A stretch of DNA of 64,000 nt, from positions 1 through 64,000 of the forward strand of contig NC_082423.1 of NCBI RefSeq assembly GCF_004011695.2, in the 5' to 3' direction. The position numbers and the translations under genes were made by a program. The first letter of the stretch is position 1. Each line of letters begins with the position of its first letter. Of this stretch, positions 1 to 64,000 are shown in pieces. The notes under the pieces were generated by a model. The model worked only from the letters and a program-made list of their open reading frames with translations, searched no databases and had not been told where the DNA came from. Source of the stretch: Ascochyta rabiei (lineage: Eukaryota > Ascomycota > Dothideomycetes > Pleosporales > Didymellaceae).

Positions 1-90
1 CCTAACCCTAACCCTAACCCTAACCCTAACCCTAACCCTAACCCTAACCCTAACCCTAACCCTAACCCTAACCCTAACCCTAACCCTAAC
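1..90. repeat. Telomere repeat array
   Basis: Fifteen perfect tandem copies of CCTAAC (TTAGGG on the other strand) begin at the first base. The C-rich strand reads 5' to 3' into the window, so this is the left physical end of a chromosome. No variant repeats are seen until base 91. Confidence 0.98.
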
Positions 91-492
91 CGCATGGGTT
101 GGGGGCTCTACTTGGGTTGGGGGGATCCGCATGGGTTGGGGGCTCTACTTAGGTTGGGGGGCTTTACTTGGGTTTGCAGGTATCACTTAGGTTGTAGGGA
201 CTACTTTAGTCGGTGGCCCTTCTCTAGGCGTTTCTTTCTACGTCTCTAAAGTGTCTGTGTTGCTATTTGGCTGTTTTGCACTTTCTGACTTCTGCGTAAT
301 ACTAACGCGCTAGTTAGTCTGCCTCTGTATCTTCAAGACACGCAACTATAAATCTGCAGCGTTAAATAACTATAAATTATAAATTAACTTAAATATAATA
401 ACCTACAACTATAATTTGGTTATCTCTTTGTTTGTGCCTTACGTTGTGGTGGTTGCGTTAGTTCTGACTTTTGCGTGTTTCTCACGCAAGCC
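91..492. repeat. Subtelomeric spacer with G-rich 37-bp repeat
   Basis: Directly after the telomere, a G-rich unit starting CGCATGGGTTGGGGG occurs at 91 and again at 128 (period 37 bp). A third, shortened GGTTGGGG copy follows to about 175. The remainder to 492 is AT-rich and holds no gene I can support. Open frames here and in the next 1 kb on the plus strand are antisense to the helicase remnant. Confidence 0.75.
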
Positions 493-3400
493 TCAGTTAC
501 CACTAGCTGCGCTGTCCTCCTGCAGCAAGCTGCCATTCCTTTCAACGTACGACACAAACAAGACAAATACCTAGCATATCTTGCTGCTCTGTATGCCGCC
601 CTACCATACCGTGCTACCTATCTACATAAGTACCTTGTCAAATTCCACCTCCTCTTTCTGCCTAATCCCCTCTCTCTGCATCTGTACCCGCACCTAGTTG
701 TTAAACGTGCTTCCCTACGCCGTCTACACGCACATTATCAACATAAGCAGCACAGCCTTAAACTGGCAGCCAATCGCCAAGTTTTTCTGCCAGCCACCAT
801 CTGGATGGGGCTCGAAGCTGTCGCAAATCGACTGGGGAACACCGCACTAGAAGCAGCAGCTGAAATTCTCCCAGATTGCTTGCTCCCAGATTATCTTTGT
901 AACGTCCTTTACTCTATTGCGCACCTTATCCGCCTGCAGTCAATTACAGTAGGCAAGCTGGTGCTGGCCTGCATCTGTATGTTCCTTTGCCCGGCACCAC
1001 TGGCAGCACGCCTTCCAAGACTCGAGCATCTCCTCCAGCCTCTGCACCTCCTGCTGCTCGCGCAACGCCAGCTCCCTCTCCTGCTGGCTCAAGTTCCTGC
1101 GCGCCTGCAGCTGGGCGTTGAACTCGGCCCTCTCTGTCTCGTCCTCGTCGCCCACAACTGCTTCTACCTCTGCTCCAGCGCTGTGCACCTGCAGCTGGCA
1201 CCAGCCGCACAGCTCTTCTCCTGGCTCGCAGCCCTCTCTGGTGTGGTTTCTGTCCATCTTGCGGTCTATAATAACTCTCATGCAGCCGTCACCCTTAACA
1301 AGCTTGCGCACACCCTCCTCTGTGTCTTTAGCCCAGCCGCTAGTGTATTGCTTGCCTTGCGGGCTGTACGTGGCGCCTCTGATAAAAATAACCTTGCTAG
1401 GAAGCCCGCCGCAGCCTGCACGTCCTCCTATCTGCATTACGTCGCGCATTTTCTGCGTGTTCCTCAACCTAGCAAACAAGACTGCCCTGACAGTCTCTCT
1501 GTCGATCCCTAGCCCCAGCGCGTTCGTCGCCACAAACACGTGCTCTGTCCCTTCTGTGAGCTGGCGCAAGATCTCCAGCTTCTCCTCTGGCGTGCCTACC
1601 TCGCGGTGCTAGCAGACAGCTCCCAACATCGCAGCGTACCCCTGCGCCTTCTTTCTAGAGTTAGTGTACACCACAATCTGGCTAGGCAGCAGGTACTGTT
1701 GCTTCTTCTCCTCTACTAGCTCCGCCAGCATGTTAGCTTTGCTCTTTTCTTAATAGTTGTACCAGTGCACCTTGTACGCAAGGTTAGGCTGGCTTATTAG
1801 TGCACAAAACCACTTGCACTGCTCCTTTGGCGGCAGCGCTATTAGCTGGATGAACTTGCTCTCCTCTGTGGGTTTCAGCGTCGCCGTTAAGCACACAAGC
1901 TGTGTTTCCGCCTTAACCAGCTCGCGCAGCTTCAGCACCTTAGTCTGCCAGCCCTTAACTGAGTCTAGTATGGTGTGGCACTCGTTAATAACAACGCGGT
2001 CCAGCCAGCCTATAGATCGCTGCCGGTTAATAAACTGCTTGAATGCTAGCGTGGCCACGGACTTAGGCACCACCAGCACGATCGAAGCCTACTTGTGCGG
2101 CCGCTGGCTGTCCTACAGGACGCAGTCAATCCTAGCGGCTTTGCAGCGATCTATTATGTTCTGCTTAAGCGCAACTACAGGGACAACTATAATTGTAACG
2201 CTGGTAGAGCACAACGCTGGCAGCATAAATGTTGCGCTTTTGCCTCTGCCTGTGCCTATGATTACTACCACAGGGCTCTTCTGCTTTATGATGGCCTCTA
2301 TGGCGGGCTGCTGCACGCTTCTGAACGTGCTGCCCTTCCCCTGCAGCCGCTCAAGCGCTGCCTGAACGTCCACCCTCCGCATCTGCTTCCAGCGCCAGAA
2401 CTGTTCCTCCACCGCCTCCTTTCTAGCTTCAGCGGCCTGGGTCCCCTTTGTGGGCGGCGTCTTTAATGTCAAGCTGAACTGTAGAAAGCAGTGCCAGGCA
2501 ATGCTGACCTGCTAGAGTGCCTGTTGCTGCGCTATAATGCTAAAAGGCGACTTATCTATAGGCCTGCTGTAGATCTGACCAGCAAACTTGGACCCGTGCC
2601 CAGATCCCAGATCGATCAGGTCGTCTTCCACGTCTTCTTCTCCCTCGTTGTTGGCCCAGTTGAGCGCCTTCAGGATGTCCTTGTCTTAAAGGTACTGGCA
2701 GAAGGTGGCCTTAGTGTTGTGCCTCTAGATCTGAATGTTAAGCTTAGTCTGGAGCCAGTGCAGCGTAACGCGCTTGATGGCTTGCCGCACTTAGTCTGTA
2801 CCCCACCGCTGCGGCTTCTTCACAGCTGCTCGCTTGCGTTTCCTGCCTGATCCTGTCTGGGTGCTGCGCTCGTCTTTGTTGCTCCCTTCTCCCTCTTCTT
2901 CTTCTTCTTCCTCTCCAACTCCCTCTCTGTCCTCCTCCTCCTCATCTTCGTCAACGAGCCGCTGCTTCTTCCTTCGCTGCGGGCCAGCCCATGTCTCCTC
3001 TCTAATCGGCTCCCATAGGAAGGCGCTGGGCTCTGGGACGTGGCGCCTGCTCGATGCGCGCTCCAGCTTCTGCCAGAACAGGAGGACCATCCACAGGTAG
3101 TAGAACAGCAGCTCGCCCACTTCGCGCGGCAGGTAGCGGTGAATGACCTTGGCATTGCTGGTCTGCCTGATGCCTTTGTGGTACATGGTCACGTACACCA
3201 TCAGCCCGTCCTTAACAAACAGCCTGCAGCTCTCTGTGTTAGGCATGTTGGTGTGCGTGACCGTCACCAGCTCTGTACTGCAGGCAGGCGCACCACCTGT
3301 CATATGCACAAGCACCAGCAAGTGCTTGCAGAACAGCCGCAGCGCCTTTTTGTATCTCTGCACCTGCTTCTCCACCCACGTCACACCGCTCCCACCAGGC

Positions 3401-4408
3401 ACAAAAGCTTTTACGTCGACAAACGCCTCTCGCAGCTTCTTCTTCTTAACAATCTGTTAGTCTAGCCAGCAGCTTCTGTCTACGCCGCCAAACGTGTTAC
3501 ACTTGTCCTAGAAGAAGTTAAATCTGGACCGCAGCTCGGCGGGATTGTCCACGATCTTGTCCCATTCGATCGTCGGCAACGGGGTCGCTCCCTCAGCGAG
3601 CTGGCCGAGCTCGTCGACGTCCAGAAGCAGCAAGTCCCTCTCTAGTTCCCTACGCGTCGTCTCCACCAGGCTATAGATTATTAAGCGCAGCGCAGGCATG
3701 CTGTACTGCGTGTAGCTGTGCAGGATTGTGTCTCCTACCCACTAAACAGTGCCCTCCGCAGTTACCTTGCCCCTGATCTTCTTGCTATACGCCTGTAGCT
3801 GTAGCACCTAGTCTATAGGCGTAGGCAGGCTACTGTGCGTGCTTAGCGTTATAAAGCGGTTAACTATCTCCTGCACCAGCTCTACGTGGCTCCGCGCTAT
3901 GTCCTCTGCGTCCTCCTGTGCCCACGACTCTGCTTCTATAAGATCTGCTACCGCTTTCTTCCGCCCCTGCACTGCGCTGTACAGCACTAGCATCTTGGCT
4001 ACTATTATAATAGCAGACAGCGACGTTGTATACATAAGGGGGCTCTTCCACCTACAGTCGCAGTCTACGCCTAGCACGGCGGTTACGCTAACTAGGGCGC
4101 TTCTGTAGTAATTATCCTTAACGTGGTAGTCTAGCAGCAAAAGTAGAAAGGCGAGAACAAGGCGCTCTAGCTCCTTCTCTGTGTCATTATCCAGCTCACT
4201 TTTATTGTTATTGTTATTGTTATTGTCTGTATTCTTGCTGCTGGGCTGCTCCGCACACACAACCTGCTGGATCTGCCACAGCGCTCGCGTCTGTTTGCCA
4301 GTCAGTCGATACTGCGGCTTTCTCCCACTAATTGTCTTTGCTGTTGAAGTCTCCTGCGTGCCTGCTCTACCATTGTCTGGCCGCTGGCTAAGCACATCCT
4401 CGTTGTCG

Positions 4409-4440
<32 letters not shown>

Positions 4441-5440
4441 CGCGGCGCTGGCAGCCTGTGGCTCTGGCTCTGGCTCAGCCAGCTTGTGCGTCCGCCAGAT
4501 GTAGCAGACAATAGACAGCCAGCAGCAACTGTACTTAATTATCGTCTTCCCTGTCTAGAGCGCGTTGAACAGATGCTTGCTGTCTAGCGCTTCTACCTTG
4601 CGGCGCTCGATGTACTGCACAGCAGGGAACCTAACCACCTTAGGCGACGATGCTTGCTGGGCCTTGTAGATGACTATCTCAACCGCCTAGCACACCCTCG
4701 CGAGCGCATTCTCTGTCTTGCTGGGCCTCTAGAGCTGCGTCAGCAGCCAGCTGCGGTCGAAATGGCCAAGGTGGCGAGCCCAGCGGCTTCTTCTCAGCCA
4801 CTTGCGCTAAACGTAGCAGTTACTGTCTGGCTCAATCTGGCCGTGCGCGTCTTGCTAAGCCTTCTCTACTGCTATGCTGCTCTAGGTAAATAACGTCTTA
4901 AGGGCGCGTTGCAGGTTTTCCTCTTTGACAGCGACGCCCTGCGTGGCCTTATCTGCAGGCTGGCTGACCTCAAATAGCCGTCTAAGCTGGCTGGTGGGCT
5001 GGAACTTCTGGCACTATACTTCCCCTGTCCACATCTGGCTGCCTAGTGGTGGTTGTGCGCCCTGATGCGGCCGCCCTCTCCTGCGCAGGTTGTCCTACCC
5101 GTGCTCCTTCCTGCAGTGGTCCTTTATGCCCTGCAGCGCGCGCGCGATGTACTTACATAGCTCTACTTTACACTTAAATCTATCTTTGTACAGGGCTAAG
5201 TAAGGTAGTAGCTGTACCTTAGGCAATAGATATACAACCTTGTCTGCAGACGTTACCTATCCCGTAAGTGTTCTGGCTGCAGACGCAATTGCCTTCTGTG
5301 CTGCTACGGTCAGCTCCTGGTGGCTGCTGTGTAGGTAGGAGGACACCTGCGACGACAATACACCTTAACAGTAAGTCTTGCAGACAGCTATATAGTAAGT
5401 AGGAAGGTATGTAAAGACGCTGTTAAACAACTCTATATAA
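493..5440 (-). pseudogene. Telomere-linked RecQ-type helicase remnant (TLH1)
   Basis: One reading frame of about 1,650 codons runs from about 5440 down to a TGA at 493-495. I found no net frameshift where I checked it, only substitution-made stops, several at what look like Trp codons (for example WDN to stop-DN near 5100). In order: N-terminal Cys/His fingers (about 5360 and 5170-5105); a region with HMTGGAPA (about 3300); a tyrosine-recombinase-like H-x8-Y box, GHGSKFAGQIY (about 2570-2600); then SF2 helicase motifs. These are the Q motif, Walker A GTGRGKS (about 2240), NECH in place of DECH (about 1985), CLTATL, and ATNALGLGID with the GRAGC motif (about 1500-1400). The C-terminal Cys-rich tail has WENFSCCF (about 870). 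RIP explains the stops, the D-to-N change in motif II, and the loss of the Arg in the RGTE motif (here CSTE). Transcription ran toward the telomere. The start codon is not identifiable. Confidence 0.9.
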
Positions 5441-5754
5441 TAGTGTTAGTGTTTATATAGACAGGAAATGCTGTTAGGGTTTGTAGTTTATTAGAGACAA
5501 GCCTCTCTGTTTTAACTGCTACTGTGGATTAACGTGCTCTTATTAAGACGTTGTTTTAGGTTTGTTGCTCCTCAAGTTCTGCCAACGCTGGTTAGTGTGG
5601 TGTGGTGGTACATCTGTGCGCGGCCTGATTTTGTGCATTAGGCTAACGCGCGCCTTAGGGGACCCGGTCAAAAACCAGCCCCCGCCCCCAGCACTACCCA
5701 GCATCTTGTTCTGTTGTTCTACAGCTTGGCTAGAGCAACACACACCTCTTTAGC
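5441..5754. promoter_or_regulatory. Intergenic region between divergent TLH1 and partner remnants
   Basis: About 310 bases separate the 5' ends of two divergent dead genes, so any promoters of both lay here. I see no tandem repeat comparable to the 52-bp array of the second module, and no clear TATA element. The label rests on gene arrangement only. Confidence 0.4.
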
Positions 5755-7533
5755 ATGTACTGGTCTACCGCGCTATACAACGCTGCAGAGCAGTTTAATA
5801 GCAGCGCTCGCAGCTTTCCTCTAGCTAGCAAAGCTAGTTTTAGCAGCAAGTATGGGTATAAACTGCCAAATAAGGACTACAAGAAGCTCTTCTTCTGCTG
5901 AGCGACCATCTCACGCTTGCAGCGTGATCCAGGTGCTCGTCCGCACAGCGCAGGATAGCTGATCCCCACCTGTGACAATGCCAGCGTCTGCAAGCCCGTC
6001 TTTATTGCCCACTCTGTCTTGTTAGCAATCTGGCTTCTGCGCGAGACGCTCGCTGACGACGTCCTGCCAAACGATACCTGGGACTGTCTGGTCTGCGCGG
6101 CTTAGTCGCTTGCGGAAGATGGCATAGTAGAGCCGCCGTCTGCGCAGAAGCCGTCTGCCTCCCCTCTGACCTAACGCAAGAAACGACCAGCACCCTCTGC
6201 ACTAGCGCTGTCGCCTAAGCGCGCTCGCACAGAAGCGGTTGAGACGCCAGCAGCCAGCCCTCAGCCATCTGAGCAACTCAGCGAACTGGAAGAGCAGCCA
6301 GGAGAGCAGCCCGGAGAGCGGCTAGGACAGCAGCCCGGAGAGCGGCCGGTAGAGGAGCAGCACACCACCACCACCGTTACTAACAACAACTGCCGCGCTG
6401 AGCAGGAACGCATTAAGAAACACGAAGCTGCCCTAATAGAGCGCAGCCTGGATCTTAGCCTCGTCGCGCCAGACTAGAGGGCAGGTGACGATGAATGTGG
6501 CGCCTACGCGTCTATATCCTCTAAGGACAAGAAGGTTATATTATAGCTTTTTAAGCAGGAAGCTGTAGGTAGTAACAAGAAGAAGTTGAACTTCTATAAC
6601 GCTGTTAAGACGCCTTACTTAAAGGCACGCGAGTTTATAGCTAAGGCGCGCGCTCTTAGGAGCTTGTTGTCTTAAGAGCACGCTGCCCACTTCCTCCAGG
6701 TCTGGCGAAAGCGCGGAACGCTCTTTAGCGGCGGAGTGGCTGCGCAGTATAACGCCCCTTCTTTGCAGCTGCAGCATTTGCGTGCAATATTGGTTAATCC
6801 CTTACGGCAGAGCAGCGCAGACCAAGCGTTCTGCTCTGCGTGGGAGCGATGCAACGTCTATAACAAAGTAATAAAGTTAGTGCATATTAAGTATAGGTAG
6901 GCGCAGGCGCTCCTGGGCAAGGCGTTGGCCGACAAGCTAGCGCTGATCAAACACAACAACAAGCTTGTTAGCAGCAATAAGACAAATTAATTTAGCAAGG
7001 GCCTCTGCTGAACAGAGGCTATAGACTCTCTCCTGCACTTAGTTAACTCCAACCCTAACCCTTCTAAGAAAGAGCGGGATCTCTTTTAGGTGTGGCTTGC
7101 TAGAGCATTTAAGTGGTACAGGGTGGCTGAAGGCCTAGGCTGGGGCGTGCTCCTGGTTATGCCGGACAACGCTATACTAAAGACTTAGATTAAGCACAAG
7201 ATCTGCTCCTAGGGCGTTAACGTCTTTATTGAGCTAGTTAGGAAGAAGCGTCCGGATGTCTGTCTTGCAGCTAAGCAATTCGATGAATGGTTAGGCCCAG
7301 AGGGCATCGCGGGAGGTGAGATCAAGGGGAAGAAGACGCTGAGCATTAAGGTTAAGGCTCTAGAGACAACTTATAAGGTAGAGGAGATTAAGGACAGTAA
7401 AGACAACAGCGAGGAAGAAGAAGAGGAAGCAGACAGGCGCGTTAAGATTGCGCAGTCGCAGGCCCGCTTTAAGAGCGCGCCAGCGGCGTCTCTGCGCCAG
7501 ACAATGCTGCCTAAGTTGTTTAAAGCTATATAG
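5755..7533 (+). pseudogene. Divergent partner gene of TLH1, decayed
   Basis: A single frame of 592 codons runs from ATG 5755 to TAG 7531-7533. It has 13 internal stops and no frameshift, so the decay is by point mutation. Many stops sit where Trp or Gln would be plausible, as expected from RIP. The conceptual protein opens MYWSTALYNAAEQF. It has a short Cys pair region (WDCLVC, about residue 110), a Pro/Glu/Gln-rich low-complexity middle (about residues 160-205), a Lys-rich globular second half with many aromatic residues (residues 230-540), and a Glu run followed by a basic tail ending PKLFKAI. I do not recognise the family. It starts about 315 bases from the 5' end of TLH1 on the opposite strand, and that arrangement is repeated at the second helicase locus. 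The function is unknown; the pairing suggests a joint role. Confidence 0.72.
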
Positions 7534-8100
7534 CATAAACGTTAGTATATTTAAGTTATAGTTGCTAGCGCTTGTTATATGTTATAGTAATGATATAGTT
7601 AGTCTCTACGCGCAGGGGCGCGCTCGCTTACAAGTAGGGAAGGGGCCAGCCCTGCAAACCACCAACCTCACCTCTACCTTAACCCGCAACGTTATCTACT
7701 TTTTCCATCCACGCAGTAGTCAGGCAGCAATTCTAAAAAGTGCAAAATGCGCGCAGGGCTTGGTTGCACCCTTTTGCTGGGTCGCATCTAGCCGGCGGCG
7801 TGGCGCTGGGGTCTTATTCTATTGTTGAAGCGGTAAATGAATTAGGGTCGCCCCGCCCTACAAACCGAAGGGGCCGCACAGGCCGCAAACAAATGAATTA
7901 GGGTCTAATTTGAAAAGTATTAACTGTCAGAGCGTTAGCCGCATCTTAGCTTAAACAGACTTAAAAATAGAATTCTAGCGTACAACTGAATAGTATTCCA
8001 GCGTACGTTGTAACTGAAAATACGCAAGTGTCCTGTAGCTGTTGTTACTAACAAACCTAAAGCTGTAACTCCAGTGAAGGTACACTGCAACTACCTATTT
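7534..8100. other. Non-coding spacer, mixed composition
   Basis: No supported gene. A 15-base direct repeat, AAATGAATTAGGGTC, occurs near 7836 and again near 7890, flanking a GC-rich stretch. Composition shifts at about 8100 from mixed to extremely TpA-rich DNA. That marks the inner edge of the next module. Confidence 0.5.
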
Positions 8101-9342
8101 AGGATAGAGTCTAAAAAAAAGAAGGGTTTTAGGTATAAAGAAGAGTAAGAATTATTTTCTAGTATAGTTACTATAAGAAGCTAGCTATACTTCTATAGAG
8201 TCTACTTTCTTATAGCTATATAAAGAATAAAACCAGTATTTTTACTTAGTATACTTTTATAAAGAAGTAAAAGCTACTTTATCTTTCCTTACTACTAGAT
8301 AGAGATAGATAGAAACTACTTTACTTTTTACTTATAAATAAATAAAAGTAAAGACTTTACTTAAGCTTAAAAGTAGTAAGCTAACAACTATTCTTACTAG
8401 TAGAATACTAGAAGTACTACTACTAGTAGCATAGTATAAAAGATAGAGGGAAGCTTACTTATAGTAATAGATTTTATAAGAAAAAAACAAAAAAAAAAAA
8501 AAAACTTCTAGCTTTACTAAAAAGAAAGGAGAAGTAGGTTCTTAGTTAGCTTAAGAATAGAGTAACTAGTATAAAGAATAAGTAAAAGAGCTAGCTAAAA
8601 GAAAGAACTAGCTAGAAAGTAGTAAAGTAAGCTTTAAAAAGAAAATACTATATAGTAAGATTAGCAACGCTAGTTTGTTACTAGATAGATAAGAAAAGAA
8701 AAGACTATAGAGATAAAGAGATAAAGCTTCTTACTATACTAAGTATAGAAAGTCTATATAGATAAGTAGTAGAAGAAAAGCGTTTTATAGTTTATTTACT
8801 AGTTAAGTTAGCTTTTACTTACTTTCTATTCTTTATTTACTATACTTAGTTTATACTTACTTTCTATTCTTTATTTACTATACTTAGCTTATACTTACTA
8901 GTTTTATCTCTAAAGCAAAGAGACATCTCTTATTATAAGTAGAATAGAAAGCTTTTACTCTTACTTTTCTAGTACTATATAAGTAACTTCTTTTTTTACT
9001 ATATAGAAAGAATTATAAGATAGTACTATAAAGTAAGAAAAGAAAGTAGTATTAACTAGTAGAAAAATACTAAGATAAAGAGAGTAGAGATCTAGTAGTA
9101 GTAAGGTAGATATGCTATAGAGTAGCTTTTCTACCTACTTTACTAAAGTTAATAGCTAGTAGCTACTCTTCTTCTGCTTAAAAAGAAGTAGAGAGTATAG
9201 ATTATAGAGTAGAGTATAGAGTATATATTAATAAAGCTAACTACTAGAATAGTATTCCCTTCTAAAGAGAATAGAGAAGATAAAATACATATGTATATTT
9301 TACTATTTAGAAGCTACTATAGTAGAGGGAAAAGTAGAGCTT
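8101..9342. other. TpA-rich non-coding flank of helicase module
   Basis: Strongly CTAG/TAGTA-rich DNA with almost no CpA, TpG or CpG. It contains a poly-A run near 8487-8504 and a roughly 40-bp direct duplication near 8815-8890 (ACTTACTTTCTATTC and following). No open frame of useful length is seen. It lies 3' of the second helicase gene and probably holds its 3' flank and one terminus of the module. Confidence 0.5.
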
Positions 9343-11647
9343 TTAAGTATAGAAGATAGATTTTAAGCTTTCTAAAGTGGTTTCTTCTATACTAGTAGCT
9401 AGATTGCTAGATACTACGCTAGTAGAACTAGTAGTAGATTTACTCTCTACTTCTTTTATATCTTTTTCTAGGTCTAGTAGTGTAACTTCTAGTAGAATCT
9501 TATAAAGGAAAAGAACCTTCTTAGTATCTACTTCTACTACTTTACTTAGTAGCTCTACTATTATAAAGTCTTCTTTAGTAGTATAGCTAGTATCTTTTAA
9601 ATAGTCTTCTTTAAGCTTAGATAGTGTTTCTAAGCTAGAAATAGGGATATCTCTCTTAATTAGTTCTTGTAGAAATACTATATAGTTAACTATTATATCT
9701 CTATATAAGCAAGTAGCTTTACTCTTAGAGTAGCAGATAAACTTAGGTAAATAGCAATAGTAGTATACTAAGTTAGGTGGTATAATACCTCTATTATTAA
9801 TAGGTGTTTTTATAACTTTAAAGATAGATCTTACTCTATTCGCTAAGCTACTTTTATAGTTAGAGCAATCCTCTAAAGAGTGTGTGCTATAGCTAGTATA
9901 CTTATATCTAAAGAAGTAGTTAATACAAAATTTAGTAGTAAAATCTTCTATTTTTTCTATTATTTTAACTTTTAAGGTCTCTACTAGAATAGAGTTGCTA
10001 GTTAGGCTTTCTTTAGCTTTTTCTAGACTTTTACTTCTTTTTAAACAACTAATACACTTAGCTACTTCTAGAGAGCAAGTTAGCTCTTGCTTATCTTCTA
10101 GATATTCTTCTAGTATTCTTCTATTACAAGTTCTATCTAGTAGAAACTCTATTAACTTGTTATTATCTATTACTTTAAACTCTTCTAACGTAGTTATACT
10201 ACTAGCGTTAATAGAAGTCTCTACTAATCTATCTTTTATAGTACTAGGATAAATTAGAAAGGCTTTGCCTTCTTTTAACAATCTAGCTACTCTACCTATA
10301 CCTTGTATAGTATTAATAAAGCTATTATAGATATAGATAAAGAGAATACTCTTAATAAAAGGATAATCTATCCCTACTATTAAAGCGCTAGTAGCTACTA
10401 TGCTAGTATAAGTACTATTATTACTATCTAGAAATAAGCTTAGATTTTTCTCTAGTAGCACTTTTTCTTCTAGATCTATAGTGCTATAGTAGTAAGGTAT
10501 AGCAAACGCCTTAGCTACCCTTCTAGCTTCTTCTTTAGTTCTAGTATAGAGAATTATCTTCTCTTTACTTTTTAAAGACTTTACTTCTTCTATTAGAATA
10601 CTTCTAGCTATCTCTATAGGCTTATTACTTTCTATAGGTATGTAGCTTATATTATCTCTAGTAGTGGACTCTTTTATAGTATAGGGCTTATAGATACTAA
10701 ACTTTAACTCCAATAGATTAAGTAAGCTACTAGGTAGCGTAGCGCTTATAAATACTAGATTAAACTCTAGATTAAGAATCTTATTAATACTTTCTAGCCT
10801 AGGCCTAAAGCTTTCTTCTAGTAGCAGTAAGTGTGCTTCTTCTAAGAAGATAGTAGTAGATACTCTATCTATCTTAAGACTATACAAGTAGCTTAAAAAG
10901 CTAACCTCTAGTAATAAATCTATAGATATAAACAGTGGATTTGCTTTTATCTCTTTAGTATCTAGCGTATCTAGATTACTAGCATCTATTAGCATACTAT
11001 TAAGCTTTAAGCTTCTAGATCTATTATAAAGGTCTTTTAGTAAGCTTATTCTAGGTACTACTACTATATACTTTCTATTAGAATATAAGTAGCTAGGTAG
11101 AAAGAAGAGATTGGATTTTCCTCCTCCTGTTTTAGATATATAGGTTAAGAAAGGAGTAGAATCTATTATCTCTTTAATAGCTTCTTCTTGCCTAGGGCTT
11201 TTAAAGTCTTCTATTTCTATATTTATACTTTTATATAGCTCTTTTAAGCTCTCTAGTAAAGTCTTTCTTCTACTACTTATAGCTAAGTTAGTTAAGCTTC
11301 TAAGTTTAATATTCTCTCTAATAATCTTTTCTCTCTCTTCTAGACTTATACTATTACTACTACTAGTTTTAGTAATAATACCTTCTAAATAGTTTAGCTT
11401 TTTAAGCTTAGTGCTTATAGGGCTAGTTAAGTCTATACTAGACTTTCTTTTACTAGGACTACTAGGTAGAATAGGTAAAGTGCTAGTTAGACTAGTCTTT
11501 TCTTTTTCTATATCTCTATTTATAATAGCTTCTATTTTCTTACTATAGCTACTAGAAGGTATTTCTCTAGCAGAAGAGCTTTTAGAAAAGATATCTTCTT
11601 CTTCTTCTTCTTCTTCTTCTTCTTCTTCTTCTTCTTCTTCTTCTTCT
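9343..11647 (-). CDS. C-terminal helicase half of second telomere-linked helicase (TLH2)
   Basis: An open frame runs from the GAA tract to TAA at 9343. It carries a complete SF2/RecQ-like core: Q motif FKSPRQEEAIKEI (about 11190), Walker A TGGGKS (about 11125), VVVPRISLLKDL, motif II EEAH (about 10835), motif III SATLP (about 10740), then ATSALIVGIDYP (about 10380) and motif VI QGIGRVARLLKEG (about 10290). A Cys-rich tail follows, including YYYCYLPKFIC (about 9750), at spacing matching the tail of TLH1. The first ATG in this frame (10995) lies after Walker A, so this half cannot work alone. It must be read from the upstream 1,423-codon frame, one base out of register in the tract. Trp is absent, and Met is nearly absent, consistent with loss of TpG. 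Whether the frame slip is real or a tract error is open. Confidence 0.85.
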
Positions 11648-14600
11648 TTCTTCTTCTTCTTCTTCTTCTTCTTCTTCTTCTTCTTCTTCTTCTTCTTCTT
11701 CTTCTTCTTCTTCTTCTTCTTCTTCTTCTTCTTCTTCTTCTTCTTCTTCTTCTTCTTCTTCTTCTTCTTCTTTATTAAAGTCTAAGCTAGGTAGAATACT
11801 ACTACTAAGACTTATAGTAGTGTTTCTATTTAATAGCGCTTCTCTTTCTCTATTAGTAGTAAGATCTTTTATATAGTTAATATTACTACTAAGAATACTA
11901 GAGCTAGTTCTAAAAGAAGGCCTAGCTAGATCTAGTTTATCTTCTAGTAGTACCTCTTTACTTTTACTAGAGTTAGCATCTTCTTTTTCTTTACTAGTGC
12001 TACTGCTACGATTCTCTTCTATAGTAGAGGTAACTAGATTCTCTTTATCTCTATTAAGTTCTTCTAGAAGAAGACTATCTTCTATATCTAGACTATAGTT
12101 ACTACTAGAGTCTTCTTCTAGAATAGCATCTTCTTCTATAGCTAAGTTACTATTACTACTAAGATTATCTTCTATAGATCTATTCTCTTTAGTAGTAGAA
12201 GCACTAGCGCTAGATCTACTACTACTTCTAAAAGTACTAGTAGGTATTCTTTCACTTATTCTATTATCCTTACTACTTTTACTAGTGCTAGTAGTATAGA
12301 CTAGAGGCTTTTTTACTTCTTTACTTCTACTAGAAGCTAGGCTTTTACTCTTATAGTTTTCTACTAGGTTTAGAATAGTACTATACTTATTCTCTTCTTC
12401 TACACTCTTTTTCTTACTAGCACTAGTAGTAGCTATAGAAGTACTAGGTATATAATTAGCACTAGTAAAGCTATTACTAGAGTCTAAGCTATTGCTTCTA
12501 ATATTCCTTCTACTATTATTCTTACTAGTAGAAGTAGCCTCTAGTCTAGTAGTAAAGATAGGATATAGACTAGAAGTACCTTCTTTAGTGCTTTTATTAA
12601 TCTTATATAGACTTCTTTTATTTCTTATCCTATAAACTCTAGTACTATTATCATCTTCTAAGCTAGCGTTATCTGCTAAGCTACTAGTAGTACTATTACT
12701 AGAGATATCTATTATATCTTCTTCTTTACTAGGTAGCGTATCTACTCTAGTATAATGCTTCTTATTAATAGGCTTTTTTAGTATAACTACTTTAGGGCTA
12801 CTAGTAGTAAGAGCCTCTTCTTTTCTAGAACTAGAGCTAGAGCTAGAGCTAGAACTAGAGCTATTAATTATAAACTTCTTTCTCTTACTTATAGTAGTAG
12901 GAGGTCTGCTCTTCTCTCTACTAGAGCTACTACTAGAGCTACTACTACTACTTTCTCTTCTTATAGTATCTTTACTAGAAGTATTATTATATACTTTATC
13001 TAATATATCCGGTGTACTAGTACTATAGTTAAAGTTATCTTTTAAAGTAGTATGGTTATTAAAGTCTATACTACTATAGCTTACCTCCTCTTCTCTATTA
13101 CTAATAGAAGAAGGTGTTTTACTAGAGCTTATAATGTTTATATCTTCTATTAACTCTTCTATACTCTTAGCTTCTTCTCTTCTAATAGGCTTTACGCTAG
13201 GTAGAATAGAGTCTTCCAGCCTAGTAGCTATAGCGTTAAAGACTACTAGCTTCTTATCTATAGTTCTACTACTAAGCTCTAGAAAGTTAAAGATTCTAGT
13301 AGTAAAATCTATAGACTTTTGCTCTAGGCTACTAGTTTTACTAGCTAGGATATTACTATCTCTAGCATAGTTACCTAGTGCTACTTTAGTAGAGTGATTA
13401 AACAGTATATCTTCTATATTATTCTCTTCCTCCTCTTCTTCTAGTATACCTTCTAGATCTATATTTAATCTATTAATAATAATATACTTTATAGCTTGTC
13501 TATAAGTAGAGATAGAGACCTTTATACCTAGAAACTCTAGGCTTTTAATACTAAGTAGATTAGAGATATCTTTACTAGTAATAAGCTTATTATTAACTTC
13601 TAGTAAATAAGGACTAGCTTTCTTTATATTAAACACCTTAAAGTTTAGGTAGTTATAGAAAGGTATGCCTAAAGTTATATATACTTTTAGTAGGTAGCTA
13701 AACTTAGGGCTAAAGAACCTAACTATGTTATTATCTCTATTAGTAATACTATTAGACTTGCTATAGCTAGTCTCTACTTTTATTAGCTTAGTAATGCTAT
13801 CTATATATAGGTTTCTAGAGCCTAGCTCTAGGCTATTAGTATACTTTAGTAACTCTACCTCTGTGCCTCTAATAGGGCAAGCTGCTAGTAGATAGAAAGC
13901 TAGACCTAGTAGCTTAATAAACTCTTGCCTATCTTTTAGATATTTTCTTATATTATAGATATTAAAATCTATACTAGTGCTAGTAATGCTATTAATAAAG
14001 AACTTAGAGAAGATAGAGCTAGTATCTTCTAGTCTTTTAATTAGGTAGAAGCTATAGTCTTTTAGGTTATAGTCTCTATTGTTAGTACTATCTTCTAGAA
14101 AGCTATAGGTAGGACTAGTATCTACTACACTATCTTCTAGCTTGTTAAAGTCTAGATCTAGATTACTAGGATTAAGATAAAGAATTCTAGAGAATAGAAA
14201 CTCTTCTAAGGTATCTTCTATATAGACAAAGAACTTCTTAAGCTTCTTAATATCTACTTCTAGACTATTATCTACTATAAAGAGATTGCTACTAATATCT
14301 CTTATTCTAGGCTTAGTTAGCGTGTTAGTAGCTATAGCTCTAGTATAAGCTCTTAAAGAGGTTAATTCTTCAAAGCTATTACTAGAGTTAAATGTTAGAT
14401 TTCTACTATAGTAGTCTAGAAAGACCTCTTCTAAGCTAGTAGAATTACTACTAGTAGTTAACTTATTATATCTACTATTAACTATAGCTATAGAGAATAG
14501 CCTAAGAGAATAGATTAGATAAGAGCAATCTTGCTCTATGCTAATAGCTGCCTTAGTAACTCTTGTATTTAGATCTATACTTTTAATAGCTAGAAAAGTA

Positions 14601-15853
14601 ATAATAGCACTATTAAAGCTAGGGTATTCTTCTAGGTTATCTTGTGCTAGAGGCTGCTCTAGCAGCGTATCTACTATAGCTATTAAATACTCTTTACTTC
14701 TAGCAACTAGCGTAGTAAATAGAGTATCTAGTATACTATCTTCTAGGTTTTCTTTACTAGCTTCTAGAGAGTCTTTTATATTCTCTACTATAGTAGCTAC
14801 TAGCTGTTCTACTAGAGAGGGTACAATAGGTTGCTTACTAGTAGTAGACTTATCTCTAGCTCTTTCTCTAATAACTCTATATAGATAGACTATAAATAGA
14901 CTAAAATACTTATAGTACTTTCTTTTCACATCCTTACTAGAGAGTAGGCTAAAGTCTTTTAGATTCTTCTCTTTATTAGTAGCTAGTACCTCTGTTTGTA
15001 GCTGCTGCCTAAGCCTTCTATTTAGCTTCTCTACTAGAGGTTCTATAGAGTATAGAGTCTCTTCTACTAGCTTAAGTAGATTGTATTCTACTCTCTCTTC
15101 TGTAGTAGTGCTCTTCTTTATAGGAATAGTAACTAGCTTAAGTAAGCTATTGAGATTCTTATTATTAAGAAAGAGATAGAACTTAGTTTTACGTATAGTA
15201 GAAGGTATCTCTTTATTCTCTAATAAAGTAAAGCTTAGATTAGTAGCATTAGTAAACGCTTCTAGCTCTTCTCTATAGCTATTAATAAGGCTGTTAGAAG
15301 TACTAAGAGTAGTAGTAGTAATAGTAGGCTCTATAGCGCTAGTAGTACTACTATTATCTTTTATAATAAAGTAGTTTAATAAATCTTTCTTCTTAAATAG
15401 ACTTTGTATCTTAATATTACTTTTATAGAAGGTCTTTTTACTACTAGTAAAAGGTATTTCTTTCTCTTTTCTATGCTTTTCTAAGTGTAGGTATAAGCTT
15501 TTAGTAGTACTAAAGAGACTATTACACTCTTTAACTAGGCATAGATAACCTTCTTCTATAAGCTTTAGTTCTTTAAAGAAATACTTATAGTTCTCTATAG
15601 AGTGTAGATTATTAATATTAGCTATAGAATAGTCTTTAATATCTTCTAAAAACCTTTTTACTTCTCTATCTTTAAAAGAAATTCTATGCTGCTTTATAAG
15701 ATGCTGCTTAGTTATTTCTACTATATTAGTACTTTTATTACTATTAATACTAGTTAGGCAGCTACTATTAGAGCAGAATAGAAGCCCTAGATCTTTAAAG
15801 TAAGATAAGTTATAGCCTAGCTCTATAGTAGGAGTATAGTTAGAGGTAGACAT
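11582..15853 (-). CDS. N-terminal recombinase-like half of TLH2
   Basis: An open frame of 1,423 codons from ATG 15853 to TAA 11582. Two C2H2-like fingers open it: FCSNSSC with QHLIKQH, and LCLVKEC with LHLEKH, within the first 140 residues. Near residue 658 is ACPIRGTEVELL, aligning with HMTGGAPACSTEL of TLH1. It is followed by STYRQAIKYI (about residue 785) and FNHSTKVALGNYARD (about residue 820). R, then RQA, then H-x8-Y is the spacing of tyrosine recombinase active sites. After about residue 900 the protein is low-complexity Ser/Thr/Glu, with polySer runs, and ends in about 40 Glu and 18 Arg from the GAA/AGA tract. There is no Trp, and the only Met is the start. The remaining Cys, His and Gln sit largely in the conserved motifs. 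This is the N-terminus of the helicase half downstream; the predicted whole is about 2,170 residues. Expression is unproven. Confidence 0.82.
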   Translation of the reverse strand: MSTSNYTPTIELGYNLSYFKDLGLLFCSNSSCLTSINSNKSTNIVEITKQHLIKQHRISFKDREVKRFLEDIKDYSIANINNLHSIENYKYFFKELKLIEEGYLCLVKECNSLFSTTKSLYLHLEKHRKEKEIPFTSSKKTFYKSNIKIQSLFKKKDLLNYFIIKDNSSTTSAIEPTITTTTLSTSNSLINSYREELEAFTNATNLSFTLLENKEIPSTIRKTKFYLFLNNKNLNSLLKLVTIPIKKSTTTEERVEYNLLKLVEETLYSIEPLVEKLNRRLRQQLQTEVLATNKEKNLKDFSLLSSKDVKRKYYKYFSLFIVYLYRVIRERARDKSTTSKQPIVPSLVEQLVATIVENIKDSLEASKENLEDSILDTLFTTLVARSKEYLIAIVDTLLEQPLAQDNLEEYPSFNSAIITFLAIKSIDLNTRVTKAAISIEQDCSYLIYSLRLFSIAIVNSRYNKLTTSSNSTSLEEVFLDYYSRNLTFNSSNSFEELTSLRAYTRAIATNTLTKPRIRDISSNLFIVDNSLEVDIKKLKKFFVYIEDTLEEFLFSRILYLNPSNLDLDFNKLEDSVVDTSPTYSFLEDSTNNRDYNLKDYSFYLIKRLEDTSSIFSKFFINSITSTSIDFNIYNIRKYLKDRQEFIKLLGLAFYLLAACPIRGTEVELLKYTNSLELGSRNLYIDSITKLIKVETSYSKSNSITNRDNNIVRFFSPKFSYLLKVYITLGIPFYNYLNFKVFNIKKASPYLLEVNNKLITSKDISNLLSIKSLEFLGIKVSISTYRQAIKYIIINRLNIDLEGILEEEEEENNIEDILFNHSTKVALGNYARDSNILASKTSSLEQKSIDFTTRIFNFLELSSRTIDKKLVVFNAIATRLEDSILPSVKPIRREEAKSIEELIEDINIISSSKTPSSISNREEEVSYSSIDFNNHTTLKDNFNYSTSTPDILDKVYNNTSSKDTIRRESSSSSSSSSSSREKSRPPTTISKRKKFIINSSSSSSSSSSSSRKEEALTTSSPKVVILKKPINKKHYTRVDTLPSKEEDIIDISSNSTTSSLADNASLEDDNSTRVYRIRNKRSLYKINKSTKEGTSSLYPIFTTRLEATSTSKNNSRRNIRSNSLDSSNSFTSANYIPSTSIATTSASKKKSVEEENKYSTILNLVENYKSKSLASSRSKEVKKPLVYTTSTSKSSKDNRISERIPTSTFRSSSRSSASASTTKENRSIEDNLSSNSNLAIEEDAILEEDSSSNYSLDIEDSLLLEELNRDKENLVTSTIEENRSSSTSKEKEDANSSKSKEVLLEDKLDLARPSFRTSSSILSSNINYIKDLTTNREREALLNRNTTISLSSSILPSLDFNKEEEEEEEEEEEEEEEEEEEEEEEEEEEEEEEEEEEEEEEEERRRRRRRRRRRRRRRRRRYLF
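11594..11772. repeat. (TTC)n / (GAA)n microsatellite causing frame slip
   Basis: About 60 TTC triplets with a single extra T near 11648. On the minus strand the upstream side reads GAA (Glu) and the downstream side AGA (Arg) in the 1,423-codon frame, which then stops 12 bases after the tract. The helicase frame reads GAA on the downstream side. So this one base separates two otherwise continuous halves of one gene. Confidence 0.92.
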
Positions 15854-16677
15854 AGTAGTATACTTAGCTAGTTAAATAGAGTTCTTTTATAGTATTTCTA
15901 TAGGTATATTAGTAGGCTTCTAGTAGAAGATGTAGCTAAGGGTAGAAATAGAGAATACTTACTTTTATAGTATTGAGTAATAGATATAGAAGGTAGAGGT
16001 CTGTAGATAGAATAGTATAGTAAAGAGTAAAGTAGAGAGTAGAGTAGAGAAGGATAGTAAAGAGAAGAAAGAAGTGTTTATATAGATAGCTAGCTCTAGC
16101 TATTAGTAAATCTAATTAGCGTTTAGTTACTAGAGAATTACCTTTATTCTTAATTCTACTGCTAGTAATTAAGAATTAAACAAAGAGGAATTAGTTAATT
16201 CTTCATTATTCTACTAGTAAGTAGAAATGAATAAAAGAAGAATTAGTTAATTCTTAATTACTGCTAGAATAATTAAGAATTAATTAAAGAAGAATTAGTT
16301 GATTCTTAATTATTCTACTAGTAATTAGGATTTAATAAATAAAGACTTAGTTAATTCTTAATTACTGCTAGAACAATTAAGAATTTAGTAAAGAAGAATT
16401 AATTAATTCTTAATTATTCTACTACTAATTAAGGATTAAGTAAAGAAGAATTTATTAATTGTTAATTTTAGTATAGTAAATAGAAGACTACTAGTTAAGA
16501 CGTAATAGAAAAGAAGATAATATAAAAGTAGAGAAACTCTCTTTCTATTTTATACTACTACACTACTATCTACTCTTCTATAACCCTAACTACTTATACT
16601 AAGGTACTAAGCAAAATACTAAAGGTAAGAATTCTATATACTACTATCTTCTAGAAGCTAACTTCTATCTTTTCTAG
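15854..16677. promoter_or_regulatory. Divergent promoter region of TLH2 module
   Basis: 824 bases lie between the start codons of two divergently transcribed genes. The centre is filled by the 52-bp array listed separately. A CCCTAAC telomere-like heptamer lies in the 5' leader of the partner gene near 16582. No other gene is seen. The regulatory role is inferred from position. Confidence 0.5.
16135..16466. repeat. 52-bp tandem array (about 7 iterons)
   Basis: The core GAATTAGTTAATTCTT, itself an imperfect palindrome, recurs at 16188, 16240, 16292, 16344, 16396 and 16448 with exact 52-bp spacing. A diverged first copy is at 16135. Between cores is a second conserved block, TATTCTACTAGTAATTA. 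Spacing is kept although the bases have drifted, which is unusual for a decaying repeat. Confidence 0.9.
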
Positions 16678-17341
16678 ATGTCTAGCATTGAGACGAGCTA
16701 TAAGAATCTTAACTATAGTACTACTATAGCTAGAAGATTTCTTAAAGAAAATCTTAGCTCTTTAGCTTTAACTTCTACCTATCTACTAGGAAAGAATGTT
16801 TATAATATAAGAGACAAAGCTAGTAATAAGGTAGTAGGCTTTCGAGGCTACCTAGTTAGCTATAGCAAGCTACCTAGCTTAGTAAAATATATTTATAAGA
16901 AAGGTATAGCAGTATAATCTTATAGTAGAAGTATCTATGCTAATAGCAGACGCTAGGCTTAGAACTAGGCTATACTAGGTTCTTTATTATTATAGTAAAC
17001 TCTTTTAAGAAAGAAGAATACTATATTACCTACTATAATACTAGAGTAGAAGATAAAGTTACTCTAGTTACTAGTAAAGAGTTCTTAGAAGAGTACGTTA
17101 GTAATAGACTCTATACTATTCTAGAGCTAGATAATAGGTATGTCTCTATGCTAGTATAGTAACTATAGTAGGCAATAAGTCTAGCCCTTCCTTCTTTAGT
17201 AGAGAAACACTAGAGTACCTAGAGAATTTAAAAGAGAAAGAAGAAGAAGAAGAAGAGAAAGAAGAAAGTACTACTAGTGTTACTAGTTCTACTAGCTCTA
17301 CTAGTATAGAAGAAGAAGAAGATCTTTTTATAGACTATTAA
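16678..17341 (+). CDS. Three-exon partner gene of TLH2, 187 residues, unknown function
   Basis: Predicted exons are 16678-16903, 16957-17137 and 17185-17341, joining to 188 codons in frame. Intron 1 (53 bases) starts GTATAG, has a GCTAAT branch-like site and ends GCTAG. Intron 2 (47 bases) has the canonical donor GTATGT, a GTAACT branch-like site and ends TCTAG. Without splicing the frame stops at 16917. The protein opens MSSIETSYKNLNYSTT and has a mixed hydrophobic/Lys-rich N-terminal region. Exon 2 (LELGYTRFFIIIVNSF at its start) is well ordered, and the end is an acidic Ser/Thr/Glu tail ending DLFIDY. I do not recognise it. It diverges from TLH2 across the 52-bp array, mirroring the TLH1 locus. 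The TLH1 partner also has a Glu-rich run near its C-terminus, but no other similarity is visible by eye. Other splice choices are possible for intron 1. Confidence 0.62.
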
Positions 17342-18230
17342 ATGCTATAGCTCTATTTTAAGTAGAAGTCCTTTAAGGTTAAAATTAGTTCTAGAATCTT
17401 ATCTACTTTTTAAAAAGGATAAACTAAGAAAAAAGAAATGTCTCTAGCTATAGTATAGGTATATAAATAGAAATAAGATAGAATAAAGATTAGTTAATGC
17501 TATTACCTTTATAAAAGGATTGTTAGTTCTTCTCTTTAGTTACTGTATAAATAGAAAGTTACTAGCTATTGCTAGTAAAGAATAGTCTTAGAAGAATGCT
17601 TTTCTCTATATTATACTTTGTCTTTATCTATTAAAAGAGCCTCTACCTATATACTAGATAGAAAAGATAGAGAATTCTCTTTTCCTATTTCTATATCTTA
17701 AGGGTACTTATTACTATTAGCTATATAGAGAAATAGAAAGAATTAACGCTAGTTATTCTTATAGATACTAAGTATAAGAAGTAAGAGTTATTCTCTCTAG
17801 ATATTCTCCCTAGGTATTCTCTCTAGTTATTCTATCTACTTATTATCTATAAGGGATAGAAAGCTAGTTCTTCTCTCTAATAATCTCTACTAGATATTAC
17901 TTTCTAGAACTACTATCTCTACTACCCTAGGATAGGCTATAACTGCTAGAAAAGAAGAAAGAAAAGAAGAAGAAAAAGAAGAAAAGAATAAAAAACTAAC
18001 TACTTATTCTAAAGCGCTAGTTGTTCTTTTAGATAGGTTAGTAGAGTATAATACCTAGTAAATAGCTAGTAGATAGCTATTAGCTATAGTGTTTATAGCT
18101 ATAGAGATAGTAGAATAACTAAAAGATAGTTATAGATACTAATAAAATGTTATTAACTATTTTATTATCTTCTAAATAAGCTACTAGAAGAGACTAGATC
18201 TGGTAGAGATATAGTAAAAGAAGCTAAAGC
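17342..18230. other. TpA-rich non-coding flank
   Basis: Continues the extreme composition of the module. No frame of length or recognisable motif is seen on either strand. It probably contains the 3' flank of the partner gene. Confidence 0.45.
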
Positions 18231-18436
18231 TTAAGAAATTTCTAGATATCCTAAAAAAGTAGACATCTAGAAATTTCTAGATAACCTAAAGGAGAAGATA
18301 TCTAGAAATTTCTAGATATCCTAAAAAAAAAAAAGACATCTAGAAATTTTCTAGATACGTTACAATAGGCTAGAAATAGCAAGAAGAAAAGAAAAAACAA
18401 AAAAGTTTCTAGATATCCTAAATTTCTAGATATCCT
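18231..18436. repeat. Palindrome cluster at module edge
   Basis: The palindrome ATCTAGAAATTTCTAGAT is perfect at 18265-18282 and extends to a perfect 22-bp palindrome at 18298-18319. A one-base-longer variant lies near 18336, and half copies near 18236 and 18418. The cluster ends exactly where ordinary host DNA begins (about 18437), so it may be a terminus of the inserted module. Confidence 0.75.
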
Positions 18437-18712
18437 GCTGGATAAGCTGTTAGGATCACGCACTCCGGGTCAGGTCGTTTCCTGATAGGAAAGGCTCGTA
18501 TGCGGAATTAGGCTGTGCATGAAAAAAATACAAGATCGATTGCGTTAATGACAGGTTTGATTTGTGTCGCGTGTGAGATCAGATATATGGGGAACTGTAA
18601 AGACTGTGTACTAAGATGAAAAGAGAATGCCATCCATGGAGATATTGTACAAAAACATGCTTCGCATGCTCGTCAATCCTTCACGTGTGCTCATATAACC
18701 AGGTCACGGGCA

Positions 18713-19043
18713 CTACGAGAGCTTCCCGGTACCATCCTGGTGCACATGGCCAGTGGTGATCCTCCTGTCATCCTCGTCTTTGAAACGAATGGAGATGACC
18801 GGCTGCTTATCGTTTGGATCGTCAATGGACTGGTGCCACCTGCTTCCCTTGATCTCTGCCTTCTTGATGGCTGGATTCTAAATCATGTAAGCAAGTTTGT
18901 GGCTAGACGAGCGTTGCGTATCGACATACATTTTTCTCAGCTTGTTCGCAGAATGCACTGACTACTGGGCGGCTCTGGGAGTCGAGTTTATCAAGGGTGA
19001 CAGTGCCGATGTATTTGATGAGTCTGCGGGATGATGCTTGCAT
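18713..19043 (-). CDS. Small conserved-looking protein, 92 residues, two exons
   Basis: Exon 1 is 19043 down to 18930 (ATG, 38 codons) and exon 2 is 18877 down to 18713 (54 codons plus TAG). The 52-base intron has donor GTATGT and acceptor TTTAG, phase 0. The protein opens MQASSRRLIKYIGTV. A basic middle (IKKAEIKGSRWH) is followed by DDPNDKQPVISIRF and an acidic DEDDRR segment. No signal peptide or membrane segment is seen. I do not recognise a characterised family. Codon use and composition are ordinary, unlike both flanks. An open frame of 73 codons on the opposite strand (18740-18961) is its antisense shadow and ignores the intron. Upstream, GAGAGTATAAGAG near 19172 on this strand may be a TATA element. 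Confidence 0.72.
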
Positions 19044-19195
19044 GTTGGAAGTTGCGATGGTGGACTAGTAACGTTTGGAGGGATAGTGAAGGATGTTGTG
19101 ATGTGCTTAATAATGAATGTTGATTGATGAGAATGTGATGAGGCATGGTTGATGGAAGGCAGCCTCTGCTCTTATACTCTCAGTTCTTGGACTTC

Positions 19196-19283
19196 GCAAC
19201 ACTAAGCTCTTGATGCTGTGCCGCAACACTGAGCTCTTGATGCTATGCCGCAATACTGAGCTCTTGGTGCTGTGCCGCAACAG
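19196..19283. repeat. 27-bp tandem repeat, three copies
   Basis: Copies start at 19196, 19223 and 19250, each beginning GCAACACTRAGCTCTTG with few differences, and a partial fourth follows. They lie upstream of both the 92-residue gene and the kinase gene, in the intergenic space. Confidence 0.85.
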
Positions 19284-19673
19284 TTTGAAGCTTCACTCCA
19301 AGTAGAATCCAGTACTTGCTAAAATAGCAAGACCGTTGCTCTATCCTCCGTCTTTCGCTCATGCAACTTCAGTCACATCCCGAATGTGGCTATGAAGAGG
19401 TGACACCAAGTCCGAACGAGACATTGTGGGGTGAGAGGTTGATGCGCGAGTGCTCTGAGTCCGACTATAGGAGAAGTTCAAGAAAAGTCGGCGCGTAACG
19501 AGCTGAGTCCGCGTGATGGTGAGACAGGACCCTGTTTTGCTAGCGTCGTTGTTGCCGCCGGCCAATTGATCGACGAGCACAGACGCGTCATTGACCGTGC
19601 TAGGCATCAGTGCGGCCAACATGCCTTTGGACCGTCACACTAACTTCCCACAATGATATAGTGTCTCTACACC
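19284..19673. other. Upstream region of kinase gene
   Basis: 390 bases of ordinary composition, with no gene supported on either strand. It should hold the kinase promoter. The 87-codon minus-strand frame at 19359-19622 has no recognisable features. Confidence 0.4.
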
Positions 19674-21135
19674 ATGCTGAGATTTGGTCAACGCGCATGT
19701 ACTCGCTTCAAATTTCCCTCCTACATCTCCCGAATTTCGCGCTTCCAGAGTACGAAAATGAATGCCAGCGAGCTCTTCGAGGAGGAGCGCCTTCCGTGGT
19801 ATAGCCATGATAAGTTTTATCCAGCACGACCTGGTGAGATTCTCGATTCTAGCTTTAAGGTTATAGGGAAACTTGGTTACGGTGCATACTCTACGGTCTG
19901 GCTGTGTCGGGATATCCGGTATGTTTGGTGTTCTTCACCCCCACCTACCCTTCAAAGTCTGATCATCCATTCACAGAGAACGAGACGCTGGCTTCGTCGC
20001 TGGCTTCGTCGCTGTCAAGATTTGTACCCGAGATGCTGAAAAGACCCCACAGCTCAATCGAGAGCTAGATTTTTACGAGCATGTCAGTTCTATGCAATCA
20101 CAGCATCGCGGCCAAGCATACATCCGCGGACTTTATGGCGAATTCGAGCTTGACGGTCCGACTGGCAAACATTTGTGCTTTGTTCATCCACCCATGCACA
20201 TGACTATTCGACAGCTCCAGTATTACAACCCAGCACACAAGCTCAACGTTCCGCTTCTGAAGTGCACGCTAGTCAATGTGCTAAAGGCGCTGTCGTTCTT
20301 ACACGAGGAGGCTAAGGTCGTACATACAGGTACGGCAAGATGATGCAACATGATTGAACTAACTGACAAGTTAGACATCAATCCTGGAAATATCATGCTG
20401 ACTGTGGATGATGACACTATTCTGGAAAACTTCGAGAAAGCTGAAGCAGAGAACCCGTCATCATCCAAAGTGATTGACGACACACGCACCATTTACAGTT
20501 CCCGTAAGCTTCCCCATCCTACGAGTGATCTTTGGGGCCAACCAGTTCTCTGTGACTTTGGAGAAGCACGGATAGGAGATTCCCACTCCGGCTTAATTCA
20601 GCCTGAGCTATACCGTGCACCAGAGATAATTTTCGAGATGGAGTGGGGCTCTAAGGTGGACATTTGGAGTGTCGCCACGTTGGTAAGTATTCAATAGTAT
20701 TATAAGGAAGTCTCAATGACTTACTCTTCATTAGGTGTGGGACTTGTTTGAAGATGAGCATCTATTCGACGCCCGTGACAACGAGGGCAACCCATCAGAG
20801 ACACATCATGTTTCCGAAATGGTTGCATACCTTGGAACACCTCCGCTTGAATACACGCAAAGCAACCATATGACAAGAAAGGTCTTCGACAAGCAAGGTT
20901 AGTTATTGAGGTCGCCCCGACATAGACTCTGCTAAGTTCAATAGGACACTGGACGGGTGGCTCTAAGAGTGTAACTATTCCTAAGATCTCACTCGAGAAA
21001 AGAGTCTCGGTGCTTGAAGGGAAGGAAAAGGAATTGTTTCTCGATTTCATACGCTCGATGCTCAGATGGCGGCCGGAAGACAGGAAATCGGCGACCGAAC
21101 TCCTGAAGCACCCATGGATAGCCGTCACTATATAG
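19674..21135 (+). CDS. SRPK-like serine/threonine protein kinase, five exons
   Basis: Exons 19674-19918, 19977-20329, 20375-20682, 20735-20897 and 20945-21135 join to 420 codons in frame (419 residues). Introns are 58, 45, 52 and 47 bases, with donors GTATGT, GTACGG, GTAAGT and GTTAGT. The Gly-rich loop is LGYGAYSTVW (about 67-76) and the ATP-binding Lys is K96 in FVAVK. The catalytic loop is HTDINPGN (198-205), with HTD in place of HRD as in SRPK-type kinases. DFG is 260-262 and APE 281-283. The late segment LLKHPW closes the domain. The first 29 residues are Arg/aromatic-rich and look like a possible mitochondrial presequence, although a start at the second ATG (TKMNASEL) is possible. The insert between loop and Lys carries a tandem GFVA duplication. 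The likely role is phosphorylation of SR-type or other proteins; the substrate is unknown. The gene is intact and free of RIP. Confidence 0.9.
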
Positions 21136-21435
21136 TTGCGACGATGATTAAGCAACCATTGCACTGCAAAGTCATTCTCGCGGAGTCTTTGTATCAGTTA
21201 CATGTTTAAGATTGATTTACAAAAACATATGCTTCTTCACTTCACTTCCGGGCATTTCATGTCATCATCGCCGACCTAGCAGTTGTTCTGGCCGACTTTA
21301 GCATCCGCACATGATATTGACGGCTTGGACCTCACTCGTTTTGCTCCCGACTGTCGGCCAATTCAATCTACGCAAAAACTCCTTTTGTCGTTAAGTGATT
21401 ATAAGCCGTACGAACTAGGATTGATTTAGCAGACT
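21136..21435. other. 3' flank of kinase gene
   Basis: Ordinary composition with no gene. Host DNA ends at about 21430-21445, where LINE sequence begins. The exact junction is uncertain because the LINE is 5'-truncated. Confidence 0.45.
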
Positions 21436-21439
21436 ATGG

Positions 21440-23036
21440 ATGCCAGGTCTTCTGGAAGCAACAAGCTGGAATAGCAAAACAACTACAAAGACTACAGAAC
21501 CTAGCACTTAGGAAAATCTTAGGCACCTTCCGAACCTCACCTATAATACCTTAAGAGGTAGAAGCAGCACTAGCCCCTCCTACTATAAGGCTAAACTCTG
21601 CAATAAGAAAGTACACCTTTAGAGCTAGGAAGCTTCTAAAGAACTACCCTATCTACACTGCTACAACACAGCTAAAATCCACCCTACAAAACACAGACCT
21701 AGACCCCAGCGCAGAGCAAAGAGAGGTTAACTGTACTAGGCTAAGAATAGGACCTCCTATATACCTTATGCAAATTATATAGTCTATAGAAAAGGCTATG
21801 CCTAGTATAAGAGAAGAGAAACTAAAAGACTTCTACTTCTGCCCCTAGAACAAGGCTATAGCATACTAAACTGAAATCTTAAGACTACTAAAAGAAGAAG
21901 AAGTAAAAGTATATAAAATATAGATGCTATAAACAGTAGGAAGTAATATACTAGCTATCTAGACAGACGCTTCTTCTATAGAGGGAGGCCTAGGTATAGG
22001 AGTAGAAATTACAGTCCTAGACTATAAATAAGAGCCTAAGGAAATCTACGCTATAAACTATAATATTAGTAAAGGCTAAATTGTGTATAAGAGAGAACTA
22101 GAAGGTATAATAAGAGGCTTTAAAATTGCAGCTACTATAGCTACTACAGGACAGGACGTCTAAGTCTTTACAGATAACCAGGCACCTATCCTAAGACTAA
22201 AAACTCCTTTAAATAAGCCTAGACAGGCTTAGCAAATACGCTGCATAAAGGCAGCTAAAACTATTAAAGATAAAGGAGCCACAATTAGCCTTAAATGGAC
22301 CCCTGGCCACTAGGATATTGCAGGAAACAAGAAAGCAGACTCTCTAGCAAAAGATGTAATAAAAAAGAGGCATACCTCTAACCTTACAAGTATTGCTATA
22401 ACTAGAATTTAAGTTAAAGCTATTACAATAGACAAGTAGGATTATAAACTAGTTACCTACACAGCTAAAGTAATCCTAAGGAAAACAGACACCTACGCAG
22501 TAAAATACTAGCTAGGACTAGCAAATAAGATAAAACTACCTAAAAATACTAAAAGAGAGGTAGTAAGTGCCTACTACTAACTAAAAATAGGATATAGATA
22601 TAATAAAGTATACCTACATAATATATAGAAGGTAGGTAATAACAGATATATCTACAGCTAGACACAAATAACACAACACCTTCTACTTAGCTGTAAGGAA
22701 TACAGACACGTAAGGAAAACAATATAGGACAGCCTACAAGGATAACAACTTTTAATACAACTACTACTACATACAACCTAAGGAATTCTAGCTACTCTAG
22801 CTTTTATTTTAGACACTAGAGTAGGCACCTATAAGTGGTACCTACAATAAACAACAGACACCTAAGAACTACTGTTAACTCCCTAGAGCATAGGCTCTCA
22901 CTACAGGACTTTAAACACATATTTACTATCCCCTTTTACAACTACACTCCTTAAATTACTAGAGTAGCTTAACTGCTCTCGTCTTATATAGTCTTAGACT
23001 TACACAGGACGTTAAACTTATTAATTAATTAACTAA
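21440..23036 (+). mobile_element. Tad-like LINE, 5'-truncated, RIP-decayed
   Basis: The end of a reverse transcriptase ORF2 reads with many TAG/TAA stops. RNase H motifs are visible: TDASSIEGGLGIG (about 21960), the acidic ELEG segment (about 22095), VFTDNQAP (about 22165) and WTPGH (about 22300). A Cys/His tail near 22690 follows (LLLSCKEYRH). The 3' untranslated part ends in a TTAATTAATTAA tail at 23025-23036. The same 3' end is found at 31395-31571, 49879-50075 and 50898-51090, so this family was active here repeatedly. It is a dead copy next to the kinase gene. Confidence 0.85.
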
Positions 23037-23040
23037 TGTT

Positions 23041-23750
23041 GCGTAGTACCTAGATTTCCTCGGTTACCTAGTATTATTTAGGCTACTCTAAAGATAAGGA
23101 ATATAGTAGGATAACTAAGAAGATATAACAACACTATATTAAAGAAACAGCAATATTATAGCTATCCTAACAGAAAGCTTTAGACACTAGGTTATTTAAC
23201 AACTAAATATAGCTATAGCAGAACTTAATATACGTATAAATTACAATAGAAGATTACTATAGAAAGTAACAGCTATAATGTAGCATAAGAGGCTTAGACA
23301 TCTAGAAATATCTGTAATCAAGGACCTTATGTATTAATCTAAGGGGGTAAAGATTAAAGGTATTATAACAGTGTAATGTAACACATACAGTTAATTAAAG
23401 TTAAAGCGTTAAATATAAAGAACCCTACAATTAAATAACAAAGGCCTAGGTAAATAAATAGCTATAGACTTCTATAAACAAAAGCAGAAAGCTTTAATAA
23501 GGAAAAGTGTTAAATGCTTATTACCTGCTAACACTCTTAGTACGTGTACAACTTCTACTTTAAGGACAACAGGCCTGTAAGATCTATTATCTGTCTACTA
23601 TAATTATTTTTTAATTCTTAAAGGAACAGTTTAATATTATAGTTAAGGTTATTAAAATAGATAAGAAAATTATTACAGTCAAATAAGAGGTTAAAAGATA
23701 GTGCACGTCCCTCTTAATAAGAATTAAGCCTTCTGCTCTAGATATATAAG
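23041..23750 (+). mobile_element. Copia fragment, pol region, plus strand
   Basis: Carries a GAG-pre-integrase box (RHLEISVIKDLM, about 23300) and an early integrase segment, all broken by stops. It matches 26510-27180 in inverted orientation, for example CTAGTATTATTTAGGCTACT at 23076 against the reverse strand near 27147. It is a partial copy with no LTR of its own at the left. Confidence 0.72.
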
Positions 23751-23918
23751 TGTTAGATTGGATGGTACTAGTAATGAGTTGATAATAATGTATTGATTGT
23801 GTGTTGTTGTTCTATGTAAGGATGATTTTCGTCTTATCTAGGTTCTAGTAGGGGCCCCTGCACGGTTTTTTGGCAGGTATATCGCCTAAACTATTTCCCT
23901 AATACCTTTCATTTAACA
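23751..23918 (-). repeat. Copia LTR (3' LTR of the minus-strand copy C)
   Basis: A 168-bp block with TGTTAG at the left and TTAACA at the right. The adjacent right side, CACCCCCTTAGC, is a polypurine tract read on the minus strand, placing the LTR at the 3' end of the element in 23919-28193. Its sequence differs from the 154-bp LTRs of copy A. Confidence 0.72.
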
Positions 23919-26900
23919 CACCCCCTTAGCTTAGAATCCTATTGCAAGCTACATAAATTAGTTAATTAACTTCTTAATATAAGGTCCTCTAGTTGCTCTT
24001 GCATCTTCTTAAGCAGGGTATCCCTTAATGTACCCTTCTAGCCCTTAACAAGTCCTAACTAATTAAGAAAGCTGGCCTATTTACTAATTAGCAACAACTT
24101 TGTAAATCTATCTGCAATTATATTGTTAGATAGGGTATATTCTACTTTAATTATTTTATAGTTAACTTCTTATTATAACTAGTAGTTATGTATATTAATA
24201 TACTAAAGCTTAATTTATAGCTTAGCAACATCTATAGTAACTAGACGTATTGTCTGCATCTTGTTATATTTAATTATTATTGTTAGATTGCTTAGGGTTA
24301 CCTAAAGCTCTTTTAATAGTTAAGAGGTATATATTGCTTCCTTAGCTACTTAAGACAGTGCTAGGAGCTTAGCCTTAGTAGTTAACGTTGTAACAGTATC
24401 TTGTTATTTTGCTCTCTAGGCAATAAGTCCTCTAAATAGCTTAATAGCGTATCCTTAGGAGCTCTTATAGTCTACAGTATTATTAGCAAATAATACATTA
24501 CTTTTAACTTTAAGTCCTTTGCCCTGTCTAAAGTTAAGTAGCAGATTTCTGAGCTTCTGTAGCTATAGGAGCACTTAGTTAGCAGCATCTTAGTGTTTAT
24601 TACTTAGGTTAACTAGAAAGCGTACAAGTTGCAACGTAGCCAACACTATGTTAGGTTAAGTAGTTACTGCTGCAAATAACAGGGATATAATCTTTTGCTA
24701 ATGATAATTAATCTATAGTAGTTTAGCTAGACTGTTTCTAAACTTAAGTTTAATTCTAGATATTAGCGTATTATACCTTATATCCTGTCTAGTTACTAAT
24801 TAACTAATCTTGTTAACGTATGCGGCTTGTAACAATTAATTTATCTATTACTATCTATTACGTTAGACTTCTACACTAAAGAACTATTAAATATTGTCTT
24901 CTCTAGTGTATAGGTATTGTTCCTGTATCTGTTTAATAGTATTGTCTGCCTCTTGTCTGTGCTTTAGGTAGTATGTAATTATAATATTGTCTATATAGAA
25001 GAAGATAGTTATTGTATCCTTAATAATACAATATAGCTCTTATAGTACTTATTAAAATCTAATTCTAGCTAATATTAATGTAAATTCCTTCTGCTATAGT
25101 GGAGGTAAGATGCAGAGTCTGTATAGGGCTTTCTATACCATTAGTAAGGTGCCTGTCTTCTAGTATCCTCTTAGCATCCTTACGTATATTTTGTAGTTAA
25201 TTACTGTATAGATAAACGCATTTATAATATCCTATTATTTTATTTTAAGATTATTTTTTACAGTAATTACTATTAGTATTTTAAGTAATTAGCCTATAAG
25301 TGTTGCTGTATACATGTCTTATAATATAATATTATATTATTAGTCTCCTCTAACTATAAGCCTTGCTTTACACTTATTAAGGTAGTAGTGTTTATTAACC
25401 TTGTATGTATAGACCTACATATAGTTATGTATTTATTATCTAGACTTCCAAACAAGAGCTACTAGGACTTTAGTCTCTAACTCTGTTTATTTATAGCTTT
25501 ACAGGTGTTCTTCTTCTGCCTACTTGAACATCTTATAGAGAGGGTGCTTCTCTAGCTTTAAGTATGCTGTAGGTAATAGTAGGAGTTTGTTCTAATATAG
25601 TTTAATTCCCTTTGCTATAATCCTTTTTAGTTAAGCTTTGTTAGATAGTTTTCCTTTATATTAACTAAGGTGTTTAGCCTTAGCGTCTGCTATAAATACA
25701 GCTGCCCACAGTGTCGTTACAGACGTTCCTAAGTCTTATTTTAGTTAGTCTGTTGTCTTATTTTAGCTTATCTATTTAGTTAGAAATTCTGTTAGTAGGG
25801 GAGTTAGTAAAGGCGTTAGATATACCTCTACAATCTTCCTACCTTAGTATTATAAGGGTTGTTTAGTATACAGAGTATCCTCCTATGTTGTCTAATTCTT
25901 ATAACATGTTTTAGTTTTAAGTATATAGCTCTGTATAGCTAGGAGTTTAACTATGCTAATCTAAATTGCAATCTCCTCTAACATGTTACGCATATGGTTA
26001 TCTATAATATTCTCTATTTTACTGTTAAATATTGTTTATTTATTAAACACTACATTACAGGTGCTAATTATATTAGCTATTAATAGAACCTAGATTTAGT
26101 ATATGTTAGTAGACTAATATCCTACTAAGTATTTAATCTATACCTTTAGATCTAGTCTTTATAGCCTTAGTTCTCCTTAATAGGTGTTATTAGTTATAGC
26201 GAATTCTTTGCATTTGTATGCTCTTAGGTAAGCCTAGTTTAGTTTTTAAGGTCTAGTAACTATGCTATTTATAGCAGCTGCGCGCATGAAAAATATTTGT
26301 ACAGTAATCTCTACTTGTTTAGATAATTTAGCGTCTAATTGTATAAGTATACTGCTGCTCTAGTAATTTCTAGCTAGAGTTCCTATAGTAGATTTGCGTC
26401 TAGTTGAATTGCGCGTGCCTTCTCTTTTATTACACCCCCTTAGTATTTAGCTGCTCTGTTTTAAGCTTATATGTCTAGAGTAGAAGGCTTAATTCCTATT
26501 AAGAGAGAAGTGCACTACCTCTTAACCTCTTAATTAACTATAACAATTTTGTTTACTCTGTCTTAATTACCTTAACTGTAATATTAAACTGTTTCTTTAA
26601 GAATTAGACAAAGATCCTAAGTAGACAGATAATAGATCTTACAGGCCTATTGTCCTTAAAGTAGAGGTCCTACACGTACTAAGAATGTCAGCAGGTAATA
26701 AACATTTAGCTCTTTTTCTTGTTAAAGCTTTCTACTCTATTATTGTAGAAGTATATAGCTATTTATTTACCTAGGCCTTTGTTATTTAATTGTATGGTTC
26801 TTTATATTTAACACTTTAACTTTAATTATCTTTATACGTTATATTACACTTTTATATTGCCTTTAATCTTTACCCCCTTAGATTAATGCATAAGGTGCTT

Positions 26901-28193
26901 AAATGCAGATATTCCTAAATATCTAAGACTCTTATGCTATATTATAGCTATTACTCTCTATAGTAATCTTTTATTATAATTTATACACACATAGAGTGCT
27001 ACTGTTGCTATATTTAGTTATTTAATAACCTACTATGTAAAACTTTCTGTTAGGATAGCTATAATGTTACTGTTTTATTAACATAGTGTTGTTAGATCTT
27101 CTTAGTTATCCTACTATAATCCTTGTCTTTAGAGTAGCCTAAATAATACTAGGTTGCAGAAGAGATCTAGGCACTACGTGACATTGTCTAAGCGTAGTAC
27201 TTATTTGCCTTAAGATTCCTCTGCTAATATATTAACAGTACTATATCCTTATATCTAGACCTTAGAGTTCCTAGTCTAGATATAGTCTCCTATTGCTGGC
27301 TAGTATACGTCTGTAAGTCTTAAGAGGTTATTATAGATATGCGTATTTAAGCTAGATTCTAGGTAAAATACCTTCTTTAATAGATATCCTTAATTACTTA
27401 CGCTATATACTGCTTCTATACTACCTTTATTAACCTAAGCAATTTCTTAGCTATCTAGGTATTTAATAATCTTTTTTAGTGTTTAACATGTCTTAATATA
27501 TAGAGTAAATAATGAATAGTTTATTATTACTAGGCTAGGTTGCTTTAAACTAGTGTTTAGTTTGTTTACTATTCTTTATAAGTCTAGCTTATATTAAAGT
27601 TTATACTATACTATCTTTGTAATATTTTAATTTAGGTGAAACTACTTAGGGGTTTCTAAACTATTGTTAATATAGTGATAATTACTAATATTATAGCGCT
27701 GTTTGCAAGCTAGACATATTTCTACAGCTTCTGCTACATTCCTTCTTTAGAATTGCTTAGGTTTATTACTAGACGCATTTATTTTGCGCTTTAATTGTCT
27801 TTAGTTTAGGGCTGTAGATAGCGCTCTAATTTGTATACTTAAGGCGTCCCTCTATGTATTTAAGTTAGATTTACTACTTGCTACAAAGGCCCTACTATCC
27901 ATTATAGAGGCATTTTTTATTCTACCTTATGTTAGATAGGCTAGGCTTATATACTTATAGAAGAGTTTTATTATCTATCTTCTTTGTATATTACTTTAGT
28001 TACTTTCTGCACTAGTAAACATTACTATCTATTCTAGGGCAATCTTTAAGACTACTTTTAGGAAGTTATCTATAACTAGGTTGGTCTATATTATGTCTTC
28101 TATTTTAAGGGCTTCTGTGTAAGTTAAAGCTTAGTTATATTTGCTAAGCTATAGTTCCTAATCTTATAGGACTCTTATAGGCTTTAGTAATTT
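23919..28193 (-). mobile_element. Copia element copy C, RIP-decayed, 5'-truncated
   Basis: Reading right to left: a gag with a damaged zinc knuckle (CLACKQR near 27690), a GAG-pre-integrase region (27180-26510), integrase remnants, then reverse transcriptase and RNase H (about 26100-24000). The polypurine tract and 3' LTR lie at the left end. Stops are dense throughout. No matching 5' LTR is found at the right, where the sequence ends against the LTR of copy A at 28194. Confidence 0.75.
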
Positions 28194-28347
28194 TGTTAGA
28201 TAACTAACCTTACCAAACCAAGTTGGGGTTAACCTCGGCTAACTTAGGGGCTAGCGGCATACACACATAAAATTAGCCATTAAGACAGATAATTATTAAT
28301 TAATTATCTTTATTATCAACTTTGCATATTAAGCATATTATCTAACA
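28194..28347 (+). repeat. Copia copy A 5' LTR (154 bp)
   Basis: Starts TGTTAGATAAC and ends ATTATCTAACA. It pairs with 37159-37312, which has the same length and clear similarity (shared GGCTAACTTAGGGGCTAGCG). A third, inverted copy is at 51224-51385. Confidence 0.88.
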
Positions 28348-30396
28348 ATTAAGAGTCTTACTAACACTACTAAAATACTCTCTTAAAATGTTGCTATTAA
28401 CAATGCGCAATTTAATAATAAGTCTTATAGATTACATAACCTACACACCTAAGCTGCATTAACTACAGACCTGCTGCGCCTCTATAGATGTATAGGAGAA
28501 GATAGACCTAAATTAAACTATTCCTCTAAGGACTCAACTACAGGTACCTAACGCTCTAGACATTACTAACTATAAGAAGAGGCTAGCCCTTAGCAATAAT
28601 ATAAAAGGAAACCCTTAGCTTCTAGAAACTCTATCTAAACTATCAGCTAACAGCTTAAAGGCATAGAAGGAAGATAATAACTATTAGAAAAGTTGCCTTA
28701 AATCCTACGAGATAGCGGATAGAGACTACTACAAGGAACAAGCTAACCTAGATAAGGTAGTAATATTTATCTAAAGCTTAGTATTACCATACCTTATAAA
28801 GAACTGCTGCTAACTAGGTAATTTAATTTAAATATATCTTATTAGCCTTAAACACACTATTTGTATTAATGCTAGAGAAGAACAATTACTCGCACGCTAC
28901 TAATACCTAGCAGCCCTTAAACTAATAAGACAACCTAGAAGCTAGGATACTAAGCTCCTTAAGTATAACTATGCTGTAACTAATGCTAAAACTAAGGGTG
29001 TTGCTAAAATATATAATATACAAGACACTATCTAAGACTTCTTAGATTTATTAAGAAAAATAGCGCTAACCTAGATAATAATATTCTAGGACTATAGTAA
29101 ATTAGAATAAAATATAACTTATAAAGAAATAATAAAACACTTCTAAGAGTATATAAGTAAGTACTACCCTAATAGGAGATAGTAAAGAGGCGCCTTTGCT
29201 GCAGGAAATATCTTAACTCTTACTACTAGTAGTAAATTTACCCTAGACACTAACAGGGACGCCTTTTATATTATTAAAAATGTATTATCTACTCCTACTA
29301 CACAGGGGAGTAAGGGAAGACCTTATTAAAAACAGAATATTAGTTAAATAACTACATCTAAGTAGTCCCTAAGAGGGGATACAGCAGTAGCTAGAGGAGC
29401 AAAATGCCCTGCTTGTAGACAACGCTATAGACTAGGTAATTGCTACTACGTCTATAAAGTTAAAGCACTAAAATTATTTACCCTATATAATAGAATTACT
29501 AAGATAGTATAATTTAGAATAAAACAAAATACTAACCTTTAAGATTAGGTTAGGTCTACAAAACAAGCTTACACTAAGACACTAGCTATTAAGACATCCT
29601 AAACACTAGAGGCACTTCTAGGATAACTACAGGGACAGAAGATATTAATAATTAATATAAGTCTAGTTAAAGAATTATACAATATAGAGCTACTAAGCTA
29701 CCCTCTTAGAAACTCCTTTACCCTTAACTTAGGATTACTAATCTATATTACAAACAATAAGGACTAAATACAAGACCTTACTCTACCTACATTAAATAAC
29801 TACCTATAGGCAGGAAACTCCTAGGTATAGATATAGGGATATAGCTCGGTCTATCTCTATCTATTAAATATAAGCCAACTAACTACTCTTAAACTACATA
29901 ATATAGCATAGTGCCTAGACATACTTTGTAACCTTGTCTTATTCTAACAACTATATTAACAGGGCATATAGTAGGACACAACAGGAGATCTAACTTAGCT
30001 TAGATAAGTAGACAATACCGCTATTACATCTTTAGATAAACAACATAGATAATAGGTACTTAAGGAATAGTTATAGCCTGTATTTGCAATATAATTAACA
30101 CAAAGCTAAATACCTACGACTACTACTGCTCTGCTATAGCACAAGCGAATAGGGCCCACTAGAGCTAGTACTATTAAACACCTTATCTAACAATCTTAGG
30201 GAGTAAGAGTTAGGGGTATTACTATAGTCTAACGTAATGCTTACAGACAGGCTAAGACTAAGAGGTAAATAGTTAAATACCGCAAATAAGCAATAAAGGA
30301 CTAGGAGAATATATAGTAATTAACTTTTACTTATATAAAGAAGGAAGCTTTACTAAGAAAAAGAGCTAATTACTTGCTATTAACAGGCAATCTAGC
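28348..30396 (+). mobile_element. Copia copy A, gag and start of pol, decayed
   Basis: Gag frame with a zinc knuckle, CPACRQRYRLGNC (about 29410). A protease-like segment (YITNNKD, about 29750) and a GAG-pre-integrase box (HKRIGPTRASTIKHL, about 30150) follow. TAG/TAA stops interrupt it at many places. The segment is cut at 30396 by a LINE-tailed element and resumes at 31587. Confidence 0.8.
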
Positions 30397-30692
30397 ACCG
30401 AACACCAACTTTTCATAGTTAGAGAAAGGTCGATTTCTATCGATTTTTCATCCTAATTTTACGAACATGCTTTCCTAACATCTATTTCCAGCGTCTGTTT
30501 TGTAGTACAGGCGTTGGAACAGGCGCGCTGGCTATTGTAAGCTGAACAGAGTGGTTATCTAGTCTTAGTTAAGATGAAATCTCTGCAATAGCCCGTGCGT
30601 TTGAAGATTTAGAACAGTTAAAGGCACAATAAACAGAGAACTTAGCTATAGCTATTGCCTGCCTAGTAATTGCTACACAGCTATTACTTTAT

Positions 30693-31100
30693 TACAAATA
30701 CCCCCTATTATAACTAGCTATACCAACCTCCTATACCTAGACAAAATTAACTAAGCAACGGCTTAACCTACCCCTATACGACTACTCTATCAACAAAGTA
30801 ATAGCTCTCCTCTTAGGCCTATAGATACCTGTTGCCTTAGTAAAGCAACAGGTCTATATACCTAGCTACAACCTATACAAATACCCCTATTATAACTAGC
30901 TATACTAACCTCCTATACCTAGACGAAATTAACTAAGCAACAGCTTAACCTACCCCTATACGACTACTCTATCAACTAAGCAACGGCTTAAACCTACCCC
31001 TAATACGAACACTAATCGACAAAGCAACGGCTCTCTCCTTAGGCGTATAGATACCTGCTACCTTAGTAAAGTAGCAGGTCTATATCCCTAGCTATATCCT
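30693..31100. repeat. Two copies of a ~184-bp unit
   Basis: ACAAATACCCC starts units at 30693 and 30877. Both contain CTAAGCAACRGCTTAA and an ATAGATACCTG stem-like segment. They lie inside the LINE-tailed element. Confidence 0.75.
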
Positions 31101-31166
31101 ACAAAATCGACTAAGCAACAGCTTAAACACCCTCAGCAGTCTTCTACTAGCAATAGTAATAGACAA

Positions 31167-31168
31167 AC

Positions 31169-31244
<76 letters not shown>

Positions 31245-31297
31245 AACAATAACAACAACAACAACAACAACAATAACAACAACAACAACAATACAAA
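31167..31297. repeat. CAA microsatellite
   Basis: About 43 CAA triplets with a few AATAAC interruptions. It produces long Val or Cys homopolymer frames on the minus strand, which are not genes. Confidence 0.95.
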
Positions 31298-31586
31298 GAC
31301 TGTCTACTGCAATAGCAATAGCTAGCAATAGACAACAAACAACAAACGCTAGAACTACCTACTTGTAGGATAGTTCTACACAACCCTAATTTAATAGGGT
31401 AACAGCTCTTCTCAACAACCTAGGGCACAGGCCCTTACTATTAGACTACAAACACACATTTACTATCCCTTTAAACAAACACAGTCCTTAAATTACTAGA
31501 GTAGCTTAACTGCTCTCGTCTTATATAGTCTTAGACTTACACAGGGCGTTAAACTTATTAATTAATTAATTAACGGGCAATCTAGC

Positions 31587-31733
31587 TCCCTCTAGGACTT
31601 CTACTCTAAAGATAATTAACTAGGAAAAATAATTATCTAGTTTCTAGGCACTCTTACACAATTTCTGTTAAAACAATACAAGATCTAGGTTAAGGTGATT
31701 AAGTGTAATAGTAAAATTACTATAATAAAACTA
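31587..31733 (+). mobile_element. Copia copy A, integrase segment between insertions
   Basis: Decayed integrase sequence bounded by the LINE-tailed element and the pogo-like element. It aligns with the minus-strand copy C near 26530-26650, so it belongs to the same Copia body. Confidence 0.65.
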
Positions 31734-33580
31734 ACGTGTTTCACCACCAAGCGGTCACCACCACCAAGCGGTCACCCCTCACCAAAATCGCGACTATTAC
31801 AGACTATTACTACTGCACTACAACACTGCACTAATAATTACTCTAGCCTAATATACTATTTAGAAGCGTTACTATTATCTATATCAATAATTTCTACTGT
31901 ACAGGTACGCATGTTGTAGCTAGTCTTACTACAACGCCTACAGTGCCTCTCCTTACATACCCTCTTTACAGGCTATTTAGCTACCTCCCTACTACTACAG
32001 TCCTTCTTAGCTATTAAATCCTGTACGTTGCCTACTGTAAGACTCTCCTCTATTTAAATATACTTTCTTTTACAACTACACTACTCTGTTAGAGTAGCTA
32101 TTGCCTTATAGATACTAGCTAGTTACTGCGCCTATAACACTAAATTATAACCTATAATAGCTATGCCTTTTATAAGCAAATTAATAGCCTATAGAAGAGG
32201 AAAGACTAGTAATTCCCTATGCCTTTATATGCGCTTACAAACTAGCGGTAATTACGCCTCTATCTGCTTTAGAGTAGCTAGCGTTTTTAACTCCTATAGG
32301 GTAGCCTCTAGTAGTAGAGGTGTTAGCGTGCAAAGCATCACATTAAGCTTTATTAGCACTCGCTCTAGGTTATAGGGTACTAAACTAGAGCCTCTAAAGC
32401 TTACTAGGATATTTTCCTTTATAATTACCTTATTAAAGGTAATGTAAAAGGCTAGTAAGAACGTCTCTTTCTTAACTTACGTGACAGAGTACCTTGCCTA
32501 GCTGTTAATCTTAGTAGAGTACGCCTGCTTTAAAGTGGCAAAGCAGCCTATATTAAGTAGCTACAGTAGGTGCAATAAGTAAGAAGGTATATAGGGAGTA
32601 ATAATCTTCTGTTCCTTATAGTACTTATAGAATTTGTAGCTCTAGTAGCTCTTATAGCTGTCTATAATTAGAAGACAGTATACGCCTACAGTACGCTCCT
32701 TTATATATGTATTAAAGTACTTTAGCTACTTTACACTAAGTTTATTTGTTATCTAGCTGTTAGCACTAGTCTTAATTACCTAGTTATAAGGTAGTCCTGT
32801 ATACCAGCTTAATATAAGGACCTTACTACTAAAGATAATAAAGGGTAGAATAGCCTACCTACTAGCGTAGATGCCTTAGATAATTATAACCTAGTTATAA
32901 TTACCTAGCTATATCTTCTTAGGATTGCTTTGTTTCTTAGAGCCTATAAAGACTATCTAAGCAGTAATTATGCCTATTATAAAGCTAGACTTATTAAAGT
33001 TGTATATGTCTTTATCTAGGATCCTATACTTCTTCTTTATGTTCCTAACTAGCTTAAAATAGGGCTCTATAATGCGTAGATCTTTATTTAGGGCTTATTA
33101 ATAATTGTATAAGCAACTATGTTAAAGCTTAGCCTCCTTAGTATGCGTCCTAAGCCTGTCTACCTAGTTCTTACTAACAGGTCCTTTACTGCGTGTAGTA
33201 AGGAGATTATTAGCTATTTCTTACACTATAGTCCTTATAGCGCCTATTTCTTACGTATCTAGCTTAAGTATACATGCTACTATTACCTCCTCCTCTGTCT
33301 TATCTAGCTTAGTTAAGTTAGGTTAATAGTTGCGTTAGGCACGCTTTCTAGCGCGTTGTTATATTAGCGTTATTTAGAGGACGTTAAATGCTCTAGACGC
33401 GTGTTTTATAGTATTAGGAGGGGTAGCCTAGGTAGCCTAGATAGCAAGGTAGAGTGTGCCTTTGTTATAGGTTAATTGCGTGTTACGTTGTAGTAGCATT
33501 GTTATAATAGTCTATAATAGTCGTCATGTTAGTGAGGGGTGACTGCTCGGTGGTGGTAACTGCTTAGTGGTGAAACACGT
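31734..33580 (-). mobile_element. Fot1/pogo-like DNA transposon, copy 1 (1,847 bp)
   Basis: Inverted ends ACGTGTTTCACC...GGTGAAACACGT are flanked by TA. Near the ends is a repeated ACCAAGCGGTCACC motif. The transposase reads on the minus strand and is broken by stops. Its N-terminal TYNKGTLYLA lies near 33470 and the DDE core in the middle. It is inserted in the integrase of Copia copy A, with Copia on both sides. Confidence 0.88.
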
Positions 33581-33582
33581 TA

Positions 33583-36035
33583 GAAGTAATATAATAGTGC
33601 GCTGTATAATTAATTAGGCTTAAGCTTTCTGCACTAGACACCTAAGTACAGAACAGAGGTGCTAAACGCTTAGGGGGTGTAATAAGAGATAAGGCACGCA
33701 CTATAAGATTAGACGCAAACCTACTATAGAAAATGTGGCTAGAGATTATAAGGGCTGCAGTATACCTATACAACTAAACACTAAGGTTATTAAATATCTA
33801 GAAAACACCCTATAATATGTTCGTTACCTATATAGCTTAACTAGCTAGCTTTAACACATAAACTAGGAAACTAAAATAGGCATATCTAGAAGTATATAGA
33901 TATAAAGCGTTTGCTCTTATAAGTAATACCCTTTAAGGAAAGTTATAACTCTAGTAACTAGACCTAAGAGTATAGGTAGAATACCTAGTAGGATACTAAT
34001 CCATAAATATATACTAGATATAGATTCTAACTTTAGTAAAAGTCATTAGTATAAGAGATGTAATCGCTAATAAGGATACTGTCTTTAGTAGCTAGTCTTA
34101 GGAACTAATAGACAACCTTATGCACAGCACTCTTAAAGAGATAGCAATATAGACAAGAAGCGTAGAGCTTCTGCCTCTAACCTAAAATAAGGCTAAAATC
34201 TAGTTATTCTATAAGGATAACACTATTACATACTTAAGTACTATAGAAGATTAAGTAGGATATAGTAATAGACAGAAAGCTAGATATATATATCTAACTC
34301 CTCCTCTAATCTGCTACTAGTTGCACTGTTAATAAACATGCTGTTGTTATCCTAGTTAGTAAGAGGTAACAGCTAAGTAGGAGTTAGTAGGTAGCACCTG
34401 CGAACTGCTAATTAGTTGAATTAACGCTAGCGTAATCTTAAGGACCTTTATAAACTATCCTATAGAAAGCTGTTTTTATAGCTAGTATATAGGGCAGATA
34501 TATAGGCACATACTAGGACAACAATATTAATAAGGCTAGACTAAAATAAATGCTAATAAAGGGCCTTAAGCCTTATTAAAGCTAATTCCTACTAGAGCTA
34601 ACAGCATAATTAAACCTAGAGGACCACCTGCTTTGCAAATAGTTTAAAGAAGCTAGGTAAGAACACCCTAGCAGCTATTAGAACATAAAGTTATAGTCTA
34701 AAGTACCCCTAACAAAGACTAAGGTAGTAAGACACTAGATATTTAAATGTATGTAGGTATACACGTATAAGCTTAATAAGAACTACTACCTACTTAGATA
34801 TAAGGCGCAACTAGTAGTCTAAGGTAACTAGTAATAAAACATTACTTCTAAAGATACCTACGCAGCAACACTAGCTAGTAGGTCCTTTAGAATGCATATA
34901 GCAATTTTAGCAGCATGTAACCTAGAACTTAAGCAGTTTAATGTTATAAAGGCCTTTATTTATGTATTAATAAATAGAGAAGTCTATATAATGATGCTAT
35001 ATAGGTATTAGAAACTAGGTACAGTCCTACAGCTACACAAGGCACTATATAGACTAAGGATCTCTCTACTCCTCTAGTAGAAGGTATTTACATCTACTAT
35101 AACAAGCTATAGATTTGTAGTTGTTCCCTATAAACCCTATTACTTACTTAAGAATAGAGTTACTATCTTCTTCTATATAGATAATATTATTATAGCTTAT
35201 TACTAGACTTAAAATTATAAGGCAGATAAGGCTATTAGCTATATTACTAACAAATACTCTGTTATAGGAGGAAACAATCTGCGATAGTTCCTAGGAGTAG
35301 AGATAACCTAAGACTAAGACAACCTAAGGATCCTTCTCTTACAGGCGTTATACATTACTAAATTTAGCTCTCTAGCAGATAAGACAGACATATAACATAA
35401 CACACTAAAATTTTACATTAAGCTTCTACTAAATAAATAGGAAGCTGCAGCATTAGAAATTAACAAATACTAGAGAAAGATTAGATCTCTCCTCTTTGCT
35501 GCAGTTACTACTAGGCCTAACATTGCCTTTGCTATATCTAGGCTGGCACAGTTTCTAACTAACCCTAGACAGCAGCACTATAACGTAGCAGATTAAGTAC
35601 TATGGCACCTACAAGGAATATAAGACCTATCCCTTACCTTTAGAGGCAACGAGCACCTAGTAGTTGCTAGTAATGCCTTGTTTGCTAATAATACTCTTAA
35701 TAGGAAGAGCTCTTAAGGATATACTATTTAACTACATAGAGGACTTATTACTTAAAGAGCTAATTAACAAGACACAGTTACTACATTAACAACTAAAGCA
35801 GAGCTACTTGCCCTAGCACAGGTAGCTAAGGAAGCTATCTTTATCTTACAACTATTTTTAGAGCTTAGCATAAACCTCTTATAATTAACAATTACTATTT
35901 AATATAACAATACATAGACTATCTAATTAATTAATAATGAAACTCTCTACACTACAAATTAAAATACAACATGTAGACATTTATAACTAATAGCTATAAT
36001 AAGAGGTAAATAAAGGCATTATAACAGTATCCTAT
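33583..36035 (+). mobile_element. Copia copy A, rest of integrase, reverse transcriptase and RNase H
   Basis: Integrase continues at 33583-34200. Reverse transcriptase lies at about 34600-35400 and RNase H at about 35550-36000, all with many stops. The C-terminal segment that keeps the order of copy B (51600-54050 inverted) confirms the family. It is interrupted at 36047 by a foldback element. Confidence 0.8.
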
Positions 36036-36046
36036 GTCCTATCTAC
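36036..36046. repeat. Target-site duplication, left copy
   Basis: GTCCTATCTAC, repeated exactly at 36941-36951 on the other side of the foldback element. The related Copia copy B has this sequence once (51593-51603, inverted). Confidence 0.9.
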
Positions 36047-36940
36047 AGTGGTAAAAGGGTAGGGGTTAGGTAGGGGTAGGGTACATCACGTGATGTACCC
36101 CTACTCTACCCTACCCCTACCTACGCTAATTCCATACCAAGAGGGTAGGGGTAGGGTAGGGTCCACATAGGGTAGGGGTAGGGGTAGGGTAGGGTCTACA
36201 TGGGGTAGGGGTAGGGGTAGGGTAGGGTCCACATAGGGTAGGGGTAGGGTTAGGGTAGGGTCCACATGGGGTACGGGTAGGGGTTAGGTAGGGGTTGGGT
36301 AGGGGTTGGGTAGGGTAGGTGTCAGCGTCCAACTCTTTAACTAAAGCGGTTATTGCAAAACCTTGTACTACAGAAATGTAGAGCAAAATAAGCGCCTTTA
36401 AACGGTCTATATACTGTAAGATTCCGATTAAAACTGGTGTAGCTAGAGCAGTTGTTACGTAGGCCTACACTGTAACAACCTAGGACTTACACAACAACTG
36501 CTGTAACTCTGCCAGTTTTGATCAGAGTCTCACGGAATATAGACTATTTAAAAGCGCTTGTTTTGCTCTACATTTCTGTAGTACAAGGTTTTGCAATAAC
36601 CGCTTTAGTTAAAGAGTTGGACGCTGACACCTACCCTACCCAACCCCTACCCAACCCCTACCTAACCCCTACCCGTACCCCATGTGGACCCTACCCTACC
36701 CCTACCCCTACCCTATGTGGACCCTACCCTACCCCTACCCCTGGTCCGTGCGGACCGTACCCTACCCCTACCCCACGCTAGAGGTACCCCTACCCTCTCC
36801 CTACCCAACATCCGTGCGGACCCTACCCTACCCCTACCCCATGTGGACCCTACCCCTACCCTACCCCTACCCCTAGTCCGTGCGGACCGTACCCAACCCC
36901 TACCTAACCCCGGGGTACCCCCTAACCTTTTGCCAGCGTA
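36047..36940. mobile_element. Foldback element made of G-rich telomere-like repeats (894 bp)
   Basis: The element is a long inverted repeat with its centre near 36475 and a loop of about 35 bases. The left arm is rich in GGGTAGGGGTAGG units, the right arm in the complement. The inner arms share non-repetitive sequence, for example GTGTCAGCGTCC near 36319 and its complement near 36620. A perfect 22-bp palindrome lies at 36079-36100. Its ends carry TGGYAAAAGG in opposite orientation. There is no transposase. Open frames across it are products of the repeats. An exact 11-bp duplication flanks it. Confidence 0.85.
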
Positions 36941-36951
36941 GTCCTATCTAC
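36941..36951. repeat. Target-site duplication, right copy
   Basis: Exact copy of GTCCTATCTAC at 36036-36046. Copia sequence resumes directly after it. Confidence 0.9.
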
Positions 36952-37158
36952 TTAGATGCTAGCTAATAGACTTATAAAGGCTCTGCCTACAAGCAAGTAG
37001 TTAACCTTTCTAAGGTAGCTAGCACTAGAGAAACATACTAAACAAAGAAAGCCAGCTAACACCTAGATAGAATTACTTAACGAAAAGTTTGCTAACCTAG
37101 GGGTACAATAAGAGCTAAATATGTCCAGCTTTAATAGAGCCTTAAAGCTGAGGGGGTG
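36952..37158 (+). mobile_element. Copia copy A, end of pol and polypurine tract
   Basis: The last part of the Copia body. It ends GCTGAGGGGGTG just before the 3' LTR, which is the expected polypurine tract. Confidence 0.75.
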
Positions 37159-37312
37159 TGTTAGAAAACCAACCTTGCTGAACCAAGCTGGGGTTAAACT
37201 TGGCTAACTTAGGGGCTAGCGGCCTACACACATAAAATTAGCCATTAAAACAGATAATTATCAATTAATCACCTTTATTGTTATCTTTACATATTAAGCA
37301 TATTATCTAACA
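37159..37312 (+). repeat. Copia copy A 3' LTR (154 bp)
   Basis: Starts TGTTAGAAAAC and ends ATTATCTAACA. Same length as the LTR at 28194-28347. The five bases outside the two LTRs (AATTT and AGTAT) do not match, so the outer duplication is lost or was never perfect. Confidence 0.88.
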
Positions 37313-39104
37313 AGTATATAGGCCTAAAGTATTAGTCTTTGTTACTTCTTAACTTAGGTTAACGGGGTCTCTTAGTCCTCTATCTTAGCTTGTTACTGCA
37401 TAACTACCTTTGTAATTCTTCTTATAGTGCTAGATAGGTAGGCCTAGAACAGTATAAATCTCTTTGCAATCTTTATAGCAGTAATTATACTTTAAGTAAG
37501 TGTCTATACAATGTTAACTTATTAATATAAGTATAGTAGACAAGTAGGCTACGCACAAGATATAGGGGAGGATTTGCTGCTGCTAGCAACAGATGCTTCT
37601 ATTCTTAAACCTAAGCTTAAGACTGTAGACTAAGGGGTGCCAGCATATCTAAAGCTAAGGCTATTAGACAGATTTAGTCTTCTCTCCAGCGTGGCTCTCT
37701 AGGGCTTTCTCTAACTAATGCATTTTAAAACCTATTCAAGGTAACTGTTCTTTTTATCTTTTATTTTTTTATTTCTAGTGTATTATCCTAGTCCTGTGTA
37801 AGAGTTTAATTAATGCGTAAGAGGGGAAGGTTTTACGTACTTTTCCCTTACAGGTAGTAAAGAGAGCTATTGCAAGAAACAGGTCAAGTAGAAAGGCAAC
37901 TAGGAAAGGATGCAAGAGCAGTAAGACAACAGATGTAGGTTATCTTATCTTTACAGGAAGGGTGCATGATATATCTTAACCTTCTAATTAACGCTAGGCT
38001 ATTCTGTTAGCAAAGCTTTAGACACAGATATACTACTAGTGTCTAGAAGGGGACACAAGTCAGCACACCTCCTTTAGTCTAGCTGGGCTTCAAACGCCAT
38101 CTGTCTAAGCTAAAGCCACCCTATCTATGCACAAGTGGGTCACATTATAGAGACGCCTTGTTGACTAACTGCGTCTTAAGATTAGTATGACACACCTAGT
38201 AAGAGTAGGCGTCCTGTAGTAAGAGAGCCTAAGTTTATTAAGCTTTACGTCGATTAAAGCCATGCAGGGTGGTACCACAGGTAAGGTATGGTAATGAAGT
38301 GATCCACACATACAGCAAGTTCTTTTAGTAAGGCAGCTAATGTAGTAAAAGGGATATTACGCGGCCTAAGCCTCTAGTTACAATATTATAAACAATTATA
38401 GTATAAGTAGAAGCAATTATGTGCATTTATATAAATTAATTTAGTGTAAGTAGGAGCTATCTATTAAACACTGTATAGATAGGATGCTACATTAGCTTAT
38501 TGCATAACCTAGAAGCAACAGCAACAGCATGTATTATCTTATGCTCTAAGAATAGTAATTAGATAAATACGCGCGTTCTAAAACTCTATTCCAAAATAAC
38601 AATGACACAGGGTTAATCCAGTCCTTTCGCACGTCGGAAAACACGCTATTCCCGCACTGCGCATCCGCCGAAAATTTCACCCTTATGTTGGAATCCATCC
38701 ATAGATCGGGTACAGTGGTTGGTATTGCGGAGGTGGTTGTCGGTCTAAACAACAATTGCCTGTCCTGCAACCTCACTTTTTCTTCCCTCCAAATACACTC
38801 AAGATACAATTTGCTGCACCTCTAACAAGGGAATCAGGCCCCACCCTTGATTTCTATACTGTAAGAGCGGTCTCTGGCTTCTCCTAGCCGCTGTCTTTCT
38901 GGTTGCTCTGTTAAAGGTAATTTGGCAGACTCCGTATCAGAGAAGTGGTCGTCACCTTAGATGTCTTTAATTAGGAGTTAATAATCGCCTCCCCTAGAAT
39001 CTCAAGTTGCAGCAGCTCTAGCTTTGTTCAATCTTGTTTGCCTGTTGTTTCTTTATATTATGTTAGCTCTAGAATGGTCCTGTTAGGTGTACTAACTTGT
39101 ACTA
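37313..39104. other. Decayed repeat DNA with a less mutated island
   Basis: TpA-rich DNA with no gene I can support. A segment at about 38560-38900 has ordinary composition, with CpG and CpA present, and an 87-codon minus-strand frame (38546-38809) of no recognisable family. The rest looks like old repeat sequence of unknown type. Confidence 0.45.
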
Positions 39105-40971
39105 ACGTACCCCACAGGCAAGTCAGACAACAGGCAGGTTAAACACTTTTGCCAAGCCCCTACCAAACACCTCCTCCTACACTAATGTCTTCTTCACAAT
39201 ACTATTTAAACGTGTTAAAGGAAGCGCAGATACAACTTGCGCTCTAGGCTCTTAAATAAGACGCAACTCTATCTCTGTAACAAGCTGCTGCTATTTACAA
39301 GGTCTATTAAAGCACACTAAGTAACTAGTGCACTAGACAACCTTTTTACGCTAATTCTATAGCTAACTTACAGAAGCTAGACAATAATAAGGTAGAGGTA
39401 ATTATTAAACATGTTTCTAAGCTAGATGCGTAAGTATTTTCTTCTTAGCTTTTAGATATAGCTACTATAGCTAATTCTTTACGCACTAAGCATAGTCTAG
39501 GCTCTATTAGCGTAAACTAGCCTAGTACGTTTATTAAGCAACACCTAGAACTTAAAGTTAAGTTTAATTGTAAGTACAACTATAAGAGATCCCTCTGTAA
39601 GAATCCTAAGGTTCTATAGGGCTAGTTTAGCCTAGTAGCTAACACTAAAGCTAGGTATAGCATCTAAGATAAAGACATGTACACCTTTAACAAGACAGGC
39701 TTTATAATAGGCTAGATCTCCCTTAGAGTAGTTGTTACAGCTTTAGAACAACAAGGTTAGCTAAAAGCTATCTAGCTAGGTAACTAGGAGTAGGCTATAG
39801 CTATAGTAAGCATTAATGCTAAAGGATAGGCTATTCTAGCCTTCCTTATCTTTAAGGCTTACTACTACCTCTCTGCCTGGTATAAGGAGGAAGAACTGCC
39901 TTAAGACTAGGTTATTAGAGTTTCTAACAATAGCTAGACCACTAACAAGCTTAGTATAGACTAGATAAATCACTCTAACAGGCATATAAAGAAGCGTACT
40001 GTTAGCACCTACTATTTGCTTATTATTAATAGTTATGAGAGCTACAACTCTCTTAAATTTAGCAATACTGTAAGGGTGATAAGATTATTACTTTCTATTT
40101 GCCCTACTTATTACACCTTACACGGCTCCTTAATGTAAGTTATTTTGCTGCTTTAAAGAAGGCTTATAGGCGCTAAGCTAATGTACTTATTTAGAACTAA
40201 ATTAATTAATTATAAAGACAGATTTCCTACTATGCTTTATACGCGCCTATAATGCTGTAATCACTTCTAGGAATATCTAGGGAGGGTTCTAAGGTGATAT
40301 ATTAGTCCTATTCAACTTAGAGTAGGTTAAAATAGCCCTTAATATAAGGTTGCCCACTCTATTACTACTACTACCTATTAAGAACAAGCTCTAGCAATTG
40401 CAAACCCTAAGTAACACCCTTAAACTTAAGTTGTAATCAACGCTTATAAAGATAAGGATTTAGAGGTATATAGATAGTTTGCCTACCTCTATAGTTAAGG
40501 CGTTTAAGAAGGTAGTAAAGGAGGAAGCAATAATTGCGTATAAGCAAGTGTTAGCGCAACAGGAGATTACTTAGCTTTTAGCTGCTAATAAGGTAACTAT
40601 ATAACAAAAATAATACAAAAAAAAAAGAAGTTTAGGCAGAAGGGACCCTAATAGTTAAAGAGGGCTAGCAATTAATAACTCTTAAAAAGTTTAGGGCGTG
40701 TAGTAATAGGAAAAAGGCAAAGAAGCAGGTGCGTGCTAAAGTACGTAAGCCCCCCTAAAGACGCTGTAGAGTCTAGACAGTGTAATTAGACAGGACATAA
40801 CACACAAACGTGTAAAAAAGAGGTAGAAGTAGTTTCTAAATAGTATTACAGACTATACTGCATGTTACAGCACTAAAGTAGGTTATTTTAGGCTATAATA
40901 GGGTGGTGTTTAGTGGGGTTTTAGTAAAAGTGTCTACCTTACCTGTTGTCTAACTCGCCTGTAGGGTACGC
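39105..40971 (+). mobile_element. Second Fot1/pogo-like DNA transposon (1,867 bp)
   Basis: Ends ACGTACCCCACAGGCAAGTC and its complement (GGGTACG at 40965-40970, last base changed) are flanked by TA. The transposase starts near ATG 39187 and is broken by stops. DDE-type landmarks are KDMYTFNKTGFIIGW (about 39680), a GNWEWAIA-like block (about 39790) and LIINSYES (about 40025). A Cys/His knuckle (TGHNTQTC, about 40795) ends it, as in Fot1-type proteins. Its termini match the MITE at 46128-46561. Confidence 0.8.
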
Positions 40972-43900
40972 TAAAGGCATTAGTAAAAATACCAACACGC
41001 AACGTTATTTTTCTTCGTTACTTTTCTTCCACTACCTGTTCTTGTTGTAGAAAACTTTCGTCTTTACAGAGGCCTTATTATCTATTTCTAAGGTTGCTTC
41101 GTGCTTAACTTTCACTAAAAGATCTTTCTAAGACAGATTGTTAAGGGTTTAGCATGTAAAGTCTTTCGCTTTATAGGCTTCCGCCTATAACCAGATTCTA
41201 CTACTAAACAGTAACACAGTCACTTATAAGGAGTAGGCTATGTGTTTAGTTATTTAGCCTAAGGTAAGCTACTTTCTTTGCTTTAAATGTAGTTAGAGGA
41301 AGTAGGGCAAGGTTTCCTATTTTAGTTGTTAGCGCATAAATAATGTCTTTTTAGTTAGGTATAATAGATATTAATAATAATGTTAGTTGTATAAGGGTAG
41401 ACCTAGAGCTATGGTTATAGGTATATGCAGTGCGTGTGCGCTTTAGCTTAGAAGCTTTAACTACAAAAATATCCTGCATACTACTATTTTGTTTTTAATG
41501 TCGCATTATTGCCCTAAGACTCTCTTCTCTTGCTTCTGTTATAGTTGTAAACGTTAATAACAAACAAAAAGCCAATGTAGTGCAGGATAAGCAATCTAAG
41601 GTGTCCTAGAAGGGTTAATTATATTTTAAGGCAACTAATAGACATATTAGTGGCACGCACTTAACAATTATTATAAACAGGATTAGTGTTCTGTCTTTGC
41701 TAGACCCTACATTAATTAGTAAGAGTTTTAACACATATTTTGCCTATGCATACCTTCTTAAGAGTAATTCCAGGCTATTATATACACTTAAAGGGAGGAA
41801 CTTTATGTGTTAGTTTAACTGCCTATACAAGCCTAGGGACGTTACATATATGTCTACCACAATACAACTACATTTCTCTACTAGATATAAGGGAAGGAAT
41901 GCGGAGTAATTTAAGTTATCTCTTAGGATAGGGTAAATACTAATGTGTACACAGGGCTGGCCTTTATTAGTCTATACTGCAGTATTCACTATTGTGTCTC
42001 TTTCCACTCTAGATCTAGCGCCTGTGTTAATAGCCTAGACCTGCAGTTTTATAAGCTAGGTTAAGTCTTTGTCTAAGAACTGCTCTAGCACAATAATTGT
42101 ATATCTGTTGTACCTTAAGTATTTAAGAGACGCTACAACAGCGTTTGCAGCCTGTCTTTAGGATTAGCAGTAATAACAACAGGGCTTAGTTATATACAGT
42201 CGCGTTGGCAGTATATACTACAGCTTAAGCTATCTAAAAGTAAATGTTATGTAAGAAGGGAACTAGTAAAAGACGCAGAAGCGGTAATACAAAACTAAAA
42301 GGACTTCGTAGCCTTGTGTTAAGCATACTATAATATAATTAATAGCTAGCCTAAGCTAAGCAGCAAAAGTACGTACAGCTTAAAAAGGACATATCTATTA
42401 GAATAGCTAGTCTCTTGTATATAACCTTGTCTACGTATAACTCTACAACTACTATAGTAGTCTAGGATTACAGCATTTATACAAATTTCACAATAATTAT
42501 TAGAATGCCTACTACTACACTTGGTTGTTCCCTATCTACGCAAATCCACATAACATTATTTAGAAAGATTAGATAAATATAGTGTTAAGCGATCTAATAG
42601 GAAATGCACATTAGCCGCCTGTAGCTTACTTAACAAGACCACTCTAGGACACTTAAACTAGAAATTACTGGTTTATACCTTAGCACATAAGGATTAGTGC
42701 TAAAAGTAGTTTAAGCAAAACTCTAGGTCTTAGAGCTGTGCTCTAAACTATTTAGAAATGCCGTTTTGCAACAGCACTAGCGAACCTTAACATCCCCCTT
42801 CTGCAAAGACTAAATATAAGCTTTCCTATCTCGAAAAACTTAGTAAAAGCATTAAATTAATATAAATATCCTATTATAACCTTGTAAGGCAGTGTTATTT
42901 AGTAAATTAATAGCATTAAGGTTCTGTTTGCAAAGTTCTGTTAATTTGTAACAACAGGAAGTTTACTTAAGTAGTGTAAATCTCTTCTAGAAGGAATCAG
43001 CGCTTACGACGTATTTTAAGTTATCTAAGAACTCTAGAATTTAACTAACAGCGTTATTGTTACTTTAACACCGCCACACCAGCTACAGAATGCTCCTAAC
43101 TGGACTTACTAGCTATGTAATACTCTAAAGCTGCTACATAAAACGTACTTCTAACGTATCTTAAGTAATGTAAGGTTACAAAGACTAAGTAGGATTGCTT
43201 TACGCACTGCTAACACTAATTTAACACAAAAACTTAATTTACTTAAGTCTACTAAACGCTTTACTTTAACAAATCTGATTGCACAAGCATAGGCGATATA
43301 TTAGGAGATACCTAATTACTTAAATTAAGCTAGTTTATAGTACTGCCCTTAACTTATCTTATTTAGTTAATTAATTAATTAATGTGCAGTATTATTAGAC
43401 TTACTGCTTAAAAGGGGCTAGAAGGGCAAATTATATGCGTTTAAGGCAGTAACTAAAGCACATAAAACAATAAGGGACGCTGTTATAAAGACATACCTAC
43501 ACTCTTCTGTTTATTTTTAACTTATAGAACAGGGAGGTCTACAATTTTTACTTTTAATAGCTAAGATGAAGTTAGAGTAAGTATAGAGACGCCTAACTTT
43601 TATTGCTGTCTAACGTTTTACAACACAGAAAGTCTTCTAAAAGAGAATATCTAGCTGCTGTGTAATTACTTTAGAGAGCATTTATTAGATCTTAAAATAC
43701 GATCTAGGGCTTTTAATTTTAAAGTAATGGAATACCTTACTAACTAGCTTCTTGTCTAAAACATAAACGTGGTAGAAATTGTTTAAAAACGCACCTGCTT
43801 AATAAAGCTTGTTTGCTGTTATGTAGATACTAGCTTATTTATTTAAGACAGTAAGATACTGCTAAAGCTTGCCAGCTTAGGCAGCAGCGAACATCTTAGA

Positions 43901-44570
43901 CACGCTTGTTCGCAATTCCTAGCTAGACCTAGGTCTGGAATTTATGTTAGATCACCCTCCTATTCTATGCCTTCTGATCTGCAAGGACCTATACCCTTCT
44001 ATTATGCTTTATAAACCTATTAATTATATTATGCTGTAGAGACATATACAAACATCGCCAACTAATAGAGAGTCTCTAGAAATAAAGGCCTATAAACTTT
44101 AGTGGTATACTTAACCCTAATCTAAGAAAACAATAGGAGTATAAACTAAGCAGAGGGCTAGCACTTCTTAACAGACATACCTATTATCTAGAGCAGCAGC
44201 ACAACTCTCTACTACCTCTTAAGTACAGTAGTGTTAGCCTAATTTCCTATATGGCGCCCTGCGGGGACCTTACACTAATTTTAAAAGAGGTGGGGGTAGG
44301 CTAGTAGCCTGCAACATTATCTGCTAATAGAGCTAACTATAATAAGGGTATAACTCTGCCTTCTTATAGGTTAGCAGATTTGTTAGGATATATTTAAACA
44401 AGCTATTTATTTAATAAATATTAAATTAAAGTTAGCTACAGGTTTAAAATCTTAAGGTATAAACTGTCTTGTACTAATAAAAGTTATGCTACTTTATCTC
44501 TAGATGTAAGACAGGAAACGAGAAGAAAAGGAACTAGTTGCAGTACTATCTCTAGATTAACAGTTTGCAG
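40972..44570. other. Heavily decayed repeat DNA, unassigned
   Basis: 3.6 kb with dense stops in all frames and no motif I can assign. A TTAATTAATTAATTAA tract near 43362-43382 resembles a LINE tail, but the sequence before it does not match the local LINE 3' end. Short open frames here (for example 41740-41931) have no recognisable features. Confidence 0.4.
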
Positions 44571-44572
44571 TA

Positions 44573-45921
44573 CAGTACTACGTTAAAAGTTAGTTCCACT
44601 AAGCGAATCCCCGCATCATTACCACGCCTACCACCCCACTTTGTAAGGCAATTGAGATAGCTACACATAGTCAAAACGCTCTAAATTCTGAGGTTGTACT
44701 GTTCTATACTAGTATTTTGTTTGCTAGCCTTTTACCTTCCTACAGGTACTTAGGCGTGCTGGCATACTACTAATAAGTTTCTTAATAAGCAAATTTAGGA
44801 TACAACGCCAGCACTCCTTTAACGCCTTACAAAACTTATCCTAATATTCTTCTGCCCTGCTATAGTTATTAAACTGTAGGTAGAGCTTATGCATTTTCCA
44901 TTTAAGGCGCTACTAGAGGTGTTTAATTAAGTTAAGATTAGGTAAGTAAGCTAGCTATAGGAGAGTTATAATATTATAATCTGCTATAAACGTCTATACA
45001 GTATAGGAGGTATATATACACGCGTTTTCCTACATAAAAAACTAAGACTTATAATAGTAAGGTAAGAGACCTTACTTAAGTGTTTTAATGTAACTTTAGC
45101 TGCTATAGCTACTATATAGAGCATTAGGATCCCTCTCTATAATTATAAGTAGATTCTGCTGTAGTCTACTCTGTGCATCTAGCCATATAGCTCTCTACAC
45201 TATCTAAGCAGGTAGACAACTAGTAGAGATCCTAGTAATTATCCTTAGCTTCTTTCTTTTATTGTTGTAGCAAAACACCTACTACTGTTGATAGCCAGAG
45301 CCCTTCTAAAGAGAGCACTTATTACTAAACTTAACTATGTGCTAACGCTAATTAAATGTCTAATGCTTTTAAGTAAACTAAAGACCCTAGAGAGCATGTC
45401 TATATGTAAGTTTAGGCCTCTTTTTACTCCTCTAATAGGTTATATAGTATTGCTTAAGTACGCAATAGATAGTTAACTTGCTTAGCTTGTAGGTAGTAGT
45501 GTTGTTAGGTAGGATAATCTGGGCGACTTTAGCTAGCTTAGAGTAGGTAATCTAGGGAATTTTTTGCGTTGCGTAGTATAGGAGCTTCTTCTGCGTATTT
45601 AATAGTATCTTAGGTCTACCTAAGCAAGGTCTATTGCGTGTAGTTCCTATAGTGTTAAAACATTTGTAAAGATTTTAGATAGTATGCTTGTAACAGCTAA
45701 AGTAACTAGCAACTTTATAGGTACCTGCACCTACGTGTAGCCACCTAATTGCCTAATCCTGCTCTACAGAATTTAAGCGACGGCGTTTCTGCATCTAATA
45801 GTCAAGAAAGTAAGGGAAACGGAGTGGTAGTGGTGAAGTTGTAGGTGGTCAAAAAGTATGGGTGGCTCGGTTGACGCGTCGGAGGGACGCTAGCGCGGAA
45901 CTAACTTTTAACGCGCGACTG
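44573..45921 (-). mobile_element. Tc1-mariner transposon, 1,349 bp, decayed
   Basis: Ends CAGT...CGTTAAAAGTTAGTTCC on both sides in inverted orientation, flanked by TA (44571-44572 and 45922-45923). The transposase on the minus strand has, in order, QKRRRLNSVEQ at about 45790, a helix-turn-helix region with the GRP-type box (CLGRPKIL, about 45620), a KRPKLT segment (about 45410) and a DLN-x-IKHLW-type block near 44930. The end is at about 44640. Stops are present throughout. Length and layout are those of a complete Tc1-mariner element. Confidence 0.85.
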
Positions 45922-45923
45922 TA

Positions 45924-46125
45924 CCAGGCAAAGCGAGTCTAACTGCAGTAGTACCTTACTTTTTATCTTAGGAACTGTAAGACTCTATGTAAAGACCTTT
46001 GCTTTTAAGTCGATAACTTTAGCGATTTCTAACCTAGGATCTATCTCTAGAATGCGATAAATAAATGCTTTATGTGTGTCTGTGTCTATAGGGAAGCATT
46101 AAAGGATAAATATTTTATTGTTACT
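45924..46125. other. Spacer between transposons
   Basis: About 200 bases of TpA-rich DNA without a gene or recognisable repeat. Confidence 0.4.
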
Positions 46126-46127
46126 TA

Positions 46128-46561
46128 ACGTACCCCACGGGCGAGTCAGACACACAGTTTAAGATTCTAGCAATCTTGCTAGTTAATCTCTAGTTTTTAA
46201 CCTTAAATATCTTTACCTATAGTAGTTAATAAATTTTAAAACCTTTACTATAGAGCTGCACCTATATAAACTATAAGAATTTAGGATTACTAAGCTCTAG
46301 CGAATAAAGCTAAAGAGTTATTTAAGAAAATCTAGATTACAGGGATTATTTTAGGGTACATTTCTATAACTTCTTTCTTACTCTAGCTAGAGCTTAGTAA
46401 TCTAAAAGATGAAGAGTTTGTATATATATAGAAGTATTATATAAAGTTTATAGAGAATTTTATTACGTTATTATAGAGTGATTAAGGCCTAGAGTGTTGA
46501 TTTTCCCTAGTTAAATCGCTAAAATCTTAAACTGTGTGTCCAACTCGCCTGTAAGGTACGT
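46128..46561. mobile_element. MITE related to second Fot1-like element (434 bp)
   Basis: Termini ACGTACCCCACGGGCGAGTC and its complement are flanked by TA. They match the ends of the element at 39105-40971. The interior has no coding capacity and no obvious match to that element beyond the ends. Confidence 0.82.
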
Positions 46562-48945
46562 TAGGTGTTTCCTTTTTCAGTACTATTGTTTGTTACAGGT
46601 ATTCTAGTTTTATATTAGTTGATTGCAATAACAGTTTAATTACTACCTTACTTAAAATATGTAAACAATATTGCGTGGTGTTTCTGCGTTAACGCAATAT
46701 AGCACCCTAAATCTAAGTATGTAAATTAAATCTGTAGGTATAGTTTCGGCTCTAGCAGCTTTATACGTTAAGTTGCCTCTTACTGTAACCTTAACTAATT
46801 TTTTTTAAGGTTTTGAAATCAGTAATGCCCCTGTCGTTCAGAATGCTTAGACCTCTAGGAAATCCGCAAGACCATTACTATTCACCCTCTTAATGTTAGG
46901 GTTACGTTAGAGGATAAGATGTAGGTTAAGGGTGTATTCCAGGTAAGGCTAGACGAATAGCTGCCAAAACAGCAACAATTCCTTGTAACTTATATAGCCT
47001 GTGCCTTAGAGGCGTCTAGTTAGTCCGATCCAGCACCAATAGCCAGATAGACCGAACACTAGCATTGTGGTCCGCAGCGTCCCATGCCGCACCCAAAAGT
47101 TTCTCCTCCCCCACAGTTACAGGTACAGCCTGCAGGAGTTTGAGTCCCTAGTGTCGTAGTTAGTTAAGAACAAGCTAGAAACTATACTATTACACTTACA
47201 ACAACAGCCTGTTGACCCTTGTCGAGCAGCTAATCCACTTTCAGGAAAGGCAAGAGCAGAAACTTCTAAACTAGAACACACATTAGTATAAGTACGGTTA
47301 ATATTATATAATTAAAAACAAGAGTTTATAAGTAAGGTACGAGTTTAGAGAGCAACGTAGCTACCTACATAGAAGCAGCTAAGAGAGAGAAAAAACCAAG
47401 CATAATTGAAGACTTCATCTTAAAACACAAGTAGGTAGAAAAGTTTCAGAAGTTGTCTGTAGTTAAGAGTAGCAGAGAATTTAGTTGTCTCGCTTTTGTT
47501 TAAGCGGCTTAGACTGAGTTTATATAAGTTTTAATATACTAACTCTATTTTTAGACTGTAAGTATACCTAGACAAACGCACTGGACACTTTGCTTTATAA
47601 GTCTAAGTTAAGCTAATACCCTGCAGTGTGTCTATTCTTAGAAAGGAGAGAATATAGGAACAGTATGCATGCATGTACAGGTTTAGAGTTAAACAACACT
47701 AGCAAGGTAGGCTGCTCTACAATACCGCCGAGATTTACTAACTTAAGAACAACGCAACAGATTCTGTCGCCTTACTATGCTACTAAGAATCTATAGCGCT
47801 GACTTATGCCTGCCTACAGCATTAAACTGCAAGTAGGTAAGAGTAGGCCCTTAGCTGGAACAGTAGGTATTAGGTGCTGCAGCGTACGTACTGTTATACC
47901 TAACTAACAGACGTGGTTCCCCTGCCTAGGCGTTGTTGTAGTTGACTTGGCCAGACCGCGCACAGACACAATCTACCAGTAGTGGAACTGTGCGCAGAAT
48001 GCGCATGTGCTACTGCATAAAGACAGTATTTTCTATGTCTGTGCGTGTAATGCGCAGATTTATGTAACACGCTAAACTGCCCTAACAACACCAACTTCTG
48101 AATGTAACGCAATGAAGCCTACGTGCTTACAAAAAACGCCAAGAATGTAAATATCCTGTCCCTAACTACGGAGAAACCCTAACGACATGTAGCCCTTTAT
48201 GCCGTTAGTGCCCTAGGTTAGCAACGTCTCTTAATTACAATTCTACTCAGCTATCAACCGCGTAATACAACAAAATTGCTGCTCTCGACGTTGTCCAACG
48301 GCTGCTTCTTCCCTACAAGTACAATTAAAATCCTACCTAGTCCTGCATCATCCACCTTAAACTCCGCTAATCGGGCCTGCTATCGGGCGTTTGCCTCTGT
48401 GTGACCGAATACTATGCCAACGTGTCATTCCACAAGAAGCCGATCAACACATAAGACCCCGCACACCGAAAATTCATTAGATTCTATCTTAATCTAGCAG
48501 GGATATACCCCCCTAAGCATCCCAAAGCCTACAGGCGTCTGGTTGCTGCACGCTGCCTGGTCATTTAACCTATTCTTTCAAAAAAAAAAATGAAATTTGT
48601 TAAGCACAGACTACTCTGTTAATAAACCTTCTTATCTTATTAAAAGAATCTTCTATAAGGAATATGAAAACTAAAAAAACAACCTATCTACACAACAGAT
48701 AGCAACAAGCCTTTACTTAGTTTTCTGCTTTTATACCTACTTTCTAATCATAGAGATCTACAAGTTAGGCCAGTAAGAAAAGAATAGAAGGCAGGAATAG
48801 TAAAACTAAGACTGCCTTTTAACCTTGTTTTTCAGCCTTAAAAAGCGGACAGAGACTATGTTCCTCTGCCTGTGCATAAACAAGCTCTCCTGTAGTTATT
48901 TTATAGTCATTTCTTTATAAAAGAAAAGGAAACACTACCTAGGAC
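46562..48945. other. Decayed DNA with partly preserved, GC-richer stretches
   Basis: Mixed composition. 46850-47270 and 47880-48560 retain more C and G than their surroundings. Plus-strand frames can be followed for tens of codons between TAG/TAA stops, suggesting one or more dead genes, but no family is recognised. The 70-codon minus-strand frame at 47900-48112 is not supported by any motif. An A-run lies at 48581-48590. Confidence 0.4.
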
Positions 48946-48949
48946 TTAA

Positions 48950-49876
48950 ACCCTGGAACTAGGACCCGAAGACTATAGAACTGGAACCACCACCTAATAG
49001 AGACTACTTTCTAAACAGGGAGACAATGGACCTAAGCCCTCTAAGCTCCCCTAACTCTCTAGGAGAGACGTACTAGCTTACACCTACTCCTAGACATCTG
49101 TCTATACCCTTATTGTTAACGCTTCTATCTTAGCATTTTCTTTAGGAACATAGCAAACTAGCACATATATAAGAAACTTAACTATATTCCTACCTTTAAC
49201 CTCTTCTAATCAACCTACTAGCAGACCTGCTACTCTAACAGCACCTAGACTCCCCCCTTTCTAATTTAACATTGCTACTAGGCCTATAGTCTAAGCTCCT
49301 ATTTTCAATACAGTGAAAGAAGCACTATCTATTGCGAGAATAATAGTTATTTAAGCTTTATCTCTTGCTACTTCTAATAAAAAATACTTAAAACTTGTAG
49401 ACCTTCTGGAAATATTTAGGGATTATACAAAAACAAAAGGAGAAATAAAAAAGGCGTTTCTATCCTAGATTCTTAAGTATATAACCTTAAGTCTGTGTCT
49501 AAGACAATTTAAATTAGGGCAAAACTCCTACAAGAACCAGCCTCTGCTACTACTAAGACCTCTACCGCACAGCCTACCTCCTAGCCCACCTTGTACGCAT
49601 CTGCGGCTGTAACTAACCTTCCTAAGAATACAGATTAGGAAACAATTATAAAGAAAAAACAATCTACTAATATAAAGAACTCTCTTAGTGTACGACAGCT
49701 AGTCCTTACGCAAGAACAATAACCTATCTCGTTTACCTCCCTTAAAATACGTAATATTCTTAACAGAGCTTTTACATTTAAAGGAGTAATCTACTTATTA
49801 TTACCTCTACTAGCTTAAGCAGAAGAATCAACATCGTACTTACGACTACGCCTACCTTTACTGTAAATCACCTACT
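48950..49876 (+). mobile_element. LINE ORF1 (gag-like) fragment, decayed
   Basis: Frames on the plus strand resemble ORF1 of Tad-type LINEs: LVDLLEIFRDYTKTKGE (about 49400), then RQLVLTQEQ and FTSLKIRNILNRAF (about 49690-49770). Stops and at least one frame change interrupt it. It abuts, in opposite orientation, the tail of another LINE at 49879. Confidence 0.55.
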
Positions 49877-49878
49877 TA

Positions 49879-50897
49879 ATTAATTAATTAATAAGTTTGA
49901 TGTCCTGTGTGAGTCTAAGACTATGTAAGACCAGAGCAGTTAAGCTACTCTAGTATTTAAGGAGCGTGTTTATAAAAGAGGATGGTAAATGTGTGTTTAA
50001 AGTCCTATAGTAAGAGCCTATACTCTAAGAAGTAAACAGAGGATTTTAGGTGTCTGTTGTTTGTTGTAGGTACCACTTACGTGTACCTACTCTTGTCTTT
50101 ATAATAAAAGCTAGAGTAGCTAGAATTCCTTAGGTTGTGTGTAGTAGTTGTCTTATTATCAGCCTTTGTCCTTATAGGCTGTCTTACATTGTTTTCCTTA
50201 CGTCTCTGTATTCCTTACAGCTAAGTAGAAGGTGTTGTATTATTTGTACGTAGCTGTAGAAACATCTGTTGTTATCTACCTTCTATATATTATATAGGTA
50301 TGCTTTGTTATAACGTAAACCACCACCGAGCCGGCAAAACCACCGAGCCGGCAACTCTGAACCACAGCAAAATCTCGACTTTCTACACCTTACTATGTCA
50401 ACAACTACAAGGCAGAATTTTCTAAAAATTTGAAATATTCACCGCAGCTATACAAATACTCTATATTTAAATTAACAGAGCTGTAGCTATACTGTAGCAC
50501 AAGATACTCAAAAACGCACAGACAATTTATGTTTTTTCTTAATAACTTTCTTAATAGAAATGATTATGTTCTATAAGTCTAGAAACAGAGAATTTGTATA
50601 GATGCAACATAGTATTTAAATATTTCAAGAACCCATTTAGGTGGTTGTTGAGATAGTAAGGTGCAGAAAGTCGAGATTTTGCTGTGTTTCAGAGTTGCCG
50701 GCTCGGTGGTGTTGCCGGCTCGGTGGTGTTGCCGGCTCGGTGGTGCTTTACGTTATCTATATCCTAGTTTTAGTTAGTAATAGGCACTAGCTACCTCTCT
50801 CTTAGTGATTTTTAGTAGCTTTATCTTGTTTGTTAGTTCTAGCTAGTATTTTGTTGCATAGGTGTCTATTTTCCTTAAGACTGCTCTAGCTGTGTAG
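49879..50897 (-). mobile_element. Tad-like LINE 3' fragment, minus strand
   Basis: A TTAATTAATTAATTAA tail lies at the left, then the 3' untranslated part and the last part of ORF2. All match the plus-strand LINE at about 22450-23036. It is split by a MITE at 50313-50753 and 5'-truncated at about 50897, next to another LINE tail. Confidence 0.82.
50313..50753. mobile_element. MITE inside LINE (441 bp), little mutated
   Basis: Starts ACGTAAACCACCACC and ends in the complement (GTGCTTTACGT), flanked by TA at 50311-50312 and 50754-50755. Near both ends the motif CACCGAGCCGGCAA is tandemly repeated (two copies left, three right). The LINE copy at about 22600 shows the uninterrupted target. It keeps CpA and CpG that the surrounding LINE has lost. 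Confidence 0.88.
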
Positions 50898-51223
50898 GTT
50901 GATTAATTGATTAATTGATTAATTAATCAGTTTAACGTCCTGTGTGAGTCTAAGACTATATAAGACAAGAGTAGTTAAGCTACTCTTGTAATTTAAGAAG
51001 CGTGTTTGTAAAGGGGGATAGTAAATGTGTGTTCAGAGTCCTGTAGTAAGAGCCTATGCTCTGGGGAATTAACAGATGTTTTTAGGTGTCTGTTGTTTAT
51101 TGTAGGTACTACGTACGGGTACCTACTCTTATGTCTGAAATAAAAGCTAGAGTAGTTAGAATTCATTTAGTTGTGTGTAGTAATAGTCTTATTAAAAGCC
51201 TTTGTCCTTGTAGGCTGTCTTGT
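50898..51223 (-). mobile_element. Second LINE 3' fragment, minus strand
   Basis: A tail of TTGATTAATTGATTAATTGA type is followed by about 290 bp matching the same LINE 3' end. It is truncated where the Copia LTR begins. Two LINE fragments therefore lie head to tail here. Confidence 0.8.
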
Positions 51224-51385
51224 AGTCAGATAATATACTTAATGTGCAAAGATAATAATAAAGGTAATTGATTGATGATTATCTGTCTTAATAGCTCATT
51301 TTTTGTGTGTGTGCCGCTAGCCCCTAAGTTAACTAAGGTTAACCCTAAACCCCTAACTTGGTTTAGCAATGTTAGTTATCTAATA
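51224..51385 (-). repeat. Copia copy B 3' LTR
   Basis: An inverted relative of the copy A LTRs, with CAGATAATATACTTAATG at the left and GTTAGTTATCTAATA at the right. CACCCCCTTAGC follows and is the polypurine tract on the minus strand. Confidence 0.8.
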
Positions 51386-54054
51386 CACCCCCTTAGCTTT
51401 AAGGCCCTATTAAAGCTGGATATAATTGGCTCTTATTGTACCTCTAGGTTAGCAAGCTTTTAGTTAAGTAATTCTATCTAGGTGTTAGCTGGCTACCTTT
51501 GTTTAGTATGTTTCTCTAGTGCTAGCTACCTTATAAAGGTTAACTACTTGTTTGCAGGTAGAGCCTTTATAAGTCTGTTAGCTAACATCTTAGTAGATAG
51601 GACATAGGTTACTGTTATAGTGCCTTTGTTTACCTCTTGTTGCAGCTAGTAGTTATAAATGTCTACATGTCGTAGTTTAGTTTAGAGTTTTAAGATTTCC
51701 TTATTAATTAATTAGATAGTCTAGGTATTATTATATTAAATAGTAATTGTTAATTATAAGAGGTGTATGTTAATTCTGATAATAGTTGTAAGATAAAGAT
51801 AGCTTCCTTAGCTACCTGTGCTAGGGCAAGTAGCTCTGCTTTAGTTGTTAATGTAGTAACTGTGTCTTATTTATTAGCTCTTTAGGTAATACGTATTTTG
51901 TGTAGTTTAATAGTATATCCTTAAGAGCTCTTCCTATTAAGAGTATTATTAGCAAATAATGCATTACTAGCAACTACTAGGTGCTTGTTAACTCTAAAGG
52001 TAAGGGACAGGTCTTGTATTCCTTGTAGGTGCCATAGTACTTAATCTGCTACGTTATAGTGCTGCTGTCTAGGGTTAGTTAGAAACTGTGCCAGCCTAGA
52101 TATAGCAAAGGCAATGTTAGGCCTAGTAGTAACTGCAGCAAAGAGGAGAGATCTAATCTTTCTCTAGTATTTGTTAATTTCTAATGCTGCAGCTTCCTAT
52201 TTATTTAGTAGAAGCTTAATACTAAATATTAGTGTGTTATGTTATATGTCTGTCTTATCTACTAGAGAGCTAATTTTGTTAATGTATAACGCCTGTAAGA
52301 GGAGGATCCTTAGGTTGTCTTAATCTTAGGTTATCTCTACTTCTAGGAACTATTGCAGATTATTTCCTCCTGAAACAGAGTATTTGTTAGTAATATAGCT
52401 AAGGGCCTTATCTGCCTTATAATTTTAAGTCTAGTAATAAGCTATAATAATATTAGCTATATAGAAGAAGATAGTAACTCTATTCTTAAGTAAGTAATAG
52501 GGTTTATAGGGAACAACTACAAATCTATAGCTTGTTATAGTAGATGTAAATACCTTCTACTAGAGGAGTAGAGAGATCCTTAGTCTATATAGTGCCTTGT
52601 GTAGCTGTAGGACTGTACCTAGTTTCTAATACCTATATAGCATCATTATATAGACTTCTCTATTTATTAATACATAAATAAAGGCCTTTATAACATTAAA
52701 CTGCTTAAGTTCTAGGTTACATGCTGCTAAAATTGCTATATGCATTCTAAAGGACCTACTAGCTAGTGTTGCTGCGTAGGTATCTTTAGAAGTAATGTTT
52801 TATTACTAGTTACCTTAGACTACTAGTTGCGCCTTATATCTAAGTAGGTAGTAGTTCTTATTAAGCTTATACGTGTATACCTACATACATTTAAATATCT
52901 AGTGTCTTACTACCTTAGTCTTTGTTAGGGGTACTTTAGACTATAACTTTATGTTCTAATAGCTGCTAGGGTGTTCTTACCTAGCTTCTTTAAACTATTT
53001 GCAAAGCAGGTGGTCCTCTAGGTTTAATTATGCTGTTAGCTCTAGTAGGAATTAGCTTTAATAAGGCTTAAGGCCCTTTATTAGCATTTATTTTAGTCTA
53101 GCCTTATTAATATTGTTGTCCTAGTATGTGCCTATATATCTGCCCTATATACTAGCTATAAAAACAGCTTTCTATAGGATAGTTTATAAAGGTCCTTAAG
53201 ATTACGCTAGCGTTAATTCAACTAATTAGCAGTTCGCAGGTGCTACCTACTAACTCCTACTTAGCTGTTACCTCTTACTAACTAGGATAACAACAGCATG
53301 TTTATTAACAGTGCAACTAGTAGCAGATTAGAGGAGGAGTTAGATATATATATCTAGCTTTCTGTCTATTACTATATCCTACTTAATCTTCTATAGTACT
53401 TAAGTATGTAATAGTGTTATCCTTATAGAATAACTAGATTTTAGCCTTATTTTAGGTTAGAGGCAGAAGCTCTACGCTTCTTGTCTATATTGCTATCTCT
53501 TTAAGAGTGCTGTGCATAAGGTTGTCTATTAGTTCCTAAGACTAGCTACTAAAGACAGTATCCTTATTAGCGATTACATCTCTTATACTAATGACTTTTA
53601 CTAAAGTTAGAATCTATATCTAGTATATATTTATGGATTAGTATCCTACTAGGTATTCTACCTATACTCTTAGGTCTAGTTACTAGAGTTATAACTTTCC
53701 TTAAAGGGTATTACTTATAAGAGCAAACGCTTTATATCTATATACTTCTAGATATGCCTATTTTAGTTTCCTAGTTTATGTGTTAAAGCTAGCTAGTTAA
53801 GCTATATAGGTAACGAACATATTATAGGGTGTTTTCTAGATATTTAATAACCTTAGTGTTTAGTTGTATAGGTATACTGCAGCCCTTATAATCTCTAGCC
53901 ACATTTTCTATAGTAGGTTTGCGTCTAATCTTATAGTGCGTGCCTTATCTCTTATTACACCCCCTAAGCGTTTAGCACCTCTGTTCTGTACTTAGGTGTC
54001 TAGTGCAGAAAGCTTAAGCCTAATTAATTATACAGCGCACTATTATATTACTTC
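51386..54054 (-). mobile_element. Copia copy B, RNase H, reverse transcriptase and integrase end, decayed
   Basis: Collinear with copy A (33583-37158) in inverted orientation, with dense stops. It lacks the foldback insertion, giving an empty site at 51593-51603. It ends at 54054-54056, at the same position in the Copia body where copy A carries its pogo-like element. The gag side is absent. Confidence 0.82.
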
Positions 54055-54056
54055 TA

Positions 54057-55903
54057 ACGTGTTTCACCACTAAGCAGTTACCACCACCGAGCAGTCACCC
54101 CTCACTAACATGACGACTATTATAGACTATTATAACAATGCTACTACAACGTAACACGCAATTAACCTATAACAAAGGCACACTCTACCTTGCTATCTAG
54201 GCTACCTAGGCTACCCCTCCTAATACTATAAAACACGCGTCTAGAGCATTTAACGTCCTCTAAATAACGCTAATATAACAACGCGCTAGAAAGCGTGCCT
54301 AACGCAACTATTAACCTAACTTAACTAAGCTAGATAAGACAGAGGAGGAGGTAATAGTAGCATGTATACTTAAGCTAGATACGTAAGAAATAGGCGCTAT
54401 AAGGACTATAGTGTAAGAAATAGCTAATAATCTCCTTACTACACGCAGTAAAGGACCTGTTAGTAAGAACTAGGTAGACAGGCTTAGGACGCATACTAAG
54501 GAGGCTAAGCTTTAACATAGTTGCTTATACAATTATTAATAAGCCCTAAATAAAGATCTACGCATTATAGAGCCCTAGTTTAAGCTAGTTAGGAACATAA
54601 AGAAGAAGTATAGGATCCTAGATAAAGACATATACAACTTTAATAAGTCTAGCTCTATAATAGGCATAATTACTGCTTAGATAGTCTTTATAGGCTCTAA
54701 GAAACAAAGCAATCCTAAGAAGATATAGCTAGGTAATTATAACTAGGTTATAATTATCTAAGGCATCTACGCTAGTAGGTAGGCTATCCTACCTATTATT
54801 ATCTTTAGTAGTAAGGTCCTTATATTAAGCTGGTATAGAGGACTACCTTATAACTAGGTAATTAAGACTAGTACTCACAGCTAGATAACAAATAAGCTTA
54901 GTGTAAAGTAGCTAAAGTACTTTAATACATATATAAAGGAGCGTACCGTAGGCGTATACTGTCTTCTAATTATAGACAGCTATAAGAGCTACTAGAGCTA
55001 CAAATTCTATAAGTACTATAAGGAACAGAAGATTATTACTCTCTATATACCTTCTTACTTATTACACCTACTATAGCTGCTTAACGTAGGCTGTTTTGCC
55101 CTTTTAAAGAAGGCGTACTCTACTAAGATTAACAGCTAGGCAAGGTACTCTATCACGTAAGTTAAGAAAGAAACGTTCTTACTAGCCTTTTATATTACTT
55201 TTAACAAGGCAATTATAAAGGAAAATATCCTAGTAAGCTTTAGAGGCTCTAGTTTAGTACCCTACAACCTAGAGCAAGTGCCATTAAAGCTTAATGTGGT
55301 GCTTTGCACGCTAACACCTCTACTACTAGAGGCTACCCTATAGGAGTTAAAAACGCCAGCTACCCTAAAGGAGATAGAGGCGCAATTAACGCTAGTTTAT
55401 AAGCGCATACAAAGGCATAGAGAATTACTAGTCTCTTCTCTTCTATAGGCTGTTAATTTGCTTATAAAAGGTATAGCTATTATAGGTTATAATTTAGTAT
55501 TGTAGGCGCAGGAACTAGCTAGTATTTATAAGGTAATAACTACTCTAATAGAGCAGCGCAGTTATAAAAGAAAGTATATTTAAACAGAGGAGTGTCTTAC
55601 AGTAGGTAACGTACAGGATTTAATAGCTAAGAAGGACTGTAGTAGTAGGGAGGCAGCTAAACAGCCTGTAAAGAGGGTATGTAAGGAGAGGCATTATAGG
55701 CGTTATAGTAAGACTAGCTACAACACGCGTACCTGTACAGCAGAAATTATAGATACAGATAATAGCAACACTTCTAAATAGTATATTAGGCTAGAGTAAT
55801 TATTAGTACAGTGTTGTGGTGTAGTGGTAATAGTCTGTAATAGTCGCAATTTTGGTAAGGGGTGACCGCTTAGTAGTGGTGACCGCTTAGTAGTAAAACA
55901 CGT
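54057..55903 (+). mobile_element. Fot1/pogo-like DNA transposon, copy 2 (1,847 bp)
   Basis: Ends ACGTGTTTCACC...AAAACACGT with TA on both sides. Transposase on the plus strand, with stops. Landmarks: TYNKGTLYLA (about 54170), LDKDIYNFNKS (about 54625), a DDE core with GLPYNWVIKT (about 54840) and LIIDSYKS (about 54965), and a basic tail near 55680. Left flank is Copia copy B; right flank is a Gypsy LTR. Confidence 0.87.
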
Positions 55904-55905
55904 TA

Positions 55906-56070
55906 TTTGCTTATTATTGTAACTGTATAACATAGCGTATAACTTTCTTTATTTCCTTATATTAGAAATAGCTATAATAGGCTAAAAGATGTCTGCTTTA
56001 GCTAGTCTATATTTCTTAGGGTAAGGTAGTGTTATGTTTTCCCTTACCGTAAACTATTAAACACTTATTA
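55906..56070 (-). repeat. Probable 3' LTR of Gypsy-1
   Basis: Lies next to the polypurine-like run of the Gypsy body (CCCCCCC at 56132-56138, minus strand). The right edge is about GTAAACTA at 56066. The left edge reaches the pogo-like element, which would have landed near the LTR end. No second LTR is present for comparison, so the limits are approximate. Confidence 0.45.
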
Positions 56071-58339
56071 ATTAAAAAACCCCTGTATGGAAAAAGTATA
56101 GTTAAGTGAAGGTATTTAGCCTTTTTAGTCCCCCCCTTTTTTATACTTTAACCTTAACGTCTTATTACGCAGTCTAAGCAGTTACTTTATTATTTTCTAG
56201 TATTGTTTTAGCGCTTCTTTAGAAAGATTTGTGCTAATTTCCTAGGAATTTTCTAAGTTAGGGAATCTGTCCTATTTAATAAGGTATTCCTACTGTCTGT
56301 TAGCTAATTACCTTCTATTAAGGACTTTTTCTACATCCTATACCTTCTCTTCCCTCTTAACTATAGGTTCTTATATTTGTTCCTGTATAATTAGGAGTGA
56401 ACTTCTTAGTGTGTATAGGTCTAGTAGTAACGCATAGAATACTAGATAGATCCCTTTTATTCCTGGTAGGTCTACTCTATATGCACTAGGGCTAATCTAG
56501 GCTGTAATAGTCCTAGGTCCTAGGTATTTCTAGTCTAGCTTCTTTTTTAGGCGTACTGTCCTAATGTTCTTACTAAAGACTAGTACTTTGTCGCCTACTT
56601 TAAAGGGTGCTAGTAGTTGTTTCTTATCTAAGTGTTTCTTTTAATACTTGTTTAACTTTTCTATGTTTACTTTGCAGGTAGCCTGTAAGGCAATAACTCT
56701 AGCGGCTAATTCCTTCGCAAGGGGAGATTCTCCGCCTTTTAATGCTAAAGTAGGCCAATCTATGCTCCTTAGATCTATACTGTAACAGGCTTAGAAAGGT
56801 GTTATATTTATAGATGCGTAAATGCTATTATTATACGCAAATTCCGCAATTAAAATCTATAGGGCCTAATTGTCTTATTCTAGAGTATAGTAGCAACGTA
56901 AGTACTGTTTAAGAGTCTGATTTTGCCTTTCTGTTTAGCTATTGGTCTAGGGATAATAGGCGAATGTTAAGACTTGTCTTAAGTTTAAATAGTGGCTAAA
57001 GGTTTCCTACATCTTTAAGTTTATCAGCGGCCCCTAATCTAAGATAATTTGTGCTGGCGCGCTGTGTAGTTAGATAATTTCTCTAATCTAGGCATATGCT
57101 AGATCTCTTCTATCCTAATTAGCCCTACCTAGTATGTAGTTTAACATTTTTGTTAATTTGTAAACCACTACTAGTATAGAGTTGTACACTAACCTAGCCA
57201 CCTTACTAGAGGGTAATTCTGTAATAAAATCTATTGTTACGTCCTCCTATAGTTAGCTTAGCACTAGCAAAAGTTGTAATAACCTGTACAGTTTGTGTTA
57301 GGCAGCAGTTAATCTCCTACATACTAAGCAGTTGTAGCAGTAGTTAGATACGTCCTTAGTAACGCTCTTCTAGGTGTATCTGCGCTAAATCTTCTCTAAG
57401 GTCCTTTGTGCTCTAAAGTGTCCTAATATTAGGTTATTGTAACATTCTTTAATAACTTACACCTTATCTTCTAGTTTTATAAGCAAGATGTGCTTCTCTT
57501 TAGCTATATTGTCTTTTCCTAGGTTATTTGGTCCTATTTTAACGTTGCTTAACTGTTTTTAGTACTAGAGATTTTGTCTGTGTTATCTAAGTCTGTTGTT
57601 AGCTTTGTGTAACTGTTCTCTCTTAATTCTTCTCTTTTAATATCCCTTATGTTCTTTTTTACCCTTATAGACAAACAAAGGGTTATAGCCGCTACTAGGG
57701 GAGTATTAGGGTTCCTCTAGTTAGGATCTCCTAAAGTAGTTATATAAAAACCTTATTGTACTTTTATTAGAGGTCTTATGCCTTTCTTATGTAATTAAGA
57801 CGCTGTAAGGGTCTATCCACAGGGTTTGTAGACCCTAGGCAGTAAATAATTACAAAGTTAAACTTAGATAACACTAGGTATACCCTTACTTGCTAATAGC
57901 TAAGAACCTTTATCTCTATAAACTATTTTATGTTTTAGTAGTCTGTTAAGATCTTAAAGAAGGTACTGTCTAAGTATCTTCGCTAATACTATAGGCTTTA
58001 GACAATTACAAGAAGTTTCTAGTTATAAGTATTATAGTTGTACTTAGCTTAGATTAACTTCTTTAAATAGATGTCTACAGGCCTCTATTAGGCCGGCTTC
58101 CCCTCCCTAGGGACTAGTTAACTAAGCATTCCTGAGATAGCGCCTCTAGAGGCATCTACTTCTATCCTAGTCTGTCTCCTAGGTATAAAATAAACTAAGA
58201 TTAGTATGTTAATAAATCAATCCTTTATGTTCTAGAAAGTTTATAGGGATTTTTTACTTAGCTTAAGATACTAACTCTCCTCCTTTCTTATTGCTTAACC
58301 AGATTTGGCCAAATTTGGCCCTCTCTAGGTTAATTAGGT
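56071..58339 (-). mobile_element. Gypsy-1 element, RT end, RNase H, integrase, chromodomain, decayed
   Basis: Right to left: the end of reverse transcriptase (LTQRGPN at the edge, about 58330), RNase H with RIEVDASRGAISGML (about 58150), an integrase zinc region (LGHFRAQRTLEKI, about 57400), and an integrase core with ISDRGPL (about 57040) and YHPWTNGQTERQ (about 56940). A chromodomain-like EYLIKWDRFPNLENSWE lies at about 56280. The body is cut at 58341 by pogo-like copy 3. Stops are frequent. Confidence 0.85.
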
Positions 58340-58341
58340 TA

Positions 58342-60188
58342 ACGTGTTTCACCACCGAGCGGTCACCACCACCGAGCGGTCACATCTCACCAACATTGCG
58401 ACTATCACAGACTATTACAACAATGCCACCACAACGCAACGCGCAATTAACCTACAACAAAGGCACACTCTACCTTGCTATCCAGGCTACCTAAGCTACC
58501 CCTCCTAATACTACAAAACACGTGTCTAGAGTATTTAACGTTCCCTAAACAACGCTAATATAACAACGCGCTAGAAAGCGTGCCTAACGCAACTATTAAC
58601 CTAACTTAAGTAAGCTAGATAAGATAGAGGAGGAGGTAATAGTAGTATGTATACTTAAGCAAGATATGTAAGAAATAGGTGCTATAAGGATTATAGTATA
58701 AGAAATAGCTAATAATCTCCTTACTATATACAGTAAAGGACCTGTTAGTAAGAACTAGGCAGACAGGTTTAGGACTTATACTAAGAAGGTTAAGCTTTAA
58801 CACAGTTGCTTATATAATTGTTAACAAGCCCTAAATAAAGATCTACGCATTATAGAGCTCTAGTTTAAGCTAGTTAGGAATATAAAGGAAAAGTACAGGA
58901 TCCTAGATAAAGATATATATACCTTTAATAAGTCTATTTTTATAATAGGTATAATTGCTACTTAGATAGTCTTTATAGGCTCTAAGAAGAAAAGCAATCC
59001 TAAGAAGATATAGCTAGGTAATTGCAACTAGGTTATAATTATCTAGTGCATCTGCGCTAGTAGGTAGGCTATCCTACCCATTATTATCTTTAGTAGTAAG
59101 GTCCTTATATTAAGCTAGTATGCAGGACTACCTTATAACTAGGTAATTAAAACTAGCACTAACAGCTAGACAATAAATAAGCTTAGTGTAAAGTAGCTAA
59201 AGTACTTTAATGCGTATATAAAGAAGCGTACTGTAGGTGTATACTTTCTGCTAATTATAGACAGCTATAAGAGCTACTAGAGCTACAAATTCTATAAGTA
59301 CTATAAGGAACAGAAGATTATTACTCTCTATATACCTTCTTACTTATTGCACCTACTGTAGCTGTTTAATGTAGGCTGTTTTGCCCCTTTAAAGTAGTCG
59401 TACTCTGCTAAGATTAATAGCTAGGTAAGGTACTCTGTTACGTAAGATAAGAAAGAGACGTTCTTACTAGCCTTTTATATTACTTTTAATAAAGCAATTA
59501 TAAAGGAAAATATCCTAGTAAGCTTTAGAGGCTCTAGTTAAGTACCCTACCACCTAGAGCAAGTGCTATTAAAGCTTAATATGGTGCTTTACACGCTAAC
59601 ACCTCTACTACTAGAGGCTACCCTATAGGAGTTAAAAACGCTAGCCACCCTAAAGGAGATAGAGGCGCAATTAACGCTAGTTTATAAGCGCATACAAAGG
59701 TATAGAGAATTACTAGTTTCTCCTCTTTTATAGGCTATTAATTTGCTTATAAAAGGTATAGCTATTATAGGTTATAATTTAGTATTATAGGCACAGGAAC
59801 TAGCTAGTATTTATAAGGCAATAGCTACTCTAACTAAGTAGCACAGTTATAAAAGAAAGTATATATTAATAGAGGAGAGTCTTATAGTAGGTAACGTACA
59901 GGATTTAATAGCTAAGAAGGACTGTAGTATTAGGGAGGCAGCTAAACAGCCTGTAAAGAGGGTACGTAAGGAGAGGCACTGGAGGCGTTGTAGTAAGACT
60001 AGCTATAACACGCGTACCTGTACAGCAGAAATTATAGATACAGATAATAGCAACACTTCTAAATAGTATATTAGGCTAGAGTAATTATTAGTGTAGTGTT
60101 GTAATGCAGTAGTAATAGTCTGTAATAGTCGCGATTTTGGTGAGGGGTGACCGCTCGGTAGTAGTAACTGCTTAGTGGTAAAACACGT
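58342..60188 (+). mobile_element. Fot1/pogo-like DNA transposon, copy 3 (1,847 bp)
   Basis: Ends ACGTGTTTCACCACCGAGCG...GGTAAAACACGT, flanked by TA. Its first frame is the best kept of the three (MPPQRNAQLTYNKGTL from 58421), but stops follow. Left flank is Gypsy-1, right flank is a different Gypsy element. Same total length as copies 1 and 2. Confidence 0.87.
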
Positions 60189-60190
60189 TA

Positions 60191-63100
60191 GATTGTATAG
60201 AGATCCTGTTAGCTAAGAGCACTATTAGGAGGTTGTCCACCTATAACCTCTTAAGCTTTACAAGTGCGTTAACAATAGGTTTATGTCTACCCTCTACTTT
60301 TCCTATTACTTAAGGGTTATGTGTAGCTGCCTGTACCCTCTTAATCCTATAGATTAAAGTAAGCCTCTTAACTACTTTAGCGAAGTCTAGTCTGCTGTTA
60401 ACTATAAGTCTTCTTAAAGTGCTCTACCTGCAGACAATGTCTTTATATAGGAACTTTGCTACTGTTAATAACTTATTATTATAAAGCGCTCTTGCCTTCA
60501 TCTACCTACTTAAATATTTTCTAGCTGCAACTAGGTACTAGAAGCCTCTGCTTATTAGCATATACACAATATTAATAGTAACTAACTCCTACAGCGTATA
60601 GGAGTAGATACTAGTAAGCATATCCTTTATAATCTTAGTTACTCTAAGTTAGCACTCCTTACACGTAGAGACTTTTCTCTTAACACTTCTGTACATGTTA
60701 AGCTAGTAGTTTTGCTAAGAGACTATAGAGAATACTGCGTTGATACCCTTATAACTAATAGTTTAGTAGATGTCTAATATAACTACAGTTTAGATATCTG
60801 CATTATTAACCACACGCCTAATAGTAATATTCCTTTATGTTTTTTAGAATAAGTAGCTGTCCCTCTTAAAGAAGTTTATAGCTCTCTTCTTCTAAGCCCT
60901 GCACTCTTTCCTACTTAACCTAACTAGAGTCTTTAGGGAGTGTAGAAAAACAGCAATATCTTCTAATTCCTAGGAGTATTTCTGTCTTAGAATCTAGGTA
61001 GTCCTTGTGTTAACCTAGTTACCTAACACCACGTTTGCTATTAGGTTTTTAACAAACTCTTTAACATTAGATTTAGGTTTGTCTAGGTTCTCCTACCCTT
61101 CTAGCTTTAGGTATCTTAATAGTGCGTCTGTAACCATGTTCTTCTTTCCTAGTACATAGCGTATTTTAAAGTCCTAGAGTAGAATTGCAGCAAGCCACCT
61201 GTTTATAACTAAGCCTAGAAGGTCTAACAACAACCTATTTAGCTAGGTAATTAATATTTAGGTATTAGTCTTAATAATAAAGTGTATACTATATAGCTAC
61301 ATCCTAAACTTCTTAAGTACCTAAACAACTACCTTATATTTAAGCTTTATTAAGTGCTACCTAATTTCTGCCTTACACTAGATAGTGCTTTTAAACCTGC
61401 ATAGGTGTTGTTTTCTGTCTAGGCCTATTTGTTTAAGGCATGCTCCTGCACCTTTATTACTTGCATTAACTAAGAGAAACACTAAACTAGGATTTTTATA
61501 AGATATTGTTATAAGCGCAGGTGCGTTAATAATGTGCTCTTTTAGGAGTAACATTAAGCTCTATTTTACATTGCCCTATTGCCATACTGCGTTGTTCTTT
61601 AATAACTAGAATAGTAGCTTTCCCTTTAAGGCAAACAAGGGTATCTAGATGCAGTAGTTCACTATAATTCCTACAAACATCTAGACCTCTGTTAGGTTCT
61701 AACACTCCAGCTAATTTATAATTTTGTTAACTTTCTTTTATGCTAGATATTGTACTTCTACTAAAACTTTGTAGCTAACTACCCCTATTTAATTGTGTCT
61801 CTAGTAGCATTTAAGTCCTAACACTGTGCTACTAGCTCTTTCTACGTCTGTAAGGACCCTATCTAGTTACTAGATGTGCTTAAGCACATATCAACTAACA
61901 CTAGGTAAAGCCTCCTTGCTATTGTAATCTGTCTTTAGACAACTGCTAGTAATATTGTTAAGGAAAAGAAGTGTATTAAGCTAGTAATCCTTAAGAATCT
62001 TCGTTATAATTCTTTAGAATACAGCTACTAAGTTAGTAGCCCCTTAAACTAGGGTATATAATTATAAAAGGCTAATTAGCGTTATAACTACTGTTATGTC
62101 TCTGCTATCTTTGTGCAGTATTATCTAGTTATAACTAGAGAAGAAGTCTATAAGTAATATAATCTTATAGCTAGCAAACCTCTTAGAGAACTTATTTATA
62201 GTTAGTAGGGTTTCTACATCTTAAACAGAGACCCTGTTTATATGTTAAGCGTTGTTAATAAACTAAAATCTACTGTCTTTCTTAGACACTAAATGCTATA
62301 GGTTTATATATTAGCTGTTGCATTACTTAAGTGTTCCTTATTTTAACCTATTATTTAGCATCTTAATAAGTTCTCCTTCTAGACTACTTGCAATAGGGAA
62401 GGTCTTAACCTGCTAAGCTTTAAGTAGGATTATCCTAATTCAGTATAGAGGAGAAACCTCCTTCTTAATCTGCCTCGATTTAGAAAAAATGAAAGCTATA
62501 GTTGCTTCTCTGCTTAGGATTATTTTTTTAAAGAGTGCTATGTTTGCTAGGAATAGAGTATTGCTAAACTTCTAATCTTCTATTCTCTAGGGAGTAAGCC
62601 TCTTTCCTCTTAGGAAAGGGGCATATTACCTTTTAAATAAGTAATTAAAAGGCCTAATGTTATATAGCCTTAAATAAAGTATTAGCTGCTGTTGTTTATA
62701 TGCAACTCTTTTCTAGTCTTCTTAACTAAGTTCTATAGGTTTATTAGGTTATAGATTATTAACAGGTTAAACCTTTACCCCTACTTATTTGTAGAGAGTG
62801 TTAACTTCTTAGTTTCTAACTAAATTATGATAACCTCTTATCCTTAATAATTGTAAGTTTATTTAGGACAGTAAGATAAGGAAGTCCTTATCCGCATGTA
62901 CTTGCCTAGGGTCCCCTCCCTTAGAGATCTATTAGAGACTGCTGGCATTGTTCTGTGTAAAGATGAAACTACTTAGGCCTTTTAAGATTCCTAAATCTAT
63001 AGTTGTACGTAGGAAGTAGTAGTTTACTTCTACTAAGTAACAGAACTCTAGTATTGTTAGGTCTTTACTAGTATCAGAACATCCCAGCCTAATTAAGGAG

Positions 63101-64000
63101 TTCCCCTAACTTTTCCCTTATCCTAGTTATGCTTAACTAGGGTAGAGTAGTAAGGAGATAGGTCTAATGCGATAAAGGTAGCGTTCCTCCTGCTATTATT
63201 AGACATATTATAGCACGCAGTTCTTCTAAAGATATTGTACTATATAGCTAGTCTTACTAATAAGCACTATAGCGTTCTAAGGATAACTAATCCTATTAGG
63301 TTCCTTATAAGTCTAAAGTGCGTTAAGGTTGTAACTTCTTTAATCTAGACTAGGACATTCTACAACGTTCTAACAAATGGATCTATACTACTATTAGCTG
63401 TAATAACGCCCTGCTATTTCTGTATTAGGTGTGTTATTTCTTTGTACACTATTCCTAGCGCTTAAGAAGCACTAAATCCTATTAAATTTATCTAAGCTCT
63501 AGTGTTAATTAAGCAGCTAACTGCATGTAACCTAATATAAGCCTAGTATGTTAGTAAATCTTAGTACACTAGCTTCTCTAACCTAGTAGTTTCTATAGTT
63601 TTAGCTAGCTTATTTAGAGGATCTTTATTGTCCTGTATATTGCTATATGCTTCTACTTAGTAGCTCCTGTAAGCATTCCTCTCTAATCTAACGTTAAAGC
63701 ATTAAGCCCTGCTGTTCTTAATTGCAGAGTAATTTTTGCTAAATTTAGCGCTAGTGCAGACCCTTATAATTTCTAGCTAATTAGCAGTTAACTAGTAAGA
63801 CCTGTTAGCTCCTAATTAGTTAGAACCCCTAGCCCCTAGGATCGCTACGTTAACGCTCCTGCTAACTATTAGGTTAGAGTCTAACTCCTTTATAAGATTC
63901 TGGAACATTGCTTAGATATAACCCTAAGAGACTAAGTCTCTAACAGTAATCCCTTATACTTCTTAACAAAGAATTACTGTTAGAAACTTGTTTTAAGATA
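60191..64000 (-). mobile_element. Gypsy-2 element, integrase, RNase H, reverse transcriptase, decayed, runs off window
   Basis: Right to left: reverse transcriptase (about 62750-61700), RNase H with LVNASNKGAGACLKQIG (about 61470) and VLGKKNMVTDALLRY (about 61130), and an integrase with a CKEC pair (about 60655) and a VIGKVEGRHKPIVNAL segment (about 60290). The family differs from Gypsy-1. Upstream sequence (62800-64000) should be protease and gag but is too decayed to place. It is cut at the left by pogo-like copy 3 and at the right by the window end. Confidence 0.78.

Follow-up and report, generated by a model that had tools for sequence, protein, structure and literature searches.

The window analysed here, a stretch of 64,000 nucleotides from Ascochyta rabiei, raises the question of how its longest open reading frame can lie in its most RIP-like block of DNA.

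A long gene in DNA poor in CpA and TpG

The first-pass annotation described a RIP-type dinucleotide pattern in the DNA of two abutting open frames, and our counts agree with it. CpA odds are 0.24–0.26 and TpG odds 0.14–0.22 in the two ORFs, TpA (the RIP product) is raised to odds of 1.36–1.73, and this depletion with TpA excess lies in repeated DNA. A CpA+TpG index taken over 500-bp segments has a median of 0.22 and a maximum of 0.37 in the 19 segments of the element that carries the gene (below), and a minimum of 0.41 in the 79 other AT-rich segments of the window. The noncoding and coding parts of the element are alike in composition, and the gene contains 132 CpA+TpG, where 300 random synonymous encodings of its protein give 530 (sd 16). 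Simple AT drift is ruled out by the specific shortage of CpA, TpG and CpG together with the excess of TpA. By codon phase the CpA odds are 0.29, 0.16 and 0.29, and the share CA/(CA+TA) is 0.22, 0.05 and 0.04; judged by these odds, positions at which losing CpA would be nonsynonymous have not kept it consistently more often.

Both frames are on the minus strand. The first (11582..15853; 1,423 codons) encodes zinc fingers, a tyrosine-recombinase-like domain and a low-complexity linker, and the second (9343..11781, stop to stop) continues the same protein with a RecQ helicase (Pfam DEAD and Helicase_C). They meet within a (GAA)n tract (11594..11772, minus strand) whose length differs between copies, and a length change in this tract has frameshifted the window copy itself; in copy C2 the gene is a single ORF of 2,125 codons. 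The two abutting frames are therefore both open, as first described, but they are one gene, with a protein of ~2,125–2,170 residues. Trp is indeed absent (count 0 in both frames). Met had been described as essentially limited to starts; there is one per frame, but that of the second frame is internal. A stop, frameshift or insertion is present in seven of the eight copies of the gene, and C2 is the only copy without any. Since this sole unbroken copy is without one zinc ligand (C105 is Tyr in C2), no copy here is certainly functional.

A repeated subtelomeric element

This ORF is the sole large gene of a multi-copy element and not a lone gene. The window copy of the element (8105..18454, minus strand; defined by blastn among copies, composition and end sequences) is the CpA/TpG-poor block, and its ends are common to other copies, although its 3' end (8105) is shorter than in C2, C7, C17, C9 and C11. 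The 5' terminus is CCTAAC (18449..18454, minus strand; CCTACC in C15 and C17) and adjoins a different flank in each of the six copies inspected; 52-bp tandem repeats occupy part of the 5' noncoding region (16134..16467). The gene, including its helicase part, is present in eight copies in the genome, all subtelomeric (within ~57 kb of contig ends), and in the helicase part the other seven are 93–99% identical to the window copy. These eight-copy counts omit C16, which has roughly codons 1 to 870 split over two pieces (97–99% identity), as well as a 5' end on C1 and diverged fragments on C9, C4, C5 and C12. The elements are largely open 10–12-kb repeats of ~99% identity. The same genome contains a deletion derivative (69–82% DNA identity) and an internal fragment (60–62% protein identity), the latter, on C4, being less depleted (CpA 0.47, TpG 0.52). 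In an empty-site test, the C2 flank can be matched, as far as a CCTA common to both, to a repeat copy that is uninterrupted on C3; the second half of the site was not found in the examined part of C2. The deletion derivative and this uninterrupted repeat indicate mobile-element behaviour.

The encoded protein and its retained codons

We read the protein as a pair of C2H2 fingers joined to a tyrosine-recombinase-like domain and a RecQ helicase. The first, C2H2-like finger (C27-x4-C32 ... H51-x4-H56; 15686..15775, minus strand) has its four ligands in all eight copies, and the second (C105-x4-C110-x12-H123-x3-H127; 15473..15541, minus strand) has Tyr for C105 in C15 as well as C2; both sets of coordinates are derived from codon numbers. 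Tyrosine recombinases have catalytic R, K, xxxR, H and Y in that order. Alignment with telomere-linked helicase (TLH) paralogues places R662, K699, R785, H820 and Y829 in a putative catalytic region (13367..13936, minus strand); all eight copies retain these residues, two TLH paralogues have counterparts aligned with them, and the TLH paralogues of this genome have recombinase-like R, K, R, HS...NY. The region has no Pfam match and no PDB profile match, and its AlphaFold2 model, built on an alignment of 4 sequences, has a pLDDT of 31 and does not confirm the fold; the order of the catalytic residues suggests that it may be a tyrosine recombinase. The RecQ helicase core (10006..11205, minus strand), recognised by profile matches and motifs, has a Q motif, Walker A TGGGKS, EEAH, SAT and motif VI QGIGRVAR, and the RecQ motifs are present in all eight copies except for motif V in C13. 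Pfam DEAD and Helicase_C match above their cut-offs, PDB entry 1oyw matches with E 4.6e-10, and NCBIfam recQ gives E 2e-20, yet under that model's curated cut-off. Four RecQ-Ct-like zinc cysteines, C1865, C1882, C1889 and C1892 (10045..10128, minus strand), lie in a region aligned with E. coli RecQ; C1882 is Phe in C13.

It had also been proposed that the remaining Cys, His and Gln codons lie largely at zinc-ligand and catalytic positions. This is true of the invariant Cys and His, 15/17 of which are at zinc or catalytic positions (12 in recognised motifs, and 3 in clusters assigned from their spacing alone), but not of Gln, with 2/18 at recognised motifs. At the CpA/TpG sites kept in all eight copies, loss would more often change the protein (54/74 cases, versus 89/156; Fisher p 0.02). 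The other 20 of these 74 always-retained sites are synonymous, so the claim that only indispensable vulnerable codons were spared is, with the Gln result, too strong.

In-frame stop codons

The gene frame is not filled with RIP-type stops in any of the eight copies: together these have 8 in-frame stops, all transversions and none RIP-type. Simulated RIP with 80% of sites hit, applied to four TLH paralogue frames of 557–728 codons and scaled to 2,125 codons, gives 126–145 stops, and simulated light RIP about 31–35, so the gene has far fewer stops than the simulation predicts. Nor does chance in AT-rich DNA explain the open frame. In 200 trials, random DNA matched to the noncoding parts of the element in its trinucleotides averaged 222 stops per 2,125 codons and never had fewer than 184, and the other five frames of C2 have 72–468. 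Hits at all the CpA/TpG still left in C2 could give it 18 stops.

The other repeats examined in the same genome are mostly broken. Stops are present in 144 of the 150 RVT_1 (reverse-transcriptase) matches scored out of 538 candidates, in 144 of the 150 DDE_1 (DDE-transposase) matches scored out of 666 candidates, and in 15/16 DUF3435 matches; these tallies were made by eye, and introns may contribute some of the stops. Three transposase matches that lie within insertions, two of them in C9 and one in C15, have 5–6 stops per 170 codons each, and between the inserted transposons C9b and C15, 94/210 differences are RIP-type; this share is only supportive, as the changes may predate insertion. Three loci match the DNA-methyltransferase family, none of them assigned to a RIP enzyme.

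Selection and recent change among copies

Codon comparisons (from which codons around the GAA tract, gapped codons and stop codons were omitted) show purifying selection between diverged copies: for C2 and C13 dN/dS is 0.37, with 0.26 in the helicase and 0.34 in the recombinase region. The deletion derivative compared with C2 has dN 0.19 and dS 0.68 over 104 codons, a ratio of about 0.27. Three recent pairs are nearer neutrality, at 0.45–0.92, which points to selection on the propagating lineage rather than on each copy. The idea that the gene kept its function through RIP, or became a poor target for it, is favoured by the open frame, the depletion, the small number of stops and the purifying selection between diverged copies, and is weakened by the evolution of recent copies closer to neutrality.

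Among 148 singleton changes (68 of them from C11; the counts cover neither the singletons of C13 nor the GAA tract), CpA/TpG gains number 45 and losses 14, with 4 losses RIP-type, so RIP has hardly been active on these copies since their last spread. Beside the depleted block the pattern differs. In C2, C7 and C17, 17/84 CpA/TpG sites were hit in the adjoining 1.7 kb versus 9/198 in the block (p 1.5e-4), a small comparison of three copies with majority polarisation; because the adjoining stretch, which may be part of the element itself, also diverges faster at other sites (0.018 versus 0.005–0.014), the excess falls to about twofold.

Origin of the depletion

We consider it probable that the targets of RIP were exhausted by RIP itself in the lineage of a repeated subtelomeric mobile element, a lineage which selection kept functional. 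Being a long repeat, the element would have been exposed to RIP again and again; copies gaining stops would have left no descendants, and lineages replacing CAA, CAG and TGG codons, along with other CpA and TpG, would have survived, RIP thereby consuming its own targets. With so few potential stops left (those counted in C2), the gene stays largely open in many near-identical copies. The rounds of RIP, its role as the mutagen, the function of the recombinase and the mobility that it would confer are all presumed from these patterns. The broader proposition is that a transposable element evolved lasting RIP resistance by losing target dinucleotides over nearly its whole length, the cost being a protein with no Trp, almost no Met, and Cys and His mainly at sites of zinc binding or catalysis; RIP would be the selecting force, and the repeat a nearly invulnerable substrate. 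To this we would give about an even chance.

Instead, old RIP could have set the composition and then lapsed (for example through asexual spread), a lucky open survivor having been re-amplified recently, so that the depletion now protects nothing. The excess of CpA/TpG gains over losses, few of these RIP-type, and the weak constraint between recent copies would fit such a course, as would the single mating type that, in the available text of the ArME14 genome paper, most reports give for Australian A. rabiei (PMC7341154). A survivor of ordinary saturating RIP would, however, hold >100 stops, and even light RIP would have left some 31–35; the low dN/dS between copies already depleted, and towards the derivative, suggests that selection and depletion coexisted for long; and within these duplicated segments RIP-type changes did occur next to the depleted block. 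We regard this history as possible but doubtful.

A host-selected telomere-maintenance helicase, kept open by its usefulness to the host, would account for the RecQ domain, the purifying selection and the subtelomeric position of every copy. It is hard to reconcile with dN/dS as high as 0.92 in a recent pair, with damage in seven of eight copies and with the signs of mobility given by the deletion derivative and the uninterrupted homologue of the C2 flank on C3, and we think it unlikely. Horizontal transfer from a donor with DNA naturally low in CpA, TpG and CpG is, in our view, very improbable. In its favour, the block is sharply unlike the AT-rich DNA elsewhere in the window, and over the helicase its protein is just 22–32% identical to the GC-rich TLH paralogues. 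Against it, TpA is raised, noncoding and coding parts are alike, and the derivative and internal fragment make the family look like an old resident of this genome.

Relationship to known systems

Starship captains are DUF3435 tyrosine recombinases. The element resembles them in that a large mobile element of a fungus encodes residues like those of tyrosine recombinases, but its recombinase-like region is fused to a RecQ helicase, and it is largely open where nearly all of the captain matches in this genome have stops. We do not class it as a Starship captain, as no PF11917 (DUF3435) match was reported on the protein or at its loci.

Genes of the TLH type are described in the filamentous fungi Magnaporthe, Metarhizium, Ustilago and Fusarium, and the element is like them in its RecQ-type helicase and its multi-copy, subtelomeric state (PMC11893274, PMC12857005); RIP-like changes are mentioned for Magnaporthe TLH (PMC2621366). 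Unlike the TLH paralogues here, which are mostly GC-rich with near-normal CpA/TpG, the element is AT-rich and almost target-free. In Pseudocercospora fijiensis a hAT transposon amplified a histone H3 gene, and there too purifying selection kept a reading frame through RIP; in that case a single original gene of the host remained intact and its amplified copies lost function, whereas here the repeat itself is largely open in many copies (PMC6710886). Work on the crapaud LTR retrotransposon of Podospora likewise asks whether an element evolves RIP escape; its authors describe a burst pattern and no arms race, and the accessible text does not treat the target depletion of coding sequence seen in our element (PMC10787394). 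Long repeats are said usually to escape RIP by spreading without meiosis or by being short, diverged or sheltered (PMC10787394, PMC2621366), and a literature search that covered few subscription journals gave no recognised report of an element made RIP-resistant through target depletion.

Target exhaustion appears to be what lets this repeat of 2,125 codons persist. If so, largely open repeats persist in a genome whose other examined repeats mostly have stops, and it becomes a testable question whether a mutational defence can be out-evolved in sequence space by a mobile element, and what the protein of that element pays for it. Nor do RIP indices imply that a sequence is "dead": here the block that looks most affected by RIP holds the longest open frame of the window.

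TLH1, elsewhere in the window, had been taken as the normal outcome of RIP. It is GC-rich and its CpA/TpG odds are normal (0.74–1.35 across 1–8 kb), so RIP depletion does not account for the breaks in its frames, and it does not serve as a RIP-inactivated comparison. It may have undergone light RIP: TpA/ApT is 1.2–2.0 in the region, and in the one piece of TLH1 that aligns to other TLH loci (200 bp near the telomere, about 95–294), 5–7 of 13–25 differences are of the RIP type, the window sequence being the one that has TpA.

Structure and distribution of the element

The window begins with (CCTAAC)n, at the left end of its contig (G000:C19) in the 40.9-Mb Ascochyta rabiei genome. From about 8.1 to 18.3 kb, in the repeated subtelomeric element (8105..18454, minus strand), GC content is 26–31% per kb, the CpA and TpG odds ratios are 0.04–0.33 and the TpA odds 1.36–1.73. 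Among AT-rich 500-bp windows of the 64 kb scanned, the CpA+TpG index is at most 0.37 in the 19 element windows and at least 0.41 in the 79 others; none outside the element is as depleted. Elsewhere in the window, a degenerate telomere-like satellite of CCCTACCC units occupies 36096–36928, far inside the subtelomere (similar repeats adjoin the element copy on contig C17), and 17-bp direct repeats, several related and of CACCACCRAGCGGTCAC type, are scattered at 31742, 50322, 50694, 54065, 55861 and 58350.

The gene, including its helicase part, has eight copies in this genome, none farther than about 57 kb from a contig end; in the helicase part the other seven are 93–99% identical to the window copy. 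C16 (roughly 870 codons from the start) and C1 (5' end) are outside these counts. Six copies start at a common terminus, CCTA(A/C)C, with different adjoining DNA in each. The repeat that flanks the C2 copy has an uninterrupted relative on C3, and their alignment runs as far as a shared CCTA at the junction, as would be expected of insertion of the element; the other half of this site was looked for in the part of C2 examined and not found. The 3' continuation is of one type in five copies and of another in two (the window copy and C15), which we read as probable exchange between chromosome ends. In a deletion derivative present on C5 and C12 (L045 2929–9952 and L046; two chromosome ends, 99.7% alike), the first zinc finger is fused in frame to the protein's last residues; the frame has 172 codons from stop to stop and lies in DNA that is depleted to a similar degree. 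The element appears to work like a mobile element with a putative recombinase-helicase. Inside the copies on C9 (L037/L038) and C15 (L031/L032) lie transposons, each some 1.86 kb long, that have inverted ends at TA sites.

The encoded protein

On C2 the gene is one frame of 2,125 codons. Its product matches Pfam DEAD and Helicase_C, NCBIfam recQ (residues 1505–1905, E 2e-20, under the model's curated cut-off) and E. coli RecQ (1oyw, E 4.6e-10), the last match extending through the zinc-cysteine region. Residues 640–830 are 24–26% identical to two telomere-linked helicase (TLH) paralogues of the same genome, and all three proteins have R, K, R, HS and NY, which we take to be tyrosine-recombinase residues in the correct order; neither a structure model nor profile searches of the protein confirmed that fold. 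These residues are kept in all eight copies, as are the helicase motifs except in C13, where motif V is altered and one zinc cysteine is gone. Recombinase-like residues also occur upstream of the RecQ domain in TLH paralogues L029, L025, L018, L019 and L013 (the set is complete in the first two), and fungal TLH genes in general may be recombinase-helicase elements. The element stands near the TLH family by its helicase and location. A DUF3435 captain was rejected by profile.

Open frames in DNA with RIP-type depletion

The two abutting open frames of the first-pass annotation (11582..15853 and 9343..11781, both minus strand) were found as described when re-read in the window sequence, and the gene indeed has no Trp codon. 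Simulation of RIP in four frames of TLH paralogues (557–728 codons, scaled to 2,125) gives 126–145 stops at 80% of sites hit and 31–35 at 20%, and random DNA modelled on the element's noncoding parts about 222 per 2,125 codons; C2 has none. Counted in the C2 reading frame, the eight copies together have eight stops (one each in C15, C9 and C7, two in C11, three in C13). Judged against the commonest codon among the other copies, these replace TAC, TTA, TAT, TAC, AAG, AAA, AAA and GAA, all by transversion and none by the C-to-T or G-to-A change of RIP. Other lesions are single-base deletions (two in C17, one in C13), an insertion of 1,866 bp in C9 and a frameshift in a GAA tract of the window copy; in all, seven of the eight copies are broken somewhere.

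Stops were found in 144 of 150 scored reverse-transcriptase matches (among 538 candidates), 144 of 150 scored DDE transposase matches (among 666) and 15 of 16 DUF3435 matches of this genome, counted by eye and some possibly in introns; DDE matches inside the C9 and C15 insertions have 5–6 per 170 codons. TLH1 had been offered as the normal outcome of RIP, a role it does not fill: its composition resembles that of the other TLH paralogue loci examined (GC 44–58%, whole-locus CpA odds 0.96–1.40, TpG odds 0.81–1.50), and it therefore does not exemplify depletion by RIP. Window 1–8000 contains the telomere repeat and then GC-rich TLH with broken frames and near-normal CpA/TpG, to judge by its sequence a decayed gene without RIP depletion. 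RIP-type differences do occur in a 200-bp stretch of the window close to the telomere.

Selection and the origin of the depletion

Comparison of copies gave a dN/dS of 0.37 overall for C2 against C13 (helicase 0.26, recombinase region 0.34, linker 0.69) and 0.45, 0.92 and 0.89 in three recent pairs; old branches are thus constrained and young ones less so, as expected of an element that is under selection during its propagation. The first 190 codons (C2 against C13) have a dS of 0.47 and therefore a different history, probably through recombination. The deletion derivative comparison gave dN 0.19 and dS 0.68 over 104 codons.

The gene has 132 CpA+TpG, against 530 for the same protein in random synonymous codons, and if all were hit 18 stops would be possible; Gln codons also number 18. 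The first-pass annotation held that only indispensable vulnerable codons were spared, and this stands in part. Loss would alter the protein at 54 of the 74 CpA/TpG sites present in all eight copies against 89 of 156 others (p 0.02); however, the odds of CpA in the three codon phases (0.29, 0.16 and 0.29, the third phase being synonymous) count against a simple picture of spared codons. CA/(CA+TA) by phase (0.22, 0.05, 0.04) runs in the opposite direction. The associated claim, that retained Cys, His and Gln lie largely at zinc or catalytic motifs, holds for Cys and His, with 15 of 17 invariant residues so placed (12 in recognised motifs, three in clusters assigned by spacing only), but not for Gln (Q1511 and Q1806 only, of 18).

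In its broader form, exhaustion of RIP targets under selection is to us a likely explanation. Since the last spread CpA/TpG gains number 45 and losses 14, four of them RIP-type, so RIP has recently been weak on these copies; moreover C2, the sole unbroken frame, lacks one zinc cysteine. The depletion may therefore be either an adaptation or a relic. No element of this kind was recognised in the literature searched. The nearest published cases are a host histone gene that was preserved through RIP (PMC6710886) and a retrotransposon whose possible arms race with RIP was discussed but not favoured (PMC10787394).

A comparison across the edge of the depleted block is offered by C2, C7 and C17, which have in common the element and 1.7 kb past the block. 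CpA/TpG sites were hit in 17 of 84 cases beyond the block and 9 of 198 inside (p 1.5e-4); other sites are also more diverged beyond it (0.018 versus 0.005–0.014), which brings the excess down to about twofold. Three near copies of the 1.7-kb stretch exist, together with part of a fourth, so it is repeated no more often than the element. The stretch may be a less depleted tail of the element itself, since a 72% relative also adjoins the deletion derivative. Distal to the block these three copies also share a tandem-repeat region (18845–19753 in C2 copy coordinates; L033, L035, L041) with open frames of 261–358 codons.
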